Assembly: GCF_042453785.1 (NCBI RefSeq)
Contig: NC_091672.1
Coordinates: forward strand, 9,690,501-9,754,500
Length of the DNA: 64,000 nucleotides
Source: Malus domestica
Taxonomy: Eukaryota; Streptophyta; Magnoliopsida; Rosales; Rosaceae
Direction of reading: 5' to 3'
Positions within the stretch are counted from its first letter, which is position 1; each line of letters begins with the position of its first letter. A program made the position numbers and the translations under genes. Below, piece by piece: positions 1 through 64,000 of this stretch. Under the pieces are notes generated by a model. That model did not search any database. It was not told the origin of the DNA and saw only the letters and a list, made by a program, of their open reading frames with translations.

Positions 1-352
1 TTAAGCCTTCCATGCATGTAACATAAATTTAAAAAATAAAGTCCAACATAACGTTCAAATAAATCTTATTTCATAAATAAATAAAAAATCAAATTAGGTT
101 CACTCTTCCTCTGGGTCATCAGCAGGGGCCTCGGCAGCGAAATTGCTTCTTGAAAAGGTCGTCGACATATTTCCACTGCTTCTCATCGGTTTCATCAACA
201 TCCCAAACAACATGTAATGGCAATACAATTCAATTAAATATCGCAAAAATATTATTTTTAAACAAAAACAATTACACATTCTTTAGTATAAACTTACCGA
301 TAACTCCTGAACCATGGAGTTCTTCAAGTCCATATGCATCATTTTCTAAGAG

Positions 353-632
353 TTAAACTCGATAGAACACATCTCCCGCACCAATCCCCCTACATGCTTC
401 AGCCAAACTTTTGTCATCAAACGAGGGCAAACGCTTACTTCGGTTAATGACACCACAACTTTCTTCATTTTTTCCTACCACAAAAATTTAAAATGTAATA
501 GCCTATTAAAACAATAATTTCAACCATATCAAATGTAAAACAATTAACTCAATAATATTTTTTTTTACCTTTCCCTTCACGAGAGCCTTCTCCCTCCCAA
601 CCCTTCGTTGAATTTGAAACTGAATCGGCCAT
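353..632 (-). CDS. Small two-exon ORF inside the CACTA element, unknown function
   Basis: I do not recognise this product. On the minus strand an ATG at 632-630 opens a 64-nt exon ending at 569 before a GT donor (568-567). A second exon starts at 474 after a TAG acceptor and ends with TAA at 355-353. The frame stays open across the join and gives about 61 residues. The product is charged and polar (SREGK near the splice, then KRLPSFDDKSLAEACRG). It has no membrane segment and no catalytic motif I can name. Its place inside a CACTA element, on the same strand as the next small gene, suggests an element-encoded accessory protein. The splice model rests on sequence signals only. Confidence 0.35.
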
Positions 633-687
633 AGTTTGATATAAAACCTTCGCAAAATAGGGTTATGAAACTGTGTTTATATAAAAC

Positions 688-1916
688 TCGACACACTTTG
701 CGCGACGAACCCTTAGTCGCGCAAAGTTATTATAACTGCGTGCTTTAATGGGAGCATTTAATGCGTGATTGACCAGTCTGACCGTGTTCAGAACACTTTG
801 CGTGATGAACAATAATAGTCAACGCGCTAAGTCCTCTTGTGCGACAAAACTCTTCGTCGCGCAAAGGTTTTTTTTTATATTTATTCCGATGTTTGCATGA
901 CGTAAGTATGTTTCCGTCGCACAAAATAATTAAAACCTTAAATAATTACAAACAAATATTCAGTTATAGTATTTATTCTACAAATAATTAAAACCTTAAA
1001 TAAATTGAATTAATCCATTCAATTATTTAAAAAACCAAACAAGAATTAAAGCCTAATTAAATCCAAATACATAACCTATAAAAAAACCTAAATTTAAATA
1101 TTGCCCTCATAAACTTAAATTTAAAACTCTTGTTTTGATGGTCCTCCCTTCCGCTCCACGTCATAACACCACCACTTGTAACCTGCCTTCAACGCCTCCT
1201 CCATCAACTTCATCAACTCTTCGTTCATATCATCATCAATAGTATACTTACACTGTTACACATATATGCATATAATTAATTCCAACATATAACAAAAAAA
1301 TTCACAAAATTATTTATTTATTTATCCATCAACAGTATACTTACTAATAATTGATCCATCATTGCCTTCTTCACATTATCGGGCACATATTTCCAAGAAC
1401 ACCACTCAGCAGTAGGACAATTATTCTGCATGGCTACACCAATCACATGCGCGAACTCCACATGTTGCCTCATATCAAATGAGTTGGTGGGCACGCTCTG
1501 ATCCCAGTTGTTATCCTCCATTCCAACATAAACAGAATTGTGAAGAATAATGAGAGCTGAAGTGTATATTTATAGGAAGGTTAGGACCTTTGCGCGACGA
1601 AGGCTTTGCCGTGCAAACATCTGCACTAAATGCAATATTGATTCCTTTGATTCACATGCACTGAATGGCTTGAGGAAAAACTGACAGTAACTTGCGCGAC
1701 GAAGCCTTCGTTGCGCAAAGCTTCCCCCTTCATCGTGCATGTTTTTCGCGTCAAAAAAATTACCCACATTTTTTTCTTACTGACTTTGCGCGACGAATAT
1801 ACTGTTTTCGTCATGCAAAGTTTTTCATTGCGCAAAGTTAAATTTTCTTGCACAACGAAGTTCCTGTTTGTTGCGCAAAACCCTCTTGCGCGATGATTTT
1901 TTCTTTGTCGCGCAAA
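688..1916. repeat. CACTA subterminal inverted motifs TTTGCGCGACGAA / TTCGTCGCGCAAA
   Basis: About ten copies of a 13-bp motif and its reverse complement occur in clusters near 688-730, 797-930, 1588-1620, 1690-1735 and 1785-1916. They often form imperfect palindromes with a spacer of 5-10 bases. In CACTA elements such subterminal repeats are binding sites for the element's DNA-binding protein. The second cluster abuts the terminus. The first lies about 1 kb inside, which suggests either a very long subterminal zone or a nested or deleted relative. Confidence 0.7.
1121..1521 (-). CDS. Small CACTA-encoded protein resembling plant Ptta/En/Spm accessory ORFs
   Basis: Exon 1 runs from an ATG at 1521 to 1345 and is followed by GTAAGT. 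Exon 2 runs from 1252 (after TGTAACAG) to the stop TAA at 1123-1121. The spliced product is about 102 residues, with a W-rich stretch (CPTAEWCSWKYVPDNVKK) followed by a MMDQLL helix, and ends in a basic tail. Short proteins with a repeated-Trp, VP..VKK, MMDQLL pattern are encoded by plant CACTA elements, where they are thought to aid DNA binding. The family assignment is from memory. Both introns in this element have canonical borders, so the host may still splice the transcript. Confidence 0.45.
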
Positions 1917-1937
1917 TAGTTTTTCCTACTAGTGTAA

Positions 1938-3037
1938 TAACTCTCACTTAGTGGAGGAATGCCCACTAGACCTTGTAATAAACGGAGGCTAGAGATTGTC
2001 TTTCAAGATTTCAGTGACAGTAAATAATTTAAATTTTATTTTGTGTAAAAAACAAACCAGCTAACTTTTAATAACGATCTGTGTGTGGCAATGAAATTTC
2101 CAATTGATTAAGAAACTGCAGTACATCAATTTACTAAACTCAATAAATATTTGAGCTTCTCATACAATGCCACCCTCTTATTTGCTTGGAAGGGGAGTCA
2201 TTCCCATACTTTTTTCTTTTCAATCTTTTTGGTTTTGGTCGCACTAGTCTTTTTGTTTCTGGCAATCCAACTCTTGGTATGTAAAATTCCATAAAAAATT
2301 GCAATCTTTTCTAAAATGATAACCATAAATTCCCACGAAGTAATAGATGAACCATAACAGAAAACAGAAGAAACAAAACTTTTATGCGGCTATTAATTCC
2401 TTCTGCGTAGTATAGTCCATGAGATTGTAGTCTAGTTATAAAAACATAGTATGTGTCTATATGTAATAACTAGATGTTCTTCTTTTCATTTTTTTCTTTT
2501 TTTTTTTTTTTTAAAATTTGAAGTAGGAGAGGAGTAGGCCAGATTAGCTAATAGTTGATGAAGGGTGCAAAGCACCCACCCTCCCCGGAGAGCGGGGACC
2601 AAGACTTCCCGTAGCCCCCAAACCCACCCCTCTCTCTTCAGGTGATGACTGGATATTTTATTTTTTAAATACATGTTCTTTTGTCACTGTCGCATAGTAA
2701 GAACAACCCTACAAAAGTTGTTCTCCTTTATCCATGAATAAATGCGCGTAAATGAAATTCAATGGGTGATTGTAACAATAACTACTACGGAAAGGAGAAA
2801 ATTCCAATTCGGACATGTAATTATCAATCAGATTCACATAACCATATATTATTTGTGTTCGAGGATTCTAACTATTGAAGAAACTAACGTGTGCTTAGCT
2901 CAAGAGAGAGAAACGATGTCTTTAGGTCACTCATCTCAGTTTGCACTCTAGCAACTTTCTTGTGGGAATCAAAACATCTCGTCTCCCACAAGAAAATAGG
3001 GAAAGTGGAAACATATATAGATAGAGAATGTAAGAAA
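1938..3037. other. AT-rich non-coding stretch, no gene recognised
   Basis: I see no long ORF with coding character here. A GC-richer patch at about 2515-2650 (short C-runs, CCCTCCCCGGAGAGC) stands out from its AT-rich surroundings but matches nothing I know. The right part ends at the start of the LTR element at 3038. Confidence 0.4.
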
Positions 3038-3743
3038 TGTTGGAAATTATATATTGTAATATAAATGGGAATTGTTATTGCCACTCTAAAATTCTCATTC
3101 TACACTCCAAACTTTCTATATTTAGAAAGAAAAATACACTTGTGAGGAGTGTAGAATGAGTTTTGTAGAGTGCCAATAACACTTCCCTATAAAATATTGT
3201 AATACATAATTTTAATAATTGAATGAAAAATAGTGTTAACCATATTTCTTAGAAAGGTTATGTTATTTAGGTGCATTCCCTTGTCAAATGATGTATACTT
3301 ATAAATGAAAAGTTACATCTCTTTAATAAGAAGTACTTGGGTGCTATATAAACTCATGAAGCCATCATCATTAATATACAAAATTAGAGTTAATTTTTAC
3401 TCTTGAGAAATAGGGTTTCCCCACTCTATTTCTTTCATTATTCGTTTGTCAAATTTCGAGTCATGTCTTAGTACGGAATATATAAAGTTCGCCAGAGTCC
3501 GAATATTGAAGTGATTTGACTTCGGTTTATAGATTGTTGAATCTTGGGACACGGACGCCTACCACACTACAAGCACAAGAGTAGGGGCGAAATTCTGTCT
3601 TTAGGACGTTGCATTTATGCAAGCCTCAATCTCCAAGTTTGTCAGTTTTTCTAACTTTCTCTCTAGTTGTTTATATTAATCTCATATCTAATTGATGTTG
3701 TTCTTTATGATTATTATCATTGGAATTATATTGTTATTTGTCA
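3038..3743 (+). repeat. 5' LTR of the small LTR element, carrying a MITE
   Basis: This repeat is 706 bp against 589 bp for its partner. Most of the excess is the MITE at 3067-3187 plus its target duplication. Outside that insertion the two LTRs differ by scattered substitutions and small indels, such as an extra GAATTT near 4925 in the other copy. Confidence 0.7.
3067..3187. mobile_element. 121-bp MITE with about 40-bp terminal inverted repeats
   Basis: The left arm GGGAATTGTTATTGCCACTC pairs with the inverse of the right arm, which reads GGGAAGTGTTATTGGCACTC from 3187 backwards. Pairing continues for about 40 bases to ATTCTACACTCC. TATAAA occurs at 3060-3065 and again at 3188-3193, and once only in the empty partner LTR at the same place, so this is a clean filled-versus-empty site pair. 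The TIR looks like Mutator-type MITEs common in dicots. The visible duplication is shorter than the 9 bp expected for Mutator, so the superfamily is uncertain. Confidence 0.8.
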
Positions 3744-4382
3744 TATTAAGAAAAATGGAATCATAATTTGTTAATTGAATGTGCCAATCAAGATGTCATG
3801 TGTAATTGTTTAAGGTATGACAAGTTAGATGCCTACTTACAAATACCTTAAATATGGGGGAAGTCTACTTCCTCATATTAGCAAATTATTGTGTAAGTCC
3901 TAACATTTGTTTCGAGGACTTAACATTGGAAAACAACTACTCTCATATGAATTAAAATTTCAAAAGATGGGTTGTGCACACTATTAAAGATAATCAACCT
4001 AGTAGTGGATTCAATTAATAAAGGTTAGACTAGAGAGTAAGTTGATCATCGAGGAGAATGAGGCTAAAGCCAACATAACTAATGAATTAGCCAGACGGTG
4101 CTAAATTTTCTAAAGCTCTCATGAATTCGGGATTTGTTCAGGATCAAAATGAAGACAACCGTATGAACCGTAATATATTAGGATTAGTGATGTATGTTGC
4201 TTATAGTCTCAGTTTACTGTTGCGGTGAACAGTTCAAGATCTTCCGCATCCATTACATCACCAAGTAAACCCGATAAGTATTCATTAGGGTAGGTTCAAG
4301 TCCAAAAGGCACCTCTCACGATGTATCTCTTTGTCTGCCTGTACTCTCAAATTCTTTCTAATTTTTCTTTCATGTGGGGGAT

Positions 4383-4971
4383 TGTTGGAAATTATATATT
4401 ATAATATAAAATATTGTAATACATAATTTTAATAATTGAATGAAAAATAGTGTTAACCATATTTCTTAGAAATGTTATGTTATTTATGTGCATTCCATTG
4501 TCAAATGATGTATACTTATAGATGAAAAGTTACATCTCTTGAAGAAGAAGTACTTGGGTGCTATATAAACTCATGAAACCATCGTCATTAATATACAAAA
4601 TTAGAGTTAATTTTTACTCTTGAGAAATAGGGTTTCCCCACTCTATTTCTCTCATTATTCGTTTGTCAAATTCCGAGTTGTGTTTTGAGAGTACGGAATA
4701 TATAAAGTTTGCCAGAGTCCGAATATTGAAGTGCTTCGACTTCGGATAATTATAGATTGTTGAATCCTGGAAGACAGACGCCTACCGAACTCCAAGCATA
4801 AGAGTAAGGGCGAAATTCTGTCTTTAGGACATTGCATTTATGCAAGCCTCAATCTCCAAGTTTGTCAGTTTTTCTAACTTTCTCTCTAGTTGTTTATATT
4901 AATCTCATATATAATTGATGTTGTGAATTTCTTTATGATTATTATCATAGGAATTATATTGTTATTTTTCA
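4383..4971 (+). repeat. 3' LTR of the small LTR element, without the MITE
   Basis: This is the direct repeat of 3038-3743, starting right after the polypurine tract ending at about 4382. It gives the empty-site sequence for the MITE in the other LTR. Confidence 0.7.
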
Positions 4972-5137
4972 TATTATCTAATATTACTCCAACTAGAAAT
5001 AGTAAGGGAAAGCATGCGAGGAAAAGGTAAAAAAAGGAAATTTTCTGAGTCACATGTTTCCAAAAATAGGTGATAGTGGAAGTACTCAAAACCATCACTT
5101 TCCTATTCTCAGTAGGATAATGACAAATAGTTCCTAA

Positions 5138-5834
5138 CATTACAAGAAAAACATCATTTCCAGACTAAATCATTTTGTCGGGCCAGAGTAACTTCTCGTC
5201 GCTTAAGATTTTACTCAATGGAATTTTGTCGCTCAAAAATCACCGCGTAAAGCAGGTCAGGCAAACTTTTGCCAGACGAATTTATAATTTTTGTTGGGCA
5301 AAATATGTTTGCCTAACGAAATTGTGTTGTCAACAAAAGCATGTTGACCACGTTTGCCCGACGACAGTAATATTTTGTCCGATGAAACTATTCGATTGGC
5401 AAACACTTTAAATTTAAAAAAATATTTTGCCCAACGAAAAGGTTTGTCTGGCAAAATTTGTTTTTTTTTTAAAATAAATTTTTTATTTAGTTAATTTAAA
5501 AAACAAATTGTGCAGCTGATTCTAATTTCTAGCCTCCTTTATTCTAGCTTGAGCATCTGCCTCGGCAACCCTGACCTTGTCCTCTGGTCTCACAACAGCT
5601 GATTCTAATATCACAACGCACTCTCAAGCTTTCGCAACCTCAGAGCGCCATATGTGTGCCTCTTGGAGAGTAGAATCTCTCGGCCTAGTCAATTGTTCTC
5701 TTTCTTTCCTCAAGGTTTGCAACCTTTTCTTTAGAATAGAACAAATAAAAAAGTTCTCTCAAGCAAACATCAGCTTCTCTTTTTCCACATTAAGAATATG
5801 TAGTAATGGAAGGGGAAAAGAAAACAGATCGATC
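5138..5834 (-). mobile_element. Second, decayed CACTA element remnant
   Basis: CATTACAAGAAAA at 5138 is one base off the usual CACTACAAGAAAA end. It is followed by repeated TTTGCCNGACGAA-type subterminal motifs in both orientations up to about 5460, a different family from the element at 1-1934. Around 5525-5740 the minus strand reads a degenerate coiled-coil segment (QEAHIWRSEVAKA, then KVRVAEADAQARIKEA) like the C-terminal regions of CACTA-encoded proteins. The remnant is cut at 5834 by the Gypsy element E1, whose TSD GATCC is shared at 5830-5834 and 15675-15679. Whether it resumes after 15679 is not clear. Confidence 0.55.
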
Positions 5835-6132
5835 CTGTTTGGATCAAAACTTGAACTTTGGGCTCAAGAAAGGAGCTGGCCCGAAAGGAGGCCCAAAGGG
5901 AAGATAGCCGAAGCCCAGTCGAAGCCCAGAAGGCAGAAAGGGCCTTTTCTGACTTGGTGCAGCTCATGAAGACCACTTGCTTACCTACCCAAAGGCCAAG
6001 TGGTATAGACTGATCAGCTACACAGCCCATAAAGTACTTTATGATGGCAGTACATGTAAAAAAGCCGATTAGTCATCACCCTCAAACCGCATTCGGGCAA
6101 GGCCGCTGCTACAGGAAGCCAAGCCAAGTTGT

Positions 6133-6141
6133 CTATATAAG
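6133..6141 (+). promoter_or_regulatory. TATA box of the E1 LTR promoter
   Basis: CTATATAAG lies 298 bp into the LTR, followed by a purine-rich start region (AGAAGGAG). The same motif is conserved in the 3' LTR at about 14331-14339. This position would make the preceding part U3 and place the four-copy repeat and the 14-bp array in the transcribed leader. Confidence 0.6.
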
Positions 6142-6798
6142 AAGAAGGAGAAACCAGGAATAAGGACACTCAATCAAACAAACAAAAGCACAAACTCTGC
6201 TCAAAGCCAGATTTGCCTTCAAAACAAAGCTGTAGCCAGCCTTCATCCCTTTCGGGACAACCCTCTCTTCAACCCTTGTAATAGCTCTGCTACCTTGTTC
6301 AACCTTGCTGTAGTATCGATTCATCTTTTGTAATCTCTCTCCCTCTATCCCTCTAAGCTTTCAGACCTTTGACAAAACTACAAAGATAGGAACCTGCAAG
6401 ACGAGCAACCTTACCCGATAAAGTTTAACCTTGCCCGACCTTCTTTGCTTTGTTTTTGTCTTTTCAATATGTTGTATACTTCCAGTTATATGCAAGTTAT
6501 TTCTAGCAATATGACTATTAAAAGGCTTTCTCAGTACTTGAATCCGATTTGAATATATCGTCAGTGTTCAAACCAGATCCAAGTCCTAAGCCCTCGGGCA
6601 TGTAAATCTGATCAGTTAAAAGTTCTTGGCCTCAAGGCATAAAAAAGAACCTTATGTGGACTTAACCCATCCACGACGGTGCTTGATAAACGAGAAGTCC
6701 GAAGTTACTTGGGGCGCAAGTAATCAACCTACCCTCTAGTTTTCTTTCTATTATATCATGATTACCATAGAACGCCTGAACGTGGAATGGATTATAAT

Positions 6799-7258
6799 GG
6801 AAAGCCTCAAGGCCTACACCTAAGGCCCCACAAAGGCATCTATTTGGATTCATTCCGTTCTGCGATCTAAAGAGTCGAAGTATATGAATGAACTCTGATG
6901 GGAAGCCTCAAGGCCTACACCTAAGGCCCCACGAAGGCACCTATTTGGGTTCATTCTACTTCTTGGACTCGGGTAATCAGAAGTATAATAGTTAGAAAAC
7001 TCCGGCAATCACGAGAACGAATATGATGTGTTCGAGCACCGGTTTAGTTATTGATGGGAAGCCTCAAGGCCTACACCTAAGGCCCCACAAAGGCACCTGT
7101 TATAACTAACACAGTTTCTTGGATACATACATACATGCAATTAAAACGCGACATCTATTTTACATCTGCCATGCTAAGATGGCAGTGGCACGCCTGAGCA
7201 CCTAAATGTTAACCTTGATGGGAAGCCTCAAGGCCTACACCTAAGGCCCCACAAAGGC
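6799..7258 (+). repeat. Four dispersed copies of a roughly 40-bp unit within the E1 LTR
   Basis: The unit (GGAAGCCTCAAGGCCTACAC, then CTAAGGCCCCACAAAGGC) occurs at about 6799-6838, 6901-6940, 7056-7097 and 7217-7256, separated by 60-120 bases of unrelated sequence. The same four copies occur in the 3' LTR (about 14999-15456). Each holds AGGCCT and AAGGCC palindromes able to pair with each other. In the transcript they fall in the leader and trailer. Confidence 0.8.
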
Positions 7259-7292
7259 GCATCTCAAAGTTAACGCTGTCCTTCTCTTTCAG

Positions 7293-7371
7293 CCTTGCCC
7301 GACGAGCCTTGCCCGACGAGCCTTGCCCGAAGAGTCTTGCCCGACGAGACTTGCCTAGCGAGACTTGCCCG
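7293..7371 (+). repeat. Tandem array of a 14-15-bp unit (CTTGCCCGACGAG)
   Basis: Six imperfect units of about 14-15 bp lie close to the 3' end of the LTR. The corresponding array in the 3' LTR (about 15489-15560) has one unit fewer, which fully explains the LTR length difference. Confidence 0.8.
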
Positions 7372-7574
7372 ACAACGCCCGATAGTGAAGCAGAAGCCCG
7401 ACAGCAGCCCTCAACCGGCGCCAACCTTCAGGGGAGTTGTGTGCTCGTCGGCCAGGAAACATCCCCGACGGAAATTCCTGACGCGAACATAGTTTTGGCA
7501 GGCCCGGTGGGATACCTTCTGATCAGAAGATATATGTCAAAATGCCAGAAGGTTTACAAACCACGTGACTACAA

Positions 7575-8177
7575 ATGTTGCAAAGGTTGGAGAAAGCTTC
7601 CACAGGCTTCAGAAAAGAAACAGACCTGGTTCCTCCCGAGGGAAAGAGACTTAAAACCAGCCCGCCTGAAGAGTTGGTGGTAGACAAACCTGCAGTTCCC
7701 TTTTCAGAAGTCCTTGTAAATATGATCAATATGACATGGGCTGAGAAGGGAAAAGAAAGAATTACAAGGGAACCAGAAGAGAAGAGATTGGCTGAAAAAC
7801 CTACAGGAGGGGTGATTAAAACACCCGAATATCCAAAAGCAGCCATAATCAAGGGGATGGTTATGTGCAGTAAGTGCCAATGCGAGTGTGAGCTCGAAAT
7901 TCCCCCGGCTGGAGTCCTCATTGACCGTGAACTAATCAGGAGAAAGGAAGAAGACGTCAGAAGAGAAGCCCGCGAAAAGAGTAAGCAGGCAACAAAAAAG
8001 GACACTTCTCGAAGCGTTTTTCAACGACTAGGAGGTGATTCCCAACCCAAAGCTTTGTCAGAAGTATTTCGAAACCATGAAGTTTCTGAAGAAGCAGAAG
8101 ATATAGAGGCCAAAATACAAAGGGGTACATATCATCCTCAATACGGCCAGATGGGGGGGGGAAATCAAGAGGATTGA
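7575..8177 (+). CDS. E1 gag-like N-terminal ORF without a capsid domain
   Basis: This 200-residue, highly charged ORF begins shortly after the 5' LTR, where gag should start. I see Lys/Glu-rich helices (RKEEDVRREAREKSKQA) and one CSKCQCECE cluster, but no Retrotrans_gag capsid core and no CCHC zinc knuckle. It ends 90 bp before the next ORF in a different frame, after a run of eight G residues (8154-8161) where a length change could have caused a frameshift. It is probably a remnant of a longer gag whose capsid part is deleted. The upstream overlapping ORF at 7309-7683 belongs to the LTR end and leader. Confidence 0.5.
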   Translation: MLQRLEKASTGFRKETDLVPPEGKRLKTSPPEELVVDKPAVPFSEVLVNMINMTWAEKGKERITREPEEKRLAEKPTGGVIKTPEYPKAAIIKGMVMCSKCQCECELEIPPAGVLIDRELIRRKEEDVRREAREKSKQATKKDTSRSVFQRLGGDSQPKALSEVFRNHEVSEEAEDIEAKIQRGTYHPQYGQMGGGNQED

Positions 8178-8268
8178 TGGCATGACCAATCCTGTTAGAA
8201 AAGAGCATCCTGCCCACCTCGGGTGAAAATGGTACGTAGTCGGGAAGAACGGACAGCCTACCAAACCA

Positions 8269-9621
8269 ATGGGGGCCTCTATGGTCAGGAGGGTTCAAAG
8301 ACAGCACAAAGCCTACATGAATGCCCTGAAGACCTCCACAACATCCGAATCCTCCAAAAATCACAAGTTGGAAAAAACAGCATCTGGGGGAAGTAGTCAG
8401 CTTCGTTGGAGAAGTAAGAAAGAGGTGGAAAAGGCCAACAGCAAAACAGAAGGCGATGAGGATCACGTGCCACAGAGCCAACATCCTGGGAAGTACAGGA
8501 TCTTAAGGAGAGCTCAAGAAGATCTAATCATGGTACCAACCCCTAGATGGAAGCCAGAGCCTATTTGCTTTGGAACTATTTCATCTGAAAATAGACTTCC
8601 TTCTCTGCCATTGGTAGATCCTTTTGGTGAAGTTCCAAAACAAACACTGTATGCGGACTTGAACCAACAGCAACAGGAGGGGGCACCAAAACCATTACTT
8701 CCAGTTGATGCGATGGCCTGGTTGGATAAATTTATGGACCAGATTGGGGGCAATAAAGAAGATCCGCCCGAGCCTAGTAATTTCCATATCAACATGACAT
8801 ATGTGTTGTCCGCCACGTTTGGTGCCAGACCTGATCAACCCGCTACTATGGAGGGTGATTACTTGACAACTGAGCCAATGATGGCACATGTCAATGTAGA
8901 GGTAGTCGAAGAAGAAAGCTCGGGCAAGGCTGAATCTTCAGAAGCATCCAAAGGCGGTCCTCTAAGGATTTACACAGATGAGATGGTGTTTAGCCGCCCG
9001 AACTGCTCGTTGGCCAATCATCTGAAACCCATATACGTTACAGCTCACCTAGAAGGTGTGCCCTTCAAAAGAATTCTAATTGATGGAAGAGCAGCTATTA
9101 ACATGTTACCAGCCAAGCAGATGAAGAAAATGGGAAGAGGCACGGAAGATCTTATTCCCACAGACCTCACAGTCTCTAGCTTCTCAGACGCTATCACTAA
9201 GACTCATGGGATATTGCCTCTAGAAGTGGATCTGGGATCTAAAAAGATAATGCTGGCATTCTTTGTGGTGGACTGCACTTCCACTTATGGGGCCTTACTC
9301 GGAAGAGATTGGATCCACCAAGGCTTGGCCATACCCTCTACTCTTCATCAACAAGTGGCTGTTTATCATGAAGCAGGCATAGAAGGACCAGGCTTTTGGG
9401 AGATGGTAGAGGCCGAATCAAGGCCATTTCTTCCCACAGCCAATGTTGCGGAAGCAAGTTTCTACGACCCCAATGTAGGAATTTTGAAGTGTTCAGGAGC
9501 TGACGAGAACGGCCGCCCTACCAAGGTGACGGCCCAAAAGCTTTTGGAACAAGGAATGCTCCTTACTAGAGAAGAGTGGGATAGACCTTGTATCCTCCCA
9601 AATCCCCTACACCATCAATGA
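8269..9621 (+). CDS. E1 gag C-terminal region and aspartic protease
   Basis: This 450-residue ORF has an N-terminal basic region (VRRVQRQHKAYMNAL), a Pro-rich linker, and then a retropepsin-like domain from about residue 235. The active-site loop is ILIDGRAAINMLP near residue 270, followed by a flap-side hydrophobic stretch and LLGRDWIHQ near residue 345. In related plant elements the loop reads D-G-G or D-G-S; here the residue after G is R, so activity is doubtful. The protein would cut the polyprotein. The ORF stops at 9621 and the pol reading continues in other frames. Confidence 0.75.
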   Translation: MGASMVRRVQRQHKAYMNALKTSTTSESSKNHKLEKTASGGSSQLRWRSKKEVEKANSKTEGDEDHVPQSQHPGKYRILRRAQEDLIMVPTPRWKPEPICFGTISSENRLPSLPLVDPFGEVPKQTLYADLNQQQQEGAPKPLLPVDAMAWLDKFMDQIGGNKEDPPEPSNFHINMTYVLSATFGARPDQPATMEGDYLTTEPMMAHVNVEVVEEESSGKAESSEASKGGPLRIYTDEMVFSRPNCSLANHLKPIYVTAHLEGVPFKRILIDGRAAINMLPAKQMKKMGRGTEDLIPTDLTVSSFSDAITKTHGILPLEVDLGSKKIMLAFFVVDCTSTYGALLGRDWIHQGLAIPSTLHQQVAVYHEAGIEGPGFWEMVEAESRPFLPTANVAEASFYDPNVGILKCSGADENGRPTKVTAQKLLEQGMLLTREEWDRPCILPNPLHHQ

Positions 9622-9715
9622 CTGAACAAAACAAGAGAGATCAGGTAATGGCAGTCAAATCCCTGATTAAAAGACTGTTGGTGTATGGGAAGGGAAGAAG
9701 GCAAGAAGGGAGCTC

Positions 9716-11478
9716 TTGGACAGGGAAGAACAGGAATGGCAGGTGGGAACTTCAACCAGCCAGCATGAAAGCAAGGAGGAATCTTGCAGAGAAGAACTGG
9801 ATAGGGCCATTCAAATGGCCGAGTGCATATGTGATCTAGACGGGCCAGACGACTTGCCCGAGAGCCCGGAGCTGGTCGAATTTTTGTGTACAGAACCAGA
9901 TAAGCCACCACCAGAAGTCCAGGATCCTCTGGAAGTTATTAATTTAGGAACAGAGGAGGATCCAAGACCAATACAGATCAGTGGTTTAATGGGGGTTGAT
10001 GATCGGGCAAGGATTGTTTGTCTGCTGCAAGAATTCAAAGACTGTTTTGCTTGGCACTATACCGAGATGCCAGGGTTAGATCCAACCTTGGTGGAACATA
10101 GAATGCCCATCAAGCACCACGGAGGATGTCAAAGGAGATAGAAGAAAAGGTCAAAGAAGAGATTGAAAGGCTAGTGAAAGCTGGCTTTATCAGACCAGCC
10201 AAATATGTGGAGTGGTTGGCCAACATCGTACCCGTTTTAAAAGCTGTAACAAAAGCGGTACGATGTTGTGTGGATTATAGAAATATTAATGGCGCTACAC
10301 CAAAGGATGAGTATCCCATGCCCATGGCCGATTTATCCATAGATGCAATAGCAAAACATAAAGTCCTATCTTTTATGGATGGGAATGCCGGGTATAATCA
10401 GATAAAGATGGCTCCAGAAGATATACATAAAACAGGTTTTAGGTGTCCCGGTCATGTGGGGGCATATGAATATCTGGTCATGCCATTCGGGCTCAAGAAC
10501 GCTGGTGCAACTTACCAGAGGGCAATGAATGCCATCTTTCATGATCTAATTGGCCAGAGCATGGAGGTATACATCGATGACATAGTGGTAAAGTCCAAGA
10601 CAGAAGAACATCATCTGGAAGATCTCAGACAGACATTAGCAAGGATGAGGATCCACAAATTGAAGATGAATCCAAAGAAGTGTGTGTTTGGAGTAAGAGC
10701 GGGCAACTTCTTGGGATTCCTGGTGCATCAAAGAGGGGTAGAAGTGGATAAGAACAAATCTCGGGCAATAATGGAGTCACCTTCACCTACCAACAAGGTG
10801 CAACTCCAGAGGTTACTAGGCAAAATTAACTTTTTGAGGAGATTCATTGCTAATTTAGCAGGCAAGATCCAGCCGCTGACTCCTTTACTAAGGTTGAAAG
10901 ATAAAGAGAAGTTTGAATGGGGACCACCGCACCAACAGGCCTTTGACAGCATCAAGGCCTATTTAACTTCTCCACCAGTGTTGGTGCCACCTCAAAGGGG
11001 AAAACCCTTGAAGTTGTATATTTCTGCCTCTGAAAAGTCAATCGGGAGCTTGCTAGCCCAAAATAATGAAGGCGGGAAGGAGCAGGCAGTGTACTACCTC
11101 AATAGAATTCTGACTGAGGTAGAAACAAGATATTCCCCGGTAGAGAGATTATGCTTGGCTTTATATTTCACTGCCAGTAAATTAAGGCATTACATGTTAC
11201 CTTGTCACGTGCACATCATCGCCAAGGCAGATGTGATAAAGTACATGTTGTCAAAGCCAATGCTCACAGGAAGGATTGGGAAATGGATTCTAGCTTTATT
11301 GGAATTCAGTTTTCAGTACGTACCCCAAATGGCAGTCAAAGGTCAAGCAATTGCCGACTTCCTGACCGAGCATCAAGAACCTTCAAATGAGGTGATCAAT
11401 ATCCCGGGAAGCTTAGAGGTTACTAGCATTTGGATCCCGCCAAGAAAAGATATTTCGGGCAAAGAAGATTGGGTCTAG
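9716..11478 (+). pseudogene. E1 reverse transcriptase and first RNase H, frameshifted
   Basis: The pol N-terminal linker (9716-10141) is read in a different frame from the RT ORF (10126-11478), so a frameshift lies near 10130. The RT shows the expected order: EWLANIVPVLK, CVDYRNIN, MDGNAGYNQI, FGLKNAGATYQR and the catalytic box VYIDDIVVKS near 10570. The connection (LQRLLGKINFLRRFI) and the first RNase H follow. That RNase H has LYISASE where an active enzyme would carry Asp, which is usual in the Tat lineage, where a second RNase H takes over. An in-frame TAG at 11476-11478 cuts it from the next domain. Confidence 0.85.
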
Positions 11479-11523
11479 CAAGAGATAAGAAGAGTAGCTG
11501 GTCTCTGGATCACTCATTGGAAG

Positions 11524-13303
11524 TTGTATTTCGATGGATCCTACACTCAGAAGGCTTCAGGAGCGGGAATTGTAATTGTAAACCCTCAGGGAGTTTATCA
11601 TTATTATTCATTTCTCTTGGACTACCAAGGGAATACTAATAATCGGGCAAAGTATGAGGCCTTAATTATTGGTCTGGAAATCTTGATGGATCTGGGGGCA
11701 GTAGAGGTAGAGGTCTTTGGGGATTCAGAGTTGGTAATAAACCAGTTAAATGGAGTTCAAGTGCAGACATATTACCATGGCGGGGTATTACTTGGCAGCT
11801 ACGCAATTATTGAATTTCTGGGATTCTGAGATATCGGTCAATCATGTTCCTAGGAAATCCAATTTAGCGGCCAACGAGATAGCACAACTAGCCTCAGGAG
11901 TGCCAATACAGGAGAGGAAATATGGGGTGGATGTCGAGATCCAAAGAAGAAACCTCCCTTCCATCTTAGAAAGGGGATTCAGTCTAGATATAATGGTGCT
12001 AGAGGCTGAGATAGAAGATTGGAGGTCACCTATTATTCATCATTTGAAGGATCCTTCCTCGCCTACAAGCAAGAAGGATAGACAGCAAGCAACCAAGTAT
12101 GTCTTATGGGCGGAGAACTTGCTAAGGAAAACTCCAGATGGGTTACTGTTGAAATGTTTGGGCCAAGAAGAATCCATGAGGGTAATGGCCGAAGTACATG
12201 AATGAGTATATGGAGCACATCAGGTTGGAACAAAGATGAGATGGTTGCTTAGGAGGTATGGTTATTTCTGGCCCAACATGGAAAAAGATTGTAAGTCTTA
12301 TGCCCGAGGATGTGAAGAATGTCAGAGGCACGGACCTCTCCAGCATGTGCCCTCAGTGCCTTTAAATCCAGTGGTCAAGCCTTGGCCCTTCAGATGATGG
12401 GTAATGGACTTCATCGAGCAAATCTATCCAGCTTCTAGCAAAGGGCATACCTTCATAATTGTTGCAACGGATTACTTTACCAAGTGGGTGGAAGCATCAG
12501 CAGTAAAATCCATAACGTCAGCCACAGTCAAGAATTTTATCGAGACCAAGATCCTGCACAGATATGGGGTGCCCGAAACTATTGTGACAGATCGTGGACC
12601 ATCTTTTATTTCAAAAGAAGTTGAGGAGTTTGCAAGTAAGTACAAAATAAAGATGATCCAGTCCAGTCCATACTATCCGCAATCAAATGGCCAGGCAGAA
12701 GCCAGCAACAAGATCCTGATCAACATTATCAAGAGAATGGTGATTGATAGCCCAGAAAAATGGCATGAAAATCTGAGGAACACTTTGTGGGCATACAGAA
12801 CTTCTAAGAGAGCAGAAACATGGACAACTCCTTATGCTTTAACTTTCGGGCAAGATGCAGTGCTCCCCGTGAAAATCAATGTGAGTTCTTTAAGAATTCA
12901 AAATCAATTTGGATTGCATAGTGAAGAGCATGTCGAAGCTATGTGTCAAGGAATTGAAGACTTGGATGCCGCCCGAATTGAAGCTTTGAACCAGATTCAA
13001 GAAAGGAAGCGAGCCGTTGCCCGAGCTTATAACAAAAAGGTGAAGATGAAATCCTTCAAGGAGGGAGACTTAGTATGGAAGACAGTCTTCCCTCTAGGAG
13101 CTCAGCTCAAGGGCTTTGGGAAATGGAGCCCGACATGGGAATGTCCTTTCATTATTAGTCGTGTTTTGGATAGAGGGGGATACTACTTGGCGGACCTTGA
13201 AGGAAACAGGCATAGACATCCCATTAATGTTAGATTCTTAAAGAAATATTGTCCTACGTTGTGGGATGTCAGAGACTGTTATATCGAAGAAGATGCAAGG
13301 TAA
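11524..13303 (+). pseudogene. E1 second RNase H and integrase, broken by one frameshift and two stops
   Basis: The second RNase H begins LYFDGSYTQKASGAGIVI and continues NNRAKYEALIIGLEI and VFGDSELVINQL, which keep the D-E-D set. A frameshift at about 11770-11830 and TGA stops at 12203-12205 and near 12395 interrupt the chain. Integrase follows: a Zn finger with GAHQ and CEECQRHG, then catalytic residues in ATDYFTKWVEA, VTDRGPSF and PYYPQSNGQAEASNK. A C-terminal GDLVWK and GPY/F-like module ends at 13303, with no chromodomain. Both TGA stops could be simple point changes of sense codons. Confidence 0.85.
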
Positions 13304-14033
13304 AGCAAGCTTCGGGATATCAATGTGCAGTGTGTATTTATCAATCATTCAAGAAGATGGAAAGACAAGAGTTGCTGAGATAAGATATATTTCATTTCGA
13401 CAAATTGATAAGATTTACAAATAGATCTAAAGTCAACGCATTACAGTCAAATCTCTTTCTAGGTGTTATGGGATCTTCAACTGATTTTCCGATGTCTTCA
13501 TGGATGGAACCCGATTAGATGATCGAGTTGTGCGGCCAACATGGGCCTGGTAGAGGATCCTCAGACAGGACCATCACCATAGGTGATGATCAAGCCCAAT
13601 TTATCAACGCAACAAGCGGGAAGACGAGCCTGCGAGAGGAAACCGTCTGACCAAGGGTGTTGGAGATAGTGAGGTGTTCGACCAAGGGTGTTGGAGACAG
13701 CAGTCTTTTGAGGAAAGCCCTTTTTCTCACGAAAAGGGAGTGTTAGGAAATCCCACTCAAAGCCTAAGGAACCCATTGCTCGGTTTTTGAAAGCTCGAAG
13801 ATGATGGAAGAAAAGGCTGAAGAAAATTTGATGGCTTGACAGAAGAGATTTCGAGCCAGAATTTATAGAGCCCCAGGGGATAGTTCAAAGGTCGTGAGAA
13901 GAGCAAGGGGCACGGGTTGCCTTCATCCTGTCTAGAAAACACGAAGTTCCAAAAAATTGAGATGCACGCATGTGGATATTCAATCAATGATGGCACCTGG
14001 GATTCCAACCTTAATATTGATTGAAGGGGGCAC
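13304..14033 (+). other. E1 3' untranslated region with polypurine tract
   Basis: There is no ORF of coding character. An 18-bp motif GACCAAGGGTGTTGGAGA occurs twice (about 13650-13667 and 13679-13697). The purine tract GAAGGGGG at 14023-14030 lies three bases before the 3' LTR and would prime plus-strand synthesis. Confidence 0.7.
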
Positions 14034-15674
14034 TGTTTAGATCAAAACTTGAACTTTGGGCTCAAGAAAGGAGATGGCCCGAAAGGAGGCCCAAAGGGAA
14101 GATAGCCGAAGCCCAGTCGAAGCCCAGAAGGCAGAAAGGGCCTTTTCTGACTTGGTGCAGCTCATGAAGACCACTTACTTACCTACCCAAAGGCCAAGTG
14201 GTATAGACTGATCAGCTACACAGCCTATAAAGTACTTTATGATGGCAGTACATGTAAAAAAGCCGATGAGTCATCACCCTCAAACCGCATTCGGGCAAGG
14301 CCGCTACTACAGGAAGCCAAGCCAAGTTGTCTATATAAGAAGAAGGAGAAACCAGGAATAAGGACACTCAATCAAACAAACAAAAGCACAAACTCTGCTC
14401 AAAGCCAGATTTGCCTTCAAAACAAAGCTGTAGCCAACCTTCATCCTTTTCGGGACAACCCTCTCTTCAACCCTTTGTAATAGCTCTGCTACCTTGTTCA
14501 ACCTTGCTGTAGTATCGATTCATCTTTTGTAATCTCTCTCCCTCTATCCCTCTAAGCTTTCAGACCTTTGACAAAACTACAAGGATTGGAACCTGCAAGA
14601 CGAGCAACCTTACCCGATAAGGTTTAACCTTGCCCGACCTTCTTTGCTTTATTTTTGTCTTTTCAATATGTTGTATACTTCCAATTATATGCAAGTTATT
14701 TCTAGCAATATGACTATTAAAAGGCTTTCTCAGTACTTTAATCCGATTTGAATATATCGTCAGTGTTCAAACCAGATCCAAGTCCTAAGCCCTCGGGCAT
14801 GTAAATCTGATCAGTTAAAAGTCCTTGGCCTCAAGGCATAAAAAAGAACCTTATGTGGACTTAACCCATCCACGACGGTGCTTGATAAACGAGAAGTCCG
14901 AAGTTACTTGGGGCGCAAGTAATCAACCTACCCTCTAGTTTTCTTTCTATTATATCATGATTACCATAGAACGCCTGAACGGGGAATGGATTCTAATGGA
15001 AAGCCTCAAGGCCTACACCTAAGGCCCCACAAAGGCATCTATTTGGATTCATTCCGTTCTGCGATCTAAAGAGTCGAAGTATAAGAATGAACTCTGATTG
15101 GAAGCCTCAAGGCCTACACCTAAGGCCCCACGAAGGCACCTATTTGGGTTCATTCTACTTCTTGGACTCGGGTAATCAGAAGTATAATAGTTAGAAAACT
15201 CCGGCAATCACGAGAACGAATATGATGTGTTCGAGCACCGGTTTAGTTATTGATGGGAAGCCTCAAGGCCTACACCTAAGGCCCCACAAAGGCACCTGTT
15301 ATAACTAACACAGTTTCTTGGATACATACATACATGCAATTAAAACGCGACATCTATTTTACATCTACCATGCTAAGATGGCAGTGGTACGCCTGAGCAC
15401 CTAAATGTTAACCTTGATGGGAAGTCTCAAGGCCTACACCTAAGGCCCCACAAAGGCACCTCTCAAAGTTAACGTTGTCCTTCTCTTTCAGCCTTGCCCG
15501 ACGAGCCTTGCCCGAAGAGTCTTGCCCGACGAGACTTGCCCGGCGAGACTTGCCCGACAACACCCGATAGTGAAGCAGAAGCCCGACAGCAGCCATCAAC
15601 CGGCGCCAACCTCCAAGGGAGCTGTGTGCTCGTCGGCCAGGAAACATCCCCGACGGAAATTCCTGACGCGAACA
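14034..15674 (+). repeat. 3' LTR of E1 (1,641 bp)
   Basis: This is a direct repeat of 5835-7489 with scattered single-base differences and one fewer 14-bp unit. It starts TGTTTAGATC and ends GCGAACA, followed by the target duplication GATCC. Confidence 0.9.
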
Positions 15675-15840
15675 GATCCCTTATTATTCACGTAAGAGAT
15701 GAGAGTTGTGTATCTTGAGAGAGAGAGGAGAGTTGCAGCTCGAGGAGAAAAAGAAAGGGTCTCAGTACTTGTAAAATATCAGAACCTTGAGAGAGAGATG
15801 AGACTTATGTACCTTTGAATTTTTAAAACTTTGAGTTTAT

Positions 15841-15993
15841 AGGAAAACTAATGAAAATGGTTTAAAAACTTTGAGTTTTAACGATAAAGACAAAATAAAG
15901 AGTAAAGTGAATAGTACCATGATTGACTTTTTAGTGTAAAAATGTGGTTTTTCGTTAAAGTGAACAGTACCGGGAACTTTTCGTTAAAGTTCC
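15841..15993 (-). mobile_element. Short MITE-like repeat (TTAACGAAAA family)
   Basis: On the minus strand it reads AACGAAAAGTTCCCGGTACT, then CACTTTAACGAAAAACCAC, and ends ATTAGTTTTCCT. Part of the same family recurs at the right edge of the window (63940-64000). It has no ORF. It is a very common short interspersed repeat in the plant genomes I know; its exact class is uncertain. The rest of 15675-16039 holds only purine-rich low-complexity DNA. Confidence 0.55.
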
Positions 15994-16039
15994 CGTTTAA
16001 AACCCTCAAAACCCTTTTGAACAGTGTTTTTAAGGAGAG

Positions 16040-17480
16040 TTCAAAATAAATGAAAATTCATAATAATTAGTGTACAAGTGTGAAAAATGTGAAAAGAATA
16101 TACAAACGCTTGTGATTGCAACTCCACACTTGAACGGTGGTTACATCGTCGTTTTAAAACCCTCACAATGACAACTGTGAAAAATGGAAAAAAAAAATGA
16201 CAAACGCTCATAATGACAAGCTCTACAACTTTTGTGAAGAGGTCAACTCCGATATTCGACATCATAATCCATAATCTATATTTATATTTAACTATCGATT
16301 GTCGTTTACGTTTATGTTCCATTTTTCTTATCAGATTTAGTTTTGTTTTCTTTAGATTTTCATTTTTGAAAACATGATCTTTTAGCAGATGCAGAAAGAT
16401 GAATGGTTAGGATCGTTGATCTCATGTTCCATTATGTATGATTAACTGAAAAATGAGTTGATGTTATATAGTTTCTAAAAACTTTATGAACTCTGAGCAA
16501 TAATTTCACTAACCACAAAAATCTAAACGTGATACCAATGATCTGAACCTTTCATCTTTCTGCATTCGCTAAAAGACCATGTTTTCGAAAAAGAAAATAT
16601 GAAAAAACGAAATCTGGTGAGAAGAATGATGCATAAATATAAATGACAATCGACGGTTAAATGTAAATATAGGATTTATGGATTATTGTGTCAAATTTTG
16701 GAGTTGACCCTTGTACAAAAGTTGTAGAGATTGTCATTACGAGCGTTCGTATTTTTCTGTACATTTTTCACACTTGTACATTAATTATTATGAATTCTTA
16801 ATAATTTTTCGCTCAAGCAAAAAACACTATTCATGGGGCTTTCGAGGATTTTAAAAATCTAAATGATGATGTAACCATCGTCCAAGAGTAGAGGATGCAA
16901 CCACGAGCGTTTCTATATATAATTTTTTTTTTTAACAATTTTCACACTTGTACATTAATTATTATGAATTTTTATTTATTTTAAACTCCTCCTTAAAACA
17001 TTGTTCATGAGGGTTTGAAGAGTTTTAATCTAAACGATGATATACCCATCATTAATAGGATGCAATCACAAGCATTTTTATTTTTATTTTTTTTCACATT
17101 TTTCATACGTAAATTAATTATTATGAATTTTTTAATGTGCTTTGGTCTTTTGTAGAAAAAAAAAATTCAAATTACATTAAACAATTCATAATAATTAACT
17201 TACAGGTGTGAAAAATATGAAACATATATACAAACACTTGTGATCGCATTCTTATGCTTTGACATGGTTACGTACATCGTCGTTTGAATTTTTAAAACCT
17301 TCAAAACCTTTGTGAACAGTTTGTGAGTTGAAAATGTGTAATAATTCATAATAATTAATTTACAAGTGCGAAAAATGTGAAAAAATTGTGTCAACGCTCG
17401 TGATCGCATCCTCTACACTTTGACTATGGTTTCATCTTCGTTTGAGTTTTAGGTGTTACGGTTTTGGGTTTTGGTTTGGG
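16040..17480. repeat. Block of about 165-bp units arranged in opposing orientations
   Basis: A unit containing TTTTTCACACTTGTACATTA, ATTATTATGAATT, a GATGTAACCATCGT-like core and GATGCAATCACGAGCGTTTG occurs about six times. Reverse copies lie near 16040-16180, forward copies near 16700-17140, and reverse copies again near 17165-17470. The first reverse block and the first forward block also share 16200-16400 versus 16540-16720, so 16045-16800 forms a long imperfect hairpin with a loop of roughly 120 bases. There is no coding potential. It could be a foldback-type element or a rearranged satellite. Confidence 0.65.
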
Positions 17481-17539
17481 GTACGCAGTACTAATTTAAT
17501 GAAAACGCACTACAACAAAAATGAACATTGTGCACAATA

Positions 17540-17770
17540 AATTATCTGTGCCCTTTGAGGCCAAAAAGCACCAACAATTGTGCTCATAGACCAATAGCAA
17601 CAGTGCAGCTACTATATTTGTGTATGTGCCCTCTATGGGCGTCACCATTGCTCAGAGGGCACAATACTGAGTTATGTGCTCATGATGTTAGCACAAATAA
17701 AGGGTGTTTTGTGCCTACGTTCTGACAAAGTTGTCAGACTACCATTTCCAGCCATGTTGGCACTTAAAAT
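17540..17770. repeat. Left subterminal repeats of the Pack-CACTA element
   Basis: At least seven copies of TGTGCCC, TGTGCTC or GGGCACA occur in about 230 bases. The matching right-hand cluster lies at about 28305-28515. Confidence 0.7.
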
Positions 17771-18479
17771 GTAATTGTGCCTGCACGAATTAAATATTAA
17801 AAAAAAAATCATAATTTGAAAAATTGAAACTGAAATTGAGGTTTTTTTTTCTTCATAAAATGTAGAAAGCCTACAATACATTCTCAATCTCACAAACATA
17901 TATTGTAATGTTACATATTTAATCTCTAATGCAAAAAGAACTTGAAAGCAGACATTTTTGGACAGATGCATCTTCCCCAGCAAGCCTTGCACCTCATCGA
18001 ATCTCTGCTGCTCCATAAACGAATTAATGAAGATGATCATCAAGAGAATATCTTCCATTTCTGTTTAAGTATTCCTTCAAATAGCTTTTCCCTATCCTCC
18101 TACACAACAACTTTAGTAAACTCAATAATTTAATGATTATAGTAATGTAAAACAAGATAATTTTAATACATAAGAATAGAACCTCCAACAATATGCAATT
18201 GAAATATAAGTTTTTCCACTATAAGAACATCACCGTACTTTGAAATTATGGACATCAGTAAGTTGATAAGCAAGACAAAAGTTGATACTTACAACAATAA
18301 AAGTTGATAATTATCCTAAATAATGTCATTTTGGCCTACAAGAGATCGCAGACCAAGTCACATTTTCACCAAGGATGGGAAGTTCATGAGTTGGAGGGCA
18401 AACATATTTCATAGTGGTAAGAGAAAGTAAACTTCAGAAAGAAAAAGAAATGTGCAAGGTTTTGAGAGGATAGATGTAC

Positions 18480-19987
18480 ATATGTCTCACCTGGCTTGCA
18501 ACAAGGAGAACTGCATTGGCATTTTCTTTCTTGTAATTTATCTAAATGTGTTTTTGTCACCATTGCAACCCGATCAATGTATGGCTCGGTATATTTCTTA
18601 GCTTCCTGCCATAACACATAAATGCCATAAGAAAGAATTCCATCTACCAAATCCATATATTTAAAAAAGTTCTCTTGAGGGGCTCACTTTAATGTAAGGA
18701 TCTGCCATATTTTGTGCCTTGAAAACAATTGGTCATATAGAACTGTTTGATGAACGATATACATCAACAATTTTTGTAGTGACTAATCAAATATTTGGTT
18801 CAAGATAGGCTTTAAATTCCAAAGATTGTTTCTTCAACCTTGGGATCCAGTTCTTCAAATTAAAAGAGGAAGAATTAGAAAGGTTGCCAACTTGGTTCAA
18901 TATCTCAAATAGAAAAGTTGACTGTACACTAATTGTTCAGAAAAGAGGAAGATGTCAAACACCAAAGCTGAGTCTAATGACTTCAGAATTTATTAGTAAG
19001 ATAGGCTCTTGCTGCTTTATGCTCCTCTTCAGAACTCGAGTTTTGAAACTTAAATTTTGCCACTTAATCCCATAAAACGCAACTCGTGTCTCACTTTGTA
19101 TTTTGTATTATATGAAGAAGAGTTGGGGATAACATACTGTTCTGATTCTTTCAACGATGATCCCAGCCCAACCCTCACCACGAGCTTTCATTTTTAAGGC
19201 CTGAGGACAAACAATAAATGAATACTTGGCTATTCCAGTTTATTCACCTGGCAAGTGAACATCTTTATTGGAGAAGTTTAACGAATAAAGTTTGGAATAT
19301 CAGACACACATTTTCAATTCCCAGATTGAAGGCTGGTCTTCCAAGCTCATTCCAGTAAGTCACAATGTACGTCTGCACATAAATACTTTGTCATGAAATT
19401 AGACTGACATTGTTATCTAACTAATCTGCGTGGATTTACCTGAAAATAGTCTACATGAACTCCAAATGTATGTGGAAGCCATCCTCAATGGACCTGATCA
19501 TGGGTCACAGCAAGATTTAACTATTGGCAGTATGGTGAACTTAATTTTAAAGTACTTGTAAATGGTAACAAGAACATGATACGCTTCACTGTTATTCAAG
19601 CTTAAAAGTTTGCATATGATTAATAAGAGACGAGGCCATAACAGAATCCACCTTTAGGCAATTGATAAATTTACTAATTGACTAGTCTCACTAAAAGAGG
19701 CAAAGACACAAGAATTAAACCTAAAGTGATAACAACAACGTTGCCAACAACAGCAGGCATTAGAAAATTATAGCATTACCATTTCCTTACCTCAGTCAAA
19801 TCTTCAAATATCGAAGAAATCCCAAACTTCTCCTTCACCATTTCTTCCTGAGATATCAAAAAAATTAATACCATATAGCAATTGATAGTTTTAGGTAGCA
19901 AATAAACGGACAAGAAACCTCTGCAACTTGAAGATCATGTTCAGTTTTCCGAATTCCAGTCTTTTGTTCATCATTTACTTTTCGAAG
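18480..19987 (-). pseudogene. Captured multi-exon gene fragment similar to plant coiled-coil 'DNA repair ATPase-related' proteins
   Basis: On the minus strand, pieces with intron-like borders appear in order. 19987-19919 is LRKVNDEQKTGIRKTEHDLQ after a CAG acceptor and before GT. 19847-19791 is EEMVKEKFGISSIFEDLTE between AG and GTAAGG. Then follow about 19500-19440 (GWLPHTFGVHVDYFQ), 19380-19320 (TYIVTYWNELGRPAFNLGIE), 19205-19145 (ALKMKARGEGW), 18870-18690 (FKAYLEPN, ADPYIK) and 18656-18580 (EAKKYTEPYIDRVAMVTKTH). The order and motifs match a plant coiled-coil protein family I remember as At2g24420/At4g31340-like. Internal stops show it is not functional. The name is from memory; the exon structure is seen. 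Confidence 0.6.
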
Positions 19988-20400
19988 CTGAAAAAGAATA
20001 GAAAGAGAGATTAAATTGGCCAATTAAATTACACTAAAGTCTGCTTTTACAAAGAAATTTTGCACCCATGGAAAATTAAACTTGATTACAGATTGTCTAG
20101 TTGTATACACCATGTAGGACCTTGATCGCAGAACTCCATAATGAAGGGATATCTGATCTACAACTCCACAGATATTTAAAAGCTTTCAGAACTAATCAAA
20201 ACAATTCAAAATAACATCAAATCCTAAGAGAAAACAGCTTCTCTTAAAAACACGCGATTACTAAAAGAAATAATATTGTATATCCATGGCACCTGAACAA
20301 CCAACACACGTTTACAAGTATACAATCGTACTTTAAAAATGAAAGGAGATAAAGATGAAAGCACTAATCATCCTCTTCCTCTTCTCTTACCTCTCCTTCT

Positions 20401-22209
20401 TATTGGAAATGTGCCCTAAAACCAATCATATGATGATACTTTACGGACATTTCACATGTTAAACTAATCTAGTTTAATATCAAGGGCATAGATTATTGTT
20501 TTAAGCCGTCTCATATAAATGTTATATGCTTAAACGATGAGTCCAAGGAATATGTAATTAGGAGAATGTAATTTAAACAAGTTAGATTAATGAGACCATT
20601 CTCTTTCGTATACATATCCTAAACGTTCCTGATCATAGGATTGCCAATTGGGCATTGACAATCTGTTAAGATCAGTACATGCTATGTCTTCTCTTAGGGA
20701 GAGTGACTAGTCTCGAGTCATTGGTGTGATTGACACCAAGACAAGCATGTAGGTGCTCAATAACGAATGAGTCCACTGAACACGATCAACGAGGAGTTCT
20801 CATACTCATGTCACATGAGAACTCATGGTTGGGATAATGCAAAGTAGTCATTTGACCTGAGGCATCATAGTTATCTTGTGGTTAGGTCCTTGATCTTTGA
20901 CTATGTCAAAGTCACCCCGTCCGAGGGTGTCCACGACATAGTTGGGGTTAAGCCACTTAGCCATGGAGGCAAGTGAATGCGCAACAAGGGATCTCTAACC
21001 TTCAAACCGTTTGAGGGAGAATACTCTATGATATGATTAAGAATCTCTGGCCAGAGTATGAATGAGATTTAGGAAGTCGTTCCAAATCACATTCAAGATA
21101 ATCATATAAGTAAATGAATCACATTGGATAGTAGACATGAATAAACTATCAAACCAAACAATGTGGTCAAGAGTATTGTATTAGAGAAAGACCGTATTGC
21201 TTTGTAATCCTAAACTGAATAGGTTCTCCACCTCTTCTGATTAGCTTGGGTAACCATGATATGCTGCTAAGTGTCACTCATGGTTTGTGGAAGCCCTAAA
21301 CGTGTATAAAAACTAAAGGGAGAATTGAAAGTAAGTTTCAATTCACAATCGATTTGAAAGAGTTTTAATCGCCCACTGCCTCGCTAAAAGGAACATAATG
21401 GATCGTACACCGTGTAAGGTAGAGATTGAAGAAACAACGGAGATGAGTAAGAATAATTAAATGGTTTAATTATATATGGCAAGGATTAATTAATATTTTA
21501 ATTAATGAAATGAATAAGTTCGTTAAAGACCTCGGGATAGTATTGGACCTTAAGGCCCAATGGGTTTTGAACGTCAAGTCCATTGACTTAAGTTGTATGA
21601 CAACTTAATGAATAATGATTCACAAAGGCCCAAATAGCCCAATAATACCCTAAGGCCGGCCATTTAGAGGAGGGTAGTGAACTTGCTTTAATTACAAGTT
21701 TGCCACTCCAATGAAGGAAGGTATAAATATGACTTTATAGCCAAAATTCATTTAGGGTTTTCTTTTGGGAAAGGATGAGAACACAAGCTCTCTTTTCTCT
21801 CTAAAGAGGCCGGCCACCCTAGAGGAAAATAGCTAGCAATCTTACTTCCTCTAGGTCACTCATTTCTTCTTAAAATCTTACCTTGGTGTGGAGACTTAGA
21901 GGTTCTCAATTTTGAGAACTTGGAGAAACCTATTCTTCCATCCAAATCCATGGATCTAAGAAGCAAGGAATGAATGCCCTATCTCTTGGGTGATTATCCT
22001 TTGCTTTTGCAAAGAGGAATCTACAAAGGTATAAATTTCTCAACTCACTTTCTTTTGAGTTGAGTCTTGGTTCACCTAACTACTAGGCTTTGAATTTAAT
22101 GGGTAATGTTTTGTTTTGAGTGCATGCAAGCATGATTCCGCCTTTAATTTGTTAATTACATGCTATAGATGTTGCTCAAATGAACATGTTTTTCACAAAA
22201 TTTCCTTCA
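20401..22209 (+). repeat. 5' LTR of the nested Copia element (1,809 bp)
   Basis: It begins TATTGGAAATGTGCCC (TG mutated to TA; a relative at 37945 reads TGTTGG on its own strand) and ends TTTCCTTCA. The same LTR family occurs in this window as a full solo LTR (35691-37945) and as a split solo LTR (44149-44856 plus 57831-58875). Confidence 0.85.
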
Positions 22210-25200
22210 AGTGGTATCAGAGCCTAGGTCTAGTAGTTGGTGAATCCTTTTGGGTTTTGTAGTTCATAGTCTTTGATTTGAATGTTGTAATTGTTACAAG
22301 CTTTATTCTTGCTTCTTTGAATGTAAATTTTGTTAGAAAATTTGTCATCTCAAATGTTGTAGATGTAGTTCATATGAGCATGAATTTTGGAGCTAAAATT
22401 TGGTGCCATGTTTTTGGGGATTTTCGGCCAAATCCAAAGGGTGATTTTTTGGGTTCATGTTTGTCTTATTAAAAGTGTTTTAAGGTGACTTTTGGAACCC
22501 CTAAGTACCCTAGGATGTTAACCCCATTTTGAGTAGTGAAAATTTGAGTTTTATTGAGTGAAAATGTTCATGGAACTCTTATGGGTTTTCATGGATGTTC
22601 TTCATTGTTCTTGAGGTTCTTACCAAGAACAAAAAGTTTGATGTTTTGATTCAAAGTTTTGGTTAATTTCATAAAGTCTTTGTTTTGTGTTGGTTGGTGT
22701 GACTTATCTATCAACAAAAACATTTATTGAAATTTTGAAAGGTGATAGAAATGGTGATGGGTGTGTAAGAAGTACTTCTCTTACACACACACACCACTTG
22801 CATGGCTGTATTCACACCAACTTATTTCCACTTGCATGGCTTTATGACTTTGTTGAAAAAATTTGAAAATTTTGTGGCTTCACTCTCTATAACCGGCCAC
22901 CCTATTAAAATAGGGTTCTTTTGGGGCTTTTATGCAATTACATAAAGTTTTGATACTTTTGTGTATTTGTAGTTTGACCCAAAAGTTTACGTATTTACTT
23001 AAAGGCCCAAAATCATTAAAGGACAAATTGTTTTGTTCCTTTAACGTTTTTGAATTTGTTGAAATTTTTGGGTTCTAGTTGTAATTACATGAAGTAGTGG
23101 ACTTTTGTGTTTTTACAAAATGAGCTCAAAAGTTTAAGTTTTGCAACATAGCCCAAAAAGTTAAGGTTATTGCATTTTGGCCCAAATTAAGTTGAGAACA
23201 AAATGGTTTTGTCTCTTTAAATGAGAATTGGATTTTCATTTCATTTAGCTCCATTTAAATCAATTCTATGGATACAAAAACCAAATGAAAATGTTGCATT
23301 CAAGTTTAATTAGTTAAAGCGTTAATTAATTAAAGAAAGGGTGATTATGAACCTAAGCCTATTATAATTGAGCTATGTGAAAGGCCGTCTCAAATTTGTT
23401 TGAACCATGGGAATGTGTAGATTAGATTTTGGTTGTAATTTGATATGATCAAATGTTGTAAAAGAGCATAAGCTCTTCTTTACTTTAAAGTAATTTGTTT
23501 TGATCAAATGTTGTAAAAGAGCATAAGCTCTTCTTTACTTTAAAGTACTCATTTTCTTGTTTTATTTGATATGCATGAAATTGGAGTAGTTGGGTCCAAC
23601 GTGCAATAGGAAAAACACGCCTTAATATGATTAAACGCGTAACTAAAATCAATCACCATCCCTAGACCGAGATTCAACACTAGGCTCGTGTTGGATCTAA
23701 TCAAAGGTTCATAGTCATCCTAAGGCCCTAAGGCAACTATATAGTCCATCAATGAATGCAAACCTTATGTTAGTAGTACCATATACTCTTGCTTTAAAAA
23801 CCGTTTTACAAGCATAGTGGGAGTATCATGTACAACTAAATCAATCACATGGACCAATAGTTGTAATAGGACCAAATTGTTTTAATAAGATTAAAATGTA
23901 TGTTTATATATGATGAGACCTAAAACCCTCAACCAAACTATTATTAAGTTGATAAGCGTGAGAGTGCTTTGAACACTCTTTCGTGGCCTTCCACCGTGGT
24001 AGGCTCTGATCGTTTATGACTCATACACCGGCTTCACCCTATCATGGGGGAGTACAAAGTGCGTGCTTACACTCAGGAGGAGTTCTATATGCATACATGA
24101 TGTTGTGAAGGTAGGCAACGAGAATAGCCAACATCATATCATTGTGAGGTTGTTCTTGAACCCCTACTCGAACTTGCATGGTGGGAATGACTTAACTAAG
24201 TGCAATGGAGCCAACATCATATCATTGTGAGGCTTCATTCTCTAGAGGCCAAATAAGATGGGTACTTGCAAGAGATGCAAATGAGTAAGTGTACTCTCTC
24301 ATTATTATTGATGCTAGCCAACATCATATCATTGTGAGGTGGGCTTGGTCATGATGAGTCTCCCATACCCTACTAAGAGTTTCCTCCAAAACTCTCGAAT
24401 TCCGATGAGGGATATGGAATTTGCCAAAAATAGTGGGTGGTGCTATTTGATTTAAAGACCCGAATCAAATGGCTTAAAATCAATCAATTTATATTCGTTA
24501 TGTATTTGTTTCCCAATATATTTGCAAACGCTATCCAAAACTTGACTAAGAAAAGCCGAATGCTTTAGTTTCCGGACTTGGTAACACAATCCCAAAGATT
24601 GTCTTAAATGGATTGTATATGTACCTAAGTAGTCTAATCCTCACAATCTTCCTATTGATAATGTATCATTGGAAGAACATGTTAGATAAGTCTATCATAA
24701 AGAGGACAACACTTTTAATGTCATAGTTCTTCACTTACAAATCGTTGTATGAAGAAATAAGAGTTGCTTTGAACAACCCTTAGCTAATGCAAACACTAGT
24801 GCTTGTTTCTTTGTTAAATGAACAAAGAACTTAAGAAGAAAGCACAAGGGCATGGACACTTTATGTGCCATGATTCTTCACTTACAAATTGTTGTATGAA
24901 GAAATGAGAGTTGCCTTGAACAACTCTTGAAAGTTTGTAATTATGTTTAGAACATAATGGTTGGTTGACAAAAATAGTCCATCAACATGGACTTATGATG
25001 ATTTTGAATCATTGAGTGTTGAAGTGTTAAACCACTTCTAGAAACGGAAACTAGGCAAAGACTTCACCTTTGTGTCCCTATCTAAATGGTTCACTAAGTT
25101 TATTGTAAACTATATAGTGAACAATAACCACACACTCTCCAAATCGTTTGATGTGTATAACACAATTGAAATAAGTTTCAAGAGAGATAGTGGGAGTTTA

Positions 25201-26976
25201 GGGACCATGACTATTGTAGTCAAAGGAGAAGTCAAATGAAGAAAGCGAAATAAACTCCAAGGGAACAAACTTTCTTTATGAAAGAATGGACATTGGAAGG
25301 GGTATTTGCAAGAAGTGTCTTGCAAAGTGTCAAGAACACACCTTTCGAAGGTGTTGTAAATTGTTCTTGAAAAGTTCAAAACAGTTGGTTCTTCTACTTG
25401 AATGCTTGATTCCGTATTGGTAACTATGTTTTACAATCATTGTAAAAGTGTGGCTAATAAAAAGTAGAAGATTAATGAGAGAAGAGAAAGTACTTCACAT
25501 TCGGAATGTGAATCAAATATAGATCTCTGCGAAAGCAGATGGTACTTACTTCCTCATATGAACTACCAAAGAAATTGGAAAAACCAAAGATTGTCTTTAC
25601 ATTCCAATTTTAAGGAACTTAATTCCATCACTATAAGGGATGGATGAATGTTTTGTTTGACAAAACATTGTTCTTTATTAATGAATGATTAGATTATTGT
25701 AATCTAATTGATTGTCTCTATAGTAGAGATGATATGGTAGTGTTAACTGTTTAGAATATAACGATGCTTAAAACCCAAAAGGTTGCAAGGTAGTGACTAA
25801 TCCCAACTGAGTTGTGATACCTCTAAAACATAAAACGAGTTGGTCATAGATGGATGCTTTAGATCGTTAGATCCGGATCCAATACCTTCTTATTAAAATT
25901 GTATAGAGGCGAAATGTTCGAATCTTTATTCTTTTGGAAAGGAAGAAAGAATCACAAAGTTGTTGAGGTTAATTCACTTAGATGTTTGTGGCACTTGTCC
26001 ACAACATAAAACTACTCATGTTGTATGGCATTCACCGAAGATCACTCTCGGTTGGACTATAGTTTATTTTGAATAAACACAAGTCCGAATACTTTGCAAA
26101 AGGTTTCAAAGAATTCAAGAAATGTAAGTTGATGAGTAAGATGTCTAAAGTATTTACCTCCTTAGATTTGATCCAAGGAAAGGTAACACTTTAGAACAGT
26201 TTTCTTGAAATATATCAAGGAAAGAAGCATCATAAGATAATGGATTTCTCCATTAAGAGAAGAACGAACTTGAATAAGATTTAGTTCGTTGGATATTATC
26301 AATTACCCATATATAGGATATGTACTTCTAAGACAATATAATTGTCAATTAGAAGATCTTCCAAAATTTTCATGACTCCATAGGATGTAGTTGGAAAGAA
26401 AGACAAATCTTAATCATGTTAAGATTTGGGGTTGTGTGCTAATAAGCAATATTTGTTTAAAATTATCTTGTGGGTATCCTTAAATTAACATTTGGATATC
26501 ACTTCTATAAACCAACTAACAAATGTTGTTTGTTGGGTAGTTCATTGTAATCCTACACTAGGATTTGCCTAAGATAGCGCAAATGAACAAGAGATAGAAC
26601 TCAAAGAATGGGTTCTTTGAGAAACAAGATCATGATCAACAAATATAACAACCTAGTTCCTATACCACAAGCTCCAAGGTAGTCGAGAAGGATTTATAAA
26701 CTGTCTCAGTTGAATGGTTTGAACTTTATGACTATGTCATAGAGTTACACCTCTTAATTCGAAAGAAATAAGAATGAAAATCCTTATGACTACATTGAGT
26801 GTATATACGACATATACTCAAGGAAATGGTAAAGTACCATTTGACCCGAAATAATGAAACCTCCATGGCTAATTGGTAGCTTAAGGTGACTACAATTAAA
26901 GAGATTGGTTGACTTGGAAGAAACCATCTTTGACGTAGTCTTGGTTTCAATTAATTCGAAGATTGCTAGCTACAAC
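22210..26976 (+). pseudogene. Copia internal region, gag-pol beyond repair
   Basis: After the primer binding site I find no long ORF. Near 25930-26130 the plus strand still reads LIHLDVCGTCP and, in a shifted frame, KSEYFAKGFKEFKK, which fit the start of a Copia integrase core. The region holds internal repeats. A 47-bp direct repeat lies at 23445-23492 and 23506-23552, three copies of GCCAACATCATATCATTGTG lie near 24127, 24209 and 24307, and a roughly 65-bp repeat lies at 24719-24781 and 24865-24929. Reverse transcriptase motifs are not visible, consistent with the 3' internal deletion. Confidence 0.6.
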
Positions 26977-27675
26977 TAAATAAGTTCGTTAAAGACCTCG
27001 GGATAGTATTGGACCTTAAGGCCCAATGGGCTTTGAACGTCAAGTCCATTGACTTAAGTTGTATGACAACTTAATGAATAATGATTCACGAAGGCCCAAA
27101 TAGCCCAATAATACCCTAAGGCCGGCCATTTAGAGGAGGGTAGTGAACTTGCTTTAATTACAAGTTTGCCACTCCAATGAAGGAAGGTATAAATATGACT
27201 TTATAGCCAAAATTCATTTAGGGTTTTCTTTTGGGAAAGGATGAGAACACAAGCTCTCTTTTCTCTCTAAAGAGGCCGGCCACCCTAGAGGAAAATAGCT
27301 AGCAATCTTACTTCCTCTAGGTCACTCATTTCTTCTTAAAATCTTACCTTGGTGTGGAGACTTAAAGGTTCTCAATTTTGAGAACTTGGAGAAACCTATT
27401 CTTCCATCCAAATCCATGGATCTAAGAAGCAAGGAATGAAGGCCCTATCTCTTGGGTGATTATCCTTTGCTTTTGCAAAGAGGAATCTACAAAGGTATAA
27501 ATTTCTCAACTCACTTTCTTTTGAGTTGAGTCTTGGTTCACCTACCTACTAGGCTTTGAATTTAATGGGTAATGTTTTGTTTTGAGTGCATGCAAGCATG
27601 ATTCCGCCTTTAATTTGTTAGTTGCATGCTATAGATGTTGCTCAAATGAACATGTTTTTCACAAAATTTCCTTCA
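26977..27675 (+). repeat. Truncated 3' LTR of the nested Copia element
   Basis: It matches the left LTR from about position 21512 (AATAAGTTCGTTAAAGACC) to the end, so the first 1.1 kb of the LTR is missing. It is followed by the TSD CTTCT. Confidence 0.85.
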
Positions 27676-28533
27676 CTTCTCTCCCTCCTCCCTCCAAGTC
27701 GCCGACTCCCAATTCGAAGGCTACGACGACGAAATAAATGAGGACAACGACGACTACTCCTCACTCCCTCTTCCGACTCGCACCCGCCTTTTCCTCACCA
27801 CCGCCTCCTAACCCAACTCACCTTCTGATCTCTCCCTACCAAACCCAATTCCCGATTCGGACTCACCATGCATCCATCTTCCCAAACCTTCCTTCACCAG
27901 CTTCGTGTATTGGGATGAAGATGAGTTCGAATGCCTCCCACTCCAACCCTAGAAACTGCCATTCGATGACCCTGCAGTTACCAAAACTGCAATTACCTCC
28001 TCCGATTCTGATTCCAAACTCTTCGCCGATCCCAACCCCCCGCCACTCCGAGATCCTTACTTGTGGAGATCGTGTGCGGAGGGTTCCTGCCAAGGTTTTC
28101 TGGCGATGATGGAACTCAAGAGCCTCCACGATTTGATCTAGGTAAGGTAGTGAGAGGAAGGGGGTTGGAGAGACAGAAAGAGTCTAAAGGAGGCAGAGAG
28201 AGATGAGAGAACGAGAAGGAGGGGGTGCGGTGTGGGTGGTTAATGGGAGTGAGAGAAAATGGGGTGTGGGGCCATAAGTTTATGACAAATAATAAAAAAC
28301 AAATAATTGTGCCCTTAGATGTAAAATATAGGCACAATAATATATTTGAGTTCATTTTTTTAAACAAAATTGTCAGAAAATGTGTTTGTGTCCATTTTTT
28401 TTTATATTGGGCACAATATGTAGTGTCCTTTATTGAATGGGCACTGTTTTAATCTTTTTGTGTTGAAAGACACACAAATCCCTCAATTGTGTCCATAATT
28501 TTGTGCCCAAAGGCCATTTTTGTTGTAGTGACG

Positions 28534-29903
28534 TGGTATATAGATATTAATTGATATAACGTTTTTCATTTGATTATTCATTGAAGCAAAATATATTTTC
28601 TTTAGCGGGTAACGGTCCAGGTTATATTACCAGTTAATTTTAACGGGTTGGGTTATTACTCGTTCATTTTAACGTGTTTGACAGGACATGACTTATTAAG
28701 ATATCGGATATGTCATGAAAACAACACGAATACGACACAACCGTCAGATCTAGTAAAAATGCCACCGAAATGTTGTGTAGTGGTGCACGGTTAGCCTAAA
28801 CTCTCTCACCTACACTACACGACTTTGCATTACTTTGGAACTTCTCTATGATCGAGTTGTCATGTCATCATTTCGACGGACTATTAAGTATTTTTCCTCT
28901 ATCCTCGTTTAAAAAAAGAAGCAGCAGTTTACCATTATTATAGTTCACTAAAATGATGCCAAACACCACTAATGAGACCGTTACCAATTTTTTTTCAACA
29001 TAATCATCAAGCAACTGCCATTGTGAAGAACAATTACATCAACTTGGCTTCGAATCTTTGTTGTTTCCTTGCGTGCGCCATGTATCTCATCACATTCTTT
29101 AATATTTTTGTTTGAAAATTTTGTACATATGATTCCCCAAACGAAACTTGAAAAAAAACGAAAGGAAACTTTAAATCTGGAACCGTGATCATGCATTGTT
29201 AATGAAATTTATAGGTTGATTGTGTTCATGGAATGCTATCATGCTTTGTCTGCACGGATATACGCATAATGTATCCAATACCCATTCATGCGGAAACACG
29301 ATGATTCGGGGCCAATCATCATCATTTGTAACTTTCCAAATGCTTCATTTTGTCTGTTAATTCTGAACCTGCTAATCATGATATGATTAGTTTACTAAAA
29401 ACTGGGTCATGGTGATAAAAGTAGTAATAGCAGTGCGGACAAAATATAGTTGGTGCTTCTACCATTATTGGATGGGAATAGAAATTAGTTACAAGGAGGA
29501 ATTGTTTATGTTTCCTTTAAGAGTCAATACTGGATTTCATTCACTAGAAAAGTGGCAGAATACAATGAATTATAAGTGCACACACATGTAAAAGAGGGAA
29601 TTGCGAAAATGCAGTTGTACTCTGTAAAAACTACATTTTTTTTATTTATTGGGGAAAAATACTTGCTTGAATTTACAATATGAAACGTTGGTTTTTTTTT
29701 TTTTTTTGTCTTTCATCTCTTGATCGATCACGTAAGGGTTACCAAAAAAAAAAAAAAAAACCAAAAAAATTTAGTAATAAAACTGATTATCACATGAACA
29801 ATAAGTAGAATGAAATGGAACTGCATAGAGGAAGCTATGGAATAAGCGGTTGCTTATGCAGTGAGCTATATTTCCATGAATTTCAGTGGTTGCTATCTCT
29901 TGT
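28534..29903. other. Non-coding flank, no gene recognised
   Basis: 28600-28790 contains GGGTAACGG/TTAACGGGTTGGGTTA motifs like a common dispersed plant repeat. Poly-T and poly-A runs lie at 29690-29706 and 29743-29760. No convincing ORF is present. Confidence 0.4.
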
Positions 29904-30814
29904 CAGGGCCGGTCTAAACATTTTGGAGGCCCTGGGCAAAAATAAAAATGGGGCCCACAAACCTACAATACACACACAAAAAAATTATGTTTTTCATGTG
30001 ATTTTTTTTCTTAGGTATTTGAATTTTTAATAATTCGAACAAGTATTTTTCTTTATCGGATAATAAGTTCATCATATATAGAAAAACAAAGTTACATTGT
30101 AAAAGTGGTCATAAGGAAAAGAAGATTGTCATATGGTAAAAATACTAGTCAATCGAGCAATACTTGACGTCTAGTGTCTAAAGCACGGGACTTTAACAAT
30201 TCAATTTTATGAGCAAAAGCCTTGTTGATTTGGTATAAGTGAAAGTTCCAATTTTTGGAGCTGAGTGAAAATGATCTCATTTTTTGAATAATCTCTGTAC
30301 TTGCTAAATTAAATTAGTAAACATTATTTTGTTGAAAGTTAAATTTGAATTTGAATGGATATAAACAATATGCACCTCTAGTTAACCTTGATGAATTAAC
30401 CAAATTTTAGTAATTATAATAAAAGGTAAAAGAAATTAACAAGCAAACAAAAATTAGTAAAAAATAGAAAGAAAAACACGTAAGACTGATTCGAACTTGG
30501 GACCTCATAATTACTAGAAAACAACGCACCAGCACCTCTGGTTAACAATCAAACGAAAAATAAGTAAAAAAAGAGAGAAGAAGGCACAGAGAATAGTTCG
30601 AACATGGGGCCTCATTGTTATTGAGGAATAACGGAACCAGCGCCTCTAGCTGACCTACTTGATAAATTAACCAATTCGTATTTATTGTTTTAATTTTTTT
30701 TTTTAATTTACATGCTTACAAAAACATATATGAATTCACTACCCTAATAATTTTGCTGCCCCTGATTTTTTGAGGCCCCGAATGGTCGCCTGCACTGGGC
30801 TGGGGCCGGCCCTG
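29904..30814. mobile_element. Non-autonomous hAT element, 911 bp, perfect 8-bp target duplication
   Basis: The left end CAGGGCCGGTCTAAACAT and the inverse of the right end (CAGGGCCGGCCCCAGCCC from 30814 backwards) share the hAT-like terminus CAGGGCCGG. The target duplication TCTCTTGT is identical on both sides (29896-29903 and 30815-30822). There is no transposase. Inside, a segment with ATTCGAACTTGGGACCTCA (near 30490) recurs in diverged form near 30597. Confidence 0.9.
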
Positions 30815-30822
30815 TCTCTTGT

Positions 30823-31979
30823 CCTTGCCTGAAAACTGAGTGCCGATAAAGTGTAGTATTCTTGACAGTTTTGCTAGAGCTTTTCGTTTCACAATTTCCA
30901 CAATTATGTGAACGTATCAAAAACATTATTGCTTATTTTGGGTGTTAGGTTGATCTAGTTAGACTATGGCAGAATCTCATCGATCGATTGTGTATGGGTA
31001 CTTGGAGTATTTACATTGTCATAACAGAAAAGGTACCCTCTATGAATGCTCAATTTATATGCGGATTAACCAAAATCTCTGCATCAGTTTACTTATTACT
31101 ATTTTTTTTTTAATTTTTATCTCCAGATCTTTTACTTTTTCCTTCTGAGGAGTTCTATTCTTTGATCAGAGCATAAATTCCATATTAGGTTACAGGCCTT
31201 GGGATTTCTGTGCAATGAAGAAAGCTGATCTGGGGATATAGTTTGGGAGAGGCTTACACTGTGAATCGGAGGTAACGCAGTTGGCTTGTGAGTTGTGAAC
31301 ATGGGGTCGTTGGCAAAGAAAGAAGCAACTACCTTATAGGATGAAAGGTTTTTAGTAATGAACATGCAGATGAACAGTATCCGCTGAAAATGATTCGCTT
31401 TTTGATAAGGTAGTCATGATCTTATTGAAAATACTGTTTGAAAGATAGAGTTATCTAGACTTTGACGGAACAAGTATCGGTTGCATAAAATAGTGGAGTG
31501 ATTTGGCCACATCCCATGGCATGATGCTGCCTTGAAGATTGCGTAGTAACGAACCTACAAAACATTCGACTTTCACTCGTATATAAACTTTTGATTACGA
31601 GTTCAATTTTATTTCTTCCAATGCTTATGAGAAAGCAAAAACCTTTTTCTATTAATTAATTGTTTTTAAATTAATCAATTAAGTTGTCTTTGTTTTTGGA
31701 TTTGGGCTAGTTGTTGCTTTCTATGAGGCCTTTGTTTTGAAATGTTGGTTGGCTGGCTGGTCCTTGTCTGTATTCTTGATGGGCTCATAGAAGGAACAAA
31801 AATTCATAAATTGGGGACATAATTGATATTATGAGAAAAGAGGTTTTAACTGACATTAATTGTCAAACACAATTTCGATTTCGTCAACAAAATCGGAGCT
31901 GGTCAATTGGCGTTGTCCTTGTTTCTGATTCACATCAATGTGACTGAAATTTAGCACACTGCATACATTTTGGAGGCAT
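30823..31979. other. AT-rich DNA, no gene recognised
   Basis: Only short ORFs without recognisable motifs are present (for example minus strand 31132-31365). From about 31880 the sequence leads into the gag fragment. Confidence 0.35.
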
Positions 31980-32950
31980 GGTGTTGCTGGGCCTTTGGCT
32001 ACATATGCAAGCTTGGCTAGATTGGCGATTGAGGATGTACCTCCACCAGAAAATTTTTCCCAGCCAAGGTTCAAGTCATTTCGCGGTGATTTTGATCCTG
32101 ACTACGACGTCATGCATTACCGGAATGCAATGGTGCTACACAGCAACAACGATGCGTGGATGTGCATGATGTTCTCATCTACTCTTGAGGGACTTGCAAT
32201 GAGATGGTATTCAGAGCTGCTAGCTAAGTCTATTGACTATTTTGAAAGTTTGGTCGGCATGTTCACAAACACCTATTCGTTTTGCCGACACATTTGCAAG
32301 CACCATGAGGCCATGTTTTGGATGGTCCCTCAGTCTAAGGATGAAAGCCTCATAACCTACTTGAAGTGCTTCCAAGCAGAATTGGTGGAGATGGAGAAAC
32401 CTGATGACAAGTTAGCCACGATGGTGTTCAAAGGGTGTTCAAACAAGGGTTGTATGTTCATTCACCTCTTTCTCAGAAACTGAACAAAAGAAAGTATGAT
32501 TACGCCACTTTGGCTGAGTGCTTTGATATTGCGGATAATCTAACTAACTGGAATGAAAAGAGCATGGGAATGATTGTCAAATCAGATTACTCTAGAAAGA
32601 TTGATAGAAGAAGGGCCAACAGAGACACTCCCTATCCCTCTCCACGACACGTTGCTATTGGGGGTGCAGTGACAAATAGTCCCATTAAAACGAAAATAGT
32701 ATATCGCTTTAAACACCGTAATTAACAACATCCTCCATAACATAAAGGACAAACCATTCATCAGGCACCTAAAGCTGCTACGGGAGAACTTAGCAAAGAA
32801 GAATCCAAACGAATATTGCTATTTCCACAAGAGTACTGGCCATGCCCTCAGAAGTTGTCGAGTGCTGAAAGACTGCATTGAAAAGCTCTTAGATCAGGGG
32901 CACTGTTGGGAATTCGTCAGAGACAAAAGTAAGGAAAGAAGGCTCAGTTA
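31980..32950 (+). pseudogene. Isolated Gypsy gag fragment (capsid core and zinc-finger-like region)
   Basis: One frame (31995-32483) reads a Retrotrans_gag-like core: FRGDFDPDYDVMHYRNAMVL, then LEGLAMRWYSELLAKSIDYF and DESLITYLKCFQAELVEMEK. A shift near 32440 moves to the next frame. Near 32810-32950 a CYFHKSTGHALRSCRVLKDC segment follows, as in gag proteins of plant Gypsy elements. No protease or RT is found downstream, so this is a gag-only remnant or a gag-only deletion derivative. Its LTRs were not resolved. Confidence 0.65.
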
Positions 32951-34689
32951 AACCCAGAGACATGAATCGATTTGACAAACACACTAGTGATGAAGACCGA
33001 CGACATACAAAAAAATCATACCCTTAACATGAATTGCATCCATGGAGAGTGAAATACTCAAAAGGACGGAGAAACAACAAGAAAAGTCGCAAGAAACCCA
33101 ATACCGATCACCCTGAGATAGATCCATCGTGAACGCCTCCAAATCAGTAAAAAAGAAGTTAATCCAAACTACAAGCGGTTTGATTCCCTTCTCGGGATAT
33201 GTAGGTAGTCCAACCTGGACTCAATCGTAATGTCGTCGTCTGCGCAAAGACAAGTCCATGGATAACTCATCTCCCAACGCCCCATTATACGCTTATCATC
33301 AAAAGTGATTCCTAATGTAATTTTTACACCATATCATCTTATTCTTAGAACTACACCAGTGGTTTGATTCACTGTCCTGGATATATGTGGGCAATCTTTT
33401 TCGAATTCAATAAAAAAAAAATCACACCCCCTTTTCAATTAATCCTATTTTTATTATGAATAAAAGAAACTTTGATTTTCAAACATTTTTTCTTTCTTTC
33501 TTTCTTGGGTGATGCAGGGAATACCGTATTGACACAAACGCAAGTCTAAAAATTCAAAGCAACACTGTCAGATGAGTCTCTTTTAGCCCAATCCTCTTGA
33601 AGGGTTAGCGATTTTGAAGACTCAAACCGTAACAAGTGCGGCAATGATTGGTGGACTACGGGCACATACACATGGCGCCCTGACACGGAAGTCCAATGGA
33701 CCATCCGACCTTCGAAAAGTTTAACAACTAGCAAAGTTGTGGGTTATAACATTCAAACCCCGACTCTACGCCATTCGAGGGAATAGTCGAAAGGGGATCC
33801 GGAAATCATCTGAAGGTGGCTCTGAACTCCGACTACTTTTATCCCGGACCAACATACGAAGTCAAGTATGCTGCAACATCATATGTTAACAGGTCTGAAG
33901 GGGGCATCCAGACTAAGCAATCCTCAAGAGGAATTTTATTGCAATGGAGCTCCGAAATGCGGAAGTGCTTTGGCCAAGTCAACCAAGGTGGTTTGATCGG
34001 AAATGCTCAAGTCCAATAAATAGGGTTCAAAGTGTTTTCCACCCATATGTAGGCTACCAGGTCTCCAAAGAACATTCATTTAAGATTCACTGGAGATAAC
34101 CAAGCAATACGAGTTAAGAAAAATATGATCTCTTAACTTCATGTTGCAAAATCTAATGACCCTTCGACGGGGATTAAAGAGACCAAGTAGCTGGAGGCCA
34201 TTCCTAACTTCGAATCATAACTTGCCTTGGTCTGGCAACTACAAGAGGGTAAGAGCAGAGCAAAAGGTTATCCCTATTTGAATACCTGGTACGAGAGTAA
34301 GGTGATACTCCGGATATCGCGATGGAGCCCTTTATGGATACTAAGTTTAGGAGGTGATGTTAGAACTTATACCCTGATATGCTAGTAAGAAACTCAAACA
34401 ACCAGCAATGGTGATTTTTGGATTATATGGGAGCTAAAGGAAATGAAGATGAAGAACCAAAAAATGCAGAGAGAATAGGACTCTAGCTGTTAGATCATTT
34501 CATTCCTTCACACACTGAGCATGTGAGCTCAGTCATTACAGAAAAAAAAACTATGAGAGGAGAGAGAGCTAACAACAATCCTATTCAATCTTAACCCTTC
34601 ATCATAGCTAGCTTATGAGCTAATGACAAATGTACATTCACCCAACTTCTAAGCTAATAAAAGTGTGGATGCATATTTCTTCCTCCTTA
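32951..34689. other. Retroelement-derived non-coding sequence, unresolved
   Basis: TTCTCGGGATATGTAGGTAG near 33190 resembles a phrase common in Gypsy untranslated regions. TAGGAGGTGATGTTAGAACT at 34349-34368 looks like a purine tract followed by an LTR start. No long ORF. I could not find the paired repeat. Confidence 0.3.
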
Positions 34690-35237
34690 TTCTTGGACAA
34701 AATTGCACTTACAAAACAAATAACACCTTAGGTCAAGGCCAAAAGCCTCACGCGACCATGATGAATGTTGGGGGGGGGGCTTTGGCTGAAGAACCTTCGA
34801 TGCCAAAGTTAGAATTTTGAAGGAAAAATGTTCGGAGAATTTTTGAGTGTTTAGCAAGAGTGAAAACTTAACTTTTTAGAGAAAATGAGGTAGAATATAT
34901 AAGGCATGGCCAGCCCCCTTGGGAGAGAAGGTGACTAGCCTTTTGTGTATTTGTTTGGGTGTAATTGGCCATTAATAGATTAATTAGGTAATAAATCCAT
35001 TAATTAGCCAATTAACATAATTTAAAAGGAATGTTTTGGAGGTTAGCTTGTGGAGAAGATTTGATGAGGATGGATGGAATAGGTTTTGAATGTTACCTAT
35101 TTTGGGCACTTTTAACTTGGTTGATGGATGATTGCCCGTTGCTCGTGTGTAGGAATCCCGATACTCCTCAAGGGTATTTTTGCCCTTTTCTTATCCAAAA
35201 ATCTACGTGCCGCCTTGTGATTATTTTTGGCTCCACA
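34690..35237 (-). repeat. 3' LTR of E2
   Basis: On the minus strand it starts TGTGGAGCCAAAAATAATC at 35237, directly after the purine tract AGGTGTGGGGGCATT (35238-35252). Related LTRs are at 56270-56832 and 61131-63362. The low end is near 34690 but not exact. On the plus strand the LTR holds ATATATAAG at 34895-34903, which could also act as a promoter facing the antisense gene. Confidence 0.7.
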
Positions 35238-35690
35238 AATGCCCCCACACCTGTTGGGCTACTTGCAGAAAAGGGCAACATGTGTAGAGATTTCCTTGCT
35301 TTAGGAAACTTAGGACTGCTTCCTATTTTGATGTAGATTCTCTCTTTAATAAGAAATTAGATCCTTTTAGGAAAGGGAAATAAATTTCTCTCAAATCCTA
35401 TTTAAGTCCACCTTAAGTGAATTATAAAATTAACTTTAGGGAGCAATTTATTCTACCCTACAAGAGAGAGAGAGAGAGAGCTTAGAGGATATTTGTTCCC
35501 CCTCCTCTAGCAATCTTCTACATCTTGCCCGTGCAAAGGATCGTCTTTCACTGCTTGCTTCGTCTTCTTGTTGCTTCTAGGTAAGAAAAAATTAATTTTC
35601 TTGTCTTCATAATTTTTTTGGAAGCCTCGGGGCTTGAAATTGGGCTCAACGAGGGTCGAGGATTTGTGAAAGAGGACTTGGGGTGGTTGC

Positions 35691-37945
35691 TGAAGGAAAT
35701 TTTGTGAAAAACATGTTCATTTAAGCAACATCTATAGCATGCAATTAACAATTAAAAGGCGGAACCATGCTTGTATGCACTTAAAAATAAAACATTAACC
35801 ATGAAATTCAAAGCCTAGTAGATTGGTGAACCTTGACTCAACTTAAAACAACATTTGTTAGTTGAGAAATTATACCTTTGTAGATTCCTCTTTGCATAAG
35901 CAAAGGCTAATCACCCAAAGAGAGGGCCTTCATTCCTTGCATCTTAGATCTATGAATTTGGATGGATGAAATGGTTCTCCAAGTTCCCAAAATTGAAAAC
36001 CTCTAAAGGGGCGTTTGTTTGCCCTCACTAAGTGGGACTGGACTGGATTGGACTAGCTGTTAGTCCAATACTGTGTTTGTTCCATGCTAGGACTAACATT
36101 AATGAGACTAAAGGGGACTATCATGGACAAAACCCTTCACTAAGAGGTCTTAGCGAGACCCCCCAATAACCATGGGACTAGCTAAGACTATCCTCTCTCG
36201 TCCTCGTCATGCTCAACAACCACTCCCGATAGACTACTCGTCATCTCCGGTCACCTAGATCATAATAAAATATTAATAATTTATATATTAAATAATATAA
36301 TATTAGAATTTGTTATTATCCAGCTTCTTAGTCCAACACTGCACCAAACGCTTCACTAAGTTAGTCCAGCTTAGTCTAGTTTAAGCCAGTCCAGCTTAGT
36401 CATTGAAGCTAGTCCAGTCCGAGATAGTCCGGCGCAACAAACGCCCCCTAAGTCTCTTTACCAAGGTTAGATTGGAGAAGAAATGAGTGACCTTGGAGTA
36501 GTAGGATTGCTAGCTAAACCCTCCAAGGAGGCCGGCCTCTTTAGAGAGAAAGGAGAGCTTTGTGTTCTCTCCAATTTTCTCAAAAGAAACCCTAAATGAA
36601 TTTTGGCTATAAAGTCATATTTATACCTTAATTCATTGGAGTGGCAAACTTGTAAATAAGTCCAAAACTCACTCCATCTCTAAATGGCCGGCCTTAGGGT
36701 ATTATTGGGTTAATTGGGCCTTTGTGAATCATTATTCATTAAGTTGTCATACAACTTAATTCAATGGGCTTGACGTTCGAAGCCCATTGGGCCTTAAGGT
36801 CCAAAACTATCCCGTGGTCTTTAACGAACTTATTCGTTTGATTAATTAACATATTAATTAATCCTTGCCATAAATAATTAAACCATTTAATTATTCTTAC
36901 TCATCTCCATTGTTTCTTCAATCTCCACCTTACACGGTGTACGATCCATTAGGTTCCTTTTAGCGAGGCAGTGGGCGATTAAAACCATTTCAAATCGATT
37001 GTGAATTGAAACTTACTTTCAATTCTCCCTTTAGTGATTATACACGTTTAGGGCTTCCACAAACCATGAGTGACACCTAGCAGCATATCATGGTTACCCA
37101 AGCTAATCAGAAGAGGTGGAGAACCTATTCAGTTTAGGATTACAAATGCAATACGGTCTTTCTCTAATACAATACTCTTAACCACATTGTTTGGTTTGAT
37201 AGTTTATTCATGTCTACTATCCAATGTAATTCGTGTGCTTATATGATTACCTTGAATGTGATTTGGAACGACTTCCTAAATCTCATTCATACTCTGGCCA
37301 GAGATTCTTAATCATATCATAGAGTATTCTCCCCCAAACGGTTTGAAGGTTAGAGATCCCTTGTTGCACATTCACTTGCCTCCATGGCTAAGTGGCTTAA
37401 CCCCGACGATGCCGTGGACACCCTCCTGATGGAGTGACTTTGACATAATCAAAGATCAAGAAATTAACCACAAGACAACTATGATGCCTCAGGTCAAAGG
37501 ACTACTTTGCATTATTCCAACCATGAGTTCTCATGTGACATGAGTATGAGAACTCCTTGTTGATCGTGTTCAGTGGACTCATTCATTATTGAGCACCTAC
37601 ATGCTTGTCTTGATGTCACACACACCAATGATTCGAGACTAGTCATTCTCCCTGAGAGAAAACACATCACATACTGATCTTAACGGACTGTCAATGCCCA
37701 ATTGGCAATCCTATTATCAGGAACGTTTAGGATGTGTCTACGAAAGAATGGTCTCATGAATCTAACTTCTTTAGATCGCATTCTCCCAATCACATATTCC
37801 TTGGACTTATCGTTTAAGCGTATAACATTTATATGAGACGGCTCAAACAATAATCTTTGCCTTTGATATTAAACTAGATTAGTTTAACATGTGAAATGTC
37901 CGTAAAGTATCATCATATGATTGGTTTTAGGGCACATTTCCAACA
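35691..37945 (-). mobile_element. Solo LTR of the Copia family, with perfect target duplication
   Basis: On the minus strand it starts TGTTGGAAATGTGCCC (37945) and ends TTTCCTTCA (35691). It is the same family as the LTR at 20401-22209. The target duplication GTTGC is at 35686-35690 and 37946-37950. It sits in the first intron of the E2 antisense gene and contains a 442-bp MITE (36007-36448), which explains its greater length. Confidence 0.9.
36007..36448. mobile_element. Tourist-like (PIF/Harbinger) MITE, 442 bp
   Basis: The ends AGGGGCGTTTGTTTG and, inverted, GGGGGCGTTTGTTGCG match. TAA lies on both sides (36004-36006 and 36449-36451), the target duplication preferred by PIF/Harbinger. The empty site is visible in the related LTR near 21900. 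Inside, TGGACTGGATTGGACTAG and related GACTAG/AGTCC motifs repeat in both orientations. There is no ORF. Confidence 0.8.
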
Positions 37946-40923
37946 GTTGCGGCACTATTGCCACATGTGGTGAAAAAGTATAGGCCAAGCTGTGAGGCCT
38001 GGCTTGGGCGCTAGGTTCTTGCGGCTTTAGGCTTCCCTCACCTTTCATCATTTTTTGTTGTTGTTGGGCATGGGCCTACACCTGATATAGGAGGAAAGGA
38101 GAAAGGCCAAAGGCTTGACCTGCTTGAAATTTGGGCTAAGAGCTGTTTTTTTTTTTTTTTTAACAACCCTCTAACGAATCCCTCTTGTGTCTTTGTAGAA
38201 TTTTTCAAGCATGTCTTCCCCGAGCCACAAGAATGATGATGGTGTGTCGCCTTTGTATCGTCAAGGCGGGTCTTTGAGCAAGGTTGGTTACTTTAAGGCT
38301 GCTCACTTCAAGATTAGCTTCGATGACTTGTTTAGAAATTTTCTCAAGGCATATTGGCACGCAATTCTGTCGAGAGTACGTGTGAAGTGTGTTAAAGATG
38401 GTAGCAGTCATGAGCCATGTGATGGGGCTTGGAGAGCCATCAAGTTCCACCCGTACTATTTTATGTTGGGGTTTACTTTTCCTATGTCGCGTTTCTTCCA
38501 AGAAATGCTATGCTCCATGAGATGTTCTCCAAACGCGACCCGTATGATGGTGGGATTCCACAATCTAAGCCAATTCTTTGACTTAGATCTAACCGTCAAC
38601 GAATTTTGGTACTTCTTTGACATAGGTCACATTGATAGAGGTTGGGCAGCTGCAATCTCGCCATAGGCTTTTTGATAACTCGAGCAAGGGAGATCATGAC
38701 TGGGACAATGAGACTTTGGAGATAAGTGGAGAATGGGAATCTGATTCTTCCCCCAAGTTGCGTGTACCAACAATCTTCATATCTGGTAAGTGGGCTGCTT
38801 AATCTTCTCGGCTGCTTTGTTTTAGTGCTAAGTTGCTTTTCAATTTTCTGATTGTCTTCCGCTGCTTTTGTAGATTCGAACTTCGGCTCCACTCTTAAGA
38901 CTTCTTCGGACATGAAGAAAGAAAGTGCATGTTGCTTTGGGTATCCATTCTGAGTACCATGAATGACGCTAGTTGCTTAGTCTTCTTCGTAGGGAAAAAT
39001 GTGGGCTGCCCTCAAGAGAAAAGATAAAATGAATCAAGGATGAGGCGTTGGCTTGTCTTATCAATGTGGTGAAGCTTACTACAAATAAAGGTGGGAAAAA
39101 GAGGTCTTCCCCACCTGCCTAAGAGACGCATGTTAAGAAAAAACCGAAGACTTCTTCCGCTGCTCGTGAGGATTCACTGGCTGCTTCCGAGCTTGTGATT
39201 AACTTAACTTCCTCCAAAGGTGAGAAAAAGAAGGTTGCTAGATCTGTGCTGGTGGCACTTTCTGTTCCAAAGGTTGCTAGCTTAATTCCTGAAAAGATTG
39301 CCTGGCGTAGAAGTTTCTCTGTGGCTTCAATGGCATAGGTTGCGCCAAAGCGTCCGTTTAGGGCTAAGTCTAGTTCACATTTGGAGAAGCTTGCTACCAT
39401 GAAGACTGACAAGGTGCCCCTGCCTGCTAAAGTGGCACTAAAATTTGTTCCCTTTGTTGCTGAGGCCGACTCGTCTACTGAAAGGAAACTGCTTGTGCAA
39501 GCAGTCGTGAAAAATCCACCAAGTCTGTTTCTAGGAAAGCAGCTGAGATTTGCGATCTTTTGGAGCCAGACCTGCTCGAGGACGTGGACGTATGTGCCAA
39601 GTTTGTTGATGACGTCAAAGGATTTGTTGGGCCAAGTTCTTTTGAGAAGCATACGATCGAGTATAAGAGGACTGCTCTGCTGGCCATGTTGCAGAGAACG
39701 ACGATTCTGGCAGCTGATTCAATACTTCTTGATTAAGAAGATACCAAGGCTGCTAAGGTGGTGGCAAGAGTTGTGGTAGCCGAAGCTTACTCCTCGACCG
39801 AGAAAGTCAAGAAATTGGAATCTGAACTTGTTGCTTTGAAGGGGTCTAATATCTTTGCCCCCACTTTTCTGCAGCTTGAAACTGCTCACCAGGAGATCGT
39901 GGATTTGCAGACTAGGCTTGACGCGATCCAAGTAAAATATGAAAGTGTAAAGAAGGAGATCAAGTGTTACATACCTCAAATTCAAGATCTTGAGCGCGCT
40001 ATCTCTGAATTTTGTTCAACTGCTTATGCAAAGGATGAAGAATTGATTGCTGCTTACAACCAAGTGATTCATTTCAAGAAAGTTGTTGATAGGCTTGAGC
40101 CTCAAGTGTTGGAACTCTAAGGTGCTTTGAAGATCATTGACAATCTGAAGAAGGAAGTGGATGAGCTGTAGTGGGTTTGTGCTTGCCTGCTCGAGGATAA
40201 TAAGCAGTTGAAGAGTGAGAAGGCTGGGTTCAAGGCTTTGCTTACTCAGAGTCAAGCTGATTTCTAGAAGTTGGGTTATGTAGATCATCTATTTGGGCTG
40301 CTGTTTAACTTTGAGTTTTCTAGTAAAGACTTTGAGTCATTCTCTATTTCTCTGGAAGACTTGTTTGCCTTTACTTTTGTGTATTCTATTGATGAAGTAG
40401 TTGGAGAGGTTAGTGCCCAGGCTAGGGCAACTGAGGGTAAAGCGTCAGATGGTGCTGTTGCTGAAGGTGTGGTGACCGAATAGTTGTGGAATGTCCAAGC
40501 TGTTGAAGAGTAGTCTTCTAGGTAGCCTTTAAGATTTTCTTTGTTTTTCCTTGTTGCTTTTGCTTGAACTTCTTCGATCTTTGCTAGTTGTTTATCAATT
40601 TTGCTACAAAAATTAATAAACATGTTTCCTTCACTTTGGAGAGCATGGTTAGTCCCTCGGGGGGTGTAATTCTTGTGATGAGTCCCTATAAAGGGTGCGG
40701 CCTTCTTTTGAAGTGCAGGAGAGATAAATTGTTGTAAACATGTAATCAAACCAAGTGGTAAATTACTTCTGAATTCCTCATTGTGTAACTTAGCTGTAAA
40801 AGACTGCATAACAACTGGATTGTCCTCGACTTGTGAGGTGGTGCCCATTGAGCTGCTCGAGTCTTCAGGTCTTGATATAATGGGCGGTCACACATGGTAC
40901 TTCCTCAGGTTGTAGGCGTTCCA

Positions 40924-42000
40924 TTACTTTTTGATCTTTTTGCTGATCTTGTACGAACCTTGCCAGATAAGATCCATCTTTTTGGAGCCTTCTCTGCGGG
41001 CAGTGATGAAGGCCTTTCTTAGGACTAGATCTCTGGGTTGGAATTGCTGGTTCTTGGCCCTTTTGTTGTAGTTGGAGATGATCTGTTGCTGGTAGGCTGT
41101 GATACGGATGATGGTTTGCTCGCGCTTCTCCTCTACCAGGTCTAAGCTTATGGCTATCTCTTTACTGTTCTGCTCAATGCTTAGTAGTTGAGTGATGATG
41201 CTTGGCACAATGATGTTAGGAGGAATGATTGCTTCCGAACCAAATGCCAAAGAGAAATGAGTCTCACCGATTACTCGTCTTTTCATGGTGCGATATGCCT
41301 ATAGACATTCGAGGAGTTCGTCTAGCCATTTTCCCTTCTTTTCGGTGAGGGATTTCTTAAGGCAGTCGATGATCGTCTTGTTGGATGCTTCGACTTGCCC
41401 ATTGCCTTGAGGATATCTCAGAGTGGACATGTGCTGCTACCATACTTTTTGAAAAACTTCGCCAAATTTTTTACCCACAACTTGTTGGCTGTTGTCGGTG
41501 ACGATGGACTTAGGAATGCCAAATCGGTAAATGATGTTCCTCCATATGAAGCGCTCTATGTCCGTCTGAGTTGTGGTCGTCACGGGCTCTGCTTCTACCC
41601 ATTTGGTGAAGTAGTCGGTTACCACGATCATCATGCCTCTGCCCCCAGTAGCAGGCGACATAGGTCCTACTAAGTCGATTACCCATTGCATGAACAGCCA
41701 AGGACTCGTCTATGGGTGTAGCTTGCTGGCAGGCAATGTTGGTACCGACTTGTAGCGTTTGCAATAGTCATACTTTTGTACTAACTCCTTAGCATCTTGG
41801 TGTATGGTAGGTCAATAGTAGCCTACGTTAAAAGCCTTCTGTGCTAAAGATCGACCTCCGGAGTGATTTCCACAAATGGCTTTGTGGATTGAGCTTAGAA
41901 CCTTCAAGTCATCGGGAGGTGCTAAGCAGCGGAGATGTGGTCCGGTGTAGGATCTTCGGATGAGAATGTCGTTCCAAATGTAGTAGCCTGCTGCCTTGAT
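40924..42000 (-). pseudogene. E2 integrase
   Basis: On the minus strand the core domain (41691-41437) reads VIDLVGPM, IVVTDYFTKWVEAEP and YRFGIPKSIVTDN, covering the first two catalytic Asp residues. The C-terminal part (41286-40924) reads ETHFSLAFGSEAIIPP and later FQPRDLVLRKAF and LIWQGSYKI, the GPY/F-like end. The third catalytic residue region between them is disrupted by frameshifts. No chromodomain follows. The coding end lies about 300 bp from the polyadenylation signal of the opposing antisense gene, so the two are convergent. Confidence 0.8.
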
Positions 42001-44148
42001 TTAGAGTTTCCTAGACTCCAGTCTTTCCAAGGGGAATGTGTCGTTAACCAGGTAGTCTATAATAGAACTTTGCCAGTTAGGAGTTACTTTAACCTGTGAC
42101 ACTTCGGCTATCGGCTCTATCTTTATGCTTGGCTTGTCTAGATATTCCACCAAAATAGAGCATTTGAGTTGGTTGAGGGCAGAGCCTAGGCTAGCTAGCA
42201 CATCTGCGTTGGCATTGTCTGCCTGCGAAACTTGAGTAAAAGTGTAAGTCTGAAATGCCTCAAGCTACTTGCGTACCTTCTCTAGGTATTGCCTCATCCT
42301 TGGATGTTTTGCCATGTACTCCCCAGTAGTTTGGTTGGTGATTAGTTGGGAATCGAAATGAATTGCAGGCTTCTTCACCGCCAAGTCTTTTGCCATTCGG
42401 AGGCCTACCAGTAGGGCCTCGTACTCTGCTTCATTGTTGGATGCTTTGAAGCCTAGAGTGATTACCTACTCGAGCATTTGAGCCGTCTGGGATGACAAAG
42501 ACAACGCCTGCTTCTGAGCTTTTGTAGTTGGATGCGCCGTCGACATGCAAATGCCATAAATCTCCGTCAGGGGGAGCAGACGGCTAAGGTGCGCTCGGCT
42601 ACTTCTGGGGCGTTACTGGGCTGATCTATTACGTCGCCTAGGCTAAGTGCGAATTCTGCTATGAAGTCCGCTAAGGCTTGGGCCTTTATCGCCGTATGGG
42701 GTAGAAAAACTAAACCGTATTGGCCAAGTTCCAACGCCCACTTCATCACTCGTTGAGAAGCGTCTGGACCATGTAAGATTGATCGTAGAGGATACTGAGT
42801 AGTGATGATGACTGTGTGAGCTTGAAAGTATGGTCTGAGCTTCCAAGCCGTAACAATTTGCGCCAAAATTAATTTTTCGATCTTTGGATATCTTGTTTCC
42901 TCATCGAGAAGAACTTTAGAAGTGTAGAATATAGGCAATTGGGCCTCCAGCTCTTCTCGTATGAGGGCAGAGCTCACTGCTACTTCGGAGACTGCTAGGT
43001 GGATGTATAAATCCTCCGCTGCTTCCGGCTTGGATAATAAGGAGGTGATGTGAGATATTTCTTCAGGTCTTGGAAGGTTTTTTTGCACTTTTCATCCCAT
43101 TTGTTACATTGTGCCCTCTTGATAGCCTTGAAAAAGGGCTTGCATCGATAGGTGGACCGCGAGAGAAAGCTGTTGAAGGCAGCTGCTCGTCCGGTCAAGC
43201 TTTGGATCTCTTTCAAGATAGTTGGAGACTTTATCTCTAAGATCTCTTGGATTTGCTTGAGATGTGCTTTAATTCCTGGTTGGGTTACTAAGTACCCTAA
43301 AAATTGACCTGAAGATACTCCAAATGTGCATTTGGTGAGGTTAAGCTTCATCTTGTACTTTTTGAGGATGTTGAAAGTTTCCGCCAAGTTGCGGATGTGG
43401 TCTGACCATTACTTGCCCTTTACCATGATGTCATTGACATAGACCTCCATGGTTACCCCAATTTTCTTTTTAAACATCATGTTTACTAACTTTTGGTAAA
43501 TGGCTCAAGAGTTTTTAAGGCCGAAAGGCATGACCTTATAGCAGTAAGTGCCTCTCTCGATCACGAACGCGGTTTTCTCTTTGTCGGGCTCGTACATAGC
43601 TATTTAGCTGTAGCAAGAGTATGTGTTCGAGAAGCTGAGTAGCTGGTTCCTAGAAGTTGAATCTACCAATAGATCGATCCGAGGGACAAGATAAGGATCT
43701 TTTGGGCATGCTTTGTTGAGGTTGGTGTAATAAATGCAAACCTTCTATTTGCCCTTCTCTTTCGTCATGACTAGCAAGATGTTGGCAAGCCATAGGGGTT
43801 GACATGCAGCTTGTGGCAAGCCACCTTGGGGTTGATGTCGGGCATGTTGGATGGTGACCATGCAAAAACGTCTCGGCTTTCTCTAAGGAAAGCCGTGAGT
43901 TCTTCCTTCTTGGCTGGGCTTAGACGTGAGCTGATTTTAGCCGTCTTTTCTGGCTATTGAGGATCAAGAATGATGTCTGCAGCGTCCTCTTCGGGTTTCC
44001 ATCCTATCTCCTCTACTTGGGCGCCACCTTATCGATCCGCCTGCTGTAATTGCTATTTGGTAGCCTCTTCGTCCCTATGGACTTCGGTAGCCTCCACGGG
44101 GGTAAAGGTTTTCTTCTTTGACTTTTTCAACACTTGCACAGTGCATCG
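42001..44148 (-). pseudogene. E2 reverse transcriptase, RNase H and second RNase H
   Basis: From 44148 downward the linker reads CTVQVLKKSKKKTFTP and VEEIGWKPEEDAADIILDP, then SSRLSPAKKEELTAFLRESR. RT pieces follow in changing frames: VMPFGLKNS near 43530, YVNDIMVKGK near 43430 (the Y-x-D-D box has N for the first D), then KKYKMKLNLTKCTFGVSSGQ (43387-42995). The first RNase H (43088-42567) reads LAVSEVAVSSALI, lacking the usual Asp. A second RNase H at about 42560-42250 starts LHVDGASN. Stops and shifts are frequent. Confidence 0.8.
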
Positions 44149-44856
44149 TGAAGGAAATAATTGTGAAAACAAGTTCATTTGATCAACATCTATGCATGCA
44201 ATTAACAATTAAAAGGCGGAATCATGCTTGTATGCACTCAAAAACAAAACTTAACCCATGAAATTCAAAGCCTAGTAGTTATGGTGAACCAAGACTAAAC
44301 TAAAAAACAAAGTGAGTTGAGAAATCTTATACCTTTGTTGATTCCTCTTTGCATAAGCAAAGGCTAATCACCCAAGAGATAGAGCCTTCATTCCTTACTT
44401 CTTAGCTCCATGGATTTCTTAGAGGATAATGGTTGAAAGGATTCTCCAAGTTCCCAAAATAGAGAACCTCTAATTTTCCACACCAAGGAAAGCATTGATG
44501 AAGAGATGAGTGACCTAGAGGAAGTAAGATTGCTAGCTATGTTCCTTTAGGGTGGCCGGCCTCTTAGAGAGCAAAGAGAGCTTTATGTTCTCATCTTTTC
44601 TCCAAAGTAAATCCTAAGGATGAAATGGCTATAAAGTTGCCCTTATACAACCTCATAATGGAGTGGCAAACTTGCAATTAAGCCAAGTTCGCTACCCTTC
44701 TCTATATGGCCAGAGAAGGGCCGGCCACTTAAGGTTTTATTGGGCTTTCAAGCCCTTTGTGTATTCAAGTTGTCATACAACTTGAGTTAATGAGCTTGAC
44801 ATTCAAATCCTATTGGGCCTTGCGGCTCAAAACTAACCCGAGGTCTATAACGAATT
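44149..44856 (-). mobile_element. Copia-family solo LTR, 3' half (split by the 13-kb block)
   Basis: It matches the last 700 bp of the LTR at 20401-22209 in reverse, starting TGAAGGAAATAATTG at 44149 and ending at AACGAATTT (44856). The flank CATCG at 44144-44148 pairs with CATAG at 58876-58880, next to the other half. Together the halves are one old insertion in E2 with a 4/5 matching target duplication. Confidence 0.8.
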
Positions 44857-45860
44857 TGTGTGGCTCTTCGGCAGAGTATCTGTGAGTGGACCCCTTCTAA
44901 AATGCATGTTTTAATAGTAGAAATGCATACATGATAAGCATGATTACATTTTATGAAACATTTTATGAGATAACATGCTTAAGGAGGCTATTTTGAATTA
45001 TTACTATTTTTCTTATAACCCGTGTTCTTTATAGAATATTTGATGGATGACGATATCATATTTAGAACATGTTTCAAACACCTCTTTATAGTAAAGATGA
45101 TGGGTGACTTTATACTTTGAAGTTGCTTTTCAAATATATGTATGTTCCATGATTTTGTACTTACGTAGTGGTCCCTATTCCACTACGGGGCGAGGGATAG
45201 ATTCTGTCTTGAGCAATAGTTAAGGTGTTGGCATAGGGCCTGAAGGGTTTTTCCCCTGGCAATTAGCCCAGGGACGGGGAGCTGGCACGGGGCCTGAAGG
45301 TGATTGTCCTCTGGCAATTGGCACAGGGACGGGGAGTTGGCATAGGGCCTGGAGGGATATTGGACATTCCCTAGTGATTACTATATATACGAGATATGCT
45401 TTGAGACATTGCATGGCATGCTAGGTTTCGGAAAACCTATTTTTATCATGTTATATGAGTTTTCATAAAACTTGGGGGTTAGTATGTTGATAACTGTTTT
45501 ATTTTATATATATATATCAACTTGGTCCACTCATGTTTATTTTGCTCCCCCTTCAGGACTTAGAATTGAGGCATACAATCACAGTGTCTAGGTACTTCCA
45601 CATCAGCATCTTTAAGTCCTCTCAGTGTATGACCCATCCTCTTATTCATTCAATTTTATATTATTTCTTTTTAGTATTCTAGTTAGTTGTATGCTCTGAA
45701 CACGTCCCTTAAATACATATTCATTATATTTAAATTTATAAGTCTTATTTATTCATGGCTCTCAGCATTTGCATTCAATAAATGGCTTTCGTCACCCTCA
45801 AGTGTCGGCCAGCACGTGACCATCCCGATGTTCCGAGGACATTGGGATCGGGGCGTGTCA
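44857..45860 (-). repeat. Decayed LTR-like sequence with a roughly 55-bp internal tandem repeat
   Basis: The right edge reads, on the minus strand, TGACACGCCCCGATCCC, which looks like the start of a Gypsy LTR. At 45231-45360 a unit with GGCATAGGGCCTGAAGG and GGCAATTGGCACAGGGACGG is repeated about 2.5 times. No partner LTR or coding part is seen, so this may be a solo or truncated LTR. Confidence 0.35.
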
Positions 45861-46230
45861 GTATGGATGAAATGGAAGACTACATTAGGTATGTTGTGCG
45901 ACCGCTCAAAGAAATTACTAGATTAAGAATGAAAATATCTGAGGTAAAGTAGGATTCGCTGCAATCGAAGATAAGATGAGAGAAAATTAATTGACATGGT
46001 TTGGATATTTGAAACGAAGACCTATAGATGCTTCGATTAGAAAATGCAATTATGAGACAGAGGCTCAAGAAAAAAAAGGTAGATGAAAATCTAGGAAGAC
46101 TTGGACAGTCTTTAAGAAAAGACATGAAGTACTTTGAGCTAATTGAATACTTGGTATAAAATTGAGGGCAGTGACGTTTTAGAATTCATATAGCCGACAC
46201 CACTTAGTAAAATAAGCCTTTGTTGTTGTT
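45860..46230 (+). mobile_element. 3' end of an RTE-type LINE
   Basis: Degenerate plus-strand reading gives LTWFGYLKRRPIDASIRKCN, ETEAQEKKGR and RKTW. That fits the C terminus of plant RTE-like reverse transcriptases, which usually read WFGHVQRRP...RGRPRKTW. The fragment ends GCCTTTGTTGTTGTT, the short GTT-repeat tail typical of that clade. It is 5' truncated. The 46231-46472 gap to the glucanase gene holds only AT-rich sequence. Confidence 0.7.
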
Positions 46231-46472
46231 CTAAAAACTTTTCCTGTAAGTCCAATCTGCCATTAAAATGATTAAAAAAAAAAATGTATGCATTAGTTTT
46301 CAAATCCCTTACATAGAATTCCATTATCTAAGTAAAGACTATTGACTCTCGACTAGCATTTTTTGGGTACTTTACTAGGCGCCTTACAGATAACTTTGCC
46401 ATCTTTTATTAGTGGTTCGATCGCAAACCAATGCTGGCCCTTATTTTCACAATTCATTTAATTACTAGCTAA

Positions 46473-47141
46473 TCAATTGAAATCAATTGGGTATTTAGGC
46501 TGTTTGTTTGGGGAAAACAGACCCCAATGTTTTTCAAGCTCTGGGGTCTTTTTATTCTCATCAAACATGGCGAAAATGCAAGTTTCTATGGGCTTTCCAG
46601 GTTTCCACGGCGTCCCTTTCTTCACATGTTTAATCAAATTTGAGTTGTAAGTCCTTGCATTATCAATTGTTGTTGAATTTGCACCAGCTGATGGCCAGCC
46701 AGTCTCCGATACAACAATTGCCAAAGACCCTGCACCCGCCCTCTCAAGAGCTGCATAAGCACTATCCAAAATTGCATCGAAAAGATTATTGTAACCGAGG
46801 TTGCCATCTTGTACTACAACTGAGGGAGCTGTGAAAAGAGCATAATCAAGACGAACGTCCCCACTGCTGCCACTGTAAGCAAAATAAGGGTACATGTTAA
46901 GGAGTAGCGGAGAGTTGTTGTCCACGAGGAAAGCAATGAGGGGATTCAAAACTGCTCTATATTCGGACCTGAATACGCCTTTTGATGGAGGAAAGGACAC
47001 TCCAAGTACTGTAGTGTCAAAAGCAGTGGAAACTTTGATTTGGTTTCCAAGACTACCACTAGAAATTGCATTTTGAATGTTTCGCATTGCCGGGACAAGA
47101 AATTGTGCTAATGAGTCCGAGAGCTTGATTTCATTTCCTAC
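46473..47141 (-). pseudogene. GH17 beta-1,3-glucanase gene 2, N-terminal half missing
   Basis: The minus-strand reading from 47141 is open to TGA at 46475-46473. It begins [19 protein letters not shown], so the proton-donor Glu (VGNE) is the first recognisable residue. It continues through [10 protein letters not shown] and the nucleophile motif [11 protein letters not shown] (Glu near 46705) to [18 protein letters not shown]. The usual signal peptide and the first third of the barrel (IGVCYG to the VGNE region) are absent. The upstream sequence is unrelated, with a foldback element starting 71 bp away. GH17 enzymes cleave 1,3-beta-glucans in cell walls and include PR-2 defence proteins. This copy cannot fold as a complete barrel. 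Confidence 0.85.
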
Positions 47142-47212
47142 CGCATTACATCATCCAAATTGTGTATATTATCATGGCATATGATTCTCTTAAAAAAAAC
47201 AAAAGGAAAATA

Positions 47213-48240
47213 GGCTTTTTAGCCAAAATGGTCACTGAAATTTGCATAACACATCACTTTGGTCCCTAAGATTGAAAATGTCCATGAGATTGTTCACCAT
47301 CCATTATTTTGGTCCTTCTATTAAAAACTTCGTTAAGTGTCCGTGAGCTCTTGATCGGAAGTTTGAGCAATTTTGGAAGTTTGAGCAATTTTCAAAGCTT
47401 CGTAACTCAATCGTTTCTTAACCAAATTCGACCTATAATATATCAAAATGAAGATAGGAAAGTGTAGAACAAGGTTATACCCATTTGGAAGGTTGTCTTA
47501 GATGACCAGAAAATAGCCTGAAAGGTGACTCATCTACGGGAAACTGAAAAACTCGTCGGAAACTGGGTAAATTTTAAATGTTCATAACTTCTTCAATACT
47601 CAACAAAATCAAGTGATTCAAAAATGAAAATCATACTTCACAATGAGAAAAAGAGAATGGTACCTTTATCGACGGCTAACTCGTCGTGGTTTGGTTGGAA
47701 AACGGCTCGAAAATGGCTAACTCGACGACCAAGACAAACACTTTTGAGCCATTTACCGGCCAAACCACGGCGAGTTAGCCTTCGAGAAAGGTACCATTCT
47801 ATTCGTCTCATCTAAAAGTATGATTTTCGTTTTTGAATCACTTGATTTCATTTAGCATTGAAGAAATTATGAATGTTTAAAGTTTACCTAGTTTCCGGCA
47901 AGTTTTCCAATTTTCTAGTGGACCAGTCACCTTTCAGGCTATTTTCCGGCCATCTCTGGCAACCATTGGGCGTCCAAATGGTATAATCTTGTTCTACTCT
48001 TTCTATCTTTATTTTGATATATTATGGGTCGAATTTGGTTAAGAAACGATTGAGTTACAATGCTTTGAAAATTGCCCAAACTTCCGGCCAAGAGCTCCGG
48101 GACATTTAACGGAGTTTTTAACCGAATGACCAAAATAATGGATGGTGGACAATCTCAGGGACCATTTCTATTGGTTTTCAATCTCAGAGACCAAAGTGAT
48201 GTGTTATGCAAATCTCATAGTCCATTTTGGATAAAAAGCC
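47213..48240. mobile_element. MULE-like foldback element with about 480-bp inverted arms
   Basis: The ends GGCTTTTTAGCCAAAATGG and the inverse of 48240 backwards (GGCTTTTTATCCAAAATGG) match, and pairing continues with few mismatches to a centre near 47710. Nine-bp flanks AGGAAAATA (47204-47212) and AAGAAAATA (48241-48249) match at 8 of 9 positions, as expected for Mutator-type transposition. There is no transposase ORF. The centre holds CGACGG/GAGTTAGCC-like inverted motifs. Confidence 0.8.
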
Positions 48241-48249
48241 AAGAAAATA

Positions 48250-48553
48250 TAAAGACATTCGTGTTGATAACATATTAGAAATAAAATATCATATAAGAGA
48301 AAGTGGAAGAATAGAGAGAGACGAGAGAGATTGGGAGGAGAAAACCAAAGTGTGTTCTCTTCTTATTAGAGTGCCTATTCATAGACATTGAATTTACATA
48401 AAAGGTGTTAAACTATTAAGATATTACATATTGATCCAGCATGTGAACACGATAAGTATTATTAATAACAAGTGTCCATATATAATTCCATAACATAGTT
48501 GAGTTTCCACTCTTATTGAAATTAATAGGATATTTAGGTTTGAGTTTCCCCTC
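48250..48553. other. Sequence downstream of GH17 gene 1, no gene
   Basis: AT-rich. A roughly 60-bp stretch just beyond the stop codon (48485-48545) is a diverged duplicate of the gene's last codons and trailer (TTGAGTTTCC, TATTTAGG motifs). Confidence 0.4.
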
Positions 48554-48609
48554 TTAATTGAAATCAATGGTATATTTAGGCTGTTTGTTTGGAAAGAAGA
48601 GCCCCCAGT
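48554..48609 (-). pseudogene. Detached last codons of GH17 gene 1
   Basis: On the minus strand these 56 bases read the family's conserved C terminus (GLFFPNKQPKYTIDFN) and end in TAA at 48556-48554. They continue exactly from HWG at 52159, on the far side of the hAT element, and start in the duplicated target site. Confidence 0.85.
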
Positions 48610-49119
48610 CAGTGGCGGATCCACAGTGGGGTCATTGGGGTCGCGCGACCCCTTGGAAGCCATGGAAGCAACCTTCGAGACCCCTTGGAGATGGTGGGGC
48701 GACCCCTGGTGCGACCCCGTTGCCGTTGGAGTCGTCGGTTTTCTGGACAGGAGGACGAACGAAGAAGACGAAGGCGCTGTGCGCCAGTTTTGATTTTGAA
48801 AAAACCTGGGCAAAACGACGTCGTTTTGGGCCAGGCCGAAAAAAAAAAAAAAAAAAAAAAAATTCCCACCGTGTCCCTCCCCATCCCAGCCCTTCCTACC
48901 CGATCCCTATACAATTAAAAGCCCCAAATTTTCATCCTTCAACCCTAACTCAATCCCCCCAAATCCTCAACTCCTCTCCTCCATAGCTGCTGCCGCCCCC
49001 AACGTGAACTCCATCTCCTCCCTCCTCTGCTGGTGGCTCCAACTCCATCTCCTCCCTCCTCTGCTGGCGGCTCCAACTCCATCTCCTCCCTTGGTTTTTA
49101 TATTGTGATGTGAGTATTT

Positions 49120-49650
49120 ATTTTGAATATTTTGTATATGTAGAATATATTTAATTAATTGAAATTCAATTCATATTTATCTTGTGAGTTTTTATTGATG
49201 ATTTGTTTATATTGATGATTTGTTTATATTGTGAGTTTTTATTGGTTTGTTTTTATTGATGGTTTGTTTATATTGTGATTTTTTATTTTCATTATTTTGT
49301 ATATGTAGAATGCAAGATGAGATATTTAATTTAATTGAAAATCCAATTCATATTTATTTTGATTATGTTTATGGTTTGTTTATATTGTGAGTATTTATTT
49401 TGAATATTTTGTATATGTAGAATATATTTAATTTAATTGAAATTCAATTCATATTTATTTTGATTATATTGATGGTTTGTTTATATTGTGAGTTTTTATT
49501 TTCATTATTTTGTATATGTAGAAATTAGAATGCAAGATGAGATATTTAATTTAATTGAAAATCCAATTCATATTTATTTTGATTATGTTTATGGTTTGTT
49601 TATATTGTGAGTATTTATTTTGAATATTTTGTATATGTAGCAAGCATTAT
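49120..49650 (+). repeat. Imperfect tandem repeats in the hAT 5' leader
   Basis: A unit with TATTTTGTATATGTAGAA, TTGAAATTCAATTCATATTT and GGTTTGTTTATATTGTGAG recurs about four times with a period near 120 bp. The last copy runs up to the transposase start codon. Confidence 0.75.
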
Positions 49651-49651
49651 T

Positions 49652-52022
49652 ATGGAACGGTTTTTTAAGAGAAAGTCATCATCGGGTTCGGGTAGTTCGA
49701 ATAATGTTGATAGTTCAAATACTGTTGGTAGTTCAAGAACTCCAAGTTCAAGACAAAGTCAGTTAGATGATGTTTTGGGTAATCTTCAAGCGGATCCTGG
49801 ATTAAGAACTCGAATAATAGATTATGACGCTAATATGAGAGATGAGGTCCGAAGATTATATCTACAAAAAGGACCTTGTCAACCTAGAGGTCATAATTTC
49901 CCAATAACTAATATGTCGGGAATTAATCGACGCTTCATTCCCCAATGGTTTGATGAGTTTGATTGGTTGGAGTATAGTGTATCTAAAGATGCGGCATTTT
50001 GTCTCTATTGCTATCTCTTTAAAACCAATTTTGAACAAGTGGGTAGTGAAGCTTTCACTGGAGATGGATTTAAGAATTGGAAGAAAGGGAGAGAAAGATT
50101 TAAGATGCATGTTGGACCGGTTGGGAGTGTTCATAATAAGGCTAGAGAAGCTGCTACAAATTTGATGAATCAAGCTACACATATTGAAACGGCAGTGAGC
50201 AAACACTCTGACCAAACTCGTAAGGCTTATCGCACATGCTTGATTGCTTCAATCAAGTGCACTAAGTTTTTATTGCGACAAGGTCTTCCTTTTCGTGGCC
50301 ATGATGAAAGTGCCACTTCAAGCAATAGGGGAAATTACTTGGAGTTATTGCAATTCCTTGCAGATAATCATGATAAAGTTAGAGAAGTTGTGATGGAAAA
50401 TGCTCCGGGGAATCTCAAATTACTAGCTCCTTCCATTCAAAAAGAAATTGTGAATTCATGTGCCCTTGAAACACTTGATGCTATCATGGATGGTCTAAAA
50501 GATAAATTCTTTTCAATATTGGTGGATGAAGCACGTGATGTGTCTGTGAAAGAGCAAATGGCTATGGTGTTGCGTTATGTGGATGACAACGGGCATGTAA
50601 TTGAAAGATTTGTGGGTATCCAACATGTTACCGACACTACTTCAAGTTCACTAAAGGATGCTATTGACACATTGTTTTCTCGCTACGGTTTGAGCATTTC
50701 CAAGCTACGAGGACAAGGTTATGATGGTGCTAGCAATATGAGAGGTGAGTTGAATGGCCTTAAAACAAAGATATTGAGAGAACAACCTTGTGCATATTAT
50801 GTTCATTGCTTTGTTCATCAACTTCAACTAGCTCTTGTTGCCGTAGCAAAGAATAATATAGACATTGCCTCTTTTTTTGCAACGGCTAATAATGTGGTTA
50901 ATCATGTTGGAGCATCTTGTAAGCGGCGTGATTCACTTAGAGGGCAACTTCAAGAAGAGCTTGTGATAGCTTTTGAAAATGATTGTCTTATAACGGGGCG
51001 AGGCTTAAATCAAGAAACAAGTCTCAAACGTGCCGGTGACATACGATGGAACTCACACTATGGTACCTTGATTAGCATCATTTCTATGTTTTCATCCGTG
51101 GTTCATGTGCTTCAAATGGTTATTGATGATAATCCCAATGAAAGTGTGGGTGAAGCAAATACGTTAATGAGAGTGATACTTACTTTTGAGTTTGTGTTTC
51201 ACTTTTTCTTGATGAAAGTCATATTGGGACTCACAAATGATTTGTCACAAGCATTGCAAAGGAAAGATCAAGAAATTGTGAATGCAATGGCTTTAGTGAA
51301 ATCATGCAAGGAAAAGCTATATTGGATGAGGAATAATGGGTTCGATGCATTGGTTGATGAAGTATCTTCTTTTTGTGAAAAACATCATATTGATGTTCCT
51401 AACATGGAAGAGGCATTTATACTTCCAGGGAGGTCAAGGCGTTATGCTCCAATAAAGACAAATCGTCATCATTATCGTGTGGAGCTCTTTATTTATGTCA
51501 TTGATGAGCAAATTACGGAGTTAGAGGATCGCTTTAATGAGGTAAATACCGAGTTGCTTATTTGTATGGCATGTTTGAGTCCGAAAGATTCATTTGTAGC
51601 TTTTGATAAACCAAAGTTACTTCGTCTTGCTCAATTTTATCCTCAAGACTTTTCGGATGAAGATCGTTTGGCACTTGAAGATCAACTTGAGATTTATATT
51701 CATTATGTGTGTTCCAGTAGTGATTTCTCTCAATTGGAAGGGATTGGTGATCTTGCAAAAAAAATGGTGGAGACAAGGATGCATCAAGTATTCAATTATG
51801 TATATTACATTGTCTTTAGTTTTACCAGTTGCAACTGCTTCAGTGGAGAGAGCATTTTCTGTCATGAATATTGTTAAGGGTCCACTTAGGAACAAAATGG
51901 GAGATCAATGGTTGAGTGATAGCTTGCTTGTTTATATTGAGAGAGATATTTTTGCTTGTATTGAAAATGAAGCTATAATGCTTCGTTTTCAAAATATGAA
52001 ACCTCGTCGTGGACAATTATAG
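49652..52022 (+). pseudogene. hAT-family transposase (TTF-type zinc finger, DUF4371-like, dimerisation domain), one frameshift
   Basis: The best start is ATG at 49652 (MERFFKRKSSS); the frame is open upstream but only to a non-ATG codon. A TTF/MYM-type zinc finger region follows (SKDAAFCLYCYLFK). The catalytic core has ILVDEARDVSVKEQ and LRGQGYDGASNMRG, which carry the catalytic Asp residues, then HCFVHQLQLALVAVA. The C-terminal dimerisation domain (VATASVERAFSVMNIVK, MGDQWLSDSLLVYIE) is read in the next frame (to 52022), so a single-base frameshift lies near 51795-51810. Total length of about 790 residues fits intact family members. It acts in the nucleus on the element's ends. Confidence 0.85.
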
Positions 52023-52094
52023 TTTGTAATATTGTTTCCATTATGAATTATGAATGAAAGTACTATGATTTCATTTTCAATATGTTTTTCCATC

Positions 52095-53580
52095 CTAAAT
52101 TTTTATTTGAACTTTTACACTGCGACCCCTTGGGGTAAGATTCCTGGATCCGCCACTGCCCCAGTGTCTCTCGGTCTCTTCTCCAGGTTTTTGGTTCTCA
52201 TCAAACATGGCAAACACGGCAAACACGTAAGTGTCTATGGGGCTTTCAGGTTTCTTCGGAGTCCCACCCTTCACATGTTTAATCAAATTTGAGTTGTAAA
52301 TTCTTGCATTCTCGGTCGTTGTCACTTGCTCATCTCCGCCAGCAGAGGGCCAACCAGTCTCCGATACAACAATTTTCAGAGAGCCGCCTCCAGCCTTCTC
52401 TAATACTGAGTAATGTGCATCTAGAATTGCATCAAACAGGTTTTGATACCCAAGCCGATCGTCATTGACTACAACCGATGGAGATGTAAAAAGAGCGTAC
52501 TCGAGTTTAATCTTCTGACTATTTTGAATGTAACTAAAATATGTGTACATGTTAACAAGTAAAGGAGATTGGTTTCTGACTAGGAAGCTTATGATAGGAT
52601 CGAGAAATGGTCTATAATCCGGCCGGAATAAGCCTTTTGATGGAGGAAATGATTCCTTGAGAATTATAGGAAAAACGGCAGTGGAGACTTTGATTTGGTT
52701 TGCAAGACCAGCCCTAGAAATTGCATTTTGAATATTGTCCATCGCAGGGCCAACATAGGGTGCTCGGTTACCCAGGGCATCTACTTCGTTTCCAACGGCG
52801 ATGTATTTGAAATTGACATTCGGATAGCTTTTGACATTTCTTTGAACCCAATCATCTGCACGGGCTTGGTTAGAAGAAATGTCTTGAAGACGCTCATTTT
52901 CGATGCCAAGCATGACCTCGATGGTGGAGCCTTGAAGGGCTCGGAGAGCGTCGTCGTTGGGAGCATATAGCCGTAGTTTTTGGATGTTATATTGTTTGTA
53001 GAGAGCTATTACTTCTCCTGAGGGTGGCAAGTTTCCAAGCGTTCCATAACAAACACCAATGCTTGCTCCTGCATCAGATTCAAAGTTAATGATATTTATA
53101 AGATACAGTATCTTAAAAGAAAAGGAGTTTTAATACTCTTTGTTTTAACCGAATCACACGCATAACAATTGTCAAAGTTTATTGTACAACGGTACATAAT
53201 AGTGGTGAGGTTATAAAATGATAGTGTTTTTACACTACCAACGTTGATTGTTACATCGTGAATGTCTTGTTACATTATTGACATAAGTTAATATTAATGT
53301 GTGTGTGTGTATGTATGTATATCTATATATATATATCATGAAATCTATTATCGTTGTTAACTTTTAGGCTTCCTACCATCATGTTTAATGGTGTTATAAT
53401 ATGAAAGTTATGACATAACGTCTTAATTATAAGAAATGTAAGGTTACTAAAGCAAATTAAGATACAAAATAAATAAATAGATGTATATTACAAAAAAGCG
53501 TAGTAGCCCTTTGATTTATGGAGAAGCAACTTATGACTTGAAAGGTATGCACACATGGTACGAACATGCAAGTGTGCAAT

Positions 53581-53663
<83 letters not shown>

Positions 53664-53755
53664 TTAGTGGTAAAGGTAGCCATTAGCAGACCAACAAGTA
53701 GCATTATGGAAACCATGGGAGGGCTTTTCCCAATCAAATTGGACGACTCGACCAT
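52095..53755 (-). pseudogene. GH17 beta-1,3-glucanase gene 1 (PR-2-like), interrupted by hAT near its 3' end
   Basis: Exon 1 starts at ATG 53755-53753 and encodes a signal peptide (PPMVSIMLLVGLLMATFT) up to about 53661. Exon 2 starts at 53068 after TGATGCAG and reads [35 protein letters not shown] (acid Glu near 52785), [13 protein letters not shown] and [12 protein letters not shown] (nucleophile Glu near 52359) to ERHWG at 52159. The hAT element then replaces the last 16 codons with 20 element-derived residues ([12 protein letters not shown]...), stopping at 52095. There is no C-terminal extension, so the ancestral enzyme was probably secreted. The catalytic barrel is almost whole, so partial function cannot be excluded. 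Exon 1 lacks an obvious GT donor. Confidence 0.85.
53585..53660. repeat. (GA)38 microsatellite at the exon 1 / intron boundary of GH17 gene 1
   Basis: It is an uninterrupted 76-base dinucleotide run. On the gene strand it is (CT)38 and directly follows the signal-peptide codons (ACTAAGGC). The expected GT donor of intron 1 is not visible there; GC right after ACTAAG is the nearest candidate. Confidence 0.9.
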
Positions 53756-53847
53756 TGTGCAATTTCTTACACAGCTAGCCAATTAGATGGAGAAATGAAA
53801 TAGTTAACAAGGAAAGACACTGCCTCTCCAACTTGTGAGGTGCCCTC

Positions 53848-53856
53848 TTTATATAC
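53848..53856 (-). promoter_or_regulatory. TATA box of GH17 gene 1
   Basis: GTATATAAA on the minus strand lies about 95 bases upstream of the chosen ATG (53755), a normal plant spacing. This supports the start and the exon 1 model. Confidence 0.7.
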
Positions 53857-53926
53857 AGCTCAAGTCACGGACTCAGAAGATAATTGCATGCATAGGGGGT
53901 GGTACGTACTACTCGAATAACACCGT

Positions 53927-54117
53927 TTGGTCTTTCTTTTCCACAAAATCAAGTGGTGGATGTGTAAATTGACTTATATGGTCTTCTAACGAAGTCTCCT
54001 CTGTCGTCTCCAGAAAATTCAAGCATTACACTGTATTGGTCTTTTTTTTTTTTTCACAAAGACAAGCGGTGGATGTGTCAATTGATGTATATGGTCTTCT
54101 ATCGAAGTCTCCTTTGT
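53927..54117. repeat. Tandem duplication in the GH17 gene 1 promoter
   Basis: Copy 1 (53927-54004) and copy 2 (54036-54117) share TTGGTCTTT, CAAGTGGTGGATGTGT, TATATGGTCTTCTA and GAAGTCTCCT. They start about 70 bases upstream of the TATA box and are spaced by about 109 bp. Confidence 0.8.
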
Positions 54118-54974
54118 AGGCTCACATTTAAGGTTTACAGGTCGGTAATGTGCATGTCTGAGAGATTTTTCAATTAATGTGACCAGCACACGAGGTAATA
54201 TACCACGTGTCATTATACAAATAATGGGATATATGTGTTAAAAAGTTAATAATTTCACTACTTACATAAAAACACGTGGTGTATCACTCGTGTTCCCACC
54301 ACAATGAAAAATTTGTCGTGCTTGTCGACCATGCAAAACATAGAACACTACAACACGTTATTTCATTAATTGATGCGTTGTTTTGTTGTTGCAACTTAGT
54401 AATCGGTGTGTAACTGCAGGTAAGCTCAAAAGTTGTTCCCGTCCCTGTAAGGGAGATGTCAACCATCTCTCCTTTCTACGAGCACTATAATTGCAGCAAT
54501 TGAAGTAAGGAATGAAGATCATCTTTCAAATTTGAAGATTAATAGGAGGGACAAAATATGTTTTAAAATAGGATATACCATTAGATAAAATACTTTTTTA
54601 TGACATTTGAATCAATAGCATTTTTAAAATGTCACGCGGGACTCCGCTATTTCAGGTATCTTAAAAAATTTGACTTTAACATGACAACAAAAACACATCA
54701 TACATGACATTTAAATAATGTCATGTACAAATCAAGTTGGATGACATTTTGTGAGTGTCATAAAAATGAAAACTAGTTTCCATGGCGCTGTGTTAATGAA
54801 GAAAATATTGAAAATGCCATCTGGTACAACTTTAACGACCTGTGTGCCATAAACGCCATTAACATGCGTCATTAAAAGTCTTTTTTAATTTTTTATTGAC
54901 ATTATATACTCTAAACTGGGATATGTGATTCCAACTTGATTGTAAGTAGACTAACCTAACTCATACTTATAAGA
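54118..54974. other. Upstream non-coding DNA
   Basis: ATGACATTT and its inverse recur at about 54600-54770 (five copies), perhaps subterminal repeats of a lost DNA transposon. I see no ends and no gene. Confidence 0.35.
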
Positions 54975-56269
54975 TTTTTTTTTAGTGAAGGTACGATATT
55001 CATTGATAGAAAATCGAATACATACAAACATGATAGGGTGCATACAATGGGCTTCGATAAAAACCTTGTAAGGGATTTCAACCCGGACGAAGGAAAAAGA
55101 GAGTCCTACACCATGAGAGATTACATATGATTACTATCCTCAATTAAAAGGTCTATTATTACATCAAAAGGTTCCTCGAACCAAGCTACCGAAGTATCAA
55201 GGGCTAAACCCAATCTAGCCAACCTATGTACTACCTTGTTCGTCGAGCATCGGCCAAATGTAACCTTGCACTGAGAAAAACCATTTAAAATCTATCTAGT
55301 ATCTGCAATAATGTGCCTCAAAGAAGATGAATCCTTTAGGCCCTCATGTTGACGTGCCGTGGTCACCATCAAAGCATCCCCTTCAACTTCCACGTATGTA
55401 GTCTGCTGGTGTTGTGAAAAAAATCACTGCTTCCCTTGCTGCCATAATCTTTGCCAACAATGGAGAACCAGTTCCCTCAACTCTCATTGCTATTATAGCC
55501 ATGAATTCCCCTTTGTCGTTTCATATCACTACCCTCATTCCTCAAATCTCTAACTGTTCATTCCACGTCGCATCAAAATTACTTTTAATCCACCCATTTT
55601 TTTGTCGCTTCCATGGCTGCCTAGTGACCATGTTGGTGTTCTTCCTCAACCCATGCCATTTAAGGAATTCATGTAGCCATGTATGCACTTTACAGTGCAT
55701 TTCCGAAGGCTCCAGAGCCTTTCCATTCCACAACATTGCATTACGTTCTGTCCATGTGCACCAAATTAAAACCATTACCAAGTCAAAACTCTCCCCCGAC
55801 ATTGAACCTGCAATGGCAGCTATCTATTCCATCAAGCTCTACTGCCTATCCCCTTGGCTTCTGATACCTAGTGGACTAGAAAACCACACCACCATCGCAC
55901 GGGGACAGAACCTCATCACGTGATCAATCGTTTCCACATCCCCATCACAAAACACACACGTATGTGTAATTTCTTTTTCCTCAAGTTGTCCCTTGTCGAT
56001 AATGCATCCAAGTAGCATCTCAACACACAGATTTTTACCTTCCCCGACACGTGAGCTCTCCATATCACTTTCCACAAAAATTTGACCTCCGCTACCATTA
56101 TCGAACCACTAGGTTCATTCCTATTTACTTCCCCATAATACCGTCCCAAATGGTATGCACTCCTCGTTATAAACTTTCCATTTGACTCCACATTCCATAT
56201 TAAGATATCATCTGTACTAAACATGCAAAGAGAGATGCATTTGATTAGTGCTACCTTTTCCTCCTTGAT
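54975..56269 (-). pseudogene. 3' part of an L1-type LINE (zf-RVT and RNase H-like region)
   Basis: On the minus strand 56269-55916 reads DDILIWNVESNGKFITRSAY, FLWKVIWRAHVSGKVKI and further Cys/His residues (IDHVMRFCPRAMVVW), the zf-RVT pattern of plant L1 reverse transcriptases. About 55802-55540 reads WTERNAMLWNGK and GWIKSNFDATWNE, the start of the fused RNase H-like domain. A short A-tail (T9 at 54975-54983 on the plus strand) ends it. The 5' part is missing where the E2-like LTR begins. Confidence 0.75.
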
Positions 56270-57830
56270 CTTGGACAAGATTGCACCTACAAAACAAATA
56301 ACACCTTAGGTCAAGGCCAAGAGCCTCACGCGTCCATGATGAATGAGGGGGGCTTTGGCCGAAGAACCTCAGATGCCAAAGTTAGAATTTAGAGAGAAAA
56401 ATGTTTGAGAGTTTTGGAGAATTTTAGCAAGAGTGTGGACTTAGCTTTTTAGAGAAAATAAGGTTCAATATATAGAGTATGGCCGGCCCTCTTGGGAGAG
56501 AGAATGGCCGGCCTTTTGGGTAATTTTTAAGTGTAATGGGTGATTTATTTGGTAATTAATGGATTAATTAGGTAATAAATCCATTAATTGGCCAATTAAC
56601 TCAATTTATATGGAATGTTTTGAAGGTTATGGAATAATTTCCTTGTAGGAAATATAGGATGAGGTTGGATGAAATAGTTTTGAATTTGTTACCTATTTTG
56701 GGCACTTTTGACTTGGTTGAGTGATGATTGCCCGTTGATCGCGCGTAGGAATCCCATTATGCCTAAAGGGTATTTTTGTCCTCTTTTATCCAAAAATCCA
56801 CGTGTCGCCTTGTGATTATTTTTGGCTCCACAAATGCCCTCACACCTGTTGGGCTGCTTGCAGGAAAGGGCAGCAGGTGTAGAGATCTTCTTGCTTTACG
56901 AAACTTTGGATTGATTCCTATTTTGATGTAGATTCCCTTTTTAATAGGAAATTAGATCCTTCTAGGAAAGGGAAATAAATTTCTCTCAAAGCCTATTTAA
57001 GTCCACCTAAGTGGATTATTAAATCAACTTTGAAGAGCAATTTATTCTACCCTACAAGAGAGAGAGAGATTAAAGGATATTTGTTCCCCCTCCTCTAGCA
57101 ATCTTTTACATCTTGCCTGTGCAAATGACTGTCTTTCGTTGCTTTCTTCATTTTCTCTGTGCCGCACTGATGTAAGAAAAATTTCTTTTTTCTTGTCTTG
57201 TTCTTGGATAATGCTATCGCAGGGTAGCCGTCAGGGTGGTGTGTCAAGTCGGATGGGACCATTGCTTTAGGCTGCTCAGCTTGGCTAGAACCAAGGGCAG
57301 CTTGTGCGGCTGGGACCGCAGATTGTGGCACTGGGGCACGGTACTAGGCGAGCCGTATGCCTCATGTCTTTTGAGAGAAACGAGGAGGTCGCGGGCCTTA
57401 TGAGCTGCTAAAATGCTGGGCATGTAGGCCTCCTACCTGCTAGTCCGAGAGAAAAATGAGGGAAAAATCGGTATGGGTTGAGCTCCCTTGCTGAGTACTA
57501 TGAATGACGTTGGCTGCTTAATCCTCTTCATTGGGAAAAAGGTAAGCTGCTCCCGAAAGATGAGGTAAAGAGGATCAAGGCAGATGTATTGGCTTGTCTG
57601 AATGCTGTCGTGGAGCCTACTATGAATGAAGGTGGAAAGAAGAGATATTCTCCGCCTGCTCAAGAGATGCCAGTTGAGAAAAATTGAAGACTTCCTCCGT
57701 TGCTTGTGAGGGTCCGCTTGCTGCCCAGAAGCTTGTGATTGACATGACCTCTTCCAATGGGAAGAAAATAAGGCTACTAGATCTGAGCATATGGCGTCTG
57801 CCATGTCGAGAATGGCTAGTACAATTGGTG
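56270..57830 (-). mobile_element. E3: second E2-like element, 3' LTR plus start of its antisense gene
   Basis: 56270-56832 matches the E2 3' LTR. The following sequence matches 35238-35590, including the purine tract, the CCTATTTAAG motif and the GTAAGAAAAA donor (near 57172). From about 57480 it matches 38940-39290 of the antisense gene. It stops at 57830, where Copia LTR sequence begins. Between 57200 and 57480 the homology is weaker, so an internal deletion covers the first coding domain. Confidence 0.75.
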
Positions 57831-58875
57831 CATCTCCGTTATTTCTTCACTCTCTTCCTTACACTATGTACGATCCATTAGTTTCCTTTTAGCGAGGTAG
57901 TGGACAATTAGAACTTTTCAAATCGATTGTGAATTGAAATATACTTTCAATTCTCCCATTAGTGATTATACACCTTTAGGGCTTCCACAAACCATGAGTG
58001 ACACCTAGCAGTATGTCATGGCTACCCAAGCTAATCAGAAGAGGTGGAGAACCTATTTAGTTTAGGATTACAATGCAATACGGTATTTCTCTAATACAAT
58101 ACTCTTGACCATATTCTTTGGTTTGATAGTTTATTCATGTCTACTATCCAATGTGATTCATTTTCTTATATGATTACCTTTAATGTGATTTGGAATAACT
58201 TCCTAAATCTCATTCATACTTTGGCCAGAGATTCTTAATCATATCATAGAGTATTCTCCCTCAAACTGTTTGAAGGTTAGAGATCCCTTGTTGCGTATTC
58301 ACTTGCCTTAATGGCTAAGTGGCTTAACCCTAACTATGTCGTGGACACCCTCTGACAGAGTGACTTTGACATAGTCAAAGATCAAGGACCTAACCATAAG
58401 ACAACTGTAATGCCTCAGGTCAAATGATTACTTTGCATTATCCTAACCATGTTCTTATGTGACATGAATATGAGAACTCCTCGTTGATCGCGTTCAGTGG
58501 ACTCATTCTCTATTGAGCACCTACATACTTGTCTTGGTGTTAGTTGCATCAATGACTCGAGACCAGTTACTCTCCCTAAGAGAAGACATAGCACGTACTG
58601 ATCTTAATAGACTATCAATACCTAATTGGCAATCCTATGATCAAGAACGTTTAGGATATGTATAGAAAAAAAAGAATGGTCTCTAGAATCTAACTTCTTT
58701 AGATCACATTCTCCTAATTACATATTCCTTAGACTTTATCGTTTAAGCATATAACATTTATATGAGACGGCTTAAAACAATAATCTTTGCCCTTTATATT
58801 AAAGTATATTAGTTTAACATGTGAAATGTCCGTAAAGTATCATCATATGATTGGTTTTAAGGCACATTATTAACA
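57831..58875 (-). mobile_element. Copia-family solo LTR, 5' half
   Basis: It matches about the first 1,040 bases of the LTR at 20401-22209 in reverse, ending TTAACA at 58875 (TGTTAA on its own strand), followed by CATAG. It is the partner of 44149-44856. Confidence 0.8.
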
Positions 58876-58937
58876 CATAGTCGAGATGCGACCTCGTCAG
58901 ATTTGATCTCTCCGACTCCTCTTCACGGGATGCTGAA

Positions 58938-59417
58938 TCAAATTTTTTGATACTTAACGGAAGTGACGGCATCTAGCTTAAGCAACCAAGGTCTCCTAAG
59001 AATCCCATTGTAGGGAGATGGGTTGCTTACGATCGTGAACATCTGCTTTGAGACAACTGGTAATGTTTTCATTTTCACTTCAAGTGTGATGTGGCCGATG
59101 ACAGTTGAGGTGTGTTCATTGAATCCGGTGAGTACCTCTGCTCGACGTATGATTGTGCTTTCCATGCCCATCTTGTGAATGACTGAAAGTTGAAGTAGGT
59201 TGACTGCACTTTCGTTGTCAACCATCATTCTGTCGATTATGGCATAGGCTAGTTGGACAGATATTACTAGTGCGTCGTCGTGTGGGAAATCTACGCCATC
59301 TGCATCTTGCTTGATGAAGTCAATAATAGGTCCAGGTTGGGTGTTAACTGCTTGGACATGTGAGACTAATAGAGCCTGCTGGATCTTCCTCTTCTTAGAG
59401 TTGCTGGTGGCCCCCAA
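58938..59417 (-). pseudogene. E2 protease region
   Basis: The ORF reads LVSHVQAVNTQPGPIIDFIK, then DDALVISVQLAYAIIDRMMV. The active-site-like loop is VDNESAVNLLQLSVIHKMG, where functional relatives have D-x-G-S, so Gly is replaced by Glu. GHITLEVKMKTLPVV and YNGILRRPWLLKLDAV follow, the usual protease core and C-terminal GR.WL motif. A stop at 58940 is followed in frame by GEIKSDEVASRL, which continues at 44148. Confidence 0.75.
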
Positions 59418-59479
59418 GTGCTCGGAGTCGGCAAAGATACCATTGATTCGAATCGTCTTAGTTGGTGGCTCTTCGTCGT

Positions 59480-60660
59480 CGTCTGCGTTCTTTTTTTGCT
59501 ACGCAGTTGGCTTGTCCAAGTATCTGTCGACCTTACCTTTTTTCACGAGCTTCTCTAGGTAGTTCTTCCAAGTTTAGTAGTTGTCATTTGTGTGACCTCT
59601 AGGTGGAATGCGTAATATTTGGTGTGGTCTAACTTGGAAGTATCTCATTTTGATTGTTTCGGCAGCTTGAACCATGGCTTGTTCTTGATGTCGCGAAAGA
59701 TTTGATGGATCGAAATTGAGAACTAGAATAGTTCTTGGTTATCGGGCCTTCTTTGGTTGTGGGTCGGTCCCTATGCTTGGCCTCCTGCCTACCCTTGCTG
59801 GACTACTTCCCGTCCTCCTTCCTTTGAGCCACTTCTGACTTTTTTCGAGTCTATTCGGGCATCTTTTCTGCTCGTTGAGCCTCATCCCAAAGTGCATGCT
59901 TCTCTGCCAAGGCAAAGGAATCTGCTAGAGTTAAGTTTTCTTTCATGATCATTTCTTCGAACAGTGGGTGGTCTGCTGGGAGTCATCTTTGGAAGGATGC
60001 ACTTGCTATCGAGTCGTCGCATCCGACGATCTTTGCCTTTTCTGCATTGAACCTCTTTACGTACTTGCGAAGCGATTCCTTTAGGTTTTTCTTCACATTG
60101 AACAAGTGGTCGGACTTTTTCTTGATCGAGCGGTAAGATGAGTACTCTTTGGTGAAAACCAAGGAAAGATCATCAAAATTTCGGATGGATCATGGTGGTA
60201 ATGTGTGAAACCAATCTTGCGCCTCGCCTTGTAGAGTGGTGGGGAATATTTTGTACATAAGGGCATCGTTGTTTCAATAAAGGACCATCGTGCTTTGGTA
60301 GTGCTTCAAGTGTCTTTCCAGATCTCCATCTCATTTGAAAGATGTGAAGTGTGGCATGCTAAACTTGTGTGGAGGCTCTGCTTGCTCGATCTCGTCCATG
60401 AAGGGTGACCTGCTCATGTTGGTCGTATCCCGTCGTAGTGCTTCATCGGCCACTTGCTTGCGTTGGAAATTATGTAATCGTTCGTTAATAAGTCTCTGTA
60501 CTTCTTCTTGGATTTACCTTTGTTGGGGTAGTAGAGCTCTCGGTTGCCCCCGGTCTTGACCTGTTAGTCTAGGCTGCTCTTCTATGTTCTCGGCTCGTCT
60601 ATGCCACGGTAGCGGTGCATGTGGTTCGCTCTTGGTAAGCAAGGAGATTCTTCGCAGGCT
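59480..60660 (-). pseudogene. E2 gag (capsid core and C-terminal region)
   Basis: On the minus strand, with several stops, the capsid core is clear: LKHYQSTMVLY, FPTTLQGEAQDWFHTLPP, SIRNFDDLSLVFTKEYSSYR, KKSDHLFNVKKNLKESLRKY and VKRFNAEKAKIVGCDDS (about 60330-60010). Downstream, LTLADSFALAEKHALWDEA and a degenerate Cys/His segment near 59600 precede the protease. Gag would form the particle that packages element RNA. Confidence 0.75.
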
Positions 60661-61130
60661 ACCGGTTGAACTTGAGCGAGATTGAGTGACTGCTTTTCTC
60701 CGTCTATTGTGCTTCCTGCTCCGATGTGATGTGGATGATGCTCATTGAGGGCTTAGCCGTGAATAAACGCTTTGCTTGGAAGGCTGCTCATGTTAATCAT
60801 CGGAGTGTGGCCCCAACCGTGAGTGTATACTTGCCCGTGGGCCTAGTCGAGAATGTACGTTCCTTCGCACGCTAAGACGGGAGTATACGCTATCTTGGGG
60901 GCATAATCGGGAGTGTATGCTGCCTGAATGCTCTGTTCATGGTTGGTTGAGTGGCTGTTTGTCGAGACACTGCTGGAGAGGTTCCTCGTCTACCTTTGTC
61001 CTACTTTAGGACACCTCGTCTGGGGCACGTTAGATTTTGGTGCGTTGCAAGAGCTAATTCACCAAGGTCGTCTATTGTGCAAGGGCACTCGGATTGGAAG
61101 AGCTTGGAAGGAATGTGCCTCCTTGTGCCT
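60661..61130 (-). other. E2 leader between 5' LTR and gag
   Basis: No long minus-strand ORF. A short motif GAGTGTATACTTGCC/GGGAGTATACGC repeats four or five times at about 60755-60920. I could not identify the primer binding site; the 3' end of the 5' LTR appears altered here. Confidence 0.4.
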
Positions 61131-63362
61131 CTTTGGCTGAAAAACCTCCGATGCCAAAGTTAGAATTTGAGGGAAAAGTGTTTGGAGAATTTTTGAGTGT
61201 TTAGTAAAAGTGAAAACTTAACTTTTTAGAGAAAATGAGGTAGAATATATAAGGCATGGTTAACCCCCTTGGGAGAAAAGGTGACCGACCTTTTGTGTAT
61301 TTTTTGGGTGTAATTGGTAGTTTAATTGGCCATTAATAGATTAATGATAGGAGCATATTTATGTGACTTTGTTAGCCTATTTTCTTGCGTTTACTCAGTT
61401 AGCTTATATTTATTAGAGTGTTTTAAGCTATTTTCGTGTGTTTGTAGGTCCAAATGGTAAAGTTGACAATAAAGGGCATTTTGGAGCATTTTAGAGCAGT
61501 TTTGGGCTTGGAATGGATAGCATATGCATGGAGCAAGGTGGATGGACATTTTGGAAGTTCAAGAGAGGCTAGGAATGTGCTTAACATCTGGAGAAATTAA
61601 TTCAAGATTTGGAAGATAAGGAATCAGCTAAAAGAAGGAAACATTATCCAAACTACCTTATCTTATCCAAACCTTATCCAACCTTATCTTATCCAAACTA
61701 ATCTTATCTTATCTTATCTTATCCTAATCTTATCCTACCTTAATTCCATCTACAAGGGGGAATCAATTTCACATTAAATAACCTGTTATTTGGTTTTAGA
61801 AGTCCTAAAACGGTGCTGCATACTTTATCCCTTGTCCTTCTAGAAACCTTCCACTACACCCCCTTTCTAGAAGCCCTAGAAATCTGCCGCACCACCCTAA
61901 CCCTTTCCCCCTAGGAATCTACCGCACCTAGTCCTTTTCCTTCTTGGTTTGTGTCATGCCTATCCTTCTCCTCTACAACTTTGTGCCGAACCCTAGCCTA
62001 TAAATATTCATTGTTGTCACAATTTTCTGGGGAGTTTTTAGAGAGAGCAATTCAGAGAAAAAATACAAAGAGTGTCGCAGCTTTGCAAGGAAGGAAGGAG
62101 AATAAAAGCTTGGAGCCGTGCCTGCCATCCAAGGCCATTGGAGTGCTGGAGCGTTTCTGGGTTCTTTCTATCCTTAGTTTTAGTTCAATGTTTGTTTTAA
62201 TTTGGTTTCCAGTTATGATGAACATGTGGAACTAATTTCGTTTTAGTTAGAGGTGGATTCAAAGCCATGGACATATGTTTTATATGAATTGATTACATCC
62301 AGTCATTGTTTCGTAAAACATGAATGCGATTTACTTATCTGTTTTATTAAGAACTTGTTCTTGTGTGTTGATTAAGGATGCATACTTAGTTTGCATGCAA
62401 GGATTTGATGCTAGAATGTAAGGGAATTTCACATAATCATTATGAACTTATATTCAGAAGTAGTAAAAGTCACTAGTCATGATTGTGTTAAGTAAATCCA
62501 TGGCAGGGGTATTATGCAGTTCATAGTTACGAATGCCTTGTCAATGCTTATGATTTTCATAGAATTTAATGATCTTTGATATATATCTCTATTATGCAGT
62601 TCATATTCAATGAATTTAGGAAAATCTAAAAGTTAATTTGTGCTTCTCACGATTAATTTGGAGCATTGTCATTCATGGTTTATAGGAATAATAGCTGAAA
62701 ATCGATTTGTATGCATATGTGTCATGTGTGGAGTAAGACCCTCTAGCTAGCCTTTCACCCCTAAAAACATCCAATTTCGTATTACCCTTAGTTTGCTTTT
62801 GCAAGTACTTAGGTTTACTTTAAATTCGTCAAAACAACCCCCATTTAGTATTCTGAGTCTTTTTAGTTTAATTTTCGTTCAAATCACCCTCTAGTTCTTA
62901 TTTTGAGGCAATTTAACTTAGTTTTGTGTTATTTGAGTCAGTTTAGCTTGTTTTGAGTTGTTTGAGTCTAGTTTTCAGTTTTTAAATTTAATTGTGTTGA
63001 TTAGCATCCCTAACTAATCCTCGGCCTAGAACGATCCCTACTTACTCGTACTACAATTGTATAATATATAGGGTTTAATTTGTGTGTTAGTTTTTACCAC
63101 ATCAATTAATTAGGTAATAAATCCATTAATTAGGCAATTAACATAATTTAAAAGGAATGTTTTGGAGGTTACCTTGTGAAGAAGATTTATGACGATGGAT
63201 GAAATAGGTTTTGAATTGTTACCTACTTTGGGCACTTTTAACTTGGTTGAGGGATGAATGCCCGCTGCTTGTGCGTAGGAATCTCGATACGCCTCAAGGG
63301 TATTTTGGTCCTTTTCTATCAAAAAATCCACATGTTGCGTTGTGATTATTTTTTGCTCCGCA
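61131..63362 (-). repeat. 5' LTR of E2, with a solo LTR inserted
   Basis: It starts TGCGGAGCAAAAAATAATC at 63362 on the minus strand, parallel to the 3' LTR. Homology is interrupted at 61345-63109 by a solo LTR and resumes to about 61131, where the last roughly 100 bases of the LTR are missing or replaced. Confidence 0.75.
61345..63104 (+). mobile_element. Solo LTR of an unrelated family, 1,760 bp
   Basis: It starts TGATAGGAGCATATTTATG and ends TTTACCACATCA, with a perfect target duplication ATTAA (61340-61344 and 63105-63109). The uninterrupted site is seen in the E2 3' LTR near 34978. It holds a TATA-like CCTATAAATA near 61998 and a run of ATCTT/ATCCT units at about 61650-61740. No internal region remains. 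Confidence 0.9.
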
Positions 63363-63529
63363 AAAAGAACTCTCCGATAATATAATTACAAGTGTAAATT
63401 TAGTGTAGGATTTATGTTTCAACCGTTACGATCCAACTTGAAGGTGAAAAAGTTGGCAACACTGGGATTATACGAAGATTATGAAAGCTTCAATGCAACG
63501 TGTTCTTGAGAACTTTACACATAATGTAT

Positions 63530-63584
<55 letters not shown>

Positions 63585-63939
63585 TATTTTTGATTTCTTG
63601 ATTGTCAAGTTATGATTACAATTGTTGTTATATAATCTTCCTTTTACTTAGCTGCTAATCTTCCATCTCCTTATCCCAACTATATTCTAACAACTTATAA
63701 TAGCTCATCCCTTTAATCTATTGACAAGTGTCACTTGACTTGACCCTTGATCTTCTCTTCACTTGGATAGCTTTTCTTCACTTGGTCTTTACTTGGATCC
63801 TTATAGATTAGAGACAACATAAGAAAAAAGAGCAATGGGAAAAGTTGATAGAAAGGTTTGTCGTTAGATGCATAGAGGGGTGATACCAAGATAGGAATCT
63901 CAGTTTAATGTAATTAGGCTAGATAAATTAGCCTTTTAT
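63363..63939. other. Right flank of E2, non-coding
   Basis: No gene recognised. It contains a GA microsatellite at 63534-63583 and a TCTTCACTTGG motif repeated near 63758 and 63776. Confidence 0.4.
63534..63583. repeat. GA microsatellite
   Basis: About 21 GA units, then an interrupted AAGAGAGA tail. Confidence 0.85.
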
Positions 63940-64000
63940 TTATAGGAATTTTAACGAAAAACTCATATTATTGTTTACTTTAACGAAAAACTACATTTTT
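63940..64000 (+). mobile_element. Partial copy of the TTAACGAAAA short repeat
   Basis: TTTACTTTAACGAAAAACTA and the preceding TTTTAACGAAAAACTC match the inverse of 15930-15993. The copy runs off the window edge. Confidence 0.5.

What the first reader, a model, noticed from the sequence alone, without database searches (positions are those of the whole stretch)
44149..58875. A 13-kb block with glucanase genes splits a Copia solo LTR that itself sits inside one Gypsy element
The Copia LTR halves 44149-44856 and 57831-58875 are complementary parts of one LTR, lacking only about 70 bases between them, with flanks CATCG and CATAG as the target duplication. Disregarding everything between those flanks continues the E2 protein frame exactly (ASRL then CTVQVLKK). 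So the order was E2, then the Copia LTR, then the 13-kb block. The block has no transposon ends, contains host genes, and ends on the right in a piece of another E2-like element. This implies capture of a large genomic fragment at a break, or a scaffold join.
Basis: partly seen in the sequence, partly recalled or inferred. Interest (0 to 1): 0.75.

Follow-up and report, generated by a model that had tools for sequence, protein, structure and literature searches.

The report
Flipped, relocated 13-kb chromosome segment
A 13-kb stretch of plant chromosome with glucanase genes was apparently cut out, flipped and pasted about 18 kb away into an old retrotransposon end, and the scar at its former home can still be read, so this looks like a gene-carrying segment moved by DNA breakage and rejoining rather than by a transposon, unless the assembly is wrong there.

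Summary
One Copia-type solo LTR inside a Gypsy-type element (E2) is split by a ~13-kb block. Three of three fetched E2 relatives lack the LTR and carry one CATCG. The LTR halves lack 73 bp, at 44854|44855 and 57830|57831.

The interpretation needs changing. The block's edges are torn repeats: a truncated Gypsy-type LTR, X (44855-45860), and a truncated E2-like element, E3 (about 56258-57830). Their missing halves lie fused to each other, inverted, about 18.3 kb to the right (C12:9766625|9766626, window coordinate 76125|76126). E3 lacks 15 bp and X about 62 bp. None of the 39 other places listed for each junction spans it (lists capped at 40).

So the block was not captured from a distant source. 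It was cut from between X and E3, inverted, and put into the Copia LTR; the donor ends joined each other. This is a three-break local inverted transposition with small losses and 0-3 bp overlaps, as expected of end joining. A misplaced, flipped contig would give the same order. Absence of Ns and of shared repeats at the junctions speaks against that, but only reads can settle it.

The parts
34664..44148 (-). Left part of E2 (Gypsy-type; RNase H reading frame at 42570-43091; holds a further LTR of the same Copia family, about 35691-37943)
   Evidence: Pfam RT_RNaseH; LTR matches to the right part; outer edge approximate
44144..44148 (.). Left target duplication CATCG of the Copia-type solo LTR
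   Evidence: single CATCG in 3 of 3 E2 relatives
44149..44854 (-). One part (3' part in the LTR's own direction) of the split Copia-type LTR
44854..44855 (.). Junction J1: Copia LTR | LTR X
   Evidence: query with junction at 300|301: among 39 other places listed, Copia relatives end at 296-303, X relatives start at 299-321; 0 of 39 span
44855..45860 (+). X prime: last ~1.0 kb of a Gypsy-type LTR, torn at 44855, natural LTR end TGTCA at 45860
46476..47150 (-). Glycosyl hydrolase family 17 gene, N-terminal part missing
   Evidence: Pfam PF00332, profile 90-306 of 306
49583..51874 (+). DUF4371 reading frame inside the block
   Evidence: Pfam PF14291
52098..53129 (-). Glycosyl hydrolase family 17 gene (profile 1-292 of 306)
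   Evidence: Pfam PF00332; nearest other genome match C12:9792877-9793803, 76%
56258..57830 (+). E3 prime: LTR and start of the interior of an E2-like element, torn at 57830
   Evidence: left edge approximate
57830..57831 (.). Junction J2: E3 | Copia LTR
   Evidence: 39 of 39 other places listed, all Copia copies, start exactly at 57831; 0 of 39 span
57831..58875 (-). Other part (5' part) of the split Copia-type LTR
58876..58880 (.). Right target duplication CATAG
58876..63589 (-). Right part of E2, with LTR pieces at 61131-61345, 63105-63364 and 63558-63589
   Evidence: right edge approximate

Best explanation
A 13-kb segment was moved within one chromosome by breakage and rejoining. Three breaks fell in three retrotransposon remnants: the Copia-type LTR inside E2, LTR X, and the E2-like element E3. 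The piece between the X and E3 breaks (12,976 bp, with two GH17 genes) came free, was inverted, and was sealed into the Copia LTR break. The emptied donor ends, X and E3, were sealed to each other, about 18.3 kb to the right of the new place. The order changed from 1-2-3-4 to 1-(3 inverted)-2-4. SHOWN: three torn repeats with complementary halves, the donor scar, the small losses, and that no listed genome copy spans a junction. INFERRED: that the assembly is right, that it was one event, and that end joining (NHEJ or microhomology-mediated) did the sealing.
For: Intact relatives run from E3 prime (57830) to ext 76126 with 15 bp between in 10 of 12 E3 loci; from X double-prime (ext 76125) to X prime (44855) with 62-63 bp between in 12 of 14 X loci (55 and 60 in the other two); and across the Copia break with 73 bp between in 8 of 10 copies. 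Within the 104 kb examined, the 300 bases that follow the E3 break in 4 relatives match only at 76125-76126 and, in 3 of the 4, at E2's own counterpart near 39.3-39.6 kb; the 200 bases that precede the X break in 6 relatives match only an unbroken X copy at 95.5-95.7 kb and a stretch ending at 76125 (5 of 6) or 76139 (1 of 6). At the scar, 38 E3 relatives stop at query 298-305 and the one X match starts at 300 (junction 300|301); 0 of 39 span. J1 and J2: 0 of 39 each. No N in the window or in 57 fetched loci, 278,887 bases with some overlap. Junction overlaps read by eye are 0-2, 0 and about 3 bp.
Against: No reads or second assembly were available, and a misplaced, flipped contig would produce the same order. 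The target duplication of X could not be confirmed. Before the move the block's GH17 genes would have pointed opposite to the nearby GH17 gene at C12:9792877 (minus), whereas the three on C14 at 9.35-9.48 Mb all point one way; this needs an older inversion or an inverted duplication. In L025 the match after the E3 break starts only at 75914, and L029 and L038 do not bracket the break. One event versus two inversions sharing a break is not proved.
Confidence: 0.7

Rival explanations
1. Assembly error: a 13-kb contig or graph piece was placed 18 kb away from its true place and flipped, and the missing 73, ~62 and 15 bases are lost contig ends.
For: The order 1-(3 inverted)-2-4 is exactly what one misplaced piece gives, and undoing it leaves all three repeats whole apart from short gaps. 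One gap is a very AT-rich stretch. 7 of the 8 contig lengths looked at are multiples of 2500, a possible sign of edited chromosome models.
Against: No N at any junction, in the window or in the fetched loci. The junctions share at most about 3 bp, so no repeat explains a graph misjoin. The junctions are not on the 2500 grid. In a wheat study Ns exactly at both breakpoints were the criterion for discarding candidates as misplaced scaffolds (PMC6097286, passages).
Confidence: 0.19
2. Two successive inversions: first Copia LTR to X, then a second one that flips the intervening 18 kb back, reusing the first junction almost to the base.
For: It gives the same final order (inference from the order of parts).
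Against: Needs a second break within a few bases of the first new junction. No intermediate was looked for; no related genome was available.
Confidence: 0.08
3. Filler DNA copied from a donor into the break (synthesis-dependent repair), the donor being kept.
For: Described for gene movement in grasses (PMC3445842, passages citing Wicker et al. 2010).
Against: The donor place has lost the block and its ends are fused. The block's second GH17 protein has no other match above 76%, and queries from both block ends found only partial repeat copies besides the block itself (lists capped at 40 scored candidates).
Confidence: 0.02
4. E2 inserted as two separate elements on either side of a native GH17 region; the fit of the LTR halves is chance.
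For: A further GH17 gene does lie nearby, at C12:9792877.
Against: 3 of 3 E2 relatives are contiguous over the site with a single CATCG, the LTR halves fit with 73 bp lost, and the donor scar accounts for both block edges.
Confidence: 0.01

Closest known systems
Cut-and-paste chromosome rearrangement by non-homologous end joining (clean double-strand breaks, as named in PMC7584159, passages)
   Same: Breakage and ectopic rejoining without duplications at the ends.
   Different: Here three breaks and a moved, inverted segment, not a simple inversion. Small losses and short overlaps as signs of end joining are general knowledge, not taken from that paper.
Ectopic or local inverted insertions at meiotic breaks in mouse (preprint PMC12918824, passages)
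   Same: Fragments freed by double cuts are inserted elsewhere during end joining; reinsertion in inverted orientation and a triple cut are among the origins proposed there; end joining between hotspots at least 30 kb apart is reported.
   Different: Mouse mutants; fragment sizes there were not checked against 13 kb; the cause of the breaks here is unknown.
Filler-DNA gene movement in grasses (Wicker et al. 2010 as cited in PMC3445842, passages; original not read)
   Same: A gene-bearing segment lands at a break.
   Different: Copy-and-paste with a donor that stays; here the donor place is emptied and resealed.
Nested LTR retrotransposons and solo LTRs of plant genomes (general knowledge)
   Same: A solo LTR within a Gypsy-type element, with target duplication.
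   Different: The block between the LTR halves is not a nested transposon.

Membership tests
Three-break intrachromosomal inverted transposition by end joining | Segment found at a new place with both edges torn | tested here: met
   J1 and J2 lie inside repeats
Three-break intrachromosomal inverted transposition by end joining | Donor place emptied and its ends sealed to each other | tested here: met
   J3 at C12:9766625|9766626
Three-break intrachromosomal inverted transposition by end joining | Little or no homology and small losses at the junctions | tested here: met
   losses 73, ~62 and 15 bp; overlaps 0-3 bp by eye
Three-break intrachromosomal inverted transposition by end joining | Junctions present in DNA molecules of the plant | not testable with these tools
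   no reads, no second assembly
Filler-DNA capture with kept donor | Donor copy still in place | tested here: not met
   donor scar
Transposon-carried gene block | Block bounded by transposon ends with target duplication | tested here: not met
   both edges are interior breaks of LTR X and E3
Copia-type solo LTR | TG...CA ends, target duplication, empty site in relatives | tested here: met
   (duplication identical at 4 of 5 bases)
Copia-type solo LTR | Assignment of this LTR to Copia | not tested

The most novel reading that the evidence does not exclude
A single clustered-break event, perhaps meiotic, cut three retrotransposon remnants within about 31 kb at once and reshuffled the pieces: a miniature chromosome-shattering event. 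The AT-rich stretch of this Copia-type LTR, at whose edge a second copy in the window is also truncated, would be a recurrent break site that relocates neighbouring genes.
Probability: 0.15. Interest if true: 0.6.

Novelty: new member of a known kind. Interest (0 to 1): 0.42.

Why it matters
Gene movement in plant genomes is usually inferred from lost collinearity, without a visible donor (general knowledge). Here all six broken ends can be identified in one assembly, because each break fell in a repeat that has intact relatives, so the losses and overlaps can be read to the base. It also suggests a general test: look for retrotransposon halves that fit each other across a distance. That would find both real multi-break moves and hidden assembly errors.

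Tried and rejected
Synteny with C14: a match of block and downstream sequence in C14 (30 kb of C14 only) first looked like native order, but the downstream part (ext 91775-94117) has its own LTR-like pair (91775-92128 and 93764-94117, 94%) and is probably a mobile element, so I dropped it.

Target duplication of X: the flank after the LTR end at 45860 is GTATG. No partner was found. X double-prime is preceded by a purine-rich stretch, so X is probably a 3' LTR; the likely far LTR (C12:9785043-9786045, best X match in the genome at 89%) stops matching at ext 95917.

The C12:9785043 copy as the missing half of X: rejected, because it is unbroken across the site. A pattern at C14 5834980-5839251 versus ext 65624-73165 first looked like a second relocation; by reading it fits an ordinary nested insertion with an empty site on C12, though the identities are uneven (75-95%).

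Literature: five searches, none naming this locus; I make no claim about what is or is not in print. Papers: passages only of PMC3445842, PMC6097286, PMC12918824, PMC3355041 and PMC7584159; the rest as listings. The plant was not identified; that size and contig number resemble an apple is recalled only.

On rechecking, the odds of the best explanation and its rivals were lowered so that they add up to one.

Full report
WHERE. The window is G000:C12:9690501-9754500 of a 651-Mb genome in 19 contigs. I fetched 40 kb to its right and count on in window coordinates ('ext', 64001-104000).

THE OBSERVATION. Self-comparison shows an unbroken copy of the Copia-type LTR at 20398-22209 (minus), of which 44149-44854 and 57831-58868 are the two parts. 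Aligned with other copies, 73 bases are missing between them in 8 of 10, 69 in one; the tenth (copy B, 26979-27675) is truncated there and does not bracket the site. Three E2 relatives, fetched out of 39 other places listed, all match the window up to 44149 and on from 58876 without a break, with one CATCG. So a solo LTR sits in E2 and was split later.

THE BLOCK'S EDGES. Searching the genome with the left 2.5 kb of the block gave many copies of about the first 1005 bases only. This is the end of an LTR ('X'): in 14 relatives (L010-L023) sequence homologous to the donor-scar half precedes the break, and three (L010, L015, L020) are followed by a primer-site-like sequence (motif recognised from memory). 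The right 4.1 kb gave many copies of 56258-57830, and relatives carry on past 57830: an E2-like element, E3. Both edges are thus interior breaks.

THE DONOR SCAR. I asked where the missing continuations of E3 and X lie. Of seven E3 relatives examined (12 held), six continue after the break with a match starting at ext 76122-76130 and running downwards (minus strand); in the seventh, L025, the match starts only at 75914. Of nine X relatives examined (14 held), seven have, before the X break, a match ending at ext 76125 or 76126, two at 76139. The two missing halves therefore meet at one point, 76125|76126, inverted with respect to the block. With all held relatives: E3 lacks 15 bases in 10 of 12 (L029 has its own deletion, L038 does not bracket); X lacks 62-63 bases in 12 of 14, and 55 and 60 in the other two. 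Taking the 300 bases after the E3 break from 4 relatives, the only matches in the 104 kb are at 76125-76126 and, in 3 of the 4, at E2's own counterpart near 39.3-39.6 kb. Taking the 200 bases before the X break from 6 relatives, the only matches are an unbroken X copy at 95.5-95.7 kb and a stretch ending at 76125 (5 of 6) or 76139 (1 of 6). Using about 600 bases around each junction as query, the 40 places listed each time include the locus itself; of the 39 others none spans the junction: J3, J1, J2. These lists are capped, and J2's holds only Copia copies.

READING. Let 1 be all up to the Copia break, 2 the stretch from there to E3 double-prime, 3 the block in its old orientation, 4 from X double-prime on. 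Restoring the adjacency of the three repeats on paper gives 1-2-3-4; the assembly has 1-(3 inverted)-2-4. One three-break exchange does this. Junction overlaps are small: at J1 most Copia relatives run three columns past the junction (two identical bases), at J2 none, at J3 about three (AGT), read by eye. The E2 LTR pieces differ by K2P 0.095, 0.101 and (33 columns only) 0.068, and X prime differs from the LTR at C12:9785043 by 0.105. If the latter are one pair, the event is younger than those insertions; no clock was calibrated here.

REAL OR ARTEFACT. The same order would follow from a misplaced, flipped contig. Against that: no N in the window or in 57 loci, 278,887 bases with some overlap; no repeat shared across a junction; and junctions off the 2500 grid on which 7 of the 8 contig lengths looked at lie, a weak point. 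A wheat study discarded 22 of 26 candidate large indels because Ns lay exactly at both breakpoints; of the four kept, three had no Ns and one had Ns at one end (PMC6097286, passages). I put reality, by whatever mechanism, at about four to one.

CONTENT. The block holds a GH17 gene lacking the first 89 profile positions, a second one matching profile 1-292 of 306, and a DUF4371 frame. The best other match of the second is a GH17 gene nearby on C12 (9792877-9793803, minus, 76%); C14 has three at 9.35-9.48 Mb, all plus; a further one on C12 at 10206438 is plus. So the block stayed near a relative. Before the move its genes would have pointed opposite to the one at 9792877, which the C14 arrangement does not predict; this is unexplained.

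KNOWN KIND. Fragments freed by nearby breaks and inserted elsewhere during end joining, with inverted reinsertion as one proposed origin, are described in mouse meiosis (preprint PMC12918824, passages). Clean cut-and-paste breaks are one class of Drosophila inversions (PMC7584159, passages), and transposed genes and a ~90-kb inserted block lie at Drosophila inversion breakpoints (PMC3355041, passages). Break repair with copied filler is described in grasses (PMC3445842, passages). The present case works like the first two; the last is excluded as stated because the donor is empty. It is a well-resolved example of a known kind, not a new system.

Noticed in passing
26979-27675 and 20398-22209: Two LTR copies of the same Copia family, 99.0% identical over 697 bases; the first is truncated at the edge of the same AT-rich ~70-base stretch that was lost in the split LTR. 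Possible recurrent break site.
   Followed up: partly
C12:9737015, 9742598, 9792877; C14:9352632, 9366349, 9475597: GH17 genes lie together on C12 and related ones on C14; orientations on C12 before the move would have been mixed.
   Followed up: partly
G000 contigs C8, C10, C11, C12, C13, C14, C15: 7 of the 8 contig lengths looked at are exact multiples of 2500 (C2 is not), suggesting chromosome models cut on a grid.
   Followed up: partly
47213-48240: Long imperfect foldback (five arm pairs of 53-175 bases, 81-93% complementary) next to the truncated GH17 gene.
   Followed up: no
ext 65624-67817 and 71032-73165 versus C14:5834980-5839251: A C14 element seems to carry an insert whose site is empty on C12 and whose relative lies a few kb away on C12.
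   Followed up: partly
L016, L019: LTR X occurs as solo LTRs of about 2.4-2.5 kb starting TGTTACA, with flanks TCGCA/TCGTA and AAGCG/AAGCG.
   Followed up: partly
5835-15674: Gypsy-type element with LTRs 97% identical and long pol-like frames; by LTR identity younger than E2 (family by eye).
   Followed up: no
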